Source: Paraglaciecola hydrolytica (GTDB lineage Bacteria > Pseudomonadota > Gammaproteobacteria > Enterobacterales > Alteromonadaceae). From it: a stretch of DNA of 64,000 bases. A program made the position numbers and the translations under genes. The DNA is taken from assembly GCF_001565895.1 (NCBI RefSeq), contig NZ_LSNE01000005.1:634665-698664 (forward strand), given 5' to 3'. This document shows, piece by piece, positions 1 through 64,000 of this stretch. Position 1 is the stretch's first letter; the number at the start of each line of letters is the position of its first letter. The notes below the pieces were generated by a model that was given only the letters and a program-made list of their open reading frames with translations, searched no databases and was not told where the DNA came from.

Positions 1-291
1 ATAGTATTGGCTACTGGCGGTGGCTCAGTGGTCAGCAAAGCAGTTAGAAACCGTCTTTCTGCCCGTGGCATAGTGGTGTATTTGCAGACTACCATTGATA
101 AACAAGTTGCTAGAACTCAAAGAGATAAAAGACGTCCTCTGTTACAAAACGACGATCCTGAATCCGTACTACGTCGTCTAGCTGAAGAACGTAACCCCAT
201 GTACGAAGATGCTGCAGATTATATCGTAGATACTGACGATCAAAGTGCACGAGCTGTGGCTAATCAAATCATTGAGAAAATCGGTCTGTAA
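1..291 (+). CDS. aroK: Shikimate kinase I, C-terminal part (5' end outside window)
   Basis: The reading frame is open from base 1 and ends with TAA at 289-291, so only the C-terminal ~96 residues are present. The visible start carries the VLATGGGSV segment typical of the shikimate-binding region of shikimate kinase, followed by the RDKRRPLL lid/arginine segment and an [16 protein letters not shown] stretch, as in AroK. The enzyme phosphorylates shikimate with ATP in the cytoplasmic chorismate pathway. It lies 33 bp ahead of aroB, the classical aroK-aroB pair, and is presumably co-transcribed with it. The nucleotide-binding P-loop would lie upstream of the window. Confidence 0.95.
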
Positions 292-324
292 CTTCTTCTT
301 CGCAAACTGATAAGGGCTGCGCTT

Positions 325-1392
325 ATGACAACACTAAAAGTTGAGTTGGGTGAGCGTAGCTACCCCATTTTTATCCAAGCAAATTTACTGCAACAACCCA
401 ATTTTTTGGCTCCTTTTTTAAAGACCAAAACAGTGGTGGTTGTCACCAACGAAATCGTTGAACCACTCTACTTCCCGCTATTGGCAGAAGCCCTTAAAGG
501 CTGTCAAATAAGCAAGATTGTGATTAACGATGGTGAAGAGTTTAAAAATCTGCAAACTTTTGAGTTAGTGATCTCCGAGCTATTGGCAATGTCGGCGGCA
601 CGTGATACTACCTTAATCGCCCTTGGCGGCGGCGTGGTAGGCGATCTCACCGGTTTTGTAGCAGCCTGTTTTCAACGTGGCATGCCCTTTATTCAAATCC
701 CTACCACCTTATTATCACAAGTTGATTCTTCAGTTGGTGGTAAAACTGCGGTCAATCACCCCTTAGGCAAAAACATGATTGGTGCTTTTTACCAGCCCCA
801 AGCCGTCTTGATTGATACCAATACTTTGGCAACGTTGCCAGAACGGGAGTTTGCGGCAGGTATGGCCGAAGTCATTAAGTACGGCGTAATTTATGATGCT
901 GAATTTTTTGAGTGGCTAGAAACTAAGCAAGAACAAATAAAAGCAAAAGACACTGATGTATTGCAATACATGATCGGCCGCTGTTGTGCGATTAAAGCAG
1001 AAATCGTGGCGGTTGACGAACGCGAATCAGGCCTGCGAGCTTTACTCAATTTAGGTCATACCTTTGGTCATGCCATCGAGGCTGAACAAGGTTACGGTAA
1101 CTGGCTGCACGGTGAAGCCGTCGCAACAGGCATTGTTCTTGCTAGTTCGGTAGCTACTAAGATGGATTGGTTGCAAACGTCAGAATTCCGACGCATTTTT
1201 GAACTTATAACAAGTTTTAACTTGCCCACCTCTGCTCCGGCAGAAATGAATTACGACTGTTTTATGCGGCATATGCGTCACGATAAAAAAGTCCAAGCTG
1301 GCAAACTCAATTTTGTCATCCCAACTTCAATCGGCGCAGCCAAAGTAACAAGTCAAATCAGCGAAGAGGTATTGCGTACCGTTCTTTCTTAG
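325..1392 (+). CDS. aroB: 3-dehydroquinate synthase
   Basis: A 355-residue protein of the usual AroB length. It converts DAHP to 3-dehydroquinate, the second step of the shikimate pathway, using NAD and a divalent metal. The NAD-binding GGGVVGDLTGFVA loop, the DSSVGGKTAVNH substrate loop, and the metal-ligand segments GMAEVIKYG and NLGHTFGHAIE are all present. The ATG start follows the aroK stop by 33 bp. The gene is followed 41 bp later by damX, matching the enterobacterial aroK-aroB-damX-dam order. Confidence 0.97.
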   Translation: MTTLKVELGERSYPIFIQANLLQQPNFLAPFLKTKTVVVVTNEIVEPLYFPLLAEALKGCQISKIVINDGEEFKNLQTFELVISELLAMSAARDTTLIALGGGVVGDLTGFVAACFQRGMPFIQIPTTLLSQVDSSVGGKTAVNHPLGKNMIGAFYQPQAVLIDTNTLATLPEREFAAGMAEVIKYGVIYDAEFFEWLETKQEQIKAKDTDVLQYMIGRCCAIKAEIVAVDERESGLRALLNLGHTFGHAIEAEQGYGNWLHGEAVATGIVLASSVATKMDWLQTSEFRRIFELITSFNLPTSAPAEMNYDCFMRHMRHDKKVQAGKLNFVIPTSIGAAKVTSQISEEVLRTVLS

Positions 1393-1433
1393 TGTCGGGC
1401 AAGGTGCCCATAATCGACTAAAAAGAGGCTGTT

Positions 1434-2861
1434 ATGGCTGTATCCGGACTGCAAGATCGCTTAGATTATTTGGTAAGTTATGCTTCCCAACTCATTTTTA
1501 TTGAGAGTGAAAGCACTGATCAAACAAGTGTATTAGATACTTTTATAAGTGAGTCGCCTGAGCAAGTTGAAATTGCTTTGCTCAGCGCATCTCCCACTAC
1601 GCCTTTAGTAAAGTATCGAGAAACGATATACAGACAGCTTGTTAGTCAAAGCAAAAATCCCGACTTTAACCGCCCATTAAATCAGTTATTGGTAGACTTA
1701 AACGAGCATAACGGCCCGCTTATCATTAGTATTTCGAAAGCCGAAAATCTACCTAACAAACTACTTCAAGAGCTATGGGAGTTAGTACTCCAAAGTCGCT
1801 TTGCCAATAACAAACAACACCTAAATGTACTGCTATTTGCACAAGCAACATGGGCTAAACAAGCAAGAAATCAATTACAAAGTCGCACGGGTGATAAACC
1901 ATTATTACTTAATCAAACCAACAAATTACCTAAATTAAAACAAAGTAGCTCTGAGCTAGATTCACTCATCGCGCTCAAGCGTCAACAGTTTTCCGATCGC
2001 CTGCAAAAAAGAGCGCAACAGCAAGCATCCTATCGTCCCTTGTTAAAAAGAAAGGGAGTCATCGCCATATTTATAGGGGTATTTTTACTGCTATTTGCTG
2101 GCATTCTTAGTCTGCAATACCCAGCTTTATTTACTCCAGCACCGGAAGTATCGACACTACCAAATACATCCGCACAAGCAAACGAACAGGATGTCAGTAC
2201 TAATACTCAAGAGGTGGCGGAACTAGTATCAACAAAAGAACAAGTAGCTAAACCTATTACCAGCCCATCCATCAATATAGCCACACAATCCGCCGTTGAG
2301 TTATCAGATGATTCCGCTGTATTGGCTGAAACCTTATCCTCATCCCCCGATCCTCTAGTTACCAGTTGGAGTGAGGCCGTTGCCAAAATAGAAGAGGATC
2401 CCGCTAAATATTTAGTGGCAAAACCACAACAAGCCTTTATTGAACAACAAGAAACCAATACTCAGCAAATAAACCCAGAAACTGAAACAAATACAGCGGT
2501 GGCCATAGATAGCGCGCCTGCGCCCACAAACAACGTTGCTCGCGCGCCAATCAGTTCAGTTGAGTTTCCCAATGGTTTAGAACTAAGAGATGGCCAATAT
2601 TTGATCCAGATTTCAGCGATGTCTGATAACTACTTACTCCAACAATTTATGCAAGAAAACCCACTAAGCCAACACGTCTGGAGCTACACCACTCAGCGTT
2701 TTGGCTCTGACTGGCATGTATTATTGTTCAATCAACTCTATCCTAGTCTTGATAGTGCCCGTGCAGCTTTAGTAAAACTAAGCCCTGCTTTACTAACCTA
2801 TGAGCCCTTTATAAAATCAGCGAAACAGATTAAACAGGAATTGGCACAAAAAGGTCGATAA
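1434..2861 (+). CDS. damX: DamX-like SPOR-domain cell-division protein
   Basis: 475 residues. By eye: an N-terminal soluble region (~1-200), one membrane segment at ~208-226, a Ser/Thr/Gln/Pro-rich linker, and a C-terminal SPOR-like domain (~385-465, beginning LRDGQYLIQISA), which in known proteins binds denuded septal glycan. The N-terminal part looks like the AAA/ExeA-like domain of marine DamX proteins, but where a P-loop would be expected (after QLIFIES) there is no GxxxxGK[ST] motif. Position between aroB and dam supports the name. It is probably an inner-membrane septal protein with its C-terminus in the periplasm. Confidence 0.88.
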   Translation: MAVSGLQDRLDYLVSYASQLIFIESESTDQTSVLDTFISESPEQVEIALLSASPTTPLVKYRETIYRQLVSQSKNPDFNRPLNQLLVDLNEHNGPLIISISKAENLPNKLLQELWELVLQSRFANNKQHLNVLLFAQATWAKQARNQLQSRTGDKPLLLNQTNKLPKLKQSSSELDSLIALKRQQFSDRLQKRAQQQASYRPLLKRKGVIAIFIGVFLLLFAGILSLQYPALFTPAPEVSTLPNTSAQANEQDVSTNTQEVAELVSTKEQVAKPITSPSINIATQSAVELSDDSAVLAETLSSSPDPLVTSWSEAVAKIEEDPAKYLVAKPQQAFIEQQETNTQQINPETETNTAVAIDSAPAPTNNVARAPISSVEFPNGLELRDGQYLIQISAMSDNYLLQQFMQENPLSQHVWSYTTQRFGSDWHVLLFNQLYPSLDSARAALVKLSPALLTYEPFIKSAKQIKQELAQKGR

Positions 2862-2941
2862 GCTATTGGTGTTTGGCCTGATGGTCGTTACAATTCGGGC
2901 CGTTTAAGCACTTTCTTCATTGGGCTGCAGTATTAGTCATT

Positions 2942-3763
2942 ATGACAACTAAAAAAAATAGAGCGTTTTTAAAATGGGCAGGTGGTAAGTACAGCCTAAT
3001 AGACGCCATCAGCGCCAAATTACCGGATGCTAAAAAACTGATAGAACCTTTTGTGGGTGCAGGCTCGGTGTTTTTAAATACTGATTACTCTCAGTACCTA
3101 CTAAATGATATCAATCCAGATTTAATTAATTTGTACAAAATACTGCAAGTCAATCCTGCGGCATATATTGCAGATAGCGCCAGCTTATTTGTGCCAGCCA
3201 ATAATAACGCAGATTGTTATTATACTTTGCGACAAAAGTTTAATCTAAGCAGCGACACCTATGAACGCGCTGTCATTTTCCTTTACTTAAATCGTTTTGG
3301 TTACAATGGATTATGCCGCTACAATCAAAAAGGTATTTTTAATGTGCCTTTTGGCAAATACCTCGCCCCATATTTTCCTCACAAAGAGCTAGAATATTTC
3401 GCCCAAAAAGCACAGTGCGCCACTTTCACTTGTTTGCCTTTTGAAAAGGTATTTGCCAGAGCACGCGCCGGTTCGGTTATATATTGTGATCCACCCTATG
3501 CACCTATCAGTAAAACAGCTTTTTTTAATAGCTACGCCACCAACGGGTTTTCACTTGAAAATCAAAGTACCTTAGCCAGTTTGGCCAATAAAGCAGCTTA
3601 TCAACGCAACATTCCGGTACTCATCAGTAATCACGACACCGAACTGACACGTGAACTATATAAGAATGCAATGTTAACAGAGTTGCAAGTGAGTCGTTTT
3701 ATTAGTCAGAAAGGGGATGCACGCAAAAAAGTAGGTGAGTTGTTAGCGCTCTATGTGAACTAG
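2942..3763 (+). CDS. dam: DNA adenine methylase (GATC-specific Dam)
   Basis: 273 residues, the normal size for Dam. The AdoMet-binding FLKWAGGKYSL motif is at residues 9-19 and the catalytic DPPY motif at 183-186; the PFVGAGSVF segment matches the family's motif I. Dam methylates N6 of adenine in GATC, and in gammaproteobacteria serves mismatch repair and replication timing. It follows damX by 80 bp and ends 2 bp before the convergent DUF2970 gene, leaving no space for a separate terminator. Confidence 0.96.
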   Translation: MTTKKNRAFLKWAGGKYSLIDAISAKLPDAKKLIEPFVGAGSVFLNTDYSQYLLNDINPDLINLYKILQVNPAAYIADSASLFVPANNNADCYYTLRQKFNLSSDTYERAVIFLYLNRFGYNGLCRYNQKGIFNVPFGKYLAPYFPHKELEYFAQKAQCATFTCLPFEKVFARARAGSVIYCDPPYAPISKTAFFNSYATNGFSLENQSTLASLANKAAYQRNIPVLISNHDTELTRELYKNAMLTELQVSRFISQKGDARKKVGELLALYVN

Positions 3764-3765
3764 TT

Positions 3766-3966
3766 TTACACTATGATAGATACGACAGCCACAAGCCCAA
3801 TGATAAGTAATAGAACAAAAATAACCCCGACCACAATATAAGGCACTATGGAGCTTTGTTGAAAATCCCGCTCTCTGTTTTTAGCACTTTGCACACCAAA
3901 CATACTGGCGGCGACACTTTTAAAAACATCAAATAGCTTAGCTTTATCAGCAGAATACTTAAACAA
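3766..3966 (-). CDS. DUF2970-type small membrane protein
   Basis: 66 residues from a TTG codon. The N-terminal half has the VFKSVAASMFGVQSAKNRERDF block that characterises DUF2970 proteins, followed by one membrane helix (~43-64, IVPYIVVGVIFVLLLIIGL). Function is unknown; it is likely an inner-membrane protein. No ATG is available upstream of the conserved block. The same reading frame runs back without a shift into the upstream gene, separated only by that gene's TGA stop and two codons, so translation probably depends on coupling or on the TTG. It is convergent with dam. Confidence 0.7.
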   Translation of the reverse strand: MFKYSADKAKLFDVFKSVAASMFGVQSAKNRERDFQQSSIVPYIVVGVIFVLLLIIGLVAVVSIIV

Positions 3967-3972
3967 ACTCGT

Positions 3973-4275
3973 TCAACTTGCCGTTTTATCTTTTGGAATC
4001 TCAGCCTGTCTCGACAGTAACTCTAGAAGATCCAAAAAGTGGAATTGATAGGAATTTGAGTGTCCATGAAACCAAGATGACCAACTCACCTCAGCAACTT
4101 GCTCTGACGCACAACGATTAATTGGATGGCTCATGGGTAATTCGGCGGCAAAACCAATATCATTTGCACAACTGCAAAATACACTTCCCGAGTTCTGTGG
4201 TACTTGCGCAAAGACCAACGCAACAGTTAACGCACTGCCCCCTAGAGTTAATAATGTTTTTGACTTCCTGTTCAT
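3973..4275 (-). CDS. Small exported hypothetical protein
   Basis: About 100 residues from the ATG at 4275. In-frame ATGs at 4296, 4308 and 4323 would give up to 116 residues. The 4275 start is preferred because it gives a compact signal sequence (MNRKSKTLLTLGG... then a hydrophobic run) and because a possible -10 box overlaps the 4308 start. None of the starts has a clear ribosome binding site. The mature part contains a CSC motif and one later Cys, with no recognised domain. It lies just upstream of the DUF2970 gene and in the same frame. Function unknown. Confidence 0.5.
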   Translation of the reverse strand: MNRKSKTLLTLGGSALTVALVFAQVPQNSGSVFCSCANDIGFAAELPMSHPINRCASEQVAEVSWSSWFHGHSNSYQFHFLDLLELLSRQAEIPKDKTAS

Positions 4276-4306
4276 AAGATTATCTGTATTTGACATAAGT
4301 TGTTGC

Positions 4307-4334
4307 ATTATACCTATGTGCAAAATATCGACAA
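4307..4334 (-). promoter_or_regulatory. Candidate sigma-70 promoter for the 3973-4275 gene
   Basis: On the minus strand, TTGTCG at 4334-4329 (4/6 match to TTGACA) is followed after 16 bp by a perfect TATAAT at 4312-4307. Transcription would begin near 4300, which favours the start codons at 4296 or 4275 over those further upstream. Found by eye only. Confidence 0.35.
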
Positions 4335-4443
4335 CTCTGCTTTAACGTGATTGTTGCACTGTTCATCTCATGTTCAGCTAAATTAAGAGTTTCGGTGCTT
4401 TTTTAACCGCTTAGAACCACAACATTCCTTATGACTACAGGTA

Positions 4444-4475
4444 AAAAAATACCAGCTAAAAAGCTGGTATTTTTT
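4444..4475. terminator. Bidirectional intrinsic terminator
   Basis: A perfect hairpin: AAAAAATACCAGCT, loop AAAA, AGCTGGTATTTTTT. Because of the flanking A and T runs it can work on both strands. It lies 25 bp past the stop of the minus-strand porin-like gene and is the obvious terminator for it. Confidence 0.88.
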
Positions 4476-4500
4476 GGTCTAAGTGAAGTTTAAGCAATAC

Positions 4501-5184
4501 TTAGAAAGAAGCGCCCCAGCTAACTGCAAAGTTGGTATCATCACTACCGGATTCTTCATCAGCTTTAGACACAGTAAAAGTGAAATCACCTTTAGTCACA
4601 TCAATTTGAAAATGTCCATAATCTGATTCACTGGTAGGTGTATCAAAATCGTAATAACCATAAGTTAAGCCTAGGCCAAATTCATTAGGAAGTTCAAAAC
4701 CGTAACTTACGTTGTAATAAAGATCACCGGTACCAAATGGCGCATCATTGTCTGCTTCGCTGTTAATGGTATAAGCAACACCAAAGCCAAAAGCACCAAC
4801 ACTGCCATTAAAATATAATTCACCAAAGTTACTGTCTTCATAACCGGTAGAAGGGTAATAGTAGTAGATGTAACCTACGTCATAAGCAAAGTCACCTGCT
4901 TCGCCGCCATAACCAAGATATAAGTCTACTTCAGCACCTTTAGTATCACTATCATCGCCACTCCAATCGATAGTTCCGACCCAAGTTCCTGCATATACGC
5001 CGCTTTCGCCCGCATAATCTAAGCCGCCAGATAGAGAAGGTGCATTGCCACTTTGTGTAACTCCGCGCCAAAGATAATTACTGGTAGCACCAAAATTTGC
5101 ACTTACTTCTGCCTGAGCTAATTGACTGAAACCTGCTGTAGTTAATACTGCGGCCGCGATAACACTTAGTTTTAAAGTTTTCAT
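4501..5184 (-). CDS. TorF/Gcw_chp (TIGR02001-like) outer-membrane protein
   Basis: 227 residues. A Sec signal peptide (MKTLKLSVIAAAVLTTAGFSQLAQA) precedes a mature part rich in Tyr, Gly and Asp with alternating beta-strand patterns and a terminal Phe (...FAVSWGASF), as expected of a small outer-membrane barrel. The opening NFGATSNYLWRGVTQSG is the hallmark of the Gcw_chp/TorF family of putative porins. No substrate can be assigned. A good ribosome site (GGAG) precedes the ATG. It is a single gene with its own terminator. Confidence 0.8.
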   Translation of the reverse strand: MKTLKLSVIAAAVLTTAGFSQLAQAEVSANFGATSNYLWRGVTQSGNAPSLSGGLDYAGESGVYAGTWVGTIDWSGDDSDTKGAEVDLYLGYGGEAGDFAYDVGYIYYYYPSTGYEDSNFGELYFNGSVGAFGFGVAYTINSEADNDAPFGTGDLYYNVSYGFELPNEFGLGLTYGYYDFDTPTSESDYGHFQIDVTKGDFTFTVSKADEESGSDDTNFAVSWGASF

Positions 5185-5505
5185 GTGTGTACTCCAGTTT
5201 TATTTTTAATATTTTCAGTGTGTTAATGAAATATTCTATCGTTATTTATAATTATTTTTATCTCACTACTAACGCAAATCTAATGCCTAAAAATAAAACT
5301 CTCCATAATAGCTAACAAAAACCCCTAACCACTTGTTTTATATTAATTTTTTAGTCTTCTCTGAAATTTTAGATCTGTAGGGAGTTAAAAATATTGCGCA
5401 TAATTGCACCACATTACCTCATTAGCATCAAAATGGTGCAAGCGAAGCGCTTTTGTCAATCTGCATTTTTCTGTAGAGTAGCGTGTTTTAATCAAGGGAA
5501 TATTT
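5185..5505. other. Divergent intergenic region (porin-like gene / rpe)
   Basis: 321 bp, AT-rich, holding promoters for both flanking genes. An inverted repeat, TTGCACCA (5404-5411) and TGGTGCAA (5434-5441), sits ~65 bp before rpe and could be a hairpin or a regulator site. The rpe ATG at 5506 is preceded by AAGGGA. No small gene is seen. Confidence 0.5.
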
Positions 5506-6189
5506 ATGTCGGAATTTTTACTCGCCCCCTCAATATTAGCGGCTGATCTCGCCAGATTGGGACAAGAAGTAGACGCTGTATTAGAGGCTGGAGCTGACAT
5601 CATTCATTTCGACGTGATGGACAATCATTACGTGCCTAATTTGACCTTTGGACCGATAATTTGCCAAGCATTACGCAATTATGGGGTAAAGGCTCCGATT
5701 GATGTGCATCTTATGGTAGAGCCGGTAGACAGCTTGATTGAAAGTTTTGCACAGGCTGGTGCCACGATGATCAGCTTTCATCCCGAGGCATGCAAACATG
5801 TTGATCGCAGCGTGCAATTAATTATCGACTCCGGTTGCAAACCCGGTTTAGTGCTTAACCCAGCAACCCCCTTAAATCATCTCGACCACATCATGCACAA
5901 ATTACATCATATCTTGCTGATGTCGGTTAATCCTGGTTTTGGAGGTCAGCAATTTATTCCACAGAGCTTGGATAAACTTCGCCAAATAAAGCAGTTAATC
6001 ATGCATTCTGGACATAATATTCGATTAGAAATTGACGGTGGCGTAAAAGTCGATAATATCCGCAGCATCGCAGAAGCGGGAGCCGATATGTTTGTCGCAG
6101 GCTCGGCCATTTTCAATCAAAGTGATTACCAGCAGGTTATCCAACAAATGCGCCAGCAACTCGCTCTGGCAGACGCCAATTTTTGTTAA
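5506..6189 (+). CDS. rpe: Ribulose-phosphate 3-epimerase
   Basis: 227 residues, normal length for this TIM-barrel enzyme, which interconverts ribulose-5-phosphate and xylulose-5-phosphate. Metal/catalytic segments are visible: [14 protein letters not shown] at the start, [35 protein letters not shown] and EIDGGVK. It lies ahead of trpS with 30 bp between them, the same dam-rpe-(gph)-trpS neighbourhood as in Enterobacteria; gph is absent here. Confidence 0.97.
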
Positions 6190-6219
6190 TTTACTCAAAC
6201 TAATACAGACCTTCATATC

Positions 6220-7227
6220 ATGACTAAACCTATCGTACTTAGCGGCTGCCAGCCATCGGGACAACTTACCATTGGGAACTATATGGGCGCGCTGCGTCAA
6301 TGGGTAGCCATGCAGGATGACAATGATTGTCTATATATGTTGGTGGATTTACATGCCATTACGGTAAGACAGGATCCCAAAGCCCTGCAGCAGGCTTGTT
6401 TAGATGGTTTAGCCCTGTATGTTGCCTGTGGTATCGATCCAGCCAAAAGCACTATTTTTATGCAATCCCATGTAGCAGAACATGCCCAGTTAGCTTGGAT
6501 CATGAACTGTTATACCCAAATGGGTGAGCTCAATCGTATGACGCAATTTAAAGATAAGTCAGCTAAAAACATCAGCAATATTAATGCTGGCTTATATAGC
6601 TACCCTGCGCTGATGGCCGCCGACATATTGCTGTATCAAGCCAACAAAGTGCCAGTGGGTGAAGATCAAAAACAACATCTCGAATTAACCCGCGATATCG
6701 CCACGCGTTTTAATAACATCCACGGTGATATTTTTAAGGTACCTGATCCCTATATTCCGGAATTTGGTGCACGAGTGATGAGTTTGCAAGAACCCACTAA
6801 AAAAATGTCTAAATCGGATGAAAACCCGAATAATTTTGTCGGTTTATTAGAAAATCCTAAAACGATTAGTAAAAAAATCAAACGTGCCATGACTGACTCA
6901 GACGAGCAGGCGCGCATATATTTTGATACCGCCGAAAAGCCTGGCGTATCTAATTTACTTAGTTTGTTATCTTGCGCAACTAATCAATCGGTTGAGTCTT
7001 TAGTTCCTCAGTATGAAGATAAAATGTACGGCCATTTGAAAACCGATGTGGCTGACGCTGTAGTAGCCCTGCTTGAGCCCATTCAACAACGTTATGCCGC
7101 TTTGCGTGAAGACCGCAGTGAATTAAATAAAATCATGGCTGCTGGTGCTGAGCGAGCAAGTGCTAAAGCGCAGGAAACACTTGCCAAAGTTTATGACGCA
7201 GTTGGATTTGTAGCACGGCCTTATTAA
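6220..7227 (+). CDS. trpS: Tryptophanyl-tRNA synthetase
   Basis: 335 residues. The class I HIGH-like motif appears as [13 protein letters not shown] near residue 14, and the KMSKS loop as KKMSKSDEN near residue 194. [15 protein letters not shown] is the tryptophan/ATP pocket segment common to bacterial TrpRS. Charges tRNA-Trp in the cytoplasm. It is transcribed with rpe (30 bp gap) and followed by a clear terminator. Confidence 0.97.
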
Positions 7228-7266
7228 TCCGCTTTGTGCAATAAACAGTAAGTATCTTCATTACAT

Positions 7267-7300
7267 AAGCTTTTTGCCCAACTCAAAAAGCTTTGTTTTT
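7267..7300 (+). terminator. Intrinsic terminator after trpS
   Basis: AAGCTTTTTG (7267-7276), 7-nt loop, CAAAAAGCTT (7284-7293), then TGTTTTT. It separates the rpe-trpS unit from pabA. Confidence 0.8.
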
Positions 7301-7314
7301 CAGGTTAAGCACCA

Positions 7315-7917
7315 ATGTTGTTATTAATCGATAACTACGATTCATTTACCCATAATTTAGCCCGTTATTTTGTTGAGCTTGGTCAACAGGTAAAAGTGGT
7401 GCGCAATGATCAGCTCGATTGTCATGATATTGCCAAGCTCAATCCTGACTATTTAGTCATTTCTCCCGGACCATGCACCCCAGATCAAGCCGGAATAAGC
7501 TTAGCCGCTATAGAACAATTTGCCGGCAAAATTCCGCTCTTGGGGGTGTGCTTAGGGCATCAGGCTATTGGGCAAGTATTTGGTGCAAAGGTCGTCAGAG
7601 CACTCAACATTAAACACGGTAAAACATCTTTAATTGAACACAGTAACAGTCGTTTATTTAGCGATGTGCCCTCACCTTTTACCGCCACTCGTTACCATTC
7701 ATTATTGTTGGAGCCTAGCAGTATAAGTGCTGATTTTACTATCAGTGCTTGGTGTAACGAGGGCGAAGCAAACCACGAAATAATGGCCATTGAACACAAA
7801 TTTTTAGCTCTCGCAGGAGTACAATTTCACCCAGAGTCATTGTTAACTGAATTTGGGCACCAAATACTCGCTAATTTTATTAACCATTTTGCGCCTAAAC
7901 CCGCTGGTGAAGGCTAA
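7315..7917 (+). CDS. pabA: Aminodeoxychorismate/anthranilate synthase glutamine amidotransferase
   Basis: 200 residues, a class I glutamine amidotransferase. The start LLIDNYDSFTHNL is typical of TrpG/PabA; the nucleophile is Cys79 in GVCLGHQ, and the His-Glu pair is in QFHPESLLTE. It supplies ammonia to PabB (folate) and possibly TrpE (tryptophan). No synthase partner is adjacent. Position ahead of an argD-type gene is the known gammaproteobacterial pabA-argD arrangement, so pabA is preferred over trpG. Confidence 0.92.
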   Translation: MLLLIDNYDSFTHNLARYFVELGQQVKVVRNDQLDCHDIAKLNPDYLVISPGPCTPDQAGISLAAIEQFAGKIPLLGVCLGHQAIGQVFGAKVVRALNIKHGKTSLIEHSNSRLFSDVPSPFTATRYHSLLLEPSSISADFTISAWCNEGEANHEIMAIEHKFLALAGVQFHPESLLTEFGHQILANFINHFAPKPAGEG

Positions 7918-7998
7918 TTTCCTAGCGCTAAGTGTGGAACTATGTAATATTCCCACTTAAATATGCACCTCTCTTGTGTTTACCCTAATAAAAATATA

Positions 7999-9168
7999 AT
8001 GACTCAAATTTCCAATATTCAAGACATTTTCACGCAACGTTACGATGCCTTCTTTTTAGACGTCAGAGCGGCTCAGGCCAACTTGCAAAACCCTGACAAA
8101 CCCATTTTAAGTGGTGTTGACTTGGAACAAAGTCTTACCTCACGCAGTTTATTGCGGGTTGAAAAACAAGCCATTCGTGAAAAAGATCTCAATCAAAAAC
8201 ACAACATAAATTATCTTAATGAAAACCTTGCGAAGATAAATATTAAAGTTGAAGAAAGATTGACTGAAGAATTAAAAGACATTGAAAATGTTTATCGCAA
8301 AGTTGTAGGTATAGAAGATACCATTCCACAATTACTCGATTTGCTCAATGTTAAAGCCGCCACAACCTCACGGATTGAAACACTGGCGATGGAACTTCCA
8401 TGGTTTTATCAAGATTTACTCAAGTTAGTTAATCAGCCTAAATATCGTCGTACTGATAGTAACGGCAAAATAATTCATGTGGATAGTCTGCGGGCTGCTT
8501 TAAATCGTTTTGGCATCGAAAACCTTAATCCAGTGGTATTATCTTTAGCTTTTAGGCGTTGGTTACCGCAAATTACTGACCCTTACCCGCAAATAAAAAA
8601 CCGTATTTGGGATGAAGCGCTGGCCACCAGTATTGTCAGTCGTAAACTTGCCAGCCTGCACAAGATCGATGAAAACTTTGCATTTAGCCTCGGCATGTTA
8701 AGTTTATTGGGCACCATAGTGGTAGTGAGATTGTATTTTCGCCTATTTGATGTGATACAGCGCGAAGCCTTGATTGAGGCGCAAAATGAGCAGCAACATG
8801 AATTACATGCTGCGCTTTCACGCTTAGTGCCAGCAGGTGACTTTTTAAATCAACTGCTCGATAAGTTTGCTTTGCCTATGAGTGCAGAATTAATTAGCAA
8901 AATGGACATGAAACGGGTGTTTATTGCTAATGCCATGAATGAAGTGGTAAGCAATGAAACAGAAATATCACCTTTAGCTTTGTTATTAAAACAAGCACGT
9001 GGATATAGCCGCTATCGTTTACTTAAACAATATGGCTTAGTTAATATGCAAGAAGCCAAAGATTATGTCAGAACTTTGCGCCTCCCTAACGGTGCTTTAA
9101 CGCTTTTAAAAACCACTGACATACGTACTTTAAATCTACAGTTTATTGCAAACACCCCTAACAATTAA
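7999..9168 (+). CDS. HDOD-like domain protein
   Basis: 389 residues from the ATG at 7999; an in-frame ATG at 7963 would add 12 residues (MHLSCVYPNKNI) that look non-conserved. Neither start has a strong ribosome site. The central part (~115-300) follows an HDOD-like pattern: IPQLLDLLNVKAATTSRIETLA, then the LVNQPKY and HVDSLRAALNRFGIENL segments. HDOD proteins are signalling modules related to HD phosphohydrolases but lacking the metal-binding HD pair. An N-terminal helical stretch (~60-100) is charged and may be coiled coil. It sits between pabA and argD; its role is unknown. Confidence 0.65.
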   Translation: MTQISNIQDIFTQRYDAFFLDVRAAQANLQNPDKPILSGVDLEQSLTSRSLLRVEKQAIREKDLNQKHNINYLNENLAKINIKVEERLTEELKDIENVYRKVVGIEDTIPQLLDLLNVKAATTSRIETLAMELPWFYQDLLKLVNQPKYRRTDSNGKIIHVDSLRAALNRFGIENLNPVVLSLAFRRWLPQITDPYPQIKNRIWDEALATSIVSRKLASLHKIDENFAFSLGMLSLLGTIVVVRLYFRLFDVIQREALIEAQNEQQHELHAALSRLVPAGDFLNQLLDKFALPMSAELISKMDMKRVFIANAMNEVVSNETEISPLALLLKQARGYSRYRLLKQYGLVNMQEAKDYVRTLRLPNGALTLLKTTDIRTLNLQFIANTPNN

Positions 9169-10700
<1,532 letters not shown>

Positions 10701-10723
10701 TAATAAGCGATAGAGTAATAAGC

Positions 10724-13233
<2,510 letters not shown>

Positions 13234-13256
13234 CTTATTAGTGAGAATACCAAGAC

Positions 13257-14087
13257 ATGCATACTAACGTTAATACGCTCTTCGATAATCTATGGCAGGA
13301 CTACGTTGCTATTACCCCTTCGGCGCAAAAAATTCATGCCTTGCTGGATACTTATGAAGCTAAGCATGACAAGGCCAAGGCTCAGATCATCAATGATCAC
13401 ATTGCCCTGCGTACCTTTAATATTGCCAAGATCAATCTGCAAAAGCTCGCAGCACATTTTCTGGCTTTAGGTTATAGCGATAAAGGCGACTATATCTTTG
13501 AACAAAAAAAATTGGTTGCCAAACATTTTGAACATCCAGACGACAGGTTGCCAAAAGTGTTTATCAGCGAGCTATTAGTTGAAGAGATGCCTGCTGAGGT
13601 ACAAAGCATTATATTAAAAATGATTTCATCGGTAGCTGATGACGCAGCAAAGCAGGATAACTTTTTGTATTCTGGTGCCCACTGGCAAGTATCAGAGCAG
13701 GATTACGCCACTTTAGTCGCAGAATCTGAATACGCGGCTTGGATGGCGGTTTGGGGATTTCGCGCTAACCACTTTACTGTCAGTGTTAACCACCTGTCAC
13801 ATTTCACTGAGTTAGCCGATTTAAACAACGCGCTGACGCAAGCGGGCTTTGTCTTAAATCAAAGTGGTGGTGAGATCAAAGGCGGCCCTGAAGTATTATT
13901 GGCTCAGTCTTCCACTATGGCAGATAAAATCACTGTACAATTAAGTGATACCCAAAAATCAGTACCTAGCTGTTTTTATGAATTTGCCCAGCGTTACGCC
14001 ATGGATGATGGCAATCTCTATCAAGGTTTTGTAGCAGCATCTGCTGATAAAATTTTTGAAAGTACCAATGCAAGTATTACGATGTAA
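13257..14087 (+). CDS. DUF1338-family protein (HglS/YdcJ-like metal dioxygenase)
   Basis: 276 residues. The NDHIALRTFNIAKINLQKL segment and FRANHFTVSVNHL supply His residues in positions typical of DUF1338, the vicinal-oxygen-chelate family that includes the 2-oxoadipate dioxygenase/decarboxylase HglS of lysine catabolism. This protein is shorter than HglS/YdcJ (about 450 residues) and its substrate is unknown. It is the last gene of the argD-astA-astD run, 23 bp after astD, and a terminator follows, so a role tied to arginine or other amino-acid breakdown is inferred. Confidence 0.75.
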   Translation: MHTNVNTLFDNLWQDYVAITPSAQKIHALLDTYEAKHDKAKAQIINDHIALRTFNIAKINLQKLAAHFLALGYSDKGDYIFEQKKLVAKHFEHPDDRLPKVFISELLVEEMPAEVQSIILKMISSVADDAAKQDNFLYSGAHWQVSEQDYATLVAESEYAAWMAVWGFRANHFTVSVNHLSHFTELADLNNALTQAGFVLNQSGGEIKGGPEVLLAQSSTMADKITVQLSDTQKSVPSCFYEFAQRYAMDDGNLYQGFVAASADKIFESTNASITM

Positions 14088-14112
14088 AACAGCGTTTTAA
14101 CTGAAGGCCCAT

Positions 14113-14144
14113 AAAAAAACCCGCCAATCTTAGCGGGTTTTTTA
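14113..14144. terminator. Bidirectional intrinsic terminator between the AST operon and erpA
   Basis: AAAAAACCCGC, 8-nt loop, GCGGGTTTTTT. It lies between two convergent genes and can end both transcripts. Confidence 0.88.
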
Positions 14145-14165
14145 TGCACTACTAATTTGCGACAT

Positions 14166-14510
14166 TTATACGGTAAAGGATGATCCACAACCACAAGTGG
14201 TAGTTGCATTTGGGTTATTAACTAAAAACCTAGAACCTTCCAAGCCTTCGGTATAATCAACCCGTCCACCGACCAAGTATTGTAAACTCATTGGGTCAAC
14301 CACTAAGGTGACTTCGTCATTATCAATAGTGGTATCACCTTCATTGACCTTTTCGTCAAAAGTAAAACCGTACTGAAAACCAGAACAGCCACCACCGGTC
14401 ACATAAACTCGTAATTTTAAATTGGGATTTTCTTCTTCTAATACCAAAGCTTTGACTTTTTTGGCAGCAGAGTCGGAAAATTCAATAGGATAAGCGGTTT
14501 GCACCGACAT
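14166..14510 (-). CDS. erpA: Iron-sulfur cluster insertion protein ErpA
   Basis: 114 residues, an A-type Fe-S carrier. The three cluster-ligand cysteines fall at 42 ([11 protein letters not shown]), 106 and 108 (TTCGCGSSF), the same positions as in E. coli ErpA. It delivers clusters to target proteins such as IspG/IspH (known for the family). It is a single gene on the minus strand, ending at the shared terminator. Confidence 0.96.
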
Positions 14511-14573
14511 AACTTGCCTCTAATATTAATAAACTCATGGCTACATTATCTAGTACTTGAGTAATATGGTCAA

Positions 14574-15296
14574 CTATTCGCTAGAAGTGCTAAGAGTGTT
14601 GACCAGTGTCCAATCGAAAACAGAGTGCAGTTCACCTTTTTTGCGATTGAACTGGAAGATCTCCGACTGTACTAAAATACGTTCAGGTTGGAACCCTTCT
14701 GGTAACTTAATCTGACCATCTAATATCTGAAAATACTTAAAACCAAATGCCAGTACTTGCTCAGGATCCACCAGCAAATTTTTTAAAGCATATTGTTTAG
14801 ACTTGCCCGCTTCACTGCCTACTAGGGTAATATCCATGCTACCTTTTAAGGTATTTTTAATCTTTTCGCGCTGCATCATCACCAGCTCAAATCGATAAAC
14901 TCGATCACTTAACGTTTTTTCGACGTTAAACGCATCAATTACAAAACCTTGTTGGGTCAATTCTGGAGCCATGACCTGCTGATAAAACGCGATGTCTTTT
15001 TGTAAGGCTTTTTCTCGCTCAATACTGAGTTTGATTTCCGCAAAGGTTTTTTGCTGTGAAAGAGCCGCGACATCCAACTCAACCCGTAAAATGTTGAGTT
15101 TTTTACTTAATTCATTATTTTCTAGCTGCAAATTTTGCACTGTATGCTCAAGGGTTAGCAGGGCTTTTTGTTGGTAAGAAAAATACTGGTTACCTAACCA
15201 AAACCCCAACATTAACGTAAGTGTTAAGCCCACAATGAGAAAGGCATACACACTGAAAGCCCCCCATTTCTGTTTTAATTGTTTTAATCTCAACAT
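14574..15296 (-). CDS. DUF6776-type membrane protein with coiled coil
   Basis: 240 residues: short cytoplasmic N-terminus, one membrane helix (~15-36), a coiled-coil region (~40-105, rich in Leu/Glu/Lys/Gln), and a periplasmic beta-rich C-terminal domain (~110-235) with ITLVGSEAGKSKQYALKNLL. This layout and sequence resemble DUF6776, whose function is not known. It is often found near erpA in related genomes, from memory. Probably anchored in the inner membrane. Confidence 0.7.
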   Translation of the reverse strand: MLRLKQLKQKWGAFSVYAFLIVGLTLTLMLGFWLGNQYFSYQQKALLTLEHTVQNLQLENNELSKKLNILRVELDVAALSQQKTFAEIKLSIEREKALQKDIAFYQQVMAPELTQQGFVIDAFNVEKTLSDRVYRFELVMMQREKIKNTLKGSMDITLVGSEAGKSKQYALKNLLVDPEQVLAFGFKYFQILDGQIKLPEGFQPERILVQSEIFQFNRKKGELHSVFDWTLVNTLSTSSE

Positions 15297-15519
15297 CGCT
15301 GCTCGTCATTTGATTATGCTTAATGTGCGCTGAAAAAGGAGTCTATCACTTAGTGCCACATTAACTGACAACAAAAGTCAGCTTATGTACATTTAAATCC
15401 ATTTTAAACCAAGGCGGTTTTTTCTTTTCTTTTGCAAACGATATAAATTAGCATAACTCCAATAGTTACAATAACTTGTGGTAAATTAAGGCCATAGGTT
15501 AGATTACAGTGGTGACAGC

Positions 15520-17199
15520 ATGATAACGCTTGCAGCATTCAGAAAAGAATTGGCTTACCCGCGCACCTCTATACAACTGTGTTTGTTGGGTGTGGTCGGT
15601 GGCATCAGTGCAGCAACCATTATTATATTATTTCGTTTAGCTATCGAATGGCTACAACTGCAGTACCTACCTGAGTTGGATGCCTTTTCGGCCTTATCCG
15701 CGACCCAACGTTTGATGCTACCAGTCATTGCTGCCAGTGCCATTATTGTCATTGCCTATATTACTGGCTTTAAACATTACCGTATGGGCATTCCCTTTGT
15801 TATTCATCGGGTTAAGTATTATTTTGGTCAAATACCGGCAATGACCACGGTAAATCAATTTTTTGGGGGCACTATAGCTTTGGCCGCGGGATTTTCAGTG
15901 GGCCGCGAAGGCCCTTCAGTACATTTAGGTGCGGCCGGCAGTAGCTTTTTTGGCCAGTGGTTAAAACTTCCCTACAACAGTATCAGGATTTTATCTGGTT
16001 GCGGCATAGCAGCTGGTATCTCTGCATCCTTTAACACCCCTTTTGCTGCCGTTATATTTGTGATGGAAGTCGTGCTGCGTGAATATCGAGTGCACATTTT
16101 TATTCCCATTATGCTGGCTGCTGCTTGTGGCAGTGTGATGACTCGCTTAGTGTTTGGCAGTACTCACGAATTATCTTTTATTCAGTTTAACGAGTTTAGC
16201 CATTGGATCTATTTGTACTTGATCTTATGTGGCATTGCCTTAGGTGGCCTCGCCTCCTTTTTTAACAACTCACTCATGCATGTTATGCGGGGTTTCAAAC
16301 GTTTTAATATGATGAAACGTTTATTAATGGCAGGGGCAATTACCGGTGTCGTGGGATTCTATTTACCCGAAGCCATGGGTGCTCATTTTAATTCTGCCGA
16401 TGCGTTAATATCCGCACAAAATAACAGTTTATTAGTGGCCATTTTAATTGCCAAATTGATCCTCACCATTATCGCTATTGGATTAGGTGTACCTGGCGGG
16501 ATTATGGGACCTGTTTTTGTGATAGGCATGTTAAGTGGTGCCTTGCTTGCCACGCCACTGGGTTTATTTATGGCAGATAGTTCTGAGTTGACTGGCAGTT
16601 TTTCATTATTGGGCATGGCTGGACTGATGGCTGCCGTGGTACATGCGCCGTTAGCCGCGCTATCTGCGGTCATGGAATTGTCTTTTAGTCCTGAATTAAT
16701 TTTGCCGGCTATTTTGGTGATTGTGCCAGCTTACGTAACCTCAACTCAGTATTTAGGCAACAGCTCCATTTTTATTCGTCAGTTGGATTTTCAAAAATTG
16801 TCTTACTCCATTTCGCCAGTGCTTGAGTCCCTACAAAAAACCGGCGTATTAGCGGTTATGGACAACAACTTCACTTTATTTAGTGCAAACGAACAACAAA
16901 AAATCTTGGCATGTTTACAAGATGCCCCCACCCATCCGGTGCTGCAACGCTCTGACTCTGAGACTGATGTACAATATTCACTGGTACAATTTGATGTCAG
17001 CCTTGGTCAGGATTCTGAACCACTGATTTATAGCAAAATAGGTGGTGTTAGTTCACAAGCCACCCTTGCCGAAGTTTATGAATTGTTACAGGCCAAACGA
17101 GATGGCGCTGTTTATGTATTTGGTGAAACTAAACAGGATGTTGTCGGGGTCATTACCTGGCATAAATTACGGAATTATTTACATCAAGCGAGCTATTAA
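15520..17199 (+). CDS. CLC-family anion channel/transporter with atypical filter
   Basis: 559 residues: CLC membrane domain (~15-430) plus a C-terminal cytoplasmic region of ~120 residues with weak resemblance to CBS modules. The gating glutamate is kept (GREGPSV, Glu130) and FNTPFAAVIFVME and VPGGIMGPVF match the family. Two key positions differ from E. coli ClcA: the central Ser of GSGIP is Met89 (RMGIP), and the internal proton-relay Glu203 aligns with Val184. This favours a passive channel or altered ion choice over Cl-/H+ antiport. The gene's end carries a 21-bp tandem repeat. Confidence 0.88.
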   Translation: MITLAAFRKELAYPRTSIQLCLLGVVGGISAATIIILFRLAIEWLQLQYLPELDAFSALSATQRLMLPVIAASAIIVIAYITGFKHYRMGIPFVIHRVKYYFGQIPAMTTVNQFFGGTIALAAGFSVGREGPSVHLGAAGSSFFGQWLKLPYNSIRILSGCGIAAGISASFNTPFAAVIFVMEVVLREYRVHIFIPIMLAAACGSVMTRLVFGSTHELSFIQFNEFSHWIYLYLILCGIALGGLASFFNNSLMHVMRGFKRFNMMKRLLMAGAITGVVGFYLPEAMGAHFNSADALISAQNNSLLVAILIAKLILTIIAIGLGVPGGIMGPVFVIGMLSGALLATPLGLFMADSSELTGSFSLLGMAGLMAAVVHAPLAALSAVMELSFSPELILPAILVIVPAYVTSTQYLGNSSIFIRQLDFQKLSYSISPVLESLQKTGVLAVMDNNFTLFSANEQQKILACLQDAPTHPVLQRSDSETDVQYSLVQFDVSLGQDSEPLIYSKIGGVSSQATLAEVYELLQAKRDGAVYVFGETKQDVVGVITWHKLRNYLHQASY

Positions 17200-17262
17200 T
17201 TACATCAAGCCCGTCATTAATCGTATCAAACAAACGAATAACTACATCAGGTACAATATTAA
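17179..17262 (+). repeat. Four tandem 21-bp repeats spanning the CLC stop codon
   Basis: Units 17179-17199, 17200-17220, 17221-17241 and 17242-17262, each ending in TAA. In the CLC frame they read LHQASY-stop, LHQARH-stop, SYQTNE-stop, LHQVQY-stop. Unit 1 is the real C-terminus; the others are decayed copies after the stop. The array ends 23 bp before hemJ. Confidence 0.85.
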
Positions 17263-17285
17263 CTAACACGGAGTAACAAACAAAA

Positions 17286-17714
17286 ATGTCATTATTGTGG
17301 ATAAAAGCCTTACACATGTTTTTTATGGTGGCCTGGATGGCCGGTATTTTTTATCTGCCTCGTTTGTTTGTTTACCATGCTCAAAGTGATAATCAGGCGG
17401 TTAAGGATCAGTTTAAAATAATGGAAAGACGTTTGTGGTGGTTTGTCACACCCTTTGCGTTTTTAACCTTATTGTTTGGTTTGTGGCTGATACATGGCTA
17501 TGGCATGAGCTGGTTTAAAGCTGCACACTGGCTGCATGTTAAGCTGATATTGGTTGCTGCCATCTACATTTATCACTTTTATTTGTATCACTTAGTTAAA
17601 CAATTTGCCCGTGATATTAACCAACACTCAAGCCGCTTTTACCGCATTCTAAACGAAGCTCCTGTGCTAGTTTTATTGGCTATTGTTTGTTTGGCGGTGG
17701 TAAAAATGTGGTGA
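17286..17714 (+). CDS. hemJ: HemJ-type protoporphyrinogen IX oxidase
   Basis: 142 residues with four predicted membrane helices and the conserved opening LLWIKALHMFFMVAWMAGIFYLPRLFVYH. Conserved His10 and the basic RRLWWFVTPF segment match HemJ (TIGR00701). HemJ oxidises protoporphyrinogen IX to protoporphyrin IX at the inner membrane in bacteria without HemG or HemY. AGTAACAAACAAAA precedes the ATG, a weak ribosome site. It follows the CLC gene with the repeat array between. Confidence 0.9.
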   Translation: MSLLWIKALHMFFMVAWMAGIFYLPRLFVYHAQSDNQAVKDQFKIMERRLWWFVTPFAFLTLLFGLWLIHGYGMSWFKAAHWLHVKLILVAAIYIYHFYLYHLVKQFARDINQHSSRFYRILNEAPVLVLLAIVCLAVVKMW

Positions 17715-17829
17715 TAAAAAATATGCTGCTTATATGCAGAAACTAACTAAGCCAGAACAATGTTAATGTTGTGTTAATTAAAAGCTATGCTAACGTTAGC
17801 TTAACTAATGACCGCTGTTGAGATTCGAT

Positions 17830-18012
17830 ATGGATGTCACCCAACAAAATTTAAGAAGTTTAATCCACGAAACAGATCGTGCCTTTGATTTACTGATTAA
17901 ACATCCAAGCTCGGCAGATTACACCGCTAAATATGAATCTGCTAAACGCGCCTTAGAAGAATACCTTTGTGTTATGCGCCAAGCTTTGCAGAAAAAAGCA
18001 AAATGTCGCTAG
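17830..18012 (+). CDS. Small hypothetical protein
   Basis: 60 residues from the ATG at 17830; an upstream in-frame TTG at 17818 would add four residues and is less likely. Sequence is mostly helical and charged with no signal peptide. It ends in a basic KKAKCR tail. No domain is recognised. It stands alone between hemJ and folE. The ordered start (MDVTQQNLRSLIHETDRAF) and base composition look like real coding DNA. Confidence 0.5.
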   Translation: MDVTQQNLRSLIHETDRAFDLLIKHPSSADYTAKYESAKRALEEYLCVMRQALQKKAKCR

Positions 18013-18158
18013 TGTATTAGTTTCATTTACGAGCATCTCCCCCTAACCCTTGGCTATTTAGTTTAAGCAGTTATCGATATTGCCATAACATGCTATGATC
18101 CCACCCAGCCAGATTTAGCAGCAAAGCAACTTGCTTTCTATTAGTTAAGAGTTTTTTC

Positions 18159-18713
18159 ATGTCAGATAAATTAGCCGCACACTATTCCGAGATTTTAACT
18201 ATTTTAGGTGAGGATGTTAGCCGAAATGGCTTACTTGATACCCCAAATAGAGCAGCCAAAGCCATGCAGTTTTTAACTGATGGTTACGCAACCGATTTAG
18301 ATACCGTCGTCAATGGCGCTATTTTTGAGGCCGATAGTGACGAAATGGTCATAGTACAGGACATCGAATTTTATTCACTGTGTGAACACCATATCCTGCC
18401 TTTTATTGGTCGCTGCCATATTGCCTATATCCCACAAGGTCGAGTACTAGGTTTATCCAAATTTGCTCGTATTGTTGATATGTATGCCCGTCGTTTACAG
18501 ATCCAAGAAGGTTTAACCAAACAAATTGCCGATGCCGTGCAACAAGTCACCGGCGCTTTAGGGGTAGGTGTGGTAATGGAAGGCAAACACATGTGCATGA
18601 TGATGCGCGGTGTGCAAAAACAAAACTCCTCCATGATCACCTCGGTCATGTTAGGTTCGTTTCGTCGTTCACAAGCCACTCGTGACGAGTTTTTACGTTT
18701 GATTGGTAAATAA
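18159..18713 (+). CDS. folE: GTP cyclohydrolase I
   Basis: 184 residues, normal for the short bacterial type. The Zn-binding Cys and His lie in [13 protein letters not shown], with the second Cys in [29 protein letters not shown] is the conserved core. The enzyme makes dihydroneopterin triphosphate from GTP, the first step of folate synthesis. Single gene. An inverted repeat follows the stop. Confidence 0.97.
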
Positions 18714-18733
18714 CACCAAGCTACTCACTACAC

Positions 18734-18771
18734 AGCCACAACCTATTCGGCCACAAACTCTGGTTGTGGCT
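18734..18771 (+). terminator. Possible terminator hairpin after folE
   Basis: AGCCACAACC (18734-18743) and GGTTGTGGCT (18762-18771) form a 10-bp perfect stem with an 18-nt loop. It is followed by CCTCAATAAAAATT and no T run, so it may be a mRNA-end hairpin rather than a true terminator. Confidence 0.4.
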
Positions 18772-18949
18772 CCTCAATAAAAATTGACGCTCAATCCAAC
18801 AATTGGCATGGTTTTGTCATACTCAGCTAGGATGTGTAGTTTGCCTCTTGATGTTGAATTCAAGCTCACCATAATCAAGCAAAACATCACTTAATCTCAT
18901 TTTCCTGCGCTAAAACGGAGCAGGTACATATATTAATAAGTTGAAATCA

Positions 18950-19966
18950 ATGAACAAAACGATAATAAAAATCCTGTTAGTGTTAATGACAGTCACAAGT
19001 TTGCAACTTAAAGCTGAAAACTATAGCCAATATGGCCCAAAAGAATTTACCACGGCTAACAAATGGACGGCCATTGTGGCGGCTTATGAGCCTGAAATTA
19101 ATGCCATTGATCATGCGTTTTCACAGTTATCTGATGCCAAAATAGAAAAAACATTGACCATCAAAGGTGTGAAATACCAAGTTGGTCATTATAAAGGCGA
19201 GCCTGTGGTTATTTTTACTACGGGTATTAGTGTGCCAAATGCCGCCATGACCATGCAGATGGCCCTGGATTATTTCCCCATCGAACGAGTTGTGATGATG
19301 GGCATAGCTGGTGCGATTAATCCTGAGTTTAACCCTGGCGATATTGCAGTCCCAGAGCGTTGGTACTTTCATGATGAGTCAGTGTATGTAAATCCCGAAC
19401 CAAAAAGAACAGGTGAGTTTATCCTGCCTGATTATTATGAAAATGCGTTGGCGGATTATCAAACTCGCCGCAAACAAGATCCCCACTCACCCGCTTACGA
19501 AAACTATGGCTTTATTCACCCAGAAGAGATGGCCGTGATTAAACAAGGCTGGGATAGCCCACGTCAGATGCCCTATTTTACTGCCACGCCTAAGCTTGTC
19601 GAGCTTACTAAACAAGCCATCAAAAACATTAAGCCTATCAAGATGCCTTCTGGCCATCCTATTAACATCAAAGTTGGTGGTAATGGTGTGACCGGTTCGG
19701 TGTTTTTAGACAACGCGCAATATCGTCAATGGTTACAAAGGGTGTTTGATGCACAAGTAGCTGAAATGGAATCAGCGGCGGTCGGCCAAGTGTGTTTTGT
19801 CAATGATGTGGACTGGATCATTATCCGCTCTGTCAGTGACTTAGCCGGTGGTCAAGAAGGCAAAAACGTTGAAAATGTATTTGATGGTATCGCCTCGGGC
19901 ACAGGCACAAAGTTACTACTGGGCTTGTTAGACGAAATAGTATTGGCCTACCCTTCCAAAATATAA
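18950..19966 (+). CDS. Exported purine-nucleosidase/phosphorylase-like protein
   Basis: 338 residues from the ATG at 18950; an in-frame TTG at 18941 is less likely. A signal peptide (MNKTIIKILLVLMTVTSLQLKA) is followed by a PNP_UDP_1/MTA-SAH-nucleosidase fold: AIVAAYEPEINAID (cf. the MEEEV acid of MTAN), VVMMGIAGAINPEFNPGDI, AEMESAA and RSVSDLAGG with the catalytic Asp. Most relatives are cytoplasmic, so export is notable and suggests use of external nucleosides. It also resembles proteins annotated as purine nucleoside permease (NUP). A strong terminator follows. Confidence 0.75.
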   Translation: MNKTIIKILLVLMTVTSLQLKAENYSQYGPKEFTTANKWTAIVAAYEPEINAIDHAFSQLSDAKIEKTLTIKGVKYQVGHYKGEPVVIFTTGISVPNAAMTMQMALDYFPIERVVMMGIAGAINPEFNPGDIAVPERWYFHDESVYVNPEPKRTGEFILPDYYENALADYQTRRKQDPHSPAYENYGFIHPEEMAVIKQGWDSPRQMPYFTATPKLVELTKQAIKNIKPIKMPSGHPINIKVGGNGVTGSVFLDNAQYRQWLQRVFDAQVAEMESAAVGQVCFVNDVDWIIIRSVSDLAGGQEGKNVENVFDGIASGTGTKLLLGLLDEIVLAYPSKI

Positions 19967-19981
19967 GTAGCGCCCATTCAT

Positions 19982-20012
19982 AAAAAAACCGAGCTAAGGC
20001 TCGGTTTTTTTT
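19982..20012. terminator. Bidirectional intrinsic terminator
   Basis: AAAAAAACCGAGC, loop TAAG, GCTCGGTTTTTTTT, between the nucleosidase-like gene (+) and the YebC-family gene (-). Confidence 0.9.
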
Positions 20013-20026
20013 AACATTATTACTTA

Positions 20027-20761
20027 TTATTCTGCGTCGTCGCGCTCTACTGTGGCATTGTGATAAATATCTTGTACATCATCACAGTCATTGAGCATAT
20101 CCATAAACTTATCAAATACCGCCACGTCTTCACCGCTGACGATGGTTTCGGTCTGCGGCACAAAACTAATTTCTTCAGCTTCAAACTCAAGTGCCGGATT
20201 ATTGTCCATTAATGCCGTTCTGGTCTTGTTGTATTCAGTATGAGGGGCATACACGGTGATCATACCGTCTTCGCATTCTACTTCAGTTACGTCAACATCG
20301 GCTTCCATCAGTACTTCTAATACGGCGTCTTCATCATCACCTTTAAACACAAAGATAGCTTGATGATCAAACATGTGCCCGACTGTACCTGCGACACCTA
20401 ATTTCGAATGGGTTTTGGTGAAACAATTGCGCACATCAGTGATAGTGCGGTTATTGTTATCAGTCAAACAGTCAACGATTACCATACAACCACCAGGACC
20501 AAAACCCTCGTAACGGGCTGGCACATAATCTTCACCGGCGCCGGCTGTAGCTTTGTCTATAGCCTTTTCAATAACGTGGCTAGGTACCTGATCTTTTTTG
20601 GCCCTGTCCATTAAACGACGTAAAGCTAAATTAGCTTGAGGGTCCGCACCACCATTTTTAGCACACATGTAAATTTCTTTACCGTACTTAGAATAGACTT
20701 TGGTTTTTGCGCCCTGAGTTTTGGCCATGGCCATTTTACGAACTTCGAATTTTCTTCCCAT
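20027..20761 (-). CDS. YebC/PmpR-family protein (YeeN-like paralogue)
   Basis: 244 residues. The family core is clear: [28 protein letters not shown], then RYEGFGPGG and [10 protein letters not shown]. The N-terminus ([23 protein letters not shown]) lacks the MAGHSKWANIKHRK start of canonical YebC and resembles the shorter YeeN-like subgroup. The family contains transcription regulators and, in recent work, translation factors that help ribosomes at proline-rich stretches. It sits behind zapE on the same strand, with 100 bp between. Confidence 0.88.
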
Positions 20762-20861
20762 CTAATAATCTCTTTTAATCATATCTTAGATTTAAGTGCC
20801 GCGGATTTTACCGACTTTCAAGCCATAGTACAAAAGCAATAATTGCATACTTATGGTTTAT

Positions 20862-21968
20862 TTACGGAATATGCTGGGTCGCCAAATAGTCGTGAGACTG
20901 CATTTCTTTTAAACGACTTAAACAACGTTTAAATTCGAAATTTAAACTACCTTGGGTATAGAGTGACTCCAGAGCAACATGGGCAGACATAATGAGTTTT
21001 ACATTACGCTCATAAAACTCATCCACCATAGCAATAAAACGCCGAGCCACATCATCCATAGATTGCCCCATTTGCTCTACATTGGCGATCAACACAGTAT
21101 GATAACAACGACTAATTTCAATATAATCAACTTGACCACGTGGGCCATCACATATAGCTCTAAACTCAAACATCACCACCCCATCGGCATATTGTAAAGT
21201 GGGGATCAAACGCCCTTCAATTTCAATACTTTGCCTTTCAACACCTTGCTCGGGTGCCAACTGCCTAAAATACAAATGCAAGTCTTCCATCGCATCAGCA
21301 TCGGCTGGAGAATGATAAATCTCCGCTTGTTGCAAAGTACGCAAGCGATAATCAATACCGCTGTCGACGTTCACCACGCGAGTATTTTGATTTATTAACT
21401 CGATAGCTGGCAAAAAACGCGCGCGTTGCAAACCATTACGATACAGCTCATCAGGAATAATATTAGAGGTAGCCACTAACACTATGCCATGGCTAAAGAG
21501 CTCTTGCATCAAAGTGCCTAATATCATCGCATCGGTAATGTCCGATACAAAAAACTCGTCAAAACAAATAACTCGAGTTTCAGTAGCCAATTTTTTTGCA
21601 ATGATTTTAAGGGGATCAGGCTGCCCCGACAAACCTTTAAGCTCATGGTGCACACGATGCATAAAACGGTGAAAATGGATACGTAATTTACGGCCAAAAG
21701 GTAAACACTCATAAAAGGTATCCACCAAATAGGTTTTACCGCGGCCTACTCCGCCCCAAAAATACAAACCTTGAATAGAGGGTTGTTGCAAACCTTTGCC
21801 AAAAGTCGTTTGCAATTTAACTCGCCAAGTGAGCTTTTTTTCTGGCTGAGTGAGTTCCTCATATAAACGTTGTAACTCTTTAACTGCATTTTCTTGAGCG
21901 GCATCATAATGAAACCCCTCTTCCAACAGATCATCTTGATATTTTTGCCAAGGGCTCACATTTAACAT
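20862..21968 (-). CDS. zapE: Cell-division ATPase ZapE (AFG1 family)
   Basis: 368 residues. Walker A is in WGGVGRGKTYLVDTFYE, Walker B in VICFDEFFVSDITDAMIL, and LVATSNIIPDELYRNGLQR is the AFG1-family sensor segment. ZapE interacts with FtsZ during constriction (known in E. coli). It lies next to zapG and degQS but is divergent from them, with the inverted-repeat element between. Confidence 0.95.
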   Translation of the reverse strand: MLNVSPWQKYQDDLLEEGFHYDAAQENAVKELQRLYEELTQPEKKLTWRVKLQTTFGKGLQQPSIQGLYFWGGVGRGKTYLVDTFYECLPFGRKLRIHFHRFMHRVHHELKGLSGQPDPLKIIAKKLATETRVICFDEFFVSDITDAMILGTLMQELFSHGIVLVATSNIIPDELYRNGLQRARFLPAIELINQNTRVVNVDSGIDYRLRTLQQAEIYHSPADADAMEDLHLYFRQLAPEQGVERQSIEIEGRLIPTLQYADGVVMFEFRAICDGPRGQVDYIEISRCYHTVLIANVEQMGQSMDDVARRFIAMVDEFYERNVKLIMSAHVALESLYTQGSLNFEFKRCLSRLKEMQSHDYLATQHIP

Positions 21969-22311
21969 AGAGCAACTAACTTCCTTTCAACATAAGTTGT
22001 GTATATACCCTTCACCCTTGAAACTCCACGTTGGTTGGCTGTACGCCTCATTTGGCACCCGCGTTACACTTAATAAACGAAGCTCATGGGGTTTCATTTA
22101 TTTACCACCGCCATGCAATTCCAATGCGAAGGGGTATATATATACTTGAATACAAATAAAATGACCGCATTAAATTACCAGCGCGTATAATATCAATAAT
22201 GATTGTGTTTTGCGCTGCAATGATTGGAATTCGCTAGTATTAATAACCAATAATATTAGCGAGGGATTCATTAGGTGTTAAACGATGTGCACGAATAATT
22301 AAGGAGTTAAG
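21969..22311. other. Intergenic region zapE / zapG
   Basis: 343 bp between divergent genes. It holds the inverted-repeat element at 21999-22145. Right of the element, a TATAAT at 22186-22191 may be the -10 box of the zapG promoter; the best -35 (ATGACC, 22161-22166) is poor. No gene is seen. Confidence 0.45.
21999..22145. repeat. MITE-like inverted-repeat intergenic element
   Basis: A ~147-bp stretch bounded by GTGTATATACCC (21999-22010) and GGGGTATATATATAC (22131-22145), which are inverted copies. The similarity continues imperfectly inward for ~20 bp (TTCACCCTTGAAA against TTCGCATTGGAAT). It has no coding potential and base use unlike its surroundings. It looks like one of the small dispersed palindromic elements found in alteromonads; copy number cannot be tested here. 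Confidence 0.6.
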
Positions 22312-22752
22312 ATGGATTGGTTGATCGGTATTTTGTTGTTAATAGTGGGTGGAATAATAGGCTATTTTGTTGCAAAGTTTGTCAATGAGAGAAGTTTATT
22401 AGCCTCAAAAGATGCTAAGAAAGAACAAACCTTTAAAGAAATCATGACGCAACAGGCTGCAGATCACATTCAAGCGAGCAAACAACTTGTGCAAAATTTG
22501 GCTCAACAAACCGATGCACTAAATCAACAAATTGCAGCGTATGAACAGCTCACTACCAGCATGAATGCCAATGAAAACGCCGATTCTTTAAATTATTTTG
22601 GCGAACATGCCACTAGTTATTTACGCTCTAACGTCGCACCTCAAACCAAAGAAAAAGCCACTACTGAGTTTCAACCATTGGATTTTGCATCACAAAGTTC
22701 AGGTTTGTTTTCAGGTGCAGAAGACAAAAAAATCAAAAATGCGAAACAGTGA
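22312..22752 (+). CDS. zapG: ZapG/YhcB (DUF1043) membrane protein
   Basis: 146 residues: one N-terminal membrane helix (~3-23, LIGILLLIVGGIIGYFVAKF) then a Gln/Ala-rich coiled coil (~35-85). This matches YhcB (ZapG), which links cell division and envelope synthesis in E. coli. AAGGAG precedes the ATG with good spacing. As in E. coli, it stands directly ahead of degQ and degS. Confidence 0.92.
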   Translation: MDWLIGILLLIVGGIIGYFVAKFVNERSLLASKDAKKEQTFKEIMTQQAADHIQASKQLVQNLAQQTDALNQQIAAYEQLTTSMNANENADSLNYFGEHATSYLRSNVAPQTKEKATTEFQPLDFASQSSGLFSGAEDKKIKNAKQ

Positions 22753-22817
22753 ACTTTCTTCTCAAGTACACAGTCATTGTAGTGAATTTAATTTAGGCTC
22801 AATTGGAGATAATCTCG

Positions 22818-24182
22818 ATGAATAAAGTAGTTAATCGTCTGTTTGCTATGTGCTTAATCATGACGTCTGTTGTTACTGTACCAATGTCAGCCAATGCGGC
22901 ATTGCCCTTTTTTTCCGATGATAAAAATGAAGTGCCCAGCTTAGCGCCCATGCTGGAAAAAGCCACACCCGCTATCGTCACTATCTCAGTGGAGGGTACT
23001 CAAGTATCACGTCAGCGAGTACCTGAAATGTTCAAACATTTTTTTGGCGGGCCAGATGAACAAGTACAAGAACGCCCCTTTAAAGGTCTTGGTTCTGGGG
23101 TGATTATCGATGCCGAAAAAGGTTATGTGGTTACCAATAACCATGTGGTAGATAACGCAAGCGAAATTACCGTAACCTTAACCGATGGCCGTGAAGTAAA
23201 AGCCAAAAAACTCGGTGCTGATGCTCAAAGTGACATTGCACTACTGAAAATTGACCCAGATAAACTAGTGGCATTGCCCTTAGCCGATTCAGATAAATTA
23301 CGTGTTGGAGACTTTGTCGTCGCCATAGGTAATCCCTTTGGTCTAAGCCAAACAGTAACCTCGGGGATTGTTAGTGCTTTGGGTCGCTCAGGTTTAAACA
23401 TTGGAGGCTACGAAAACTTTATTCAAACCGATGCGGCCATTAACCGTGGTAACTCAGGTGGAGCCTTAGTCAGTTTGCGTGGCGAACTGGTTGGTATCAA
23501 TACCGCTATATTTGGTCCCAATGGCGGTAACGTAGGTATAGGTTTTGCCATTCCATCTAATATGATGAAAAGCCTAGTTGATCAAATTATTGAGTTTGGT
23601 GAAGTGCGCCGTGGCTTGCTTGGCATACTAGGTCAAGATGTAGACTCTGGTTTAGCCGAGGCTATGAATCTGGATGTCAGCAAAGGTGCTTTTGTCAGCG
23701 AAGTATCTGCCGATTCTGCTGCGGAAAAAGGTGGTATACAGGCCGGTGATATTATTACTGACATCAATGGTATTGCGGTAGTCAGTTTTCAAGAATTACG
23801 CGCCAAAATTGCCAGTAAAGGGGCCGGTAGTAAGATCAAACTGGGACTACTACGTAAAGGTAAACGCCTTAAAGTAGACGTGGTATTAGGTGATGCAACA
23901 CAGGCGGTGGTGGCAGCCAAAGAAATACACCCTGCCCTAGAAGGTGCCACATTAAGCAATGGTGCGACTAAACAAGGTGATACTGGCGTGGTTATTTCAG
24001 ATCTGGTCGCCCGCTCGCCCGCTGCCATGATTGGCTTGCAAGATGGTGACGTGATTATTGGCGTCAATCGTCAGAAAATCGATAATGTCATCGCACTGCG
24101 CAATAGCTTGGATGAAGCCAAGGGTGTCATTGCTTTGAGTGTAAAACGCGGAAATTCATCGTTATATTTGGTCATAAGATAA
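22818..24182 (+). CDS. degQ: Periplasmic serine endoprotease DegQ/DegP
   Basis: 454 residues from the ATG at 22818, which has GGAG upstream; an in-frame TTG at 22803 is not needed. Signal peptide to ~ANA, then trypsin-like domain with His in VTNNHVVD, Asp in SDIALLKI and Ser in NRGNSGGAL, followed by two PDZ domains (~265-355 and ~370-450). The protease degrades misfolded periplasmic proteins. The degQ-degS order argues for DegQ over DegP. A strong hairpin follows. Confidence 0.93.
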   Translation: MNKVVNRLFAMCLIMTSVVTVPMSANAALPFFSDDKNEVPSLAPMLEKATPAIVTISVEGTQVSRQRVPEMFKHFFGGPDEQVQERPFKGLGSGVIIDAEKGYVVTNNHVVDNASEITVTLTDGREVKAKKLGADAQSDIALLKIDPDKLVALPLADSDKLRVGDFVVAIGNPFGLSQTVTSGIVSALGRSGLNIGGYENFIQTDAAINRGNSGGALVSLRGELVGINTAIFGPNGGNVGIGFAIPSNMMKSLVDQIIEFGEVRRGLLGILGQDVDSGLAEAMNLDVSKGAFVSEVSADSAAEKGGIQAGDIITDINGIAVVSFQELRAKIASKGAGSKIKLGLLRKGKRLKVDVVLGDATQAVVAAKEIHPALEGATLSNGATKQGDTGVVISDLVARSPAAMIGLQDGDVIIGVNRQKIDNVIALRNSLDEAKGVIALSVKRGNSSLYLVIR

Positions 24183-24190
24183 ATAGAATA

Positions 24191-24236
24191 GAGTTGATAG
24201 TAATCGCTTGATTGCTATCAACTCACTGATTTCAGT
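24191..24236 (+). other. Hairpins between degQ and degS
   Basis: GAGTTGATAG (24191-24200) pairs with CTATCAACTC (24215-24224), and the inner AATC/GATT extend the stem. CACTGATTTCAGTG (24223-24236) forms a second small stem. There is no T run, so this may protect mRNA ends or weaken read-through into degS rather than terminate. Confidence 0.5.
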
Positions 24237-24279
24237 GCTATTCTTGCAGGCATCTCGTTAAAAAAATAAATAATTTTCT

Positions 24280-25332
24280 GTGTTTAAATCCTTGTCTTTT
24301 TTTATTAAATCGATATTAATCGGTGTTGTGGTCGCAGCCGTGATATTGACGTTGGTGCCTGAACTTCGTAAAGGCAGTAAAATCTCCTTTGCTATGTTAA
24401 GTCAGCAACAAGTTACTCAAGAAAAACTCAGCTTCAATCACGCTGTTAACGCTGCCGGCCCTGCTGTAGTTAACATCTACAGCCAAAGCATTGACAATAC
24501 CGCGAGTTTTAATAGACGCCAACCAGTCGAACGTATCAGTATTGGATCTGGTGTCATTATGACCGAATCGGGTTATATCCTAACGTGTCAACATGTAGTT
24601 GAAAACGCCAATAGCATCCTAATAGGCTTGCAGGATGGCCGTCGCTTCGAAGCACAAATAATAGGTAAAGATCCTATTACCGATTTGGCCGTATTAAGCA
24701 TTAATGCGGACAATCTGCATGCCATCCCTCAGCAAAATGATATGGATACTCGTGTGGGGGATGTAGTATTAGCGGTAGGCAACCCATATGACTTAGGTCA
24801 AACCATCACTCAAGGTATCGTTAGTCGTTTTAGCCAAAGTTTGTTTGCAACCTATTTTGATTATATTCAAACCGATGCGGTATTAAATGAAGGTAATTCA
24901 GGTGGAGCATTAGTCGATAGTAACGGTTACTTAGTCGGTATTAATAATGCTAACTATAAAACCTTTGATAATCGTCGCAGAGTAATAGAAGTTGAAGGTG
25001 TTTATTTTGCCATTCCTTATGGATTGGCTAAAAAAGTCATGGACGAAATTATCGCTACTGGCAAAGTGACCCGCGGTGCCCTAGGTTTTGGTGGCCAAGA
25101 AAATCCTGTGGGTGACGGCATTCTGGTAACTGCAGTGACACCTGATGAACCAGCGGAGCTTGCTGGGTTGCTAGTAGGTGATGTTGTGGTGGCTATTGAC
25201 AATGTCGCGGCCAATGATTTAAGAAAGACCCTAGAAGTAATTACTAATACCTTGCCCGGTAAAACAGTAGAGCTGCAAATAAACCGAAATAATCAGTTGC
25301 TCAATATTGTTGTGGTAGTTGCAGAGTTATGA
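24280..25332 (+). CDS. degS: Site-1 protease DegS (sigma-E stress sensor)
   Basis: 350 residues from a GTG. An N-terminal membrane anchor (~8-27) replaces the cleavable signal of DegQ. Trypsin-like domain with His in TCQHVVEN, Asp in TDLAVLSI and Ser in NEGNSGGAL, then one PDZ domain (~255-345). DegS senses misfolded outer-membrane protein C-termini and cuts RseA to free sigma-E (known in E. coli). Single PDZ and the anchor separate it from DegQ. No good ribosome site was seen ahead of the GTG. Confidence 0.93.
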   Translation: MFKSLSFFIKSILIGVVVAAVILTLVPELRKGSKISFAMLSQQQVTQEKLSFNHAVNAAGPAVVNIYSQSIDNTASFNRRQPVERISIGSGVIMTESGYILTCQHVVENANSILIGLQDGRRFEAQIIGKDPITDLAVLSINADNLHAIPQQNDMDTRVGDVVLAVGNPYDLGQTITQGIVSRFSQSLFATYFDYIQTDAVLNEGNSGGALVDSNGYLVGINNANYKTFDNRRRVIEVEGVYFAIPYGLAKKVMDEIIATGKVTRGALGFGGQENPVGDGILVTAVTPDEPAELAGLLVGDVVVAIDNVAANDLRKTLEVITNTLPGKTVELQINRNNQLLNIVVVVAEL

Positions 25333-25354
25333 GGTAGTAATTATTTACTACCTC
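25331..25354. terminator. Hairpin between convergent degS and murA
   Basis: GAGGTAGTAA, loop TTAT, TTACTACCTC: a 10-bp perfect stem starting at the degS stop codon. Neither strand has a T run directly after it, so termination strength is uncertain. Confidence 0.55.
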
Positions 25355-25366
25355 AAAAACAATTTA

Positions 25367-26638
<1,272 letters not shown>

Positions 26639-26686
26639 CTAGGTTGACCGGGAGATACCGCTGTGGCTAAAAGAAAAGAGCATTAT

Positions 26687-26944
26687 TTACTGAGGCATAT
26701 TAAACAGTTTTTCACGTTTCCATTGAGAATCTGTGAAAGTCTTTATTGAAACCGCATGCATACCACCTTCAGCGATTAGAGCACTTAAAGGGGCATAAAC
26801 AAATTGTTGTTTTTTAACTCGACTCATTTCAGCAAATTGATCGCTGACGGCAATAATCTGAAAATGTGAACCATCTCCGCTCACAAATACTTCACTTAGT
26901 CCAAGTGTCTCTTTTAACATGGACTGGATTTGCTGGTTTTCCAT
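26687..26944 (-). CDS. ibaG: BolA-family protein IbaG
   Basis: 85 residues from the ATG at 26944, chosen because it has GAGAG at good spacing and matches the MENNEIQ start of E. coli IbaG; an ATG at 26962 would add six residues. SGDGSHFQIIAVSDQFAEMSRVKKQQFVY is the BolA core with the conserved His. The family works with monothiol glutaredoxins in Fe-S/iron handling. It lies between mlaB and murA, as in E. coli. Confidence 0.94.
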   Translation of the reverse strand: MENQQIQSMLKETLGLSEVFVSGDGSHFQIIAVSDQFAEMSRVKKQQFVYAPLSALIAEGGMHAVSIKTFTDSQWKREKLFNMPQ

Positions 26945-26971
26945 ACTAACTCTCACATCCAAAAACAGCCT

Positions 26972-27280
26972 TTATTGTAACGGTAAAAATCCCTCAACGT
27001 CGCTTATTTTTGCCAGATTAATTAAGGTTTGTGGCACATTAGCCAGAGTAAACGCAATATCCTGCGTTTTGCAGTCTCGTAACAAATTAATCAGCCAAGC
27101 CAAACCGGCGGTATCGACGTGTGAAATACTCTTTAAGTCAAGTACTACGGGCTGTTGACTAACAGCCTGTTTGATATCACTCAGACTAGTAGGCCAGCAA
27201 CTTCTCACATTAGAGCGATGAAGCTGACCACTTAATAAAAAAGTTCCGACGCGGGGTGATGAAACACTAAAGTTTTGCAC
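26972..27280 (-). CDS. mlaB: STAS-domain protein MlaB
   Basis: 102 residues from GTG. The STAS motif appears as VVLDLKSISHVDTAGLAWLINLL. MlaB binds MlaF and is needed for assembly and activity of the MlaFEDB complex. It begins 3 bp after mlaC, so translation is probably coupled, and it is followed by ibaG after 27 bp. Confidence 0.9.
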   Translation of the reverse strand: MQNFSVSSPRVGTFLLSGQLHRSNVRSCWPTSLSDIKQAVSQQPVVLDLKSISHVDTAGLAWLINLLRDCKTQDIAFTLANVPQTLINLAKISDVEGFLPLQ

Positions 27281-27283
27281 ACA

Positions 27284-27925
27284 TTATCCCTTGTTATCTT
27301 GCTGCAAATTGATCGGCCTATTGATGGTATTGTTCATCGCATCAATCACCGCCTGAATACCATCCTGGCGTAAGATGCTTTCAAATTCACTTTGTTTGCT
27401 GGATAACAGACTGATGCCTTCTGCCACCATGTCGTAAGCTTTCCATTCATCGGTTTTGTTACTTTTACGTAATTTAAACGCAATGTTGATATCAGGACGT
27501 CCAGGTTCTTTGACTACCGCACGTACGGTTACCGTGTTTTCATCCTCAACATCTTTGCTGGGTTGAAATACCACTTCTTGACCATTGTAATAAGACAGTG
27601 CCAAAGCATAAGTGGTGATTAAATACGAACGGAATACCTTAATAAACTCAGGGATCTTTTCTTTGGGTACTGTTCTAAAATGTTTGCCCAATACTTTAAG
27701 TGCAGCAAAGTTGTAATCTACATAAGGCAGCAGTTCTTCTTCCATTACGGTACGTAATAATTCCGGATTAGCTTCAATTTTAGTGTGCTCTGCTTTGATA
27801 CGAGTAAACGTTTTAGTCGCTACTTGCTCTAACAAATCATAGGGATTCACTTCTTGCGCTTGTGACACACCATTTGCCAGCACCGCAAAACCTATAAATA
27901 TCGCCTGTAATATTCTTTTTTTCAC
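27284..27925 (-). CDS. mlaC: Periplasmic phospholipid-binding protein MlaC
   Basis: 213 residues with a signal peptide (cleavage near VSQAQ). The sequence NPYDLLEQVATKTFTRIKAEH, the EELLPYVDYNFAALKVLGKHFR block and FRSYLITTYALALSYYNGQEV are MlaC-type. MlaC carries phospholipid between the outer-membrane MlaA complex and MlaFEDB. mlaA is not in this window. Gap to mlaD is 24 bp. Confidence 0.95.
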   Translation of the reverse strand: MKKRILQAIFIGFAVLANGVSQAQEVNPYDLLEQVATKTFTRIKAEHTKIEANPELLRTVMEEELLPYVDYNFAALKVLGKHFRTVPKEKIPEFIKVFRSYLITTYALALSYYNGQEVVFQPSKDVEDENTVTVRAVVKEPGRPDINIAFKLRKSNKTDEWKAYDMVAEGISLLSSKQSEFESILRQDGIQAVIDAMNNTINRPINLQQDNKG

Positions 27926-27949
27926 TTTATGTCCTCATCTTAAACGGGC

Positions 27950-28414
27950 TTACTGGCCTTTACTAAACAAAAACTGACCAATTAAATCTTCTAATACCAA
28001 AGCTGACTTCGTGTCTTCAATAAAATCACCTTCAGCTAAATTTTCTATACCTTCAATTTCAAAACCAGGTTGAAACCCAACATACTGCTCGCCTAGTAAA
28101 CCTGAAGTTAAAATCGATACCGAACTGGTTTCAGGGAACTGATTGTATTCTTTTGAAATACTCATCTTGACCACTGGGGTAAAATCTCTTGAGCTTAAGG
28201 TAATACTGTCTACACGACCGATAGTCACTCCACCGACTTTGACCGCAGAACGCACCTTTAATCCACCAATATTGTCAAATTTGGCATTTAAGGTATAAGT
28301 TTCAGTTTGTCCAGCCATGCTCTGATTAGCCACTTTAAGTGCCAGCATCATGCCCGCAGCAAAAGCCAGCACCACAAAACCACCTACTAAAATTTCTGCT
28401 TTCCTAGAATTCAT
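27950..28414 (-). CDS. mlaD: MCE protein MlaD
   Basis: 154 residues: N-terminal membrane helix (~8-26), then one MCE domain (~38-115) with KFDNIGGLKVRSAVKVGGVTIGRVDSI and LTSGLLGEQYVGFQPG. It forms the periplasmic hexamer of the MlaFEDB lipid transporter. It starts 8 bp after mlaE. Confidence 0.95.
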   Translation of the reverse strand: MNSRKAEILVGGFVVLAFAAGMMLALKVANQSMAGQTETYTLNAKFDNIGGLKVRSAVKVGGVTIGRVDSITLSSRDFTPVVKMSISKEYNQFPETSSVSILTSGLLGEQYVGFQPGFEIEGIENLAEGDFIEDTKSALVLEDLIGQFLFSKGQ

Positions 28415-28422
28415 CTTTCCTC

Positions 28423-29202
28423 CTACTCAATTCCAAACATAAGTGCAGTTAGCACAAAATCCAAACCTAAAACGGCCAGCGATGAATACACCACGGTTTG
28501 TGTCGTGGCTTTACTTATCCCTTCCGATGTTGGAATAGAGTCGTAACCTTTATATGTCGCGATCCAAACAATCACAAAACCAAATACGGCACTTTTAATC
28601 ACGCCATTCATAACATCTTTGTCCCAATCAACTGTGGCTTGCATGATTGACCAATAACTACCTGAATCTACACCCAACCAGTCCACACCAACCACATGTC
28701 CACCCAAGATACCAACGGCACTGAAAATCAAGGTCAACATTGGCATGGAGATCATGCCTGCCCAAAAACGTGGCGCAATTATGCGGCGCAATGGATCAAC
28801 CGCCATCATTTCTAAGCTGCTTAATTGTTCAGTGGTTTTCATCAAACCTATTTCGGCTGTTAAAGCTGAACCTGCGCGGCCAGCAAATAACAAAGCGGTG
28901 ACTACTGGGCCTAACTCTCTTAGTAGAGATAAAGCCACCATAGGCCCAAGACTGCCTTCAGCTCCGTAACTTACTAAAATCGTATAGCCTTGTAAGGCCA
29001 TTACCATGCCAATGAACAAACCTGACACCACTATGATTAACAGAGACTGAACACCTACCACATAGATTTGCATAATGGTCAGTGGGGTATTTTTGATAAA
29101 CTGCGGCTTGGCAATTATCGCTCCCAACAACATCAAGGTGGCGCGCCCAAATGAGCCCATTTTGGCAATAGTTAAGGCACCTATACTTGCTAACCAATTC
29201 AT
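28423..29202 (-). CDS. mlaE: ABC permease MlaE
   Basis: 259 residues with about five membrane helices. The coupling segment [27 protein letters not shown] is the MlaE signature. It is the membrane subunit of the phospholipid transporter. It overlaps mlaF by 4 bp (ATGA), indicating coupled translation. Confidence 0.95.
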
Positions 29203-29999
29203 AGGCTACTACCTAAAAAAGCTTGTCTTATATCCCCTGCAGGATAATGAAAAGGCACAGGGCCATCAGCTAAACCTTGCAAAAATTGTTGCACCAAGGG
29301 TGAATCACTATTTTTGATTTCCGCCGGAGTGCCACTACCAATGATTTTTTTCTCAGCCAGTATATAAATGTAGTCGGCTATGGTCAGCACCTCTGTGACA
29401 TCATGAGTCACCACCACGCTGGTTAATTTTAAGGCATCATTTAAGGCTTTAATGAGTTTCACCAACACGCCCATTGAAATAGGATCTTGCCCAGCAAAAG
29501 GCTCATCATACATGATCAACTCTGGATCTAAGGCGATGGCTCTAGCCAAAGCCGCGCGCCGCGCCATACCCCCAGACAACTCACTAGGCATAAGATGAGC
29601 AGCACCACGTAAACCTACTGCCTGTAATTTCAACTGCACCACGGTATTGATCAAGTCTTCAGTTAAGTTGGTATGCTCGCGCAAAGGGAAGGCAATGTTG
29701 TCAAACACCGACATATCGGTAAATAACGCGCCGCTTTGAAACAACATGCTCATTTGGCGACGTACTTCAAACAAACGTTTACGACGCATATTAGGGATGG
29801 ACTCGCCCTTAAATTTAATATCTCCACTATCAGGTTTTAACTGGCCACCCATTAAACGCAACATGGTGGTTTTACCTATGCCACTTGGCCCCATAATGGC
29901 AGTAGTTTTACCTTTTTGAATACGTAAGGAAATATTGTCGTAGATCAAACGACCGCTTCGACTAAAGCTCAGATTATCGATCTCAATCAAATTTTCCAT
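29199..29999 (-). CDS. mlaF: ABC ATPase MlaF
   Basis: 266 residues. Complete ATPase motifs: Walker A in [13 protein letters not shown], signature in [14 protein letters not shown], Walker B in [14 protein letters not shown], and the switch His in [10 protein letters not shown]. It powers MlaFEDB. This intact protein is the useful contrast for the degenerate ABC subunit at 46907-47557. First gene of the minus-strand operon; its promoter lies in the 332-bp region before yrbG. Confidence 0.95.
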
Positions 30000-30331
30000 T
30001 TAATTGTTTTGTTCCCTATTGATAATGAGGATTGGCTATATACCAAGACCCGCTAAATTGCGTCTATTTTACGTTTTTTCAAGACTGAATAACAAAGAGA
30101 AAAAGTAACAAGTTATATTCGATTTTTTAGAAATGAATACAGCATCCCAAATAGAAATAAAAAACCTTTAATTAACATAAACTTATATTTTTCTATTTAT
30201 TACAATTGAATACAATTAGGCATGACTGAATTGAATTCAAATTTTACACTTTAATTAATATACTCATCGCATAGGAATTAACTCGGGTTTTTGCGACAAT
30301 CTGTAACAATCCAAATAGTAAGTGAGTTTTT
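30000..30331. other. Divergent promoter region mlaF / yrbG
   Basis: 332 bp, very AT-rich, with no gene seen. It contains a palindrome TTGAATTCAA near 30231-30240 and several A/T runs. Promoters for the mla operon and the kds/lpt operon are expected here, but no box was good enough to call. Confidence 0.4.
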
Positions 30332-31288
30332 GTGGTTCTAGAAGTTTGCATTTTTTTAGTCTGGCTGGCCGTGCTCAGCTTTTCTGCCGACCGTTTTGTC
30401 TACGGTGCCGCAGCGTTAGCTAAAAATATGGGCATATCGCCCATGATAATTGGTTTAACTATAGTCGCTATGGGCTCATCTGCACCTGAGATTTTGGTGT
30501 CCGCTACCGCTTCTTTTAATGGCAACGTGGATACGGCAATTGGTAATGCGATTGGTTCAAATATTACTAATATTGCCTTAGTCTTGGGTTTAACGGCTTT
30601 GCTTAAACCTTTAACTATCGCATCTTCTACGTTAAAACGAGAAATGCCGGTTTTGTTAGTTTTATCCTTACTCGCCACCTATATGTTATCTGACTTAGTC
30701 TTAAGCAGATTTGAAGGCAGTATCTTGATTATCTTGTTTTTTATGGTGATAGCTGCGCTTATCTGGATGTCATTTAACCTCGATAAAAACGATCCACTGA
30801 TTGCCGAAACTGAGAGTGAGGTCCCCAGCAATGTACCCACTATTAAGGCCGTAACATGGCTGATTACAGGACTCATTTTACTGCCCTTAAGCGCAAGTTA
30901 CATGGTGGATTCGGCGGTGATTATTGCCCAAGCCTTAGGGATAAGTGATCTGATTATTGGTTTAACTATCATAGCCATAGGTACCAGCTTGCCTGAATTA
31001 GCCGCCAGTATTGCTGGTGTATTAAAAAATGAAGATGACATGGCACTAGGTAATATTATTGGATCTAACATATTTAACATACTGGCGGTTATGGCCATGC
31101 CCGGTTTAATTGCTCCGGGACTAATTGATGCCAACGCGGCTCAACGCGATGTGTATGTTATGTTAGCCCTCAATTTTTTACTCATCTTACTCAGTTTCAA
31201 CTTTCGTGGGGTCAGACGCATTAATCGTATCGAAGGCTTGCTGTTGATCGCCTGTTTTATCGCCTATCAATTTTTACTTTTTGGCTAA
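30332..31288 (+). CDS. yrbG: Calcium/sodium antiporter YrbG
   Basis: 318 residues from a GTG. Two inverted Na/Ca-exchanger repeats are clear: GLTIVAMGSSAPEILVSATA with AIGNAIGSNITNIALVLG, and GLTIIAIGTSLPELAASIAG with ALGNIIGSNIFNILAVM. Each carries the alpha-repeat Glu and Asn. About ten membrane helices. It is divergent from mlaF and starts the kdsD-kdsC-lpt run, as in E. coli. Confidence 0.94.
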   Translation: MVLEVCIFLVWLAVLSFSADRFVYGAAALAKNMGISPMIIGLTIVAMGSSAPEILVSATASFNGNVDTAIGNAIGSNITNIALVLGLTALLKPLTIASSTLKREMPVLLVLSLLATYMLSDLVLSRFEGSILIILFFMVIAALIWMSFNLDKNDPLIAETESEVPSNVPTIKAVTWLITGLILLPLSASYMVDSAVIIAQALGISDLIIGLTIIAIGTSLPELAASIAGVLKNEDDMALGNIIGSNIFNILAVMAMPGLIAPGLIDANAAQRDVYVMLALNFLLILLSFNFRGVRRINRIEGLLLIACFIAYQFLLFG

Positions 31289-31294
31289 ACCCTT

Positions 31295-32272
31295 ATGAAC
31301 CAACAAAATCGTGATTTTATCCAGTCGGCTCTCAGTGTCATTGCCATTGAACAACAAGCCATTGGCGAACTGACACAATATATTGACCACAATTTTGTCG
31401 CGGCGTGTGAACTGATATTAAAGTGCAAGGGCAAAGTTGTAGTCTGTGGCATGGGTAAATCCGGCCATGTGGGCAACAAGATATCAGCAACCTTAGCAAG
31501 CACCGGCACCCCTGCATTTTTTATGCATCCCGCCGAAGCTAATCACGGCGATTTAGGTATGCTTACCGAGCAAGATGTGCTGCTGGCAATATCCAATTCA
31601 GGTGAAACCGCTGAGTTGCTTGCCTTATTACCAGTGGTGAAACGTTTAGGTGTACCCATCATTGCTATGTCAAACAGCACATCGAATACCCTTGCCAACT
31701 ATGCAGATGTTAATTTGTGTATTAAAGTGCGCCAAGAAGCCTGTTCTCTTGGGCTTGCACCCACTTCTAGTACCACGGCAACATTGGTTATGGGTGATGC
31801 TCTAGCCGTGGCTTTACTCAACGCCAGAGGCTTTACCACTCAGGATTTTGCCCTATCCCACCCTGGTGGTTCTTTAGGCCGCAAGCTGTTACTAACACTT
31901 AGTGATATTATGTTGAGCAACGAACGCTTGCCTTTGGTTAAACCTGAGCAAAGCCTACGTCAGGTATTAGTCGAAATATCCCACAAGGGTTTGGGCATGG
32001 CGGGTATTATCGATGGTGAAGACAAATTGATCGGCATATTTACCGATGGAGATTTACGTCGAGTACTAGATGATAGAATTGATGTGCATAATGTAGCCAT
32101 TAAACAAGTAATGACTGCCAACTGTATTACTGCACCTCCATCCATGTTGGCGGCTGAAGTACTTAAAATCATGGAAAAACGAAAAATTAACTCCTTGTTT
32201 GTAGTGAATGCGGAAAATAAACCCATTGGCGCAATCAACATGCAAATATTATTACAGGCAGGCATTATTTAA
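31295..32272 (+). CDS. kdsD: Arabinose-5-phosphate isomerase
   Basis: 325 residues: SIS domain (~40-175, VVCGMGKSGHVGNKISATLASTGTPAFF) and two CBS domains (~205-320). It isomerises ribulose-5-phosphate to arabinose-5-phosphate for Kdo synthesis. The stop overlaps the kdsC start by one base. Confidence 0.96.
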   Translation: MNQQNRDFIQSALSVIAIEQQAIGELTQYIDHNFVAACELILKCKGKVVVCGMGKSGHVGNKISATLASTGTPAFFMHPAEANHGDLGMLTEQDVLLAISNSGETAELLALLPVVKRLGVPIIAMSNSTSNTLANYADVNLCIKVRQEACSLGLAPTSSTTATLVMGDALAVALLNARGFTTQDFALSHPGGSLGRKLLLTLSDIMLSNERLPLVKPEQSLRQVLVEISHKGLGMAGIIDGEDKLIGIFTDGDLRRVLDDRIDVHNVAIKQVMTANCITAPPSMLAAEVLKIMEKRKINSLFVVNAENKPIGAINMQILLQAGII

Positions 32273-32826
32273 TGGCAACAGTAGACACCCTATATGGCCC
32301 ACTTTCACAAAATCTACTCAAGCAGTTTGCTAAAATAAAGATTTTAGCTTGTGACGTGGACGGCGTTTTCTCCGATGGCCGTATTTATATGGGGCAACAA
32401 GGTGAAGAGCTAAAAGCCTTCCATACCCGCGATGGTTATGGGATCAAGACCTTACAGGCCATAGGTGTGCAAGTCGTTGTTATTACTGGTCGTCGTTCTA
32501 ATATTGTTGAACAACGTATGAATTCACTTGGGGTAAAATACATTATTCAGGGATGTGAGGATAAACAACAAGCTCTCGCAGATTTGCAAAAACAATTAGG
32601 CGCGAACAACAAATTTACCGCAGCAATTGGCGACGATGTACCCGATTTAGGTATGTTTGAGCTTAGCAACATCTGTTTTACGGTGCGAGATGGTCACCCC
32701 AGTGTCAAACAACGAGCCAACTATATTACCCAAAATAATGGCGGCTTTGGTGCAGTCAGAGAAGTTTGTGATTTAATTTTGTTAGCCAAAGGCAAACTAA
32801 ATTCAATAAACGAGAGCAGTACATGA
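32272..32826 (+). CDS. kdsC: Kdo-8-phosphate phosphatase
   Basis: 184 residues, a HAD phosphatase. The nucleophile motif is LACDVDGVFSDGRIYMG and motif III/IV is IGDDVPDLGMFE. It removes phosphate from Kdo-8-phosphate. Overlaps kdsD by 1 bp and lptC by 4 bp, a tightly packed operon. Confidence 0.96.
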   Translation: MATVDTLYGPLSQNLLKQFAKIKILACDVDGVFSDGRIYMGQQGEELKAFHTRDGYGIKTLQAIGVQVVVITGRRSNIVEQRMNSLGVKYIIQGCEDKQQALADLQKQLGANNKFTAAIGDDVPDLGMFELSNICFTVRDGHPSVKQRANYITQNNGGFGAVREVCDLILLAKGKLNSINESST

Positions 32827-33389
32827 ACCGCGTAACCATTTGTATTGCCTTACTGTTTTTATTAGCTTTGGGATTGAGTTTACCTGATTGGCTGGCCGAG
32901 GAAGACATAATACCTAAATCTCAGACTGAAGAAGCTTGGGTGCCAAATTATCAGGCACGCACTATGCGTAGCACGGTTTACAACAAAGACGGCAAGATTA
33001 ATCATCAGGTGTTTGCACAAAAAATGGAACACTTTGATTTATTAGGATTTACCTTATTTAAGTTCCCTGAATATAGCTTATATTCACCAACCGCTACACC
33101 GTGGAAAATTAATGCTAACGAAGGTACTTTGTACGATGATCAACGCCTGCAGTTTGAAACTGATGTGGTTGTCACAGGTCAAACCGACGATGGTTTACAA
33201 CAAACAGTCTCCACTAACTTTGTTGAAATCAATTTAAGTGATAAAACCATGACGTCGGATCAATATGTTAAAATTGTCGGCTCAAATTATGTTATTAACA
33301 GCAATGGTTTCAAGGCCAATCTTGAAACACAACAATACGAGTTATTAGATCATGTCAAAACCGTGTTTCAACCTTCTACTCGGCATTAG
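32823..33389 (+). CDS. lptC: LPS export protein LptC
   Basis: 188 residues with one N-terminal membrane helix and a periplasmic beta-jellyroll (MRSTVYNKDGKINHQVFAQ, then repeated strands). LptC passes LPS from LptB2FG to LptA. Its 3' end overlaps lptA by 38 bp in another frame. Confidence 0.94.
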   Translation: MNRVTICIALLFLLALGLSLPDWLAEEDIIPKSQTEEAWVPNYQARTMRSTVYNKDGKINHQVFAQKMEHFDLLGFTLFKFPEYSLYSPTATPWKINANEGTLYDDQRLQFETDVVVTGQTDDGLQQTVSTNFVEINLSDKTMTSDQYVKIVGSNYVINSNGFKANLETQQYELLDHVKTVFQPSTRH

Positions 33390-33897
33390 CCTTATCGTCA
33401 TGACAGGTTTGCCTGCCGTGAGTTACGCCGGTAAAGAAGATTTTTCTAAAACCATTGAAATTGCTTCTCAGCAATCTTTTCTTGATCGTATCGCTAAACG
33501 TTCGGTTTATCGCGGTAACGTATTAATTACACAAGGTACCTTAGAGCTTAAAGCAGAAGAAATGCAAATTGATGCCAGCAATGGTGCAGACAGAGAAGTA
33601 TTTGTCGCCACTGGTACGCCAGCACAATATTCACAGCAACAAGAAAATGGCACTATGGTGCACGCCAGAGCCAATAAAATCGAATATCATCGCGAAACCC
33701 GTACCTTATCACTCGAAGGTAATGCCGAAGTGGAGCAAAATAGTAGCAGTGTTAAAGGCAACTCAATTGTATTTAATATGGAACTCGAACAAATTATGGC
33801 CCAAGGGCAAAATCAAGGTGATGGTCGAGTGATCACGATTTTACAGCCAGAAAACAAAAAACCTCAAAGCGCCAATACACAGGATGATCAACCTTAA
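33352..33897 (+). CDS. lptA: Periplasmic LPS-bridge protein LptA
   Basis: 181 residues with a signal peptide ([26 protein letters not shown]) and the OstA-like jellyroll: [21 protein letters not shown] and [24 protein letters not shown]. It forms the periplasmic LPS bridge. The start lies within lptC, and the stop overlaps the lptB ATG by one base. Confidence 0.94.
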
Positions 33898-34622
33898 TGG
33901 CCTTACTTAAAGCCACCAATTTAGCCAAATCCTATAAATCTAGACAAGTCGTGCGTGATGTCAGTTTGGAAGTATCTTCAGGCCAGATAGTAGGTCTACT
34001 TGGGCCTAATGGCGCGGGTAAAACCACCACCTTTTATATGATTGTTGGTTTAGTGCCTTTAGACAAAGGCAGTATCTTTATTGATCAGCAAGAGCTGACT
34101 TTGCAGCCAATGCATATCAGAGCAAGACAAGGTATAGGTTATTTGCCACAAGAAGCGTCTATCTTTAGAAAACTGACTGTCTACCAAAATTTAATGGCCA
34201 TACTGCAAACCCGTAAAGAGCTCTCAACAGAGCAGCGTGAGTTGCAGGCTGATGCCTTGTTAGATGAATTTAATATCAACCATATTCGTAATAGTTTGGG
34301 CATGAGTTTATCCGGCGGTGAACGCAGACGAGTAGAGATTGCCAGAGCCTTAGCAGCCGAGCCAAAATTTATTTTATTGGATGAACCTTTTGCTGGAGTT
34401 GATCCCATATCAGTCAACGATATCAAAAAGATCATTCAGCATTTACGCGATCGTGGTATAGGTGTTTTAATCACCGACCATAACGTGCGCGAAACTTTAG
34501 ATGTCTGTGAAAAGGCTTATATTGTCAGCCACGGCGAGCTTATCGCCGCCGGCACAGCTCAGGAAGTTTTAAACGATCAACGTGTAAGAGATGTATACCT
34601 AGGTGAGCAATTCAGGCTATAG
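33897..34622 (+). CDS. lptB: LPS export ABC ATPase LptB
   Basis: 241 residues. Walker A in [16 protein letters not shown], signature [15 protein letters not shown], Walker B in [16 protein letters not shown] and switch His in [11 protein letters not shown]. It energises LPS extraction with LptFG. 69 bp separate it from rpoN. Confidence 0.97.
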
Positions 34623-34691
34623 TTAGACCCTGACTCAACATGATATTTCGCACGGTTAAACTAACCACAACGGACTAAGCATAAGAAGTAC

Positions 34692-36173
34692 ATGAAACCC
34701 TCTTTACAGTTAAGATTTAGCCAACAACTCACCATGACGCCTCAGTTGCAGCAAGCGATTAGGCTATTGCAACTTTCTACTTTGGATTTACAACAGGAAA
34801 TTCAGGAAGCACTGGATTCCAACCCTTTATTAGAAATTACCGATCCTTTTGAAACCGCTAGCGGTGATAGCGCCTTAGAAACCAATTTTAGCTCTGATGG
34901 TTCAAACGACCGAATAGAAGTTGATGCGGCGACCATAGAAACCGGTGATGCCTTACAAAATAATGACATCCCTGAAGACTTGCCTTTAGACAGTACTTGG
35001 GATGAATACATTAGCGCTTCATCTGCTCCCTCAATGAGCTCAGGCAGTGTCAGCGTGGATGACGATCAAGTTTTTCAGGGTGAAACCACCGACAACATTC
35101 AAGATCACTTGTTGTGGCAAATGCGGTTAACTCACTTCAGTGATACCGATATTGCCATTGCTACCGCCATTATTGATTCCATCGACGAATCAGGTTATCT
35201 GACCATCAGTGCCGAAGAAGTACTGGAAAGCATGAACGATGAAGACATCGATCTGGATGAAGTGGAATGTGTGCTCAAACGCATTCAAATGTTTGATCCC
35301 ATTGGTTCAGGTTCACGCAGTCCACAAGAATGTTTGTTGATTCAATTGCGCCAATTTGCCCCCGACACTCCTTGGTTAGAAGAAGCCAAAATGCTGATCA
35401 CCGATTATTGTGATCTCATTGGCAGCAAAGATTATCGCACTCTAATGCGCAAAACCCGTCTTAAAGAAGATGAGCTGCGCGAAGCCATGCGTTTATTGCA
35501 AACCCTTAATCCACGCCCTGGCAGTGCCTTAATTGTCGGGGAGCCAGAGTATGTCATTCCTGATGTTTCGGTGACCAAAAAGAATGGTCGCTGGATGGTT
35601 GAACTTAATCCCGATAGTTTACCCAAACTCAATGTCAATCAGCAATATGCGGCCATGAGTAAGAGCATTAAAAACAGCAGTGACAGCCAGTTTATCCGTT
35701 CTCATTTACAAGAAGCTAAATGGTTTATCAAAAGCGTAGAAAGTCGCAACGAAACCTTACTCAAAGTTTCTAACTGTATCGTGCAGCAACAAATTGGTTT
35801 TTTTGAGCACGGGCCAGAAATGATGAAACCAATGGTGTTAAATGATGTCGCAGAAATGGTGGACATGCATGAATCAACCATTTCGCGGGTAACTACGCAA
35901 AAGTACATGCATACCCCCAGAGGAATATTTGAGCTTAAATACTTCTTTTCGAGCCATGTAGCCACTGATGTCGGCGGTGAATGTTCATCAACCGCGATCA
36001 GGGCCTTGATCAAAAAGTTAGTTGCAGCAGAAAAACCAAGTAAACCTTTGAGTGATAGTAAAATTGCCCAATTGTTGGCCGACCAAGGCATAGTCGTGGC
36101 GCGGCGAACAATAGCAAAATATCGGGAGTCATTGTTGATCCCCCCGTCTAACCAACGTAAGAGTCTTTTATAG
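34692..36173 (+). CDS. rpoN: RNA polymerase sigma-54 factor
   Basis: 493 residues. The Gln-rich N-terminal activator region is clear ([32 protein letters not shown]), followed by an acidic linker, the core-binding domain, the HTH segment, and the C-terminal RpoN box as [10 protein letters not shown]. It directs enhancer-dependent transcription. It starts the rpoN-hpf-ptsN-rapZ-ptsO cluster. Confidence 0.97.
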
Positions 36174-36198
36174 GCAAATTAGAAAAGGAAGAGGCGAT

Positions 36199-36486
36199 AT
36201 GCAAATAAACCTAACTGGTCACCATTTAGAAATTACTGATTCATTAAGACAATATGTCGATTCAAAGTTTACCAAACTTGAACGACATTTTGATCACATC
36301 AACAATGTACATGTGATCCTTAACGTCGAAAAACTCAACCAGAAAGCCGAAGCCACTCTCCATCTTAGCGGTGCTGAAGTTTTTGCCAATGCTGAGCATT
36401 TAGATATGTACGCCGCCATTGATGCTTTAATCGATAAACTTGACCGTCAAGTGATTAAGCACAAGGAAAAAGTTAAACGCCATTAA
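36199..36486 (+). CDS. hpf: Ribosome hibernation promoting factor
   Basis: 95 residues, the short HPF type, starting MQINLTGHHLEITDSLRQYVDSKFTKLERHF. It binds the 30S subunit and promotes 100S dimers in stationary phase. AAAAGGAAGAGG precedes the ATG. It follows rpoN by 25 bp. Confidence 0.95.
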   Translation: MQINLTGHHLEITDSLRQYVDSKFTKLERHFDHINNVHVILNVEKLNQKAEATLHLSGAEVFANAEHLDMYAAIDALIDKLDRQVIKHKEKVKRH

Positions 36487-36501
36487 GTGATTGTATAAAT
36501 A

Positions 36502-36945
36502 ATGGAAATCAAAGACATTCTCCAACCTGACTGCACTCTCTGTGCAGTTCAGGGTACCAGTAAAAAGCGGGTTCTCGAATTGATCAGTAATGTGGCGAGT
36601 AAACATATTACTGATATTGATCAGGCGACCATTCTAGCCAGTTTAATGAACCGCGAAAGAATGGGCAGTACAGGAATTGGCAATGGCATTGCCTTGCCCC
36701 ATGGACGACTTAAAGATCTGAAAAACGTTTTAGCCATAGTGCTAACTAACGAAACACCTATCGACTATGACGCCATCGACAAACTGCCAGTTGATATCTT
36801 TTTTGCCATCTTAGTTCCAGAAGACAAAGCTGCTGAGCATCTGGGCACGTTGTCGGCAATTGCGGCTAAATTAACTGACAAAGACACATTGCAACGTATG
36901 CGTGATGCTCATACCGACGAAGAATTGTTTAAGGTCATGAGCTGA
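36502..36945 (+). CDS. ptsN: Nitrogen-PTS enzyme IIA
   Basis: 147 residues; the phosphorylated His is His67 in GIALPHGRL. It receives phosphate from NPr and regulates potassium and nitrogen/carbon balance. Separated from rapZ by a single base. Confidence 0.95.
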   Translation: MEIKDILQPDCTLCAVQGTSKKRVLELISNVASKHITDIDQATILASLMNRERMGSTGIGNGIALPHGRLKDLKNVLAIVLTNETPIDYDAIDKLPVDIFFAILVPEDKAAEHLGTLSAIAAKLTDKDTLQRMRDAHTDEELFKVMS

Positions 36946-36946
36946 C

Positions 36947-37792
36947 ATGAAACTCATTATTATCAGTGGGCGTTCGGGCTCAGGTAAATCTATCGTATTA
37001 AGAGCTTTAGAAGATTTGGGATATTACTGTGTTGATAATATTCCGGTTAATTTGTTACCTACCCTCACCCACACTGTAGTAGATGAATACGATCAGGTTG
37101 CGGTCAGTATTGATGTGCGCAACTTACCCAAAGATCCTAATGAATTAGTAGAAATCCTCGATTATCTGCCATCTACTTGGCACATGACGATCCTGTATCT
37201 AGATGCCAGTGATGATATTTTAGTAAAGCGTTTTAGTGAAACCAGACGTTTACATCCCTTATCCAGACAAAATAAATCCTTGGCAGAAGCCATTCACGCT
37301 GAATCTATATTATTAGCGCCCATTGCTGAACGTGCGGATTTGTATCTTGATACCGATCAACTCTCGGTGCATCAGTTAGCAGAATTAGTACGTGAACGTA
37401 TACTCGGTAAAAAAAGCTCCAGATTAGTGTTAGTCTTTGAATCTTTTGGATTTAAATACGGGATACCCAAAGATGCTGACTACGTATTTGATGCACGTTT
37501 TTTGCCTAATCCCCATTGGGAACCAGATTTAAAACATCTAACTGGCTTAGATATACCAGTGCAAATTTTTCTGGGTTCACAGCCTATTGTGACTAAATTT
37601 ATCTGGCAAATTCAGAATTTAATTTCGACTTGGTTGCCCCATTTAGAGCGTAACAATCGTAGTTACGTAACAGTGGCGATTGGTTGCACAGGTGGGCAGC
37701 ATCGTTCTGTGTATGTAGCCGAAACATTGGCAAAGACCTTTAGCGATTCACATCCCGATGTACAGATTCGTCATAGAACCTTAAATCAATAA
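36947..37792 (+). CDS. rapZ: RNase adapter RapZ
   Basis: 281 residues. Walker A is [19 protein letters not shown] at the start; [20 protein letters not shown] near the end is the conserved C-terminal phosphate-binding segment. In E. coli RapZ guides RNase E to the sRNA GlmZ to control glmS. It lies in its usual place between ptsN and ptsO. Confidence 0.96.
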
Positions 37793-37826
37793 ACAGCTTA
37801 TATCTCACTTTTTACTCAGAAGTATT

Positions 37827-38102
37827 ATGAACAAACTTGAAAAAACCTTTGTCATCATTAACAAACTCGGCTTACACGCCAGAGCTGCAACTCAGTTAGT
37901 GCAATTGGCTAATAACTTTTCAGCCACTGTGACATTACATCTGGGTAATAAACAAGCCTCAGCCAATAGTGTATTGGGGTTGATGATGTTAGAAGGTAAT
38001 CAAGGTAAAGAAGTGACGGTGGTCAGTGAAGGTGAGGACGCCGAAGAAGCATTAGCTGCGGTAGAATCTTTAATCGTAGGGCGTTTTAACGAGGCTGAGT
38101 AA
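37827..38102 (+). CDS. ptsO: Nitrogen-PTS phosphocarrier NPr
   Basis: 91 residues, an HPr-like protein with the active His17 in NKLGLHARAATQLVQLAN. It passes phosphate from PtsP to PtsN. Probably the last gene of the rpoN cluster, with a 189-bp gap before mgtE. Confidence 0.95.
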   Translation: MNKLEKTFVIINKLGLHARAATQLVQLANNFSATVTLHLGNKQASANSVLGLMMLEGNQGKEVTVVSEGEDAEEALAAVESLIVGRFNEAE

Positions 38103-38291
38103 TAACTTAAGTGTGACAAGCTCACCCTCTGCAATTCGACTAGCTTGAGTTTGTTTTCAATATTGTCCTAAATTTGTACTGATCGAAAAGCCAGCTTACT
38201 TTAAACTAGCAATACAAAATCAACACATCATTGATTTTTCTGCAATTTTCCCAAATACACAAATCACTTTAAAGGACATCAAGTTAAACCT

Positions 38292-39647
38292 ATGCCAGAT
38301 ACTTTCGAAGCCTTAAGCACCAATCACCAGTTACGCGCAATTAATGATGCGCTCAGTGACGGTGATTTTGTGCTAGTTCAGGCCAAGTTACGCAGTCTAG
38401 CGCCTTGTGATGTTGCCTTATTACTTGAATCCAGTCATAGCCGTATCAGAACTGAAATATGGCAGTTAATTGAACCTGAATTATACAGTGATGTACTGGA
38501 AGAATTATCTGAAGATGTGCGTAACGGCATTATCCGCAATATGTTGCCGGAAAAGTTGGCCGATGCTCTCGAAGAGATGGATACCGATGATCTGGTTGAG
38601 ACCCTAAGCAGTCTGCCAGAAGCGATATCTCAAGATCTATTGGCGTCAATGGATGAACAAGACAGACTGCGTGCACAGCAGGGTTTATCTTACGGCGAAG
38701 AAACCGCCGGTTTTATCATGAACACCGATGCCATTACCTTGCGTCCTGAAATCAGCGTCGAAGTATTTTTACGTTATCTGCGTTTAAAGGGCCAAATTCC
38801 AGAAAATACTGATACTTTTTATGTGGTTGATCGAGAAGATAAACTCATTGGTGGCGTGGCCTTAACTAAGTTAGTCACCGCCGCCGCAGATACCAAAGTC
38901 GATACCCTGATCAAAAGCTCAGAAGCTATTCCGGTGAACATGCCAGACAACGAAGTGGCAAGCCTGTTTGAACGTTATGACTGGTTATCCGCCCCCGTAG
39001 TTGATGAAAATAATCGTCTCGTGGGCCGAATTACCATTGATGATGTAGTAGACATTATCCGTGAAGATGCCGAACACTCGATGATGAGTATGGCCGGTTT
39101 GGATGATGAAGAAGACACCTTCGCCCCTGTGGTTAAAAGTACACAGCGACGCACCATTTGGTTGGGTGTTAATCTGTTTACTGCTTTGATGGCCGCCGCG
39201 GTTAGTGACTTATTTGAAGCCGCTCTGAGTCAATTAGCTGTTCTTGCCATATTAAATACCATAGTGCCAAGTATGGGTGGAGCAGCAGGTAACCAAACCT
39301 TAACCTTGGTTATTCGTGGTATGGCTTTAGGTCATGTGAGTGCTAATAATGCTAGGTGGTTAATCACCAAAGAACTGGCCATCGGCTTTTTGAATGGCAT
39401 CATCTGGTCGATACTGATCGCTTCTGTTATCGCCTTGTGGAAACAAGACTTAATGTTAGGCGCTGTGATCGCCTTTGCTATGTTAATCAATATGATAGCC
39501 GCGGGTTTAGCGGGTGCAACGCTACCAATGATCATGAAAAAATTGAACATAGATCCAGCCTTAGCCGGCAGTGTAATACTCACCACCATTACCGATGTGG
39601 TTGGCATCTTCGCCTTTTTAGGCACAGCCAGTTGGTTGCTGTTATAA
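38292..39647 (+). CDS. mgtE: Magnesium transporter MgtE
   Basis: 451 residues: N-terminal helical-repeat domain (~20-130), two CBS domains (~135-255), plug helix, and a five-helix membrane domain with VPSMGGAAGNQTLTLVIRGM, the conserved selectivity segment. It is a Mg2+-gated channel. The next gene starts immediately after its stop. Confidence 0.96.
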   Translation: MPDTFEALSTNHQLRAINDALSDGDFVLVQAKLRSLAPCDVALLLESSHSRIRTEIWQLIEPELYSDVLEELSEDVRNGIIRNMLPEKLADALEEMDTDDLVETLSSLPEAISQDLLASMDEQDRLRAQQGLSYGEETAGFIMNTDAITLRPEISVEVFLRYLRLKGQIPENTDTFYVVDREDKLIGGVALTKLVTAAADTKVDTLIKSSEAIPVNMPDNEVASLFERYDWLSAPVVDENNRLVGRITIDDVVDIIREDAEHSMMSMAGLDDEEDTFAPVVKSTQRRTIWLGVNLFTALMAAAVSDLFEAALSQLAVLAILNTIVPSMGGAAGNQTLTLVIRGMALGHVSANNARWLITKELAIGFLNGIIWSILIASVIALWKQDLMLGAVIAFAMLINMIAAGLAGATLPMIMKKLNIDPALAGSVILTTITDVVGIFAFLGTASWLLL

Positions 39648-40523
39648 GTGACTAGAGGGCAACTTAGCACTACTAGTTTTACCTTGTTAGCGCTGTTAGC
39701 CTTTGCTGCCAATTCCATACTTTGCCGTTTAGCCCTATCCCTTGAGTCCTTGCCCCCCTTAGATTTTACTGTCATTCGTATTAGTGCCGCAGCACTGACA
39801 TTATGGCTGCTTTTGTTGGCCCGCAATAAAGCTCAACTCAGCAAAATAACTCAATATGGGAGTACGACCGGTGCTGCATATTTATTAGTTTATCTTGTGG
39901 GGTTTTCCTTTGCTTATGTACAGTTGGGCACTGCCAGCGGCGCTTTACTGTTATTTGCTGCTGTGCAATTTACCATGTTATTAGCCAATCGATTATCAGG
40001 GCATCGTCTTAACACCATAGAAACCATGGGCGTAGTCATTTCATTAATTGGTTTTGTCTATTTTGTTTTTCCACAACTGAATGCATCAGATACGCTGAGC
40101 TGTATTTCAATGATATTAGCTGGCATTGCATGGGGACTTTATAGTCTGACAGGTGCCCGTTCGGTAGCCCCCTTAGAAGATACCGCCAGTAATTTTATCC
40201 GTTTAGTACCCTTCGCATTCATCGGCATGGTCATCATTTATTTACAGGGCGAGTTCAACTACCGTTTATCTGGGGTAATGTATGCTGTTTTGTCTGGCGC
40301 CTTAGCATCGGGCTTAGGTTATGCCTTGTGGTATCTGGTGCTACCTAAACTCCCTAGTAGCCTTGCGGCGGTCTGTCAATTGTCGGTGCCAATTTGGGCG
40401 GCTTTAGGTGGATTATGGTTAGTAGATGAGGCACTCACCCTGCATCTAATATTGTCAGCTGCTTTAGTCTTAGGTGGAATAGCAGTGGTGATATTGTCAC
40501 GATTTAATAAAGATATTTCATAA
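39648..40523 (+). CDS. DMT-family (EamA) transporter
   Basis: 291 residues from a GTG that follows the mgtE TAA without a gap. Ten predicted membrane helices in two EamA halves; LPPLDFTVIRISAAALTLW is typical of the first half. Probable metabolite exporter; substrate unknown. Position suggests coupling with mgtE. Confidence 0.85.
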   Translation: MTRGQLSTTSFTLLALLAFAANSILCRLALSLESLPPLDFTVIRISAAALTLWLLLLARNKAQLSKITQYGSTTGAAYLLVYLVGFSFAYVQLGTASGALLLFAAVQFTMLLANRLSGHRLNTIETMGVVISLIGFVYFVFPQLNASDTLSCISMILAGIAWGLYSLTGARSVAPLEDTASNFIRLVPFAFIGMVIIYLQGEFNYRLSGVMYAVLSGALASGLGYALWYLVLPKLPSSLAAVCQLSVPIWAALGGLWLVDEALTLHLILSAALVLGGIAVVILSRFNKDIS

Positions 40524-40578
40524 TTTGGCTAGTCTACAAGCCATGTTATTTTCAATTTTTAGGCCTCGAGTATCAACA

Positions 40579-41310
40579 ATGAACAAATTTTTATGTGTAT
40601 TAGTTATTCCCTTTTTGACTGCCTGCAGTAGTTCAAAACAGGCAACAGTAGCCGAGTTTAGTGCGGTTCCCCAATCAGCAATGCAACAGCTAAACAATAG
40701 TCATTTTGATCGTTTTGTGGTGAGTCATCCCGAGGTTTTCAGCCGCTATAATAAAGTCATTTTTTTTCCCATGCAGTTTGACCGCCTCACCGTAGATTCA
40801 AATGCCGATAAAGATTTAAGAAATAGCTGGTATGACTCGTCGTGGGATGAAATGGACAGTATCTGCCAATATTTTGATGATTTTGCACAAAAAATATTTA
40901 ATGAACGTGCAGGTTTCAGTACGACATTGCAAGGCGGAAAAGATGTGTTGGCGGTGGAATTCCGCTTAAAAAACTTTATGCCTTACAACAAACGCTACAA
41001 AGACAATAATCTCGGCACCGTAGGCGTGAGTTCAGATGAAAAGGGTATTGGCACAGTGACTTTTCAGGCCGTAATTGCTGACTCACAATCAGGTGAGTTG
41101 CTGGCGGTAATAGAAGACGGCATGGAAGTGAACACCGGAAATATAGCAATCAATGGGAATTTAAACTTGCAGGTTGATAGCAACAATAAAACCTCGCAAA
41201 ATCAGGCATGGCGTAAAGTATTTAAACGTTGGGTTGAATATTTACATGACGATCTGAGTAGTTTGCAGTCAAGTTCGTTGGCGCAAATGCAAGCACAAGG
41301 TTCTGATTAA
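40579..41310 (+). CDS. DUF3313-like lipoprotein
   Basis: 243 residues from the ATG at 40579, chosen because it gives a proper lipoprotein signal (MNKFLCVLVIPFLTAC, Cys16); the longer frame from 40525 would add 18 residues of no use. The mature part (YNKVIFFPMQFDRLTVD, VEFRLKNFMPYNKRYKDN) resembles DUF3313 lipoproteins, of unknown role. No neighbour suggests function. A terminator follows. Confidence 0.65.
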   Translation: MNKFLCVLVIPFLTACSSSKQATVAEFSAVPQSAMQQLNNSHFDRFVVSHPEVFSRYNKVIFFPMQFDRLTVDSNADKDLRNSWYDSSWDEMDSICQYFDDFAQKIFNERAGFSTTLQGGKDVLAVEFRLKNFMPYNKRYKDNNLGTVGVSSDEKGIGTVTFQAVIADSQSGELLAVIEDGMEVNTGNIAINGNLNLQVDSNNKTSQNQAWRKVFKRWVEYLHDDLSSLQSSSLAQMQAQGSD

Positions 41311-41341
41311 ACATCTCAGAATTAACCCGACTTAAAACCAC

Positions 41342-41364
41342 AGAGCCACTCATGTGGCTCTTTT
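41342..41364. terminator. Terminator between the lipoprotein gene and galK
   Basis: AGAGCCAC, loop TCAT, GTGGCTCT, then TTT. It lies between convergent genes. Confidence 0.8.
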
Positions 41365-41380
41365 AGCGTTAACTTAACCC

Positions 41381-42544
41381 TTACAATTCGCCTGCGCCAT
41401 TACTCGCCTTACAAATATAAATATCTTCTTTAATACCCGTTTTGGCCTGATAGTGCTGAGCAACAAGCTGTTTGGCGCCATCCACTAAAGCATGGGGCAT
41501 CAGCGCCACAATACAGCCACCAAAACCACCACCCGTCATACGTACACCGCCTTGCTCAGCTAAATATTCACTGAGTAACTCAACGATATAGTCGATAGGT
41601 TTTACAGTAATTTCAAAATCATCACGCATAGATACATGGGAATCGGCCATCAATGTTGACAGTGTTTTAATATCATTATTACGCAGTGCATCAGCCGCTA
41701 ACAAGGTACGTTCACTGTCAGATACCACATGATGGGCGCGGCGATAAACCACTTCAGGCAATAATGATTTTTTATTTTGTAGCTCAGTTAAACTGATATC
41801 ACGCAAGGCTTTAATACCAAGAATATCAGCGGCCTGTTCACATTGTTTACGTCTGGTATTGTATTCACTGTCAACCAAGCCACGTTTTACATTGGAGTTA
41901 ATGATCATGACTGACAAGGACTCAGGCATGGAAATTAACTGGGTATCGTATGAGCGGCAATCCAGTAACAATGCATGATGCTGTGCTCCACAGGCGCTGA
42001 CCATTTGATCCATAATGCCGCAATTACAACCTACAAATTGGTTTTCAGCGGCCTGACCATTGAGCGCTACTTCAGCCTTAGTCATGGGCAAGTTATAAAG
42101 TTGTTGGAAGGTAGTCCCAATAGCCACTTCTAAGGAAGCGGAAGAACTCAAACCAGCACCTTGAGGTACATTACCGGTAATAGCAATGTCAGCACCGGTA
42201 AACTGCATGCCGCGTAATTGTAAATGCTTGACCACACCACGGACGTAATTACTCCACAACTGAGTCGGATGTGACTCAATCTCATCACTAAGGCTAAACT
42301 CGTCTTGCTGGTTTGCATAATCCAAGGCCACGACTCGCACCCTCATGTCAGTTCTGGGGGATGCTGCCACTAGGGTCTGGTAATCAATAGCGCAAGGCAG
42401 CACAAAACCATCGTTGTAATCGGTATGTTCACCAATCAAGTTGACGCGGCCTGGGGCTTGAAAATGGCGAGTAGGCGCCAAACCAAAGATGGTTAAAAAA
42501 GTACGGTTTAGCTCGGCTAAACGAGATTCAGAAATACCGGTCAT
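41381..42544 (-). CDS. galK: Galactokinase
   Basis: 387 residues, a GHMP kinase. The galactose-binding start [21 protein letters not shown], the ATP loop [15 protein letters not shown] and the C-terminal [14 protein letters not shown] are all present. It phosphorylates galactose at C1 (Leloir pathway). It follows galT by 5 bp. The epimerase and mutarotase are not in the window. Confidence 0.97.
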
Positions 42545-42549
42545 GTGGA

Positions 42550-43617
42550 TTACGCTCTAGTGTTTTTGTTATTGAGGATGTCGTTGTAGTGAACATCACT
42601 CACTTGTTGTAATTTTTCTGCTGCCTGTTCAGGTGTTAAGTCACGCTGTGGTTCAGCCAACATTTCATAACCCACCATAAATTTGCGAACTGTGGCAGAG
42701 CGCAACAAAGGTGGATAAAAATGCGCATGCACTTGCCAATGTTCGGTCTCATCAAGGTTATTTGGAGCCCAATGCCAGCCCATAGAGTAAGGGAAAGAAC
42801 ACTGAAATAAATTGTCGTAGCGGCTGGTTAACTTTTTGATCGCAATAGCCAAATCAGCTTTCTGTTGGGCATTCACATCCACCAAGCGCGCACATTTAAA
42901 CTTGGGTAATAACAAGGTTTCAAATGGCCAGGCTGCCCAATAAGGTACAACTGCGATCCAGTGTTCGGTTTCCACTACAGTGCGGCTACCATCGGCGGAT
43001 TCACGCTGTGCATAATCCAATAGCAAAGCGCTGCCATGTTTAGCAAAATACTTACGTTGATTGGCTTCCGCCTTAGCGACTTCATTAGGAACAAAATCAT
43101 TGGCCCAGACTTGACCATGGGGATGGGGATTTGAGCAGCCCATTGCAGCGCCTTTATTTTCAAAAACCTGCACCCACGCATACTCATTCGATAAGTCAGC
43201 GACTTGCTCTTGCCAAGTTTGAATAACACCTTCCAATTCGGGCAAAGATAATTCAGGCAATGTGAGGTTGTGTGCAGGTGAAAAACAGATTACCCGACTG
43301 GTGCCACGGGCAGCCTGTAAGGTAAATAAGTCATCGTTACTTTGGGCAGAGCTAGGTGTATCTTGCATCAAGGCGGCAAAGTCATTATTAAAAACAAAGG
43401 TGCCACTGTAATCAGGGTTCACTTCACCGTTAATTCGAGTATTACCCGAACATAAATAACATTCAGGATCATGAGCTTGATTAGTATTTACTTGAGGTTT
43501 TTCAACCTGCCCTTGCCAAGGACGTTTAGCACGATGAGGTGAGACCAACACCCATTCATTTAATAAGGGGTTACAACGACGATGAGGATGTTCTGTAGGA
43601 TCAAAAACCATAGTCAC
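42550..43617 (-). CDS. galT: Galactose-1-phosphate uridylyltransferase
   Basis: 355 residues. The active-site motif is [13 protein letters not shown]; zinc-site Cys residues are in [10 protein letters not shown]. The start [37 protein letters not shown] is typical. First gene of galT-galK, divergent from the LacI-family regulator across a 165-bp region with candidate operators. Confidence 0.97.
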
Positions 43618-43657
43618 TTTACCTGCTCAAAATTGATATTACACTTGATATAACAAA

Positions 43658-43673
43658 GGGTACACGTTTTCCC
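43658..43673. promoter_or_regulatory. Candidate operator for the LacI-family regulator
   Basis: GGGTACACGTTTTCCC is an imperfect palindrome centred on CG, with 6 of 8 pairs matching, as expected of a LacI/GalR-type site. The heptamer CACGTTT within it recurs at 43684-43690 and 43773-43779, just before the regulator's own ATG. These three copies suggest control of both galTK and the regulator. Confidence 0.5.
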
Positions 43674-43782
43674 CAATCAGATCCACGTTTATTGTATGAG
43701 GGTATTTATTGATTTTCATGCCATTACATTATAGGTTGTTACGCATGTATAGGATTATTAATAATCAGGTTTCACGTTTACC

Positions 43783-44787
43783 ATGACGACCTTAAAAGAT
43801 ATCGCCAAAGCCGCAGGGGTTTCCCATGCCACTGTTTCAAGGGTGGTGAACAATGGGCCAAAGGTTGGCCCCGTTTTGCGCGATAAAATCCATAAGCTCA
43901 TTATAGAAATGGGCTATCGTCCTAATGCCAATGCTAGGGCGTTAGTCACCAATAAAAGCACCACTATTGGGGTAGTCATTCCGGATGTCTCCGACCCTTT
44001 TTTTGCCACGCTAGCTAACGGCATCGACAAGGTCTCGCGCCAACAAAACATGCAGTTACTTATCAGTACCGGTAGCTTAAGTGCTGAATCCGAGCGTGAA
44101 GCGATAAATTTATTACTTGAGAGACGCTGCGAAACCATCGTCATCCACAGTAAAAAAATAGCAGATGACGAACTGATAACACTGTTTAAGGCCCACCCCC
44201 ACTTTGTATTGATTGACCGCTATATCGCAGACATTAAAGATAGATGTGTATGGTTGGATAATAACGAAGGTGGAAAAATTGCCGCTCGGCACTTACTGGC
44301 ATTAAAACACCGGCAATTTGCCTGCATCACCAGTACGTTTGACATTGATGATCCTAAATTACGCCTGGCTGGTTTTGTGGATGAGCTTGCAAAAGCCAAT
44401 ATCACTTTTGATAGTAAAAATTTAGTGAGTGCAGAGCCGACTTTACAAGGAGGCGAAATCGCCGCGCAGACCTTATTGGCTTCTGGTCAAGATTTTAGCG
44501 CTATCTTTGTTTATAACGATGCGATGGCCATTGGCGCTATTTCAACCTTAGAAGACAACGGCTATTCGGTGCCCAAAGATGTATCGATTATCGGTTTTGA
44601 TGATGTACTATTAGCCCGCTATTCCAGACCTAAACTGACTACGCTGCAATACCCCATCGACCTTATGGCGCAACATGCTGCTCAACTGGCCTTACGTAAC
44701 AGCCAAGAGCCGAGAATTGCGACAAATAAGCTAAAATTCATACCTCAACTGATAAAACGAGAATCAACATCGACATATTTTAAGTAG
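43783..44787 (+). CDS. LacI-family transcriptional regulator (GalR-like)
   Basis: 334 residues: N-terminal HTH with hinge (TLKDIAKAAGVSHATVSRVVNNG) and a sugar-binding core (~60-330) with TIGVVIPDVSDPFFA and DVSIIGFDDVLLARYSRP. Divergent from galTK, so galactose is the probable effector, an inference. A short open remnant continues in the same frame after its stop. Confidence 0.9.
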   Translation: MTTLKDIAKAAGVSHATVSRVVNNGPKVGPVLRDKIHKLIIEMGYRPNANARALVTNKSTTIGVVIPDVSDPFFATLANGIDKVSRQQNMQLLISTGSLSAESEREAINLLLERRCETIVIHSKKIADDELITLFKAHPHFVLIDRYIADIKDRCVWLDNNEGGKIAARHLLALKHRQFACITSTFDIDDPKLRLAGFVDELAKANITFDSKNLVSAEPTLQGGEIAAQTLLASGQDFSAIFVYNDAMAIGAISTLEDNGYSVPKDVSIIGFDDVLLARYSRPKLTTLQYPIDLMAQHAAQLALRNSQEPRIATNKLKFIPQLIKRESTSTYFK

Positions 44788-44793
44788 TTTTAG

Positions 44794-44976
44794 CCGCGAG
44801 GTCTTTTACAACGGTCAATAAACCTATTCAACGAAAGTGTAAAAGCATTTGAATTCAACCAGAATGCCTATAACGGCAAAATCAAAGGAACGTGGTCTCA
44901 TGCAAATGTAAGGAAACCAGGTAAATCGGAGCTGTTTCCACAACCTAACTTAATTGACATGCTGCTTAGCCTGTAA
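44794..44976 (+). pseudogene. Apparent 3' remnant of an unrecognised gene
   Basis: A 60-codon open stretch with protein-like sequence (for example FEFNQNAYNGKIKGTWSHA and SELFPQPNLIDMLLSL) ending in TAA, with no start codon of its own. It is in the same frame as the LacI-family gene, separated by TAG, one codon and TAG. It looks like the C-terminal end of a larger, lost protein; the family is not recognised. Could instead be a chance reading frame. Confidence 0.4.
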
Positions 44977-45241
44977 CTTTATTTTTTAGCCGTAAAATTG
45001 ATTATTAGATTGAGATTCAAGCACGGAACTTTCAAGCATATTACACCATGAATTTTACTAATAACTTACCTACATGTTGCCAACAGCACAGTTGGCAACA
45101 AACACTAGGCTAATGTTGCTCATGTCTAACCTGAATAAATGTTAGCTTTACTTTTTAAAGGATACGCAGTTAACTAATATAAATGCTTCGATACGCCACT
45201 TACAACGTATACCACTTATACACAGCAGGTTGCCAATAGGG
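44977..45241. other. Intergenic region before the MCE locus
   Basis: With the remnant just upstream, this makes a 454-bp stretch without an intact gene. It holds a perfect hairpin, TGTTGCCAAC (45075-45084), loop AGCACA, GTTGGCAACA (45091-45100), with no T run after it. A promoter for the MCE locus is expected but none is obvious. Confidence 0.5.
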
Positions 45242-46129
45242 ATGTCCGTGCAGAGCAGAATTAACCATCTGAGCCATACACTCGCACTTTATACAAAACA
45301 ATTTAAACTATTGTTCGCATACACCTTGTTAAAAAAGCTCAAACATAGGCTAAGGTATTTATCCGCGCTGTTGCAAAAGATAAAGCAGTGTCTTACTACT
45401 TTCCCATATTTACTGTTATTGCCCATATGCTTAGGTGCTTGTACTGCTCATACCAATGGCAATTTGCAATCAGAACAATTACAGCTACAGTGGCAGAAAA
45501 TTGTTAACGAGCCAATCACACCTACCCCACCTTTAACTAACCTACTAAATGAGGCTCTCAGGCAGCAAAATTGGTTAATTGTATGGCATAGTGCCTTGTT
45601 ACTCTGCCAAGTGGAAACCCAGCAAGAACGTAAAAAGATGGCCTGTCAACGAGCTCAATATGCGGTTGAATTATTACCAGATCAGGGGGAGCGACATTTT
45701 CAAACAGAATTAATTTATTATTTACAGTTCCAAGATGCAACAAGCTTAAAACGGGCTGAAACCTTTGCATTTACTCCACAACAAATAACAGCTGTACAAT
45801 TGGCAAAGGGCGAAATCCCCCCTCAAGCGCAACAACGCAGCATTGCAGAAGGTAGTTTGCAACAAGCACAACTTTTATATTTGCTCGGCAAGCAACAAGC
45901 AGATTTGCGCAAACTAGAACAGGCAGCGTTATTATTCCACCAGCATAAACAACGGCATAAGATAGCCGATTGTTATTTTCTAATGGCACAGCTTTATTAT
46001 GCAACTGGTGACAAACCAATGGCCCGTCAATTTGCAGCGCAAAGTCTATTGCTCTTGGATGGCCTGCAAAGTCATGAAGCCCATCAACATGTTAGCGAAT
46101 GGTTTAATGTTTGGTTATCTGCTCGCTAA
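45242..46129 (+). CDS. Helical-repeat lipoprotein of the MCE locus
   Basis: 295 residues from the ATG at 45242 (in-frame TTG at 45230 is also possible). An LGAC lipobox places the lipidated Cys at residue 67, after an unusually long basic/hydrophobic lead. A TTG at 45371 would give a normal 24-residue lipoprotein signal and may be the true start. The mature part is Gln/Leu/Ala-rich and helical, TPR-like (LLYLLGKQQADLRKLEQAALLF; CYFLMAQLYYATGDKPMARQFA). No family recognised. It overlaps the permease gene, so it likely serves the same system. Confidence 0.6.
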   Translation: MSVQSRINHLSHTLALYTKQFKLLFAYTLLKKLKHRLRYLSALLQKIKQCLTTFPYLLLLPICLGACTAHTNGNLQSEQLQLQWQKIVNEPITPTPPLTNLLNEALRQQNWLIVWHSALLLCQVETQQERKKMACQRAQYAVELLPDQGERHFQTELIYYLQFQDATSLKRAETFAFTPQQITAVQLAKGEIPPQAQQRSIAEGSLQQAQLLYLLGKQQADLRKLEQAALLFHQHKQRHKIADCYFLMAQLYYATGDKPMARQFAAQSLLLLDGLQSHEAHQHVSEWFNVWLSAR

Positions 46130-46910
46130 CATTCCTCTCAAACTCGCGGCTATTTTGCATGCCAGCGGTGACTTATTTGGTTTGTTCTTTTTAAGTGTAA
46201 AACGTTGTTCCACCTTAATTTCAGCGCCCAAACGTGCCATATTCTGGTTATTATTTAAACGCCAACTGTTCAACATCGCCTTAAAATCCATTTATATCAA
46301 CGTATTGATTGCTTTACTGTTGAGCTCGTTAGTCATGTCCAGAGCCTATACTTTATTACCTGAAGGCATGTTGTTCAGCGACTATTACGCCAAATTTTTT
46401 GTCACTGTGGTGGTAAGAGAAGTAGGCCCGATGTTTTCAGCATTGATTTTAATTGCACGCTCTGCAACCGCAATTACATTCGAAATGGGTCACCTTAAAT
46501 TACACAACCAATTTGAAGCATTAAAAGCACAAGGCATGGATCCTCTTGCTATTTTTTTACTGCCAGTACTGTTTGCCTTCCCCTTAAGCTTATTAATGAT
46601 GCAGCTTATTTTTGTATTGGTGTGTTTGTTTTCTTCTTATTTGTTTATTAACTTTTCCTATCAAGCAGATCTACCATTGCAACATTTTGTACAACTTATC
46701 AGCACGCAAATTTCTGCGGTAGACGTAATAACCAGTATATTAAAGGTGTTGTTTGGCGGCATATTGATAGGTTTAATTTGTATTTATTTTGGCAGTAAAG
46801 TAGGCAATCGCTTTACTGAAATTTCGCGTGCTATTGCCTCGGCCACCTCACTACAACTATTACTTGTTGTAAGTATTAATGTCGCGTTGTCAATCGTGGG
46901 CTATTTATGA
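46089..46910 (+). CDS. MlaE-like ABC permease (second copy)
   Basis: 273 residues from the ATG at 46089; the frame is open back to 45999 and an ATG at 46107 is an alternative. All overlap the preceding gene. About five or six membrane helices. The coupling segment VVREVGPMFSALILIARSATAITFEMG matches MlaE, followed by ALKAQGMDPLAIFLLPVLFAFPLSL. It overlaps the next gene by 4 bp (ATGA). It is more divergent than the mlaE at 28423-29202 and belongs to a separate MCE transporter. Confidence 0.82.
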   Translation: MLANGLMFGYLLANIPLKLAAILHASGDLFGLFFLSVKRCSTLISAPKRAIFWLLFKRQLFNIALKSIYINVLIALLLSSLVMSRAYTLLPEGMLFSDYYAKFFVTVVVREVGPMFSALILIARSATAITFEMGHLKLHNQFEALKAQGMDPLAIFLLPVLFAFPLSLLMMQLIFVLVCLFSSYLFINFSYQADLPLQHFVQLISTQISAVDVITSILKVLFGGILIGLICIYFGSKVGNRFTEISRAIASATSLQLLLVVSINVALSIVGYL

Positions 46911-47557
46911 CGCAGTTTGAGCTGGTCAATTTTTCACTGCAGTTTAATGAGATCCGTTTGTTTTCTGACGTTGCTTTAAGCATTAAGGGCGGGCAAACAT
47001 TTTGTATTGAAACTGCGGTATTAGATGGTGGCTCATCATTTCTGAAATGTTGCGCCGGCATCCATAAGCCAAGCGGTGGTCAAGTATTACTCAACAAACT
47101 CAGTGTGCATGATATGCCAGATGAACAACGATTTAGAACGGTGGCATATTGTTATGAGCACGGTGGTCTCATTAGTACATTTAGTAATTACAACAATGTT
47201 GCATTTCCACTGTTATACAATTCAGTATTAAATAAAAAAAAAGCCAAACAACGCATCTTAGAAATGGCAGACTTGCTAGACCTTAGTCATTTATTGGCCC
47301 TAGAGCCTCATCAACTAAATGATGTACAAACGCGCTTAATCAATTTATTGAGGGGATTATGTATACAACCCCAAGTCTTGTTAATTGATGAATTGCAGGC
47401 AGGAATGTCAGACGAGATGTTAGACAATACCTTAGCCGTAATAGCACAACAGCAAAAAGAGATTGGCTTTGCCACTATCATGACAACCAGCTCTGGTGAC
47501 GAAATTGGCTTTGCAGACCAGATATTGACCATTAATGAATGTAAGTTACAGGAGTAA
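46907..47557 (+). CDS. Degenerate MlaF-like ABC subunit
   Basis: 216 residues with ABC-ATPase layout but broken active-site motifs. Against MlaF, the Walker [10 protein letters not shown] becomes TAVLDGGSS (residues 36-44), losing the Lys; the LSGGM signature becomes LNDVQ (137-141); the switch His region reads MTTSSGDE (192-199). Walker B VLLIDE (157-162) is kept. The reading frame is intact and overlapping on one side and 3 bp from the MCE gene on the other. It is probably a non-hydrolysing structural subunit, unless a partner such as MlaF supplies the activity. Confidence 0.8.
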   Translation: MTQFELVNFSLQFNEIRLFSDVALSIKGGQTFCIETAVLDGGSSFLKCCAGIHKPSGGQVLLNKLSVHDMPDEQRFRTVAYCYEHGGLISTFSNYNNVAFPLLYNSVLNKKKAKQRILEMADLLDLSHLLALEPHQLNDVQTRLINLLRGLCIQPQVLLIDELQAGMSDEMLDNTLAVIAQQQKEIGFATIMTTSSGDEIGFADQILTINECKLQE

Positions 47558-47560
47558 TTG

Positions 47561-48562
47561 GTGAGTTTTTCAACTAATCACGCATTTAACCCTTCTTGGC
47601 AAGACAAGTTGATTGGCCTAGTCATCGTGCTCGGGATTATTGCCTCAGTGTTGTGGTGGATCATAAATCTTAAAACGGTGGATACTCGATATTGGTTGCC
47701 AGTAGAGGCCACACTCAGCGAAAGTTATGGCATAGGTAAAGACACACCAATCAAAGTTTCGGGCATAGCCATAGGAAAAGTACAAAATATTGAATTGACC
47801 GATAAAGCCCAAGTAAGATTAAAAATCTTACTTAATAGACAATATATGCGTTTTTTTCACACAGATAGTCGCTTAGAAATCGACTCGGCCATCGCACTAA
47901 ATTCAATGTTGTCTGGCAACTCCCTGTCTTGGCATATTGGTCTAAGTGAAGATGAATTGACAGCTGGTGCAAGCGTACCCGTCACTGAGCCACAATCCAT
48001 GAATGCCTTATTTCAAAAATTAGATCTCGAAGGCTTGTTAACTACCTTATCCAATATCATGGCTAACTTAGACAGGGTCAGCCAAACACTCAGTAATAAC
48101 CAACAAGCCATCAATTTGACCCTACAAAATTTGGCCAACAGTAGCGATACACTAAGCCAATCATTACAAAAACTGCCACCATTGCTGGACGCTGGCAACT
48201 TTTTAATCAGCAATGTTAATCAGGCCGTAAATAATATTGATCCACAAATCACCCACAGCCTGCAAAATTGGAATAGAACCCTCAATGATTCTCAGCAGCT
48301 AATGCAAAATAGCAATCATCTCATCAGTAATTTAAATGAAACAGCAACACTTGCCCCTGATACCTTAATGGCAACTAATACAGCCCTGTATGAAGTTACA
48401 AAATTAACTAAAACTCTGCAGTCACACTGGTTATTTGCTTCTCCTAATGAAAACCCCGAAACTAAAACTGAAGTCCCTATTATTTATCCCGCAGATTCGA
48501 CGTTATATTCCAATCAAGAGCAAACAAATACATCGTCAAAATTATCACTAGAAAAACCGTAA
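47561..48562 (+). CDS. MCE (MlaD-like) domain protein
   Basis: 333 residues from the GTG at 47561, chosen for the GGAG at 47551-47554; a TTG at 47558 is less likely. One membrane helix (~17-37), one MCE domain (~45-135, YGIGKDTPIKVSGIAIGKVQNIEL), then a long helical Asn/Gln/Leu-rich region (~150-285) and a low-complexity tail. The long C-terminus is like needle-forming or bridge MCE proteins and would project from the inner membrane. Last gene of the 4-gene locus. Confidence 0.85.
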   Translation: MSFSTNHAFNPSWQDKLIGLVIVLGIIASVLWWIINLKTVDTRYWLPVEATLSESYGIGKDTPIKVSGIAIGKVQNIELTDKAQVRLKILLNRQYMRFFHTDSRLEIDSAIALNSMLSGNSLSWHIGLSEDELTAGASVPVTEPQSMNALFQKLDLEGLLTTLSNIMANLDRVSQTLSNNQQAINLTLQNLANSSDTLSQSLQKLPPLLDAGNFLISNVNQAVNNIDPQITHSLQNWNRTLNDSQQLMQNSNHLISNLNETATLAPDTLMATNTALYEVTKLTKTLQSHWLFASPNENPETKTEVPIIYPADSTLYSNQEQTNTSSKLSLEKP

Positions 48563-48760
48563 TTTAATATCAGAAGGCTAAAGAAATTGACTTTACCAGT
48601 GAAAGTCGACTAGTTTTTAGACACCGTTGGTGTTTGCTGTATAAATCAATCGGAACTACGTCAGGAATTGCCAGTGCCCCCTGAGAAAGGGAACTTAAAA
48701 ATGTTGCCACTCTCATTTTTATGAGTGGTAAATTGATAACGAAGGAAAAAGGAAATAACA

Positions 48761-49354
48761 ATGCAATTAAAACACATAATACTCGGCGCAATCATAGGTA
48801 CATCGCTTTCCGCTTGTGGTGCTACATCAAAAAAAATGCCTGAAGAAGCACCTAAAAATAAGTTGACTATGAATATTCCATCCTGGGTGCTAAACCCTGT
48901 GGTCGAAGATGGCATAGCCGCCACAGACTGCGTAAAATTTTCAGGCAACATGTCAATTGATCAAAAAATGGCCAGCGCGAATGCTAGGCTAGCCTTGGCA
49001 CAACAAATCGAAATTAAAGTAGAGGGTTTGGATAAAACTTATGCCAGCAGAGTTGATTCAAATGATGAAATGACTACGGGTACAAATTTTAGCTCAGTAT
49101 CCAAACAATTAACTCAACAACGATTAAATGGCTCAAGAGTCATCAAATCCGATATCGTTGATATTGGTGGTCAAAACCATTTTTGCGCGATGATGACCTT
49201 AAGTCCGACGGCAACCAAAGAATTGTTTGACGCCATTATGGAGCAAAGCAAACGTAACATTAACCCACAAGATGAAAGGTTTTTGTATCAAGAATTTAAA
49301 GCGGCCAAAGCACAAGAAGAGCTAGATGTTACTATTAAAAAACTGACAAACTAA
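48761..49354 (+). CDS. LPP20-like lipoprotein
   Basis: 197 residues; lipobox LSAC gives Cys19. The mature part resembles the LPP20 fold: IPSWVLNPVVEDGIAATDC, then a helix with ANARLALAQQIEIKVEGL and a C-terminal strand HFCAMMTL. Related domains occur in flagellar FlgP and LPP20 of Helicobacter, but there are no flagellar genes nearby. AAGGAAAAAGGAAA precedes the ATG. First gene of the plus-strand group 48761-52807. Confidence 0.7.
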   Translation: MQLKHIILGAIIGTSLSACGATSKKMPEEAPKNKLTMNIPSWVLNPVVEDGIAATDCVKFSGNMSIDQKMASANARLALAQQIEIKVEGLDKTYASRVDSNDEMTTGTNFSSVSKQLTQQRLNGSRVIKSDIVDIGGQNHFCAMMTLSPTATKELFDAIMEQSKRNINPQDERFLYQEFKAAKAQEELDVTIKKLTN

Positions 49355-49433
49355 TTATAGGGTTCATGGAAAGGTGGTGATGACCAGAAAGCCACGCTGC
49401 CTGTATGTTAGACATTGAATAAGGAAGATAAAA

Positions 49434-50267
49434 ATGCAACATGAGCCAGAAGATAACGGTGCAATTAAGTTGAATGGCGATGATGTTATTGCCATTCAGG
49501 AGGCGCAAAAAAATAGCTTTTGGCGCCGAGTGCAAACATCAATAATGATGACGGCGGCCTTAATGATTTCTGCCGGTCAATGGAACGACACCAAAGAAAT
49601 CGCAATTACAATATATGAAAGCATTCTGGCCAATTTTACCCACAATATTGAGTACGACCAGATTAAACAAATCAACGTAGGTAATAGCCTTGAATATGTA
49701 AAGTCGATGGTGGGTGAACCTTATGTGATTAAACGTTCAAAACTGAATCCTGAAATTCAATTCCACTATTATTCCAAAGAAAAATACGATCTCACTCTGG
49801 TGTCACAAGACGAACAAATTGTTGGTTATACCGTGATCAGTAAAGTTGATGACTTCACGCCAATTATCCCTTTTGCAGAAAACTTAGGCAGTTCAACTAT
49901 TGAACAGGCTAATCAAGATCCGCGCATTTATGCACTTGATAACTCAAATTTATTGTACTTTATTGATTCAAAAATGCTGGGTAAACAGCAAATGTTTTTA
50001 ACTCAAATTCGTGGTTATGTAGAGTACGGCGCTAATCTTGCTCCAGCTTCGGCAACAACCATGGCACGTGAGAAAGTGAGCGAAGTGTTGACCTCCTTGA
50101 TTGAAAAAGAGACGTATTCAGCAACTGAAGAAGAGACATTGGAAGCCGTTCATTTGGTACGATCTTCAATTTACCCTAACTTTTATTCTATGACGAACAT
50201 TGAACCTGCTTTTATCGCTGAGGCATTGTTAACGCGTTATGAATATCAACAGTTTACCCAAAGCTAG
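49434..50267 (+). CDS. ETEC_3214-like membrane protein
   Basis: 277 residues. A cytoplasmic head (~30) leads to one weak membrane helix (~34-50, VQTSIMMTAALMISAG), then a periplasmic domain with INVGNSLEYVKSMVGEPYVIK and YYSKEKYDLTLVSQDEQIVGYTV, a pattern reminiscent of ETEC_3214-type domains. Function unknown. AAGGAAG precedes the ATG. It is 8 bp ahead of the transglycosylase gene. Confidence 0.55.
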   Translation: MQHEPEDNGAIKLNGDDVIAIQEAQKNSFWRRVQTSIMMTAALMISAGQWNDTKEIAITIYESILANFTHNIEYDQIKQINVGNSLEYVKSMVGEPYVIKRSKLNPEIQFHYYSKEKYDLTLVSQDEQIVGYTVISKVDDFTPIIPFAENLGSSTIEQANQDPRIYALDNSNLLYFIDSKMLGKQQMFLTQIRGYVEYGANLAPASATTMAREKVSEVLTSLIEKETYSATEEETLEAVHLVRSSIYPNFYSMTNIEPAFIAEALLTRYEYQQFTQS

Positions 50268-50275
50268 GAGCCAAC

Positions 50276-51673
50276 ATGAAACCTGCAGGTATCTCAGTCA
50301 TTCTCTTACTTACATTATTTGACGTATCCGCCCAAGAAACCGATCCTTTTGCAGAATTAGAAGCTGAAATACAAAAACAAAGTCCTCAAGCACTCGCCCG
50401 AGAACAGGTTGAATTTGAAGTGTGGAAGGAAAAATATTTAGCAGAATATCAACAATTTAGAGTAGAACACTTTAAACGACTTGATGATATTCGTGATAAA
50501 TTGATCAGTAGATGGGGTGAGGCCGAGATCTCGTCGGAAAGTAAATACGTCATTTACGATGAAAGGGGTGACAGTAAAACGGTCTTGGATTATGAAAATA
50601 ATCAAATTGTCATCAGTATCTTACATGAAGATGATGAGACAGTTAGCCCTAAGCAAATTTCACAGGCAATACAACAAGCCACAGAGTCCAACACCAAGTC
50701 AGCCAATAGGCCCCCACCCCTAGAGCAATTCACTGGCAAAACTTTAGATAAATCAACCCTCAATCAATTGGTAAATAAGGCGATAGAGAATACAGAAACA
50801 CACAAACCCCTTGTCGAAAATAACTTAGAACAGCTCATTTCCAATGAAGTGGCCAACATCAAGCGCCAGACAGAAGCTCAGAAAAACCAAGTAGAAATCA
50901 TGTTAGACATTGTTTCTGTAGAATCGACAGAGGTAGATGGTTCGGCTAAGAATAGTGAAGACTTGATCACTCGCCAAAAGCAGGAAATAGACAAAGAGCA
51001 ACAAGCTCGTCTGCATAGATTGCAGGAGCAAAGCAAAAAATTTAACAATAACAAAGTAGAACGAGCTGAATTAGCTAAAAAACAGATCACCACTTTTCAC
51101 ATTCCTCTGGCAGAAAAAGGTGACATGCAAAAAGCAGAGCCCTATTTAAAAGAAGTCATTCAACAGAGTAAACGATGGGAATTACAGCCCAGTTTACTGC
51201 TGTCGATCATTCACACCGAAAGCTACTTTAACCCACAAGCAAAGTCGCATATTCCGGCTTTTGGCCTGATGCAGATAGTCCCAAGATCAGCAAGTATTGA
51301 TGTAAATCGTTTTTTATTTGATAAAGATGAAGCCATGGCCGAGGCCTATCTTTATAGCCCACAACAAAATATTGAAACAGGAGTGGCCTACGTCCACATA
51401 CTCAACAGCCGATATTTGAAAGGAATCAACGACCCTTTAAGCCGTATGTATTGCACTGTCGCTGCTTACAATACGGGTAGTGGCAATGTCGCCAAAACCT
51501 TCAATAAAGACAAATCACGCAACATTAATAATGCCTTGAAAATAATCAATGGCCTAAGTCCAGAGCAGGTTTACCAACGATTAGTTGAAGATTTACCCTA
51601 TGAAGAAACACGAAATTATTTAAATAAAGTCATCAACAGAAAGAGTATTTATTTAAAAGTTGATGCAATTTAA
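50276..51673 (+). CDS. MltC-like lytic transglycosylase
   Basis: 465 residues. Signal peptide (cleavage near VSAQE; no lipobox, unlike MltC). N-terminal DUF3393-like region (~30-150, FEVWKEKYLAEYQQFRVEHFKR), a charged Gln/Glu-rich linker (~150-285), then a SLT domain (~300-455) with catalytic Glu in SIIHTESYFNPQA, FGLMQIVP and AAYNTGSGNV. It should cleave peptidoglycan to anhydro-muropeptides. Longer than E. coli MltC (359). The linker suggests a soluble periplasmic enzyme in a special complex. Confidence 0.85.
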   Translation: MKPAGISVILLLTLFDVSAQETDPFAELEAEIQKQSPQALAREQVEFEVWKEKYLAEYQQFRVEHFKRLDDIRDKLISRWGEAEISSESKYVIYDERGDSKTVLDYENNQIVISILHEDDETVSPKQISQAIQQATESNTKSANRPPPLEQFTGKTLDKSTLNQLVNKAIENTETHKPLVENNLEQLISNEVANIKRQTEAQKNQVEIMLDIVSVESTEVDGSAKNSEDLITRQKQEIDKEQQARLHRLQEQSKKFNNNKVERAELAKKQITTFHIPLAEKGDMQKAEPYLKEVIQQSKRWELQPSLLLSIIHTESYFNPQAKSHIPAFGLMQIVPRSASIDVNRFLFDKDEAMAEAYLYSPQQNIETGVAYVHILNSRYLKGINDPLSRMYCTVAAYNTGSGNVAKTFNKDKSRNINNALKIINGLSPEQVYQRLVEDLPYEETRNYLNKVINRKSIYLKVDAI

Positions 51674-51796
51674 TGTAAAAAAGTTGTGGTTCTGGCTGGT
51701 AACTTACAAAAAATATTAGCCAGCTCAGAACATGTAAATAGTAACCATTTTATTCAATGTCAGATGCTACTGTCACAAAAGCAAGGAAGGGATTTA

Positions 51797-52810
51797 ATGC
51801 TATTAAGCACCAGTTTAAATTTTGTTCATATAATTAAAAATATCCTACTCTCAAGGTTTTTTACCCTTCTCATCATGTTGTTCTCAGCAAACTTGTATGC
51901 TCTACCTGACTGGGTTAAGCAACCCCCCTTGGATGACGACAAGTTTATTTATGGTATTGGTTCTGGCATTGATTTCGAAACAGCTAAAAAAAATGCACTC
52001 AGTGACATTGCCGCAAAATTTAATGCCAATGTTAAAGAGAGTTATGTTTCTGCTCAGCGTGTATTAAATGAAAAAATAACCAGTGATGTAAAAATTAACA
52101 CCCAAGTCGAAGTTCAAGGAACTCGGCTTAATCATTTCCACGTGTCCAAAAGTGACACAGAAAACAATATTTATTGGACTCTTGTACAATTAGATCGCTT
52201 AGCCTTCGCCAAAGATTTATATGCACATTGGTTCAAAGTAGACAAAGAAATGGCAACAAACATCAAGCAAATAGGCACGGTTCCATCACTACTGCACATT
52301 GACAAACTAAAACCCTTGCTGGAAAAAAATGAGCAACTTAAAGCCATATTAGTACAATCGAACTTTATTCAACCGAGAACTGACTTTAAAACGGCTTTTT
52401 CTCTTTATAACCATTACCAAAGTTTATTAAATACCCTGTTAGACAATCAGTTTGTTTTAGTGACTTTCAACGACGTAGACGACTCTTTGGCCGCGGTTAT
52501 TAAGGAACAATTGACCGCCAAAGGTTTAAAACTGTTAGACCAACAAAATACACAAGCTCCCTATTCCGTCATCGCAGTTTCCCTAACTAAACAACAGCGA
52601 GAAGATGATAGAAATGCCTTTATTAGCCAAATTGAACTTTATATAGAAACCACTGCTGACAATAACGAAAATATTGGTTCAAACCACTTTAGCGCACGAG
52701 GTAGAGACTATGTTTCACACGTTGCCTCTTTTGAAAAAGCAACCATTAGCATCCAACGGCAATTGAATAAATTGCCGTTGGATGCACTATTAAATATTAG
52801 TAGCAAATAA
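51797..52810 (+). CDS. LPP20-like exported protein
   Basis: 337 residues from the ATG at 51797, which has AAGGAAGGG; the frame is open to 51686. Signal peptide ends near LYALPDW. LPP20-like domain at the mature start: LPDWVKQPPLDDDKFIYGIGSG, then ETAKKNALSDIAAKFN. The C-terminal half (~190-330) contains FVLVTFNDVDDSLAAVIKEQL, of unknown type. The stop touches that of the convergent lipoprotein gene with no gap. Confidence 0.65.
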   Translation: MLLSTSLNFVHIIKNILLSRFFTLLIMLFSANLYALPDWVKQPPLDDDKFIYGIGSGIDFETAKKNALSDIAAKFNANVKESYVSAQRVLNEKITSDVKINTQVEVQGTRLNHFHVSKSDTENNIYWTLVQLDRLAFAKDLYAHWFKVDKEMATNIKQIGTVPSLLHIDKLKPLLEKNEQLKAILVQSNFIQPRTDFKTAFSLYNHYQSLLNTLLDNQFVLVTFNDVDDSLAAVIKEQLTAKGLKLLDQQNTQAPYSVIAVSLTKQQREDDRNAFISQIELYIETTADNNENIGSNHFSARGRDYVSHVASFEKATISIQRQLNKLPLDALLNISSK

Positions 52811-53641
52811 TCACCAATCCACCGTCGATAAAAACTCATCTGTCGTATCTGAAGGTAAATCTAAGTTCTGTTGATTGGCATACTCAATAAAATAAGTACC
52901 TGTTTCATACAAGCTTTTGCCATGTAGAGGCAGTCCAGCAACAATGTCATAGATCTTTTTGCCATCCCCTAACACCGAATTAAACGATCCTGAGACAGCA
53001 TCCATTGCTGAGCCTAAATAATCTGATTTGGCTGATTTAGCAGTGGCAGAAAGCTTGTCTGACGTTTTATCTACATATTTGACCATTGCTTTTTTAATTT
53101 TCATAGTGGTATAGGTGCCACTTAAATAGGTTGTGATGCCCAAAATTAAACTTTTTTTCTGCTCGGGTGCCAAGGAATCCACTTGTGCGCTAGCGGCTTT
53201 TATTTCTTTACTAGCCGCTTGTGAGTATTCACGATGCTGCGCAATTTCTTTTTTACTTAAACTGGTACCACCAAGTAGGATGGCTTTTTCTTTTAACAGA
53301 TTTTCAGTCGTTGATTTCAGCGCCAAGGCATGTGACAAGCACAATTGAGAACGATTAATGAGAACTGACGCCAAGGTATAAGTATTCATCGCTTCGTTGC
53401 CAAACTCATCAGACTTAGACTCAAGATCTTCTGCTTGTGAATATTTAATCAAGAAGCTTTTGATATTATCTACTGTTAACGTATCACATTGATCCCCTGA
53501 GATAAGTGGTTCATCTGCCCATATGGGGCGAGAAGATTCTTTAGAAGACAGATTACTCATTAAATCTTCTGTTGCGGCACAACCCACTAAGGTCATTAAT
53601 ATACCAATAGCTAACGCGCTCGAATGTATGCTCTTCATCAT
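52811..53641 (-). CDS. Hypothetical lipoprotein
   Basis: 276 residues; lipobox LVGC gives Cys21. Mature part is mostly helical: ILLGGTSLSKKEIAQHREYSQAASKEIKAASAQV, then MKIKKAMVKYVDKTSDKLSATAK and a Gly/Asp-rich turn. It ends in TVDW. No family recognised. Last gene of the minus-strand group, 4 bp after the next gene upstream, convergent with the LPP20-like gene. Confidence 0.6.
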   Translation of the reverse strand: MMKSIHSSALAIGILMTLVGCAATEDLMSNLSSKESSRPIWADEPLISGDQCDTLTVDNIKSFLIKYSQAEDLESKSDEFGNEAMNTYTLASVLINRSQLCLSHALALKSTTENLLKEKAILLGGTSLSKKEIAQHREYSQAASKEIKAASAQVDSLAPEQKKSLILGITTYLSGTYTTMKIKKAMVKYVDKTSDKLSATAKSAKSDYLGSAMDAVSGSFNSVLGDGKKIYDIVAGLPLHGKSLYETGTYFIEYANQQNLDLPSDTTDEFLSTVDW

Positions 53642-53645
53642 TATT

Positions 53646-54788
53646 TTACCTTATTGTTTTTGCACTTAATTTTGCTACTAATGTGTTTGCTACGTCCTCT
53701 GCGGCTAATTTCAACGCATTATTGCGTGCCACCATTACCGTTGGCCCCATCCCGAAATACTGTACAGGTCCTACTTTAGCCACCGCAGAACCACGTTTTA
53801 ACACCGCAAGTACTTGAGCCGTAACCGAAACGGGCACTTTGTAATTACCTGTCACGCTGTCTATCAAGGTTTTATCAATGTCCAAGGTACCAATGGCTAA
53901 GTATTCTACTGGGTCTTCTAAGCCCTTAAGCCCCTTCAACGCATCACTTTTTGTGACAGAGGTTAAATCGTCGCCGCGCTCATAATCTTTTATAAAATTT
54001 TTCACCTCTAACAAATAACCCGTTTCTTCCTCTAACAAACCCGCGTCTATCACATTAAAATTGGCATTTGTAAATACATCGCCCATGGCAACATCAACTT
54101 CGTTAGTGGTGGCGACACGCCAAACCACTTCATCGGCAAATTCTTTGTTGCGGGTATTAGTGGATACTGTTTGGGTTTGGCTTTTACCTATGGCAGATTG
54201 ATTGTTAGAACTGTTTTGTTCAATATTATTTTTCTGCCCTTTAGTGATACTGCTACTTTGCTCTGAATAGCTTTCACTACCAGCATGTTCACGTGCAACA
54301 AAGACAAAGGTAATGTATGCATTTCCACTTTGATCATCAGTAAGGCTGATTAACTTATCTAACATCTTCACTTCATTAATTTTTGCCCGTAAGGTGATAC
54401 GGACTGTTTTACTCTCTTTATTTTTTTCTGTATCAATGATGTCAAAACCAAGTACATAAGATTTGATATCGCTATCGATCTCGTCTTTCACCTTTTTATA
54501 GTTGCTGTAATGGGCTTTGTGTTGCGTAACGACCCACGACTCCACGGCATTTTGCAAGGCTTTACTTTCAGCTTGCCGCGTTTCATCTTTATCAACACTC
54601 CAAGAATAAGACACTTCGCCCACACCTACTGCTTCCGCTGTGGATAAAGTTGCATTTGCCTTTGCAACCGACACATCTCCTGCAGCGCTAATGAGTGTTA
54701 TTGCCGATGCGTTTAACTTACTTGTCACTAAGCATGTGGTAATGCAAAAAGTGTAAATTAAGGTCATTAAAAGCTGATGTTTTTTCAC
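53646..54788 (-). CDS. Exported protein with LPP20-like region
   Basis: 380 residues from a GTG at 54788 preceded by AAAGGAATT. Signal peptide to ~NASA. The N-terminal mature domain (VGVGEVSYSWSVDKDETRQAESKALQNAVES...) resembles LPP20/FlgT-N domains. A Ser/Asn/Gln-rich linker (~170-215) leads to a C-terminal domain (~220-378) with EYLAIGTLDIDKTLIDSVTG and ARNNALKLAAEDVANTLVAKL. Function unknown; two-domain architecture recalls FlgT, but no flagellar context. Confidence 0.6.
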   Translation of the reverse strand: MKKHQLLMTLIYTFCITTCLVTSKLNASAITLISAAGDVSVAKANATLSTAEAVGVGEVSYSWSVDKDETRQAESKALQNAVESWVVTQHKAHYSNYKKVKDEIDSDIKSYVLGFDIIDTEKNKESKTVRITLRAKINEVKMLDKLISLTDDQSGNAYITFVFVAREHAGSESYSEQSSSITKGQKNNIEQNSSNNQSAIGKSQTQTVSTNTRNKEFADEVVWRVATTNEVDVAMGDVFTNANFNVIDAGLLEEETGYLLEVKNFIKDYERGDDLTSVTKSDALKGLKGLEDPVEYLAIGTLDIDKTLIDSVTGNYKVPVSVTAQVLAVLKRGSAVAKVGPVQYFGMGPTVMVARNNALKLAAEDVANTLVAKLSAKTIR

Positions 54789-54822
54789 TGTTCAATTCCT
54801 TTAGTAGTTGATAGATAGGGTG

Positions 54823-56013
54823 TTATTTGGCGCTGAACAACTCCTGTTTAACGGTAAATTTTCCATAGGCTTGATTATCTTTCGCATGGGATTTAAACCA
54901 TTTTTTGTTAGGAGAACCGAGTTGTTCAACGAGCTCATCAATAAGCACTTCGATCACATCATGAAAAGCTGACCAGTCATCGATTTGTGTCATATTTGCG
55001 CTAACTAACTTTGGTACCGCATATTGAAATACCTCGTTAATAAAGACTTTGCCCGAGTGTTGTTGTGACATGCTCAAAGCAAGTCGACTGGCATACATCA
55101 AGTCGTCTTTGTAAGGCGCTTTTTTCAAATCCAACAGCTCTAGCGAAAATACATAATCTGGTGTTGGTAGATTAAGATTGAATACCGAACCATTAGAAAA
55201 TCTACCGGCCATTTGATTGCCAATCGCATACCCCTTAGTAAAAGGCAGCACAGAAATATTATATTGATGGGCTAAACGGGCAGAAAAATATTGTCCAATA
55301 AACTGGTTAAAACGCACAGCGGTAATATTTTGAGGCATAAATACTTGGACGTTTTCACTGCTACTGACTTGTTCAAGTTGGAACCTAAGAGGTTTACTCA
55401 AGTTAATCTTGGCTGAACCAAGCAAATTAAACGCCATCGTTAACAAACTGTCGCCGCCATCAAGCCCTAAATACAATTCAGAAAATAGACGGGGTAACTG
55501 CTCCTGATAATTAAGCTCTTTGGCGACGACATGGTTTTTAGCCATGCTCAGTGGAATATTTGCGATCAACGTCATGCTAGCAAAATCAAAAAAGAATAAT
55601 TGCGCCCCAGCTTCGACTATTATTTTGCGATTATTACCAATCACCTCAGTGCTGACATTTTCACTTTCAAAGGCCAGTGCCATTGCTATGGATTGGCCCT
55701 TTTTTAGGTCGGCTAAGCCAAAATGCAGATTAAAATGTTGTGGTGAACTTTGTTGTATAAGTTGATTAAAGCGCTGATCTAATAAACCAACTGCATTAAT
55801 TGCTTGATTGATGGACAAGGCGTAAGGATAGTTTGTTTTTATTTGGTCAAAATTGCCTAAATAAACAATACCAGAATAGAAAACGTTAGGACGATAAGAT
55901 GATGCAGAACCTTGAGTAGAGGCATGACTAGCAATACAAATAAAGGCACAGACAACAAAACACACAAGATTAAATAATGTTGTGTTATAAGACTTCCGTA
56001 TCATTGGGTTCAT
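54823..56013 (-). CDS. Exported hypothetical protein
   Basis: 396 residues; a second ATG at 56004 (MIRKSYN) is an alternative. Signal peptide to ~HAS. No domain recognised. Mixed alpha/beta pattern, with NLPTPDYVFSLELLDLKKAPY and a C-terminal helix FHDVIEVLIDELVEQL. First gene of the minus-strand group, sharing a 101-bp divergent promoter region with the papain-like protease. Confidence 0.6.
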   Translation of the reverse strand: MNPMIRKSYNTTLFNLVCFVVCAFICIASHASTQGSASSYRPNVFYSGIVYLGNFDQIKTNYPYALSINQAINAVGLLDQRFNQLIQQSSPQHFNLHFGLADLKKGQSIAMALAFESENVSTEVIGNNRKIIVEAGAQLFFFDFASMTLIANIPLSMAKNHVVAKELNYQEQLPRLFSELYLGLDGGDSLLTMAFNLLGSAKINLSKPLRFQLEQVSSSENVQVFMPQNITAVRFNQFIGQYFSARLAHQYNISVLPFTKGYAIGNQMAGRFSNGSVFNLNLPTPDYVFSLELLDLKKAPYKDDLMYASRLALSMSQQHSGKVFINEVFQYAVPKLVSANMTQIDDWSAFHDVIEVLIDELVEQLGSPNKKWFKSHAKDNQAYGKFTVKQELFSAK

Positions 56014-56114
56014 TAATTACCTAGCATTTAATTATTAACCAACTGGGGTTATATTATGTAAAGTAAAATGAATATACAATCAACAATGCACATAAAAAGC
56101 ACAGGAAGGAATCA

Positions 56115-57338
56115 ATGCAATCTTCTTTTTTTTACCGCCTTATTTTGTCGATTTTGCTCAGTTCAACGATCCTTTTCACTTTCGTAAGTGCCCAAGAATA
56201 TCAAGCCTTGCCCCATACCAAACCCCAAAACCAAAGCAAATATACCTTGTTTATCGTGTCAGGATTAATGCAAGAAATGGGCATTGAACTGCCTGCCCCT
56301 CCCGAACAAAAACCAAACAATGATGAGCAAAAGGATTTTTTCTCCGATGACTTTTTTGCCGACAATGAGCAAAGTTACGATGAAATTAAACAGTCGATGG
56401 AAAACACTTTTGCAGATACGAATAAAAAATGGCATGAAGAATATCAAGAGACAGTGGCACGATGGGAGAAAGCAAGAGCTGATTTTCTAACTAAAGTAGA
56501 GCAATATGAAAACGCTACATTCGATTTCGATAATGTAGAAAAAGTAAATGATCCTGAGAGTAGTTCTCCCGCCCAACAAAATTTGAATATAAACACGATG
56601 CAAGCAGGTGATTTTTATGTCATTCCAGGTGCATTGGATATTGCTATTAGGAATCAAGCGAGTAGAGGTACTTGTGCTGCGTTTGCTGGTGTAAGAGCGA
56701 TAGAAGTCGTATTGAACCAGAATGACATACGTAAAGATTACTCAGAACAACATTTTTATTGGATGAGTAAACCTAAGTGTAAAGATCCTGCTTGCGCTGG
56801 TACCAAGGAAAACCAAGGATCATCTTTTGTTAACGGTCTTATAGCCTCTAAGATTTATAAAACCGGTTTGTTGCCTGAAGATAAATGCCCTTATGTTGCC
56901 TATGGAGATCCCACTAATGAGACTCAAACACCACTTTCTGGCTGCAGAGCAGTGCCCGGTGTAAAAGCTAAAGACTTTGTAGCGGATGTAGCACTTAACC
57001 AATTGCTTAATGAAATAAGTGCTAATCGACCTGTGATGAGTGGATTTACTCTGTCTGATAATTTCTCTTTAGGTAAGGGCTTTGTCAGCCTCGCAGATGA
57101 AGGAAAATACGATAATAAGCGTAATAGTCACAGCGGAGGCCACGCCATATTACTGGTTGGATTTATTCGATTACCTGAAACCATGGCCAGTGAAGGACGT
57201 TTTTGCGCTATCACAGCCAATAGTTGGGGAGATGGTTGGGGCCGCGGAGGATATGGCTGTTTGACCGAAAATTGGATGAAAAAACACAGTCTCGGACATG
57301 CTTCTTTGCAGTCTGTTGAGCTTTTAACTGCATTATAA
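56115..57338 (+). CDS. Exported papain-like (C1-type) cysteine protease
   Basis: 407 residues. Signal peptide to ~VSAQ. An acidic helical propeptide-like region (~40-160), then a C1-type fold with Gln181 and Cys187 (RNQASRGTCAAFAG), His343 (GGHAILLVGF) and Asn369 (ANSWGDGWG), the complete papain catalytic set. The six Cys in CxxxxC-type positions could form disulfides. Secreted or periplasmic. AGGAAGGA precedes the ATG. The next gene begins 12 bp later. Confidence 0.88.
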   Translation: MQSSFFYRLILSILLSSTILFTFVSAQEYQALPHTKPQNQSKYTLFIVSGLMQEMGIELPAPPEQKPNNDEQKDFFSDDFFADNEQSYDEIKQSMENTFADTNKKWHEEYQETVARWEKARADFLTKVEQYENATFDFDNVEKVNDPESSSPAQQNLNINTMQAGDFYVIPGALDIAIRNQASRGTCAAFAGVRAIEVVLNQNDIRKDYSEQHFYWMSKPKCKDPACAGTKENQGSSFVNGLIASKIYKTGLLPEDKCPYVAYGDPTNETQTPLSGCRAVPGVKAKDFVADVALNQLLNEISANRPVMSGFTLSDNFSLGKGFVSLADEGKYDNKRNSHSGGHAILLVGFIRLPETMASEGRFCAITANSWGDGWGRGGYGCLTENWMKKHSLGHASLQSVELLTAL

Positions 57339-57350
57339 AAAGGAAAAACC

Positions 57351-57959
57351 GTGAATTTAATCGAACACCCACGTCTATATAGATTGTTAGGTAGTATGGC
57401 AGATTTAACTCCCGACCTGTGGCCACAAGTGGAGCAGGATGTTTGGGCGATGTTCGAACAAACTAAAGCTGTGTTGGTAACTGATATGTCTCATTTTTCC
57501 AAAGTGACAAAAAAGCATGGCATTATTTATTACCTTGGCATGATCAAACGAATGCAAGATATTATTGCTATGGCGGTCACCAAACATAATGGCACCTTGA
57601 TCAAGTTTCTTGCTGACAACTCTTTTTCGATTTTTAACACCGTAGATGATGCCTTATATTGCATCATTGAGATCAACAAAAAGATGAAAATTGACAATCT
57701 TAAGACACCTGAAATTTGGGATATTGAGCTTTGTACCGGGATCGATTTTGGTAAAATACTGAATATTAATGATCAAGATCTCTTTGGTGATGCCGTAAAT
57801 CTCGCCAGTAAATTAGGCGAAGATACGGCTGAACCTTGGGATGTATTGCTAACTCAAAGAGCCTTCTCTATGTTATCTCAACATCAATATACTTTTACCC
57901 AATTACAGGTCATGCAATCTGATGTATCGATAGACACTTATAAATTGGCGAATGAATAA
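57351..57959 (+). CDS. Class III nucleotide-cyclase-like protein
   Basis: 202 residues from a GTG with AAAGGA at good spacing. A single cyclase homology domain: metal Asp45 (VLVTDMSHFS) and Asp89 (KFLADNSFSIF), base-selecting Lys85 and Asp143, and Asn150 in LFGDAVNLASKL. The transition-state Arg is Lys154, so activity may be weak or lost. No membrane or sensor domain. Coupled to the protease gene by a 12-bp gap. cAMP is the more likely product if active. Confidence 0.75.
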   Translation: MNLIEHPRLYRLLGSMADLTPDLWPQVEQDVWAMFEQTKAVLVTDMSHFSKVTKKHGIIYYLGMIKRMQDIIAMAVTKHNGTLIKFLADNSFSIFNTVDDALYCIIEINKKMKIDNLKTPEIWDIELCTGIDFGKILNINDQDLFGDAVNLASKLGEDTAEPWDVLLTQRAFSMLSQHQYTFTQLQVMQSDVSIDTYKLANE

Positions 57960-57976
57960 CAACTTAAATTCGTATA

Positions 57977-60322
57977 TTAATCATCAATATCCTGCTGGCC
58001 TACCCAGTTGATGAGTTTCTGTAAATCTTGGTTAGCGGCTTCATGTAATTCTTCCACCCAATCATGCACGTTTTGCCACCAAGCGGGATGATCGCCCTGC
58101 TGGATCTGATTAGCAATTTTTTGTACCCGTGCCAAACCTACCGAACCTGCAGCGCCTTTGATTTTGTGGGCTTGACCACATACTTCATCCTTTTCGTTAG
58201 CACTGAGGCTAAGTTGCAGTATTTCCAGATATTCAGGGATATTTTCTTGGAACACTTTAACACTGGTTCTGACCATCTCATGCCCAATGGTATCCACTAA
58301 CATTTGCAGTAAATCTAAATCTAGAATGGCATCTAATTTATCGCATTTTGGCTCTTCAACCGGCTGATAAGGCTTGCTGGGTTGCTCAGCAAACAGCGCA
58401 TTAAACACTTCAATAATACGACTCTTTTTAACAGGTTTGGCAATGACATCATCCATGCCATTATCCAAGTATTCTTGACGGGTTTTTATGACATTAGCCG
58501 TCAAGGCCACTATGCTGGTTTGTTCTACTAGACTTTCTTCATGTAAGACGTTGGCAACTTCAAAACCATTCATATCAGGTAATTGAATGTCGAGCAGGAT
58601 CAAATCATATTGTTTGTTACGTGCCATATTGATCGCTTCAGTACCTGTCATGGCAACATCTACATGCTGTTCCAACTTCTCTAACAGTGCTTTGGCAACC
58701 ATTACGTTAAGTTCAATATCTTCCACTAACAAAATCTGCAAACCTGTTACTTGTAACTCTTCCACTTGGATGGGGCGTTTGCTGATAGCCAAAGGTAATT
58801 TAACCGTAAAACAAGTGCCTTCACCCACAACACTGCTGACTGATATTTCCCCATTCATCAATGACACCATCTGTTGGCAGATAGCCAAACCAATGCCGGT
58901 ACCTGTGGCACTTTGATGCTCTGGCAAATTAACCTGATAATACATCGCAAATATTTTAGATAGTTCAGCCTGAGGAATACCAACCCCTGTATCACACACT
59001 TTAAAGCTCACCATACTGGTATTGCTATCAATCTTCTCGGCTTCAATATGCAATGATACCTTGCCTTTTTGGGTGAATTTGACCGCGTTGAACAACAAAT
59101 TCCACAATATCTGCCTTAGGCGTGTGCCATCAGCTTCAATCAAAACAGGTAAAGGCTCGCTAAGTACGGCTTCAAACTGTAAACCTTTATCATCGGTCAA
59201 CAACTCGATAATGCTGCTCAGTTCACTGGTAAAATCTTTCAGTGAAATGGTTTTTAAGGACAACTCTAATTTGTCACGATCAAGCCTATCTAAATCGATA
59301 ATGTCATTGAAAATATTGCCCAAGGTGATGCCGCTGGCATAGATAGTACTCACCCAGGCAAACTGTTCATTGGTCAATTTAGTGTCACGTAACATGCGAC
59401 TTAAACCGACGATACCATTTAAAGGAGTGCGCAATTCGTGGCTGATAGTGGCAATAAAAGCGGTTTTATCTTTACTTGCTTTAGCGACGGCATTTTCTGC
59501 TTGTTTACGCTCAGTGACATCGCGCCCAAAGGCCAGTAAACCAAGGCGTTTATTGTCAGCACCAAAAAATGGCACCTTACGCATTTCAAAATTACGGCGT
59601 TTACCATCAGCAAAACGTAACCATAACTCTTCTGTGGTACTGATGTTTTTTTCCAGTACTTCGTGATCACTGGCCACAACTTGACGCGCCAATTCTTCTT
59701 CAAAAACCTGATGAGGGGTTAAACCTATTAATTCTTGTTCAGTTTTACCGGTCATTTGCTCAGCAACTCGGTTGCATCCGGCAAATTGCCCTTCTTCGTT
59801 GCGGTAATAAATGAGGTCGGGCGAGGCATCAATGATAGAGCGTAGCAAAGTCGACAAACGCAAAGCTTGCTGCTCTTTTTCAGATTTATCTTTAATCTCA
59901 CGTTCTAAATCGGTAAAGACACTTTCGCGCTCAAGTTGAGCATTTTTGCGTTGTTCGATTTCGTGATTTAACTGCTTAATATTGTTTTGCAGAGTTTGGT
60001 GAAGTAATACATCTTCTGCACGCAAGCGCTCAAGCTGAGCGACCACATCCTTCAAATGCTCTCTTGATTGCTCAAGTTGTTTGACCAACTCACTAAAAAA
60101 GAACAATACCCAAGGCGCACTCAACATGGTCAGAAAAATAGCACTAATAAAGTCTTCGATATCCGCTTCATCATTAATCGCAATACGTAATAAATACGAA
60201 CCCAATAAGGTAAATAACAGGGTAAAAATGACAAACAATATGCTGGCTTTCATCGCGCCAAAACGGTGGATCTTTTGTGCAAGACGGATGGCCCAAGGTT
60301 CAGGATTTTGTTTTACAGACAT
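57977..60322 (-). CDS. arcB: Aerobic respiration control hybrid kinase ArcB
   Basis: 781 residues, close to E. coli ArcB (778). Two membrane helices (~25-45, ~58-77), coiled coil, PAS (~165-275), HisKA with His295 in TISHELRTPLNG, HATPase, receiver with Asp578 in LILLDIQLPDMNG, and HPt with His719 in QAHKIKGAAGS. These match His292, Asp576 and His717 of E. coli. It controls ArcA according to quinone redox state. The gap to gltB is 584 bp. Confidence 0.94.
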   Translation of the reverse strand: MSVKQNPEPWAIRLAQKIHRFGAMKASILFVIFTLLFTLLGSYLLRIAINDEADIEDFISAIFLTMLSAPWVLFFFSELVKQLEQSREHLKDVVAQLERLRAEDVLLHQTLQNNIKQLNHEIEQRKNAQLERESVFTDLEREIKDKSEKEQQALRLSTLLRSIIDASPDLIYYRNEEGQFAGCNRVAEQMTGKTEQELIGLTPHQVFEEELARQVVASDHEVLEKNISTTEELWLRFADGKRRNFEMRKVPFFGADNKRLGLLAFGRDVTERKQAENAVAKASKDKTAFIATISHELRTPLNGIVGLSRMLRDTKLTNEQFAWVSTIYASGITLGNIFNDIIDLDRLDRDKLELSLKTISLKDFTSELSSIIELLTDDKGLQFEAVLSEPLPVLIEADGTRLRQILWNLLFNAVKFTQKGKVSLHIEAEKIDSNTSMVSFKVCDTGVGIPQAELSKIFAMYYQVNLPEHQSATGTGIGLAICQQMVSLMNGEISVSSVVGEGTCFTVKLPLAISKRPIQVEELQVTGLQILLVEDIELNVMVAKALLEKLEQHVDVAMTGTEAINMARNKQYDLILLDIQLPDMNGFEVANVLHEESLVEQTSIVALTANVIKTRQEYLDNGMDDVIAKPVKKSRIIEVFNALFAEQPSKPYQPVEEPKCDKLDAILDLDLLQMLVDTIGHEMVRTSVKVFQENIPEYLEILQLSLSANEKDEVCGQAHKIKGAAGSVGLARVQKIANQIQQGDHPAWWQNVHDWVEELHEAANQDLQKLINWVGQQDIDD

Positions 60323-60686
60323 GGACTTATCTCTTTCAGGCAGGGTTTAGTCGATTTATTGCCGAACATGCTAACAAGTTTATAGATAGGGTCAATGATA
60401 CAATTTGCACAACTTAGCTATTATTTCTCTAACCCATAATAGAATGGTTCAAACCGCCAATAAAAATAATATTTTATGCACTTTTATTGCATTAATATTC
60501 TTATTTTAAGAATTATAAATTCATTTAATCAGGTTTTAATTAACGTTTTTTTTACAAATACCAGCGTAAATTTGCTTTTATTTATAGCTTATAACTAAGT
60601 CTGCGATAAATTTTATTTATATGATTTTTAAGGTTTTTTTATAAAAACGAAGCTAACTTAGAATAAATTTATGACGAATGACACAC

Positions 60687-60713
60687 TTGGCAATTGATTT
60701 ATAAAACTATACT
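60687..60713 (+). promoter_or_regulatory. Candidate promoter of gltB
   Basis: TTGGCA (60687-60692) and TATACT (60708-60713) each match the sigma-70 boxes at 5 of 6 positions, but the 15-bp spacer is short. If used, it gives a leader of about 187 nt. Confidence 0.3.
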
Positions 60714-60790
60714 CGGTATTTTGTAAGGCCTGCTTAATATAAATATTCGATACTCGACTGGTATCTTCAATAATAATTACGAACGAAAAA

Positions 60791-60844
60791 GGCATTTGGG
60801 TTGGGATAAATAAACCAACTCACGTATCAACGTGCATTAATGCC
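60791..60844 (+). ncRNA. Possible three-way-junction RNA leader of gltB
   Basis: Three compatible stems: P1 GGCATT (60791-60796) with AATGCC (60839-60844); P2 GTTGG (60800-60804) with CCAAC (60815-60819); P3 CACGT (60821-60825) with ACGTG (60830-60834), loop ATCA. The element ends 62 bp before the gltB ATG. No known riboswitch family is recognised. Confidence 0.35.
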
Positions 60845-60906
60845 GCCTTAAGAGCAGTTAAACATAAATAGCACCGACCCAGTCGAAGGTTGAAGGAGTT
60901 AAGGTA

Positions 60907-63900
60907 ATGAGTTTATACCATCCCAATGATTCAAAAGATAACTGTGGTTTTGGTTTAATCGCCCACACTACGGGTGAAGCCAGTCACAAAATTGTGAGTA
61001 CTGCCATTCATGCGCTTGATCGCATGCAACATCGTGGTGGTATTGCCGCAGATGGTAAAACCGGAGACGGTTGCGGTCTGTTGATGCAAAAACCCAATAG
61101 CTTTTTTCAGGCCATTGCACTGGAAAACGGCTGGAAACTCAGCAAAAAATACGCTGTGGGCATGATATTTTTATCACAAAATCCAGAGTTAGCTGAAACC
61201 GCTCGTAAGGTGATGGTTGAAGAGTTAGAGCGTGAAACTCTAGGTATTGTCGGCTGGCGTGTAGTGCCTACTGATCACTCAGTATTAGGTGATTTGGCCG
61301 CTACTGGCGTACCACAAATTGAACAAGTGTTTGTTAATGCTCCTTCTGGCTGGCGTAAACGTGATGTTGAGCGCCGTCTATATATGGCCAGACGTAGAGC
61401 AGAAAAACGCCTAGTCAGCGATCCCGATTTTTATGTTGCTTGTTTATCCGGTTTGGTGTCGATTTATAAAGGCTTAGTCATGCCTATCGACCTGCCTAAA
61501 TTCTATTTGGATTTAGCTGACGAACGTTTGCAGTCGGCTATTTGTGTATTCCACCAACGTTTTTCTACCAATACTTTACCGCGCTGGCCACTAGCCCAGC
61601 CGTTTAGATTTTTGGCGCACAATGGTGAAATCAATACTATTCGTGGTAATCGCGATTGGTCGCGTGCACGTTCCAATAAATTTATTACGCCATTATTACC
61701 TGATCTGCAAGATGCCGCGCCTTTTGTCAACCTCGAAGGCTCAGATTCATCTTCGTTGGATAACATGCTGGAGCTATTTTTAGCCGGCGGTATGGATATT
61801 TTCCGTGCCATGCGTTTGTTAGTGCCACCTGCCTATCAAAATAACAAGACCATGGATGATGATCTTCGTGCATTCTACGAGTTTAACTCCATGCACATGG
61901 AGCCTTGGGATGGCCCAGCAGGCATAGTACTGACCAATGGTCGTCACGTAGCTTGTAACCTTGATCGCAATGGTTTGCGTCCTGCTCGTTATGTATTAAC
62001 CAAAGATGGTTTAATTACCCTTGCCTCAGAAGTGGGCATTTGGGATTACGCGCCAGAAGATGTCATCGAAAAAGGCCGGGTTGGCCCAGGTGAAATGTTA
62101 GCGGTTGATACTTACACAGGTAAAATCTGGCGCTCCACTGAAATTGATGACGAGTTAAAAGAACGTCACCCTTATCGTGAGTGGATCAACAAACATATTA
62201 AACATTTAGCGCCTATCGAAAAGTGTGACGCCAGTCATATAGGCAAACGTGTATTCAACGACGAGATGATGGCGGTTTACCATAAACTGTTTAATTATTC
62301 TTACGAAGAAATGCAGCAAATCATTAAAGTGCTAGCGAAAGATGGTCAAGAAGCCGTTGGCTCAATGGGTGACGATACCCCTATGGCCGTGCTGTCGTCT
62401 AAACATCGGGTTATTTACGATTATTTCCGTCAGCAATTTGCTCAGGTAACAAACCCTCCAATTGATTCATTGCGTGAAAATCACGTTATGTCCTTGGCCA
62501 CTTGTATTGGTCGTGAGCAAAACGTGTTTAGCGAAACCTCAGGTTATGCTCACCGCGTATTGTTTGACTCGCCGATTTTGATGTATACAGACTTAAAACA
62601 ACTACGTGAGTTTGATGCAGAGCACTATTATTCAGAAAAAGTGGACCTTAACTACTTACCTGAAGAAGGCTTGAAAAAAGCCATCGAACGTATTTGTAAT
62701 GAAGTGGAATACTTAGTCAAAACTAAAAAAGCGACTTTTGTGATCCTGTCTGATCGTGAAATTAAAGCCAATAAATTGCCTATTCCTATGGCGATGGCAG
62801 TTGGTGCCGTACAAAAACGTTTAATTGATAAAGCTTTACGCTGTGATGCCAACATAGTGGTTGAAACCGCTTCTGCCCGCGATCCTCACCACTTTGCCGT
62901 GTTGATTGGTTTAGGTGCGACGGCAATCTATCCTTTCTTGGCTTATGAAACTATTGAACAGATGGTTGAAAAAGGCGATATCGAAATTGATGTGATGCAA
63001 GCCACCTTAAATTACCGCAAGGGAATTAATAAAGGCTTGTATAAAATCATGTCGAAAATGGGCATCAGTACTGTTGCCAGCTACCGTAGCTCAAAACTAT
63101 TTGAAGCAGTCGGCATTAATAAAGACGTGGTTAAACTGTGTTTTGAAGGTATCCCAAGTCGCATACAAGGTGCCGGTTTTGACGATTTTGAACAAGATCA
63201 AATTAACCTGCAACGTATTGCTTGGTTAAAACGCAAAACCATTTCTCATGGTGGCTTACTGAAATACGTACACGGTGGTGAATATCACGCCTATAACCCA
63301 GACGTTGTCACCAGTTTGCAAAAAGCGGTCGTTAGTGGCAACTATGATGATTACAAAGTATTTTCGAGCTTAGTAAATGGTCGTGCGCCTGCTCATTTCC
63401 GTGATTTGTTAGGCTTAAATCCTGACAGCTCGCCCATTGATATCAGCGAAGTTGAACCAGCGGAAAATCTGTTCCCACGTTTTGATACCGCTGCCATGTC
63501 AATTGGTGCCTTGAGTCCTGAAGCCCATGAAGCCTTGGCTGTCGCCATGAATCGCTTAGGTGGTCGTTCAAACTCAGGTGAAGGTGGTGAAGATCCCAAG
63601 CGTTTTAATACCGAGAAAAACTCTAAAATCAAACAAGTGGCTTCCGGTCGTTTTGGAGTAACACCCCATTACTTAGTGAATGCTGAAGTTATTCAGATCA
63701 AAGTTGCCCAAGGTGCAAAACCCGGTGAAGGTGGTCAGCTACCCGGAGATAAAGTCACTAACTACATTGCAGAACTGCGTTTCTCAGTGCCAGGTGTGAC
63801 CTTAATTTCACCACCACCTCACCATGATATTTATTCTATCGAAGATTTGGCTCAGCTGATTTTTGATTTAAAACAGGTCAACCCTAAAGCCTTGATCTCG

Positions 63901-64000
63901 GTCAAATTAGTATCTGAGCCAGGCGTTGGAACTATTGCCACAGGTGTGGCTAAAGCTTATGCCGACTTGATTACTATTTCTGGTTATGACGGCGGAACTG
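60907..64000 (+). CDS. gltB: Glutamate synthase large subunit, N-terminal part (3' end outside window)
   Basis: Open from ATG at 60907 through the window end, 1031 codons. After a short propeptide of 12 residues, Cys13 (DNCGFGLIAH) is the amidotransferase nucleophile. QHRGGIAADGKTGDG and NGEINTIRGN belong to the glutaminase domain; the central domain and the FMN-binding domain (NSGEGGEDPKRF, KPGEGGQLPG) follow. It transfers glutamine amide nitrogen to 2-oxoglutarate. About a third of the usual ~1,500-residue protein, with the Fe-S ligands, lies beyond the edge; gltD is expected next. Confidence 0.97.
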   Translation, partial: MSLYHPNDSKDNCGFGLIAHTTGEASHKIVSTAIHALDRMQHRGGIAADGKTGDGCGLLMQKPNSFFQAIALENGWKLSKKYAVGMIFLSQNPELAETARKVMVEELERETLGIVGWRVVPTDHSVLGDLAATGVPQIEQVFVNAPSGWRKRDVERRLYMARRRAEKRLVSDPDFYVACLSGLVSIYKGLVMPIDLPKFYLDLADERLQSAICVFHQRFSTNTLPRWPLAQPFRFLAHNGEINTIRGNRDWSRARSNKFITPLLPDLQDAAPFVNLEGSDSSSLDNMLELFLAGGMDIFRAMRLLVPPAYQNNKTMDDDLRAFYEFNSMHMEPWDGPAGIVLTNGRHVACNLDRNGLRPARYVLTKDGLITLASEVGIWDYAPEDVIEKGRVGPGEMLAVDTYTGKIWRSTEIDDELKERHPYREWINKHIKHLAPIEKCDASHIGKRVFNDEMMAVYHKLFNYSYEEMQQIIKVLAKDGQEAVGSMGDDTPMAVLSSKHRVIYDYFRQQFAQVTNPPIDSLRENHVMSLATCIGREQNVFSETSGYAHRVLFDSPILMYTDLKQLREFDAEHYYSEKVDLNYLPEEGLKKAIERICNEVEYLVKTKKATFVILSDREIKANKLPIPMAMAVGAVQKRLIDKALRCDANIVVETASARDPHHFAVLIGLGATAIYPFLAYETIEQMVEKGDIEIDVMQATLNYRKGINKGLYKIMSKMGISTVASYRSSKLFEAVGINKDVVKLCFEGIPSRIQGAGFDDFEQDQINLQRIAWLKRKTISHGGLLKYVHGGEYHAYNPDVVTSLQKAVVSGNYDDYKVFSSLVNGRAPAHFRDLLGLNPDSSPIDISEVEPAENLFPRFDTAAMSIGALSPEAHEALAVAMNRLGGRSNSGEGGEDPKRFNTEKNSKIKQVASGRFGVTPHYLVNAEVIQIKVAQGAKPGEGGQLPGDKVTNYIAELRFSVPGVTLISPPPHHDIYSIEDLAQLIFDLKQVNPKALISVKLVSEPGVGTIATGVAKAYADLITISGYDGGT

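Follow-up and report, generated by a model that had tools for sequence, protein, structure and literature searches.

Do the nine genes lying side by side at 48761..57959 of a 64,000-nucleotide stretch from Paraglaciecola hydrolytica (hereafter the window) make up one envelope system and, if so, is it a flagellar one? Several of their products resemble FlgT, FlgP or Lpp20, proteins so far described as antigens or as parts of the flagellar motor. The initial annotation had described eight exported proteins and a cyclase-like protein corresponding to no known system. All nine open reading frames were found at its positions and are listed below as P1 to P9, together with the two gene sets (modules A and B) to which we assign them.

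48761..49354, + strand: P1, LPP20-type lipoprotein, module A (ORF; family profile against Lpp20 5ok8; lipobox by eye)
49434..50267, + strand: P2, ETEC_3214-domain protein, module A (NF043066; one N-terminal anchor helix by eye)
50276..51673, + strand: P3, exported SLT lytic transglycosylase, module A (PF01464, E 2.1e-24)
51686..52810, + strand: P4, exported LPP20 protein, module B type (PF02169, E 1.6e-9)
52811..53641, - strand: P5, lipoprotein, module B (BLAST relatives; profile match to the betaproteobacterial third gene)
53646..54788, - strand: P6, FlgT-like protein with two domains, module B
54823..56013, - strand: P7, exported protein of unknown family, module B (relatives at 31 loci)
56014..56114, no strand: divergent intergenic region P7/P8, 101 bp (ORF coordinates; same P7/P8 divergence in locus L045)
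56115..57338, + strand: P8, exported papain-type cysteine protease (PF00112, E 2.3e-12)
57351..57959, + strand: P9, short cyclase-like protein without signal peptide (PF00211, 30.9 bits, cut-off 21.9)
43606..57973, no strand: 14.4-kb stretch absent in two congeners, between galT-like and arcB-like genes

The ORF coordinates confirmed that two convergent groups meet at 52810/52811 and that the divergent gap measures 101 bp. A promoter region shared across that gap, as initially suggested, was not supported: the promoter scan placed no sigma-70-like site inside it, and the scanned region held fewer such sites than its shuffles (17 against a mean of 28). Judged by eye, seven of the eight supposedly exported proteins displayed a signal peptide or a lipobox; the eighth, P2, had a single N-terminal anchor helix. 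The count of three LPP20-like proteins stood in part: P4 was above the Pfam cut-off (PF02169, 38.5 bits against 25.9), P1 was related but below it (18.8 bits), and the third, presumably P6, had no Pfam match above cut-off. ATG at 51797 appeared a likelier start for P4 than GTG at 51686.

Module A, composed of P1, P2 and P3, is a recurrent gene set in the family. P2 displayed the ETEC_3214 domain (NF043066, E 2e-41, 141.3 bits for a curated cut-off of 35) and was found in 29 of 395 family genomes, its own being counted; the module recurred in 28 other family genomes. Around the 28 other family P2 loci, distributed over 15 genera, P1 or a relative was always present and P3 was present at 27, together with a CsgG-like lipoprotein (23 loci) and an LPP20 protein (22 loci). 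This CsgG-like lipoprotein was not seen in the window's block. The P1 family profile matched the solved Lpp20 structure with an E-value of 3.3e-10. As for P3, it has the SLT domain and its catalytic Glu315 was kept in 33 of 33 aligned sequences (the window's and 32 others), while its score with the MltC equivalog NF008670 (164.6 bits) stayed under the cut-off of 375.

Module B, in which P7-P6-P5 lies tail to tail with P4, is recurrent as well. P7-P6-P5 facing P4 was found in four other gammaproteobacteria, and in the P4 tree the window's gene grouped with the P4 genes facing P7-P6-P5 elsewhere (support 99/98). The betaproteobacterial version consists of P7, P6, a gene of about 220 aa and, in place of P4, a CsgG/FlgT-like gene. 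P7 and P6 were adjacent at 30 of 31 loci, the remaining one being cut by a contig end, and P7 itself displayed neither a Pfam match nor a credible PDB sequence match. P5 had five BLAST rows from four genomes, and a profile comparison matched it, with a probability of 97, to the third gene in the operon of betaproteobacteria. Direct BLAST between these two was unconvincing (E 0.027, a single comparison), so that profiles alone link them. When the profiles of the third and fourth genes were iterated, they drifted towards LPP20 proteins, and they were kept out of the counts. Profile comparisons revealed no link between P6 and either the CsgG/FlgT-like partner or P4, between that partner and P4, between P7 and any of the partners tested, or between the betaproteobacterial partner and the CsgG proteins of Pseudoalteromonas.

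The predicted model of P6 displayed a TolB/CsgG/PelC-like domain, with a TolB/CsgG-like middle-domain fold, and resembled the ring protein FlgT across both domains (residues 51-379); it also suggests that the N-terminal fold is related to LPP20. P6 stops after the middle-like domain, without a third one, and FlgT_C matched one of 22 partner proteins (E 0.021).

P8 has the catalytic set of papain family C1 (Gln, Cys, His, Asn), as Gln181, Cys187, His343 and Asn369 were present in all eight aligned sequences (the window's and seven others). It adjoined module A at five loci and P7-P6-P5 at one (L045), in the same divergent P7/P8 arrangement. None was found on plasmids, and ten more matches (E 5e-7 to 1e-3) were excluded before counting as generic papain-type proteins. 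P9, belonging to Pfam family Guanylate_cyc, was sought in the fetched loci and on plasmids. It was seen at one of the 28 other P2 loci, L115, where a 54% identical relative lies behind P1-P2-P3; on plasmids, the matches were only remotely related cyclases from rhizobia and other alphaproteobacteria. Active class III nucleotide cyclases have a conserved transition-state Arg. The alignment showed it replaced by Lys in P9 and by Val in the L115 relative, where the purine-site Lys of P9 is also changed, to Asn. Since a residue thought essential differs in both copies, catalysis by P9 seems doubtful, and this change and the rarity of P9 weaken the earlier proposal that a cyclase domain provides control.

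Direct contact between modules A and B was confined to this window; in other genomes the connection is through P8 and co-occurrence. Across the 395 genomes, the window's own left out, P8 co-occurred with P2 in 5 of 6 cases (p 7e-6), P6 with P8 in 3 of 7 (p 7e-5) and P6 with P2 in 3 of 7 (p 0.009), some query rows being drawn from the genomes counted and the p values being without kinship correction. For every one of the nine genes, a different genus had a relative lying next to a relative of another gene from the block. The block is not a chance pile, yet it is a mosaic of two modules and accessory genes. The check initially proposed, a search for conservation of the gene set across genomes, showed linked groups recurring in other genera but no single fixed set. 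Independent occurrence of the genes in related genomes, named beforehand as an outcome that would speak against the proposal, was partly observed because the modules and accessory genes mostly occur apart from each other. We consider it likely that modules A and B act together, and would say so more firmly if they touched elsewhere too and if no query rows had come from the counted genomes.

The genomic setting offers a different explanation, i.e. that unrelated cargo genes were gathered in one island. The 14.4-kb stretch holding the block was missing at the same site in two congeners, and it also carries an ABC operon of MCE/Mla-like type and the gene of a LacI-type regulator (both names, like galT-like and arcB-like, were assigned by eye). 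GC content was slightly lower in the stretch (0.392) and in the block (0.388) than in the flanks (0.423 and 0.416), and the unique contact between the modules would likewise suit such an origin. Yet the neighbourhoods shared by relatives of all nine genes in different genera argue against it, and we regard mere cargo as very unlikely.

Three further explanations grant the block a common function. In a peptidoglycan-remodelling set, CsgG/LpoB/PelC-like and LPP20 lipoproteins would be outer-membrane regulators of a dedicated transglycosylase, without any conduit. This seems unlikely, as the family searches named neither a penicillin-binding protein nor an amidase in the block, tblastn gave no P3 relative at the 31 module B loci (L009-L039), and the protease P8 is left unexplained. 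An apparatus of CsgG type that secretes or anchors a surface fibre or adhesin would account for the CsgG-like lipoproteins near module A and for the CsgG/FlgT-like protein near module B at 27 of the 31 scan loci. It is nevertheless quite improbable: the block showed no recognisable CsgG-like channel and the genome no match to Pfam CsgG, although that model is also missing for 18 module A CsgG-like proteins. Nor did the searches, which were aimed at other families, bring up a fibre subunit. Finally, the likeness of P6 to FlgT and the LPP20-type fold of FlgP (available part of PMC12222027) would suit a flagellar H-ring, the alternative raised by the initial annotation itself, or a divergent flagellar accessory. 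Against this, the family searches named nothing flagellar in the block, and P6 and P2 were absent from the congeners searched. The genome's own FlgT (FlgT_M above cut-off, E 3e-35, contig C9:399167) lies beside a second LPP20 gene (below cut-off, C9:400333). Because this FlgT lies elsewhere, the block is probably not the H-ring, and a flagellar role of any kind is hardly to be expected. To our knowledge, P7 and P5 have no flagellar counterpart.

The best reading is a non-flagellar periplasmic ring or conduit that would lie beneath the outer membrane and include a peptidoglycan cutter and a protease of its own. The genes point to the kind of envelope structure initially proposed. That two recurrent non-flagellar modules from the FlgT/CsgG/LPP20 world, a periplasmic protease and a cyclase-like protein jointly form an envelope assembly is put forward with somewhat less than even confidence. 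A ring-like assembly comes close to an even chance, and a conduit or anchor for an exported substrate is conceivable but rather unlikely. P7, P6, P5 and P4 would build a ring or platform under the outer membrane, in which P6 would be the FlgT-like subunit; P5 and P1 would be attached by lipid anchors. With P3 opening the peptidoglycan locally and P2 connecting the whole to the inner membrane, the envelope might be spanned by a passage or an anchor. P8 may trim a part of the assembly or a passenger, and P9 could be an accessory, possibly a degenerate nucleotide sensor. More speculatively, the core (FlgT-like ring protein, P7 family and a CsgG- or LPP20-type partner) may represent an undescribed non-flagellar envelope-spanning machine of gamma- and betaproteobacteria. 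In this genome it would be joined to another undescribed module, which is common among Alteromonadaceae and would contribute an inner-membrane anchor, a peptidoglycan cutter and, in some lineages, a dedicated protease.

Modules A and B apparently are two undescribed sets of cell-envelope genes. No described system was matched in the searches made, in agreement with the initial annotation, and searches of open-licence PMC found no paper that combines LPP20 with CsgG (with or without a transglycosylase), FlgT and FlgP with CsgG, or CsgG with a lytic transglycosylase in Pseudoalteromonas; the papers listed by a broader search dealt, to judge from their titles, with other systems. P9 provided the sole PADLOC lead, matching the PycC model of the Pycsar cyclase (E 2.9e-7), but no effector of the PycTM or PycTIR kind was seen in the block, whose other eight proteins matched no PADLOC model at E up to 1. 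The founding member of the P2 domain family, ETEC_3214 of E. coli H10407, has a predicted membrane helix (PMC5554520, in part). Its neighbours differ, being a hypothetical gene and a GTPase gene, and no LPP20, CsgG or transglycosylase gene was annotated in the 50 kb shown. In Helicobacter, the P1 family matches Lpp20 (HP1456) and the P4 family HP1454 (E 2e-12), whereas the available part of PMC11756786 mentions no transglycosylase or ETEC_3214 partner for them. The block also differs from the CsgG/PelC/LpoB/TolB-N superfamily in that no pore protein was recognised. A further comparison is with FlgT/FlgP of the Vibrio H-ring and the Campylobacter basal disk: beyond the P6 model, P1 and P4 are members of the LPP20-type family, whose fold is common to FlgP, Lpp20 and FlgT (PMC12222027, in the part available). 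The differences are that the block is not near recognised flagellar genes, and that P6 lacks the third domain and is not the genome's FlgT. If the favoured reading is true, it would supply a context for the ETEC_3214 domain, whose function is left open in the available part of PMC5554520, the one paper retrieved on it, and it would place a FlgT-type relative with its own peptidoglycan cutter outside flagella, giving such assemblies a role beyond motility and hinting at where flagellar rings may have originated.

The gene groupings of the block (window 48761-57959) recur in other genomes and are real; they amount to two modules, A (P1 to P3) and B (P7-P6-P5 facing P4), together with the accessory genes P8 and P9. 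All nine open reading frames were found at the coordinates proposed for them in the initial annotation.

Spacing of consecutive block genes (P1 to P4 and P8 to P9, plus strand; P5 to P7, minus strand)
P1 (LPP20-type lipoprotein) to P2 (ETEC_3214-domain protein): 79 bp
P2 to P3 (SLT lytic transglycosylase): 8 bp
P3 to P4 (exported LPP20 protein): 12 bp (about 123 bp with the alternative P4 start, ATG 51797)
P4 to P5 (lipoprotein): 0 bp between the two stops
P5 to P6 (FlgT-like): 4 bp
P6 to P7 (orphan family): 34 bp
P7 to P8 (papain-type protease): 101 bp, divergent
P8 to P9 (short cyclase-like protein): 12 bp

The ATG 51797 start gave P4 a better signal peptide, as judged by eye. When the block proteins were scanned against Pfam, NCBIfam and PADLOC, P2 matched one NCBIfam family and none in Pfam, and P5, P6 and P7 displayed no Pfam family above cut-off. 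An open-licence literature search returned no paper on the block's domain combinations and a single one on ETEC_3214, which describes its regulation by CfaD, predicts a membrane helix and leaves its function open (PMC5554520).

P2 occurred in 29 of the 395 family genomes searched (own included), none of the others belonging to the same genus. All 28 other loci were fetched and annotated, neighbours being counted up to 7 kb from P2. P1 or a relative was present in every locus and P3 in 27, the exception lying at a contig end. A CsgG-like lipoprotein accompanied P2 in 23 loci and an LPP20 protein in 22 (of the P4 type in 19); P8 was found in five loci from three genera and P9 in one, while P5, P6 and P7 were recorded in none of the 28. 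The module A set was likewise carried by two Pseudoalteromonas plasmid records, and P2 occurred with P3 in two genomes from the wider class. By profile comparison, the CsgG-like family of module A resembled Pseudoalteromonas CsgG proteins (probability 87) and, to a lesser degree, the betaproteobacterial partner protein described below (probability 63); a Pfam scan of 18 of the 19 members of the module A family gave no CsgG match. Seven EAL-type signalling proteins (by eye) from five groups were also located within 8 kb of P2 (L004 4850-7090 and relatives), which may be due to chance, such proteins being common.

Close relatives of P8 (E below 1e-100) were restricted to 7 of the 395 genomes, own included. 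P8 adjoined module A in five of the six others; in the sixth (G544) it adjoined P7-P6-P5, divergently as in the window, and downstream of it came an exported protein of 257 aa and a membrane protein of 725 aa that contains a cyclase domain (L045 10837-13014). The latter is a different cyclase close to the place of P9, its CHASE2-like N-terminus being assigned by eye only. Within the annotated loci, P9 itself had a single close relative, 54% identical and situated downstream of P1-P2-P3 in G762. Alteromonas lipolytica displayed a second P8 copy (L112 9090-10322), no other block gene being labelled in that 20-kb locus.

Module B extended to more distant bacteria. P6 matched Cupriavidus and Caballeronia replicons (tblastn against plasmids), and an alignment of three P7 proteins recovered 31 loci in species genomes, mostly from Burkholderiales, plus a Chromobacterium, A. 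lipolytica and some MAGs labelled otherwise. P7 was followed by P6 in 30 of these, the remaining locus ending at a contig end. Two further clusters, built from our own gene calls, were an exported protein of about 220 aa (c2; 28/31 loci, split in two in L024) and a protein of about 470 aa (c3; 27/31, upstream in L035 and L038). The former was related to P5 by profile (probability 97, E 8e-11). Among the 22 scanned members of the latter (29 in total), 19 matched Pfam CsgG and 14 LpoB, with E up to 1, and a weak TsaP match was obtained (E 0.005). The betaproteobacterial partner protein (L002 13799-15151 and relatives) resembles three-domain FlgT, with an N-terminal domain (by eye), a CsgG/TolB-like middle and a weak TsaP match at the C-terminus. 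We know of no description of this betaproteobacterial four-gene set.

The tail-to-tail order seen in the window, P7-P6-(P5 or counterpart) meeting P4, recurred in A. lipolytica, a Pseudomonadales MAG, G653 and G760, the last with one intervening gene. A phylogeny of 24 P4 proteins placed the window P4 with these four (support 99/98), despite its being transcribed behind P1-P3 in the window. G544 carried P7-P6-P5 with no P4 in its 20-kb locus, and a CsgG/FlgT-like gene replaced P4 in G519, G670 and G700. Three family members with the betaproteobacterial-type set (L138-L140) carried two additional genes for small exported proteins downstream of the CsgG/FlgT-like one (about 6100-7300).

Modules A and B were directly joined only in this window, being separated by roughly 80-110 kb in A. 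lipolytica (G658) and G760. With the window genome left out, P2 was present in 5/6 P8 genomes (p 7e-6), P8 in 3/7 P6 genomes (p 7e-5) and P2 in 3/7 P6 genomes (p 0.009), these being plain hypergeometric values that ignore kinship, with G658 and G760, of one genus, counting in all three tests. The tests also depend partly on query making, because some counted genomes supplied query rows: G043 and G490 for P2 and P8, G544 for P8 and P6, and G658 for P6.

P6 was not found in any of 97 relatives tested, 21 of them from the same genus. The arcB-like gene flanking window 43606-57973 was present in 22/22 genomes of the genus (own included), and its surroundings were compared in four congeners. It lay about 130-160 bp from the galT-like gene of the other flank in G005 and G001; G018 was devoid of both the stretch and the gal genes, and G012 displayed a different neighbourhood, hence uninformative on the presence of the stretch. 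Since the stretch is missing at this site in congeners and the MCE-type gene immediately left of the block is absent from the 21 other genomes of the genus, the block belongs to a 14.4-kb insertion here, or to a loss in the other congeners. GC content was 0.388 in the block, against 0.423 and 0.416 in the flanks. The same stretch holds a LacI-family regulator gene at its left end (43783-44787) and, adjoining the block, an MCE/Mla-like ABC transporter operon (45230-48562); the names galT, arcB, LacI and MCE were assigned by eye. The operon's substrate-binding gene was found in 0/21 other congeners, and a search with the operon's proteins around the relatives' modules turned up just two weak matches, to its ATPase.

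As to known systems, Pfam CsgG had no match in the genome, though the CsgG-like family of module A goes undetected by that model too, so that a CsgG-like partner may be encoded elsewhere in the genome. The Helicobacter proteins HP1454 and HP1456 are reported to bind accessory proteins of the flagellum, an interaction whose significance is unclear (PMC11756786). The block is unlikely to be the flagellar ring; the FlgT of this genome (E 3e-35) adjoins an LPP20 gene on another contig (C9). The presence of a FlgT-like protein (P6) together with a peptidoglycan cutter favours a non-flagellar envelope assembly as the most likely reading, both assembly and function being proposals.
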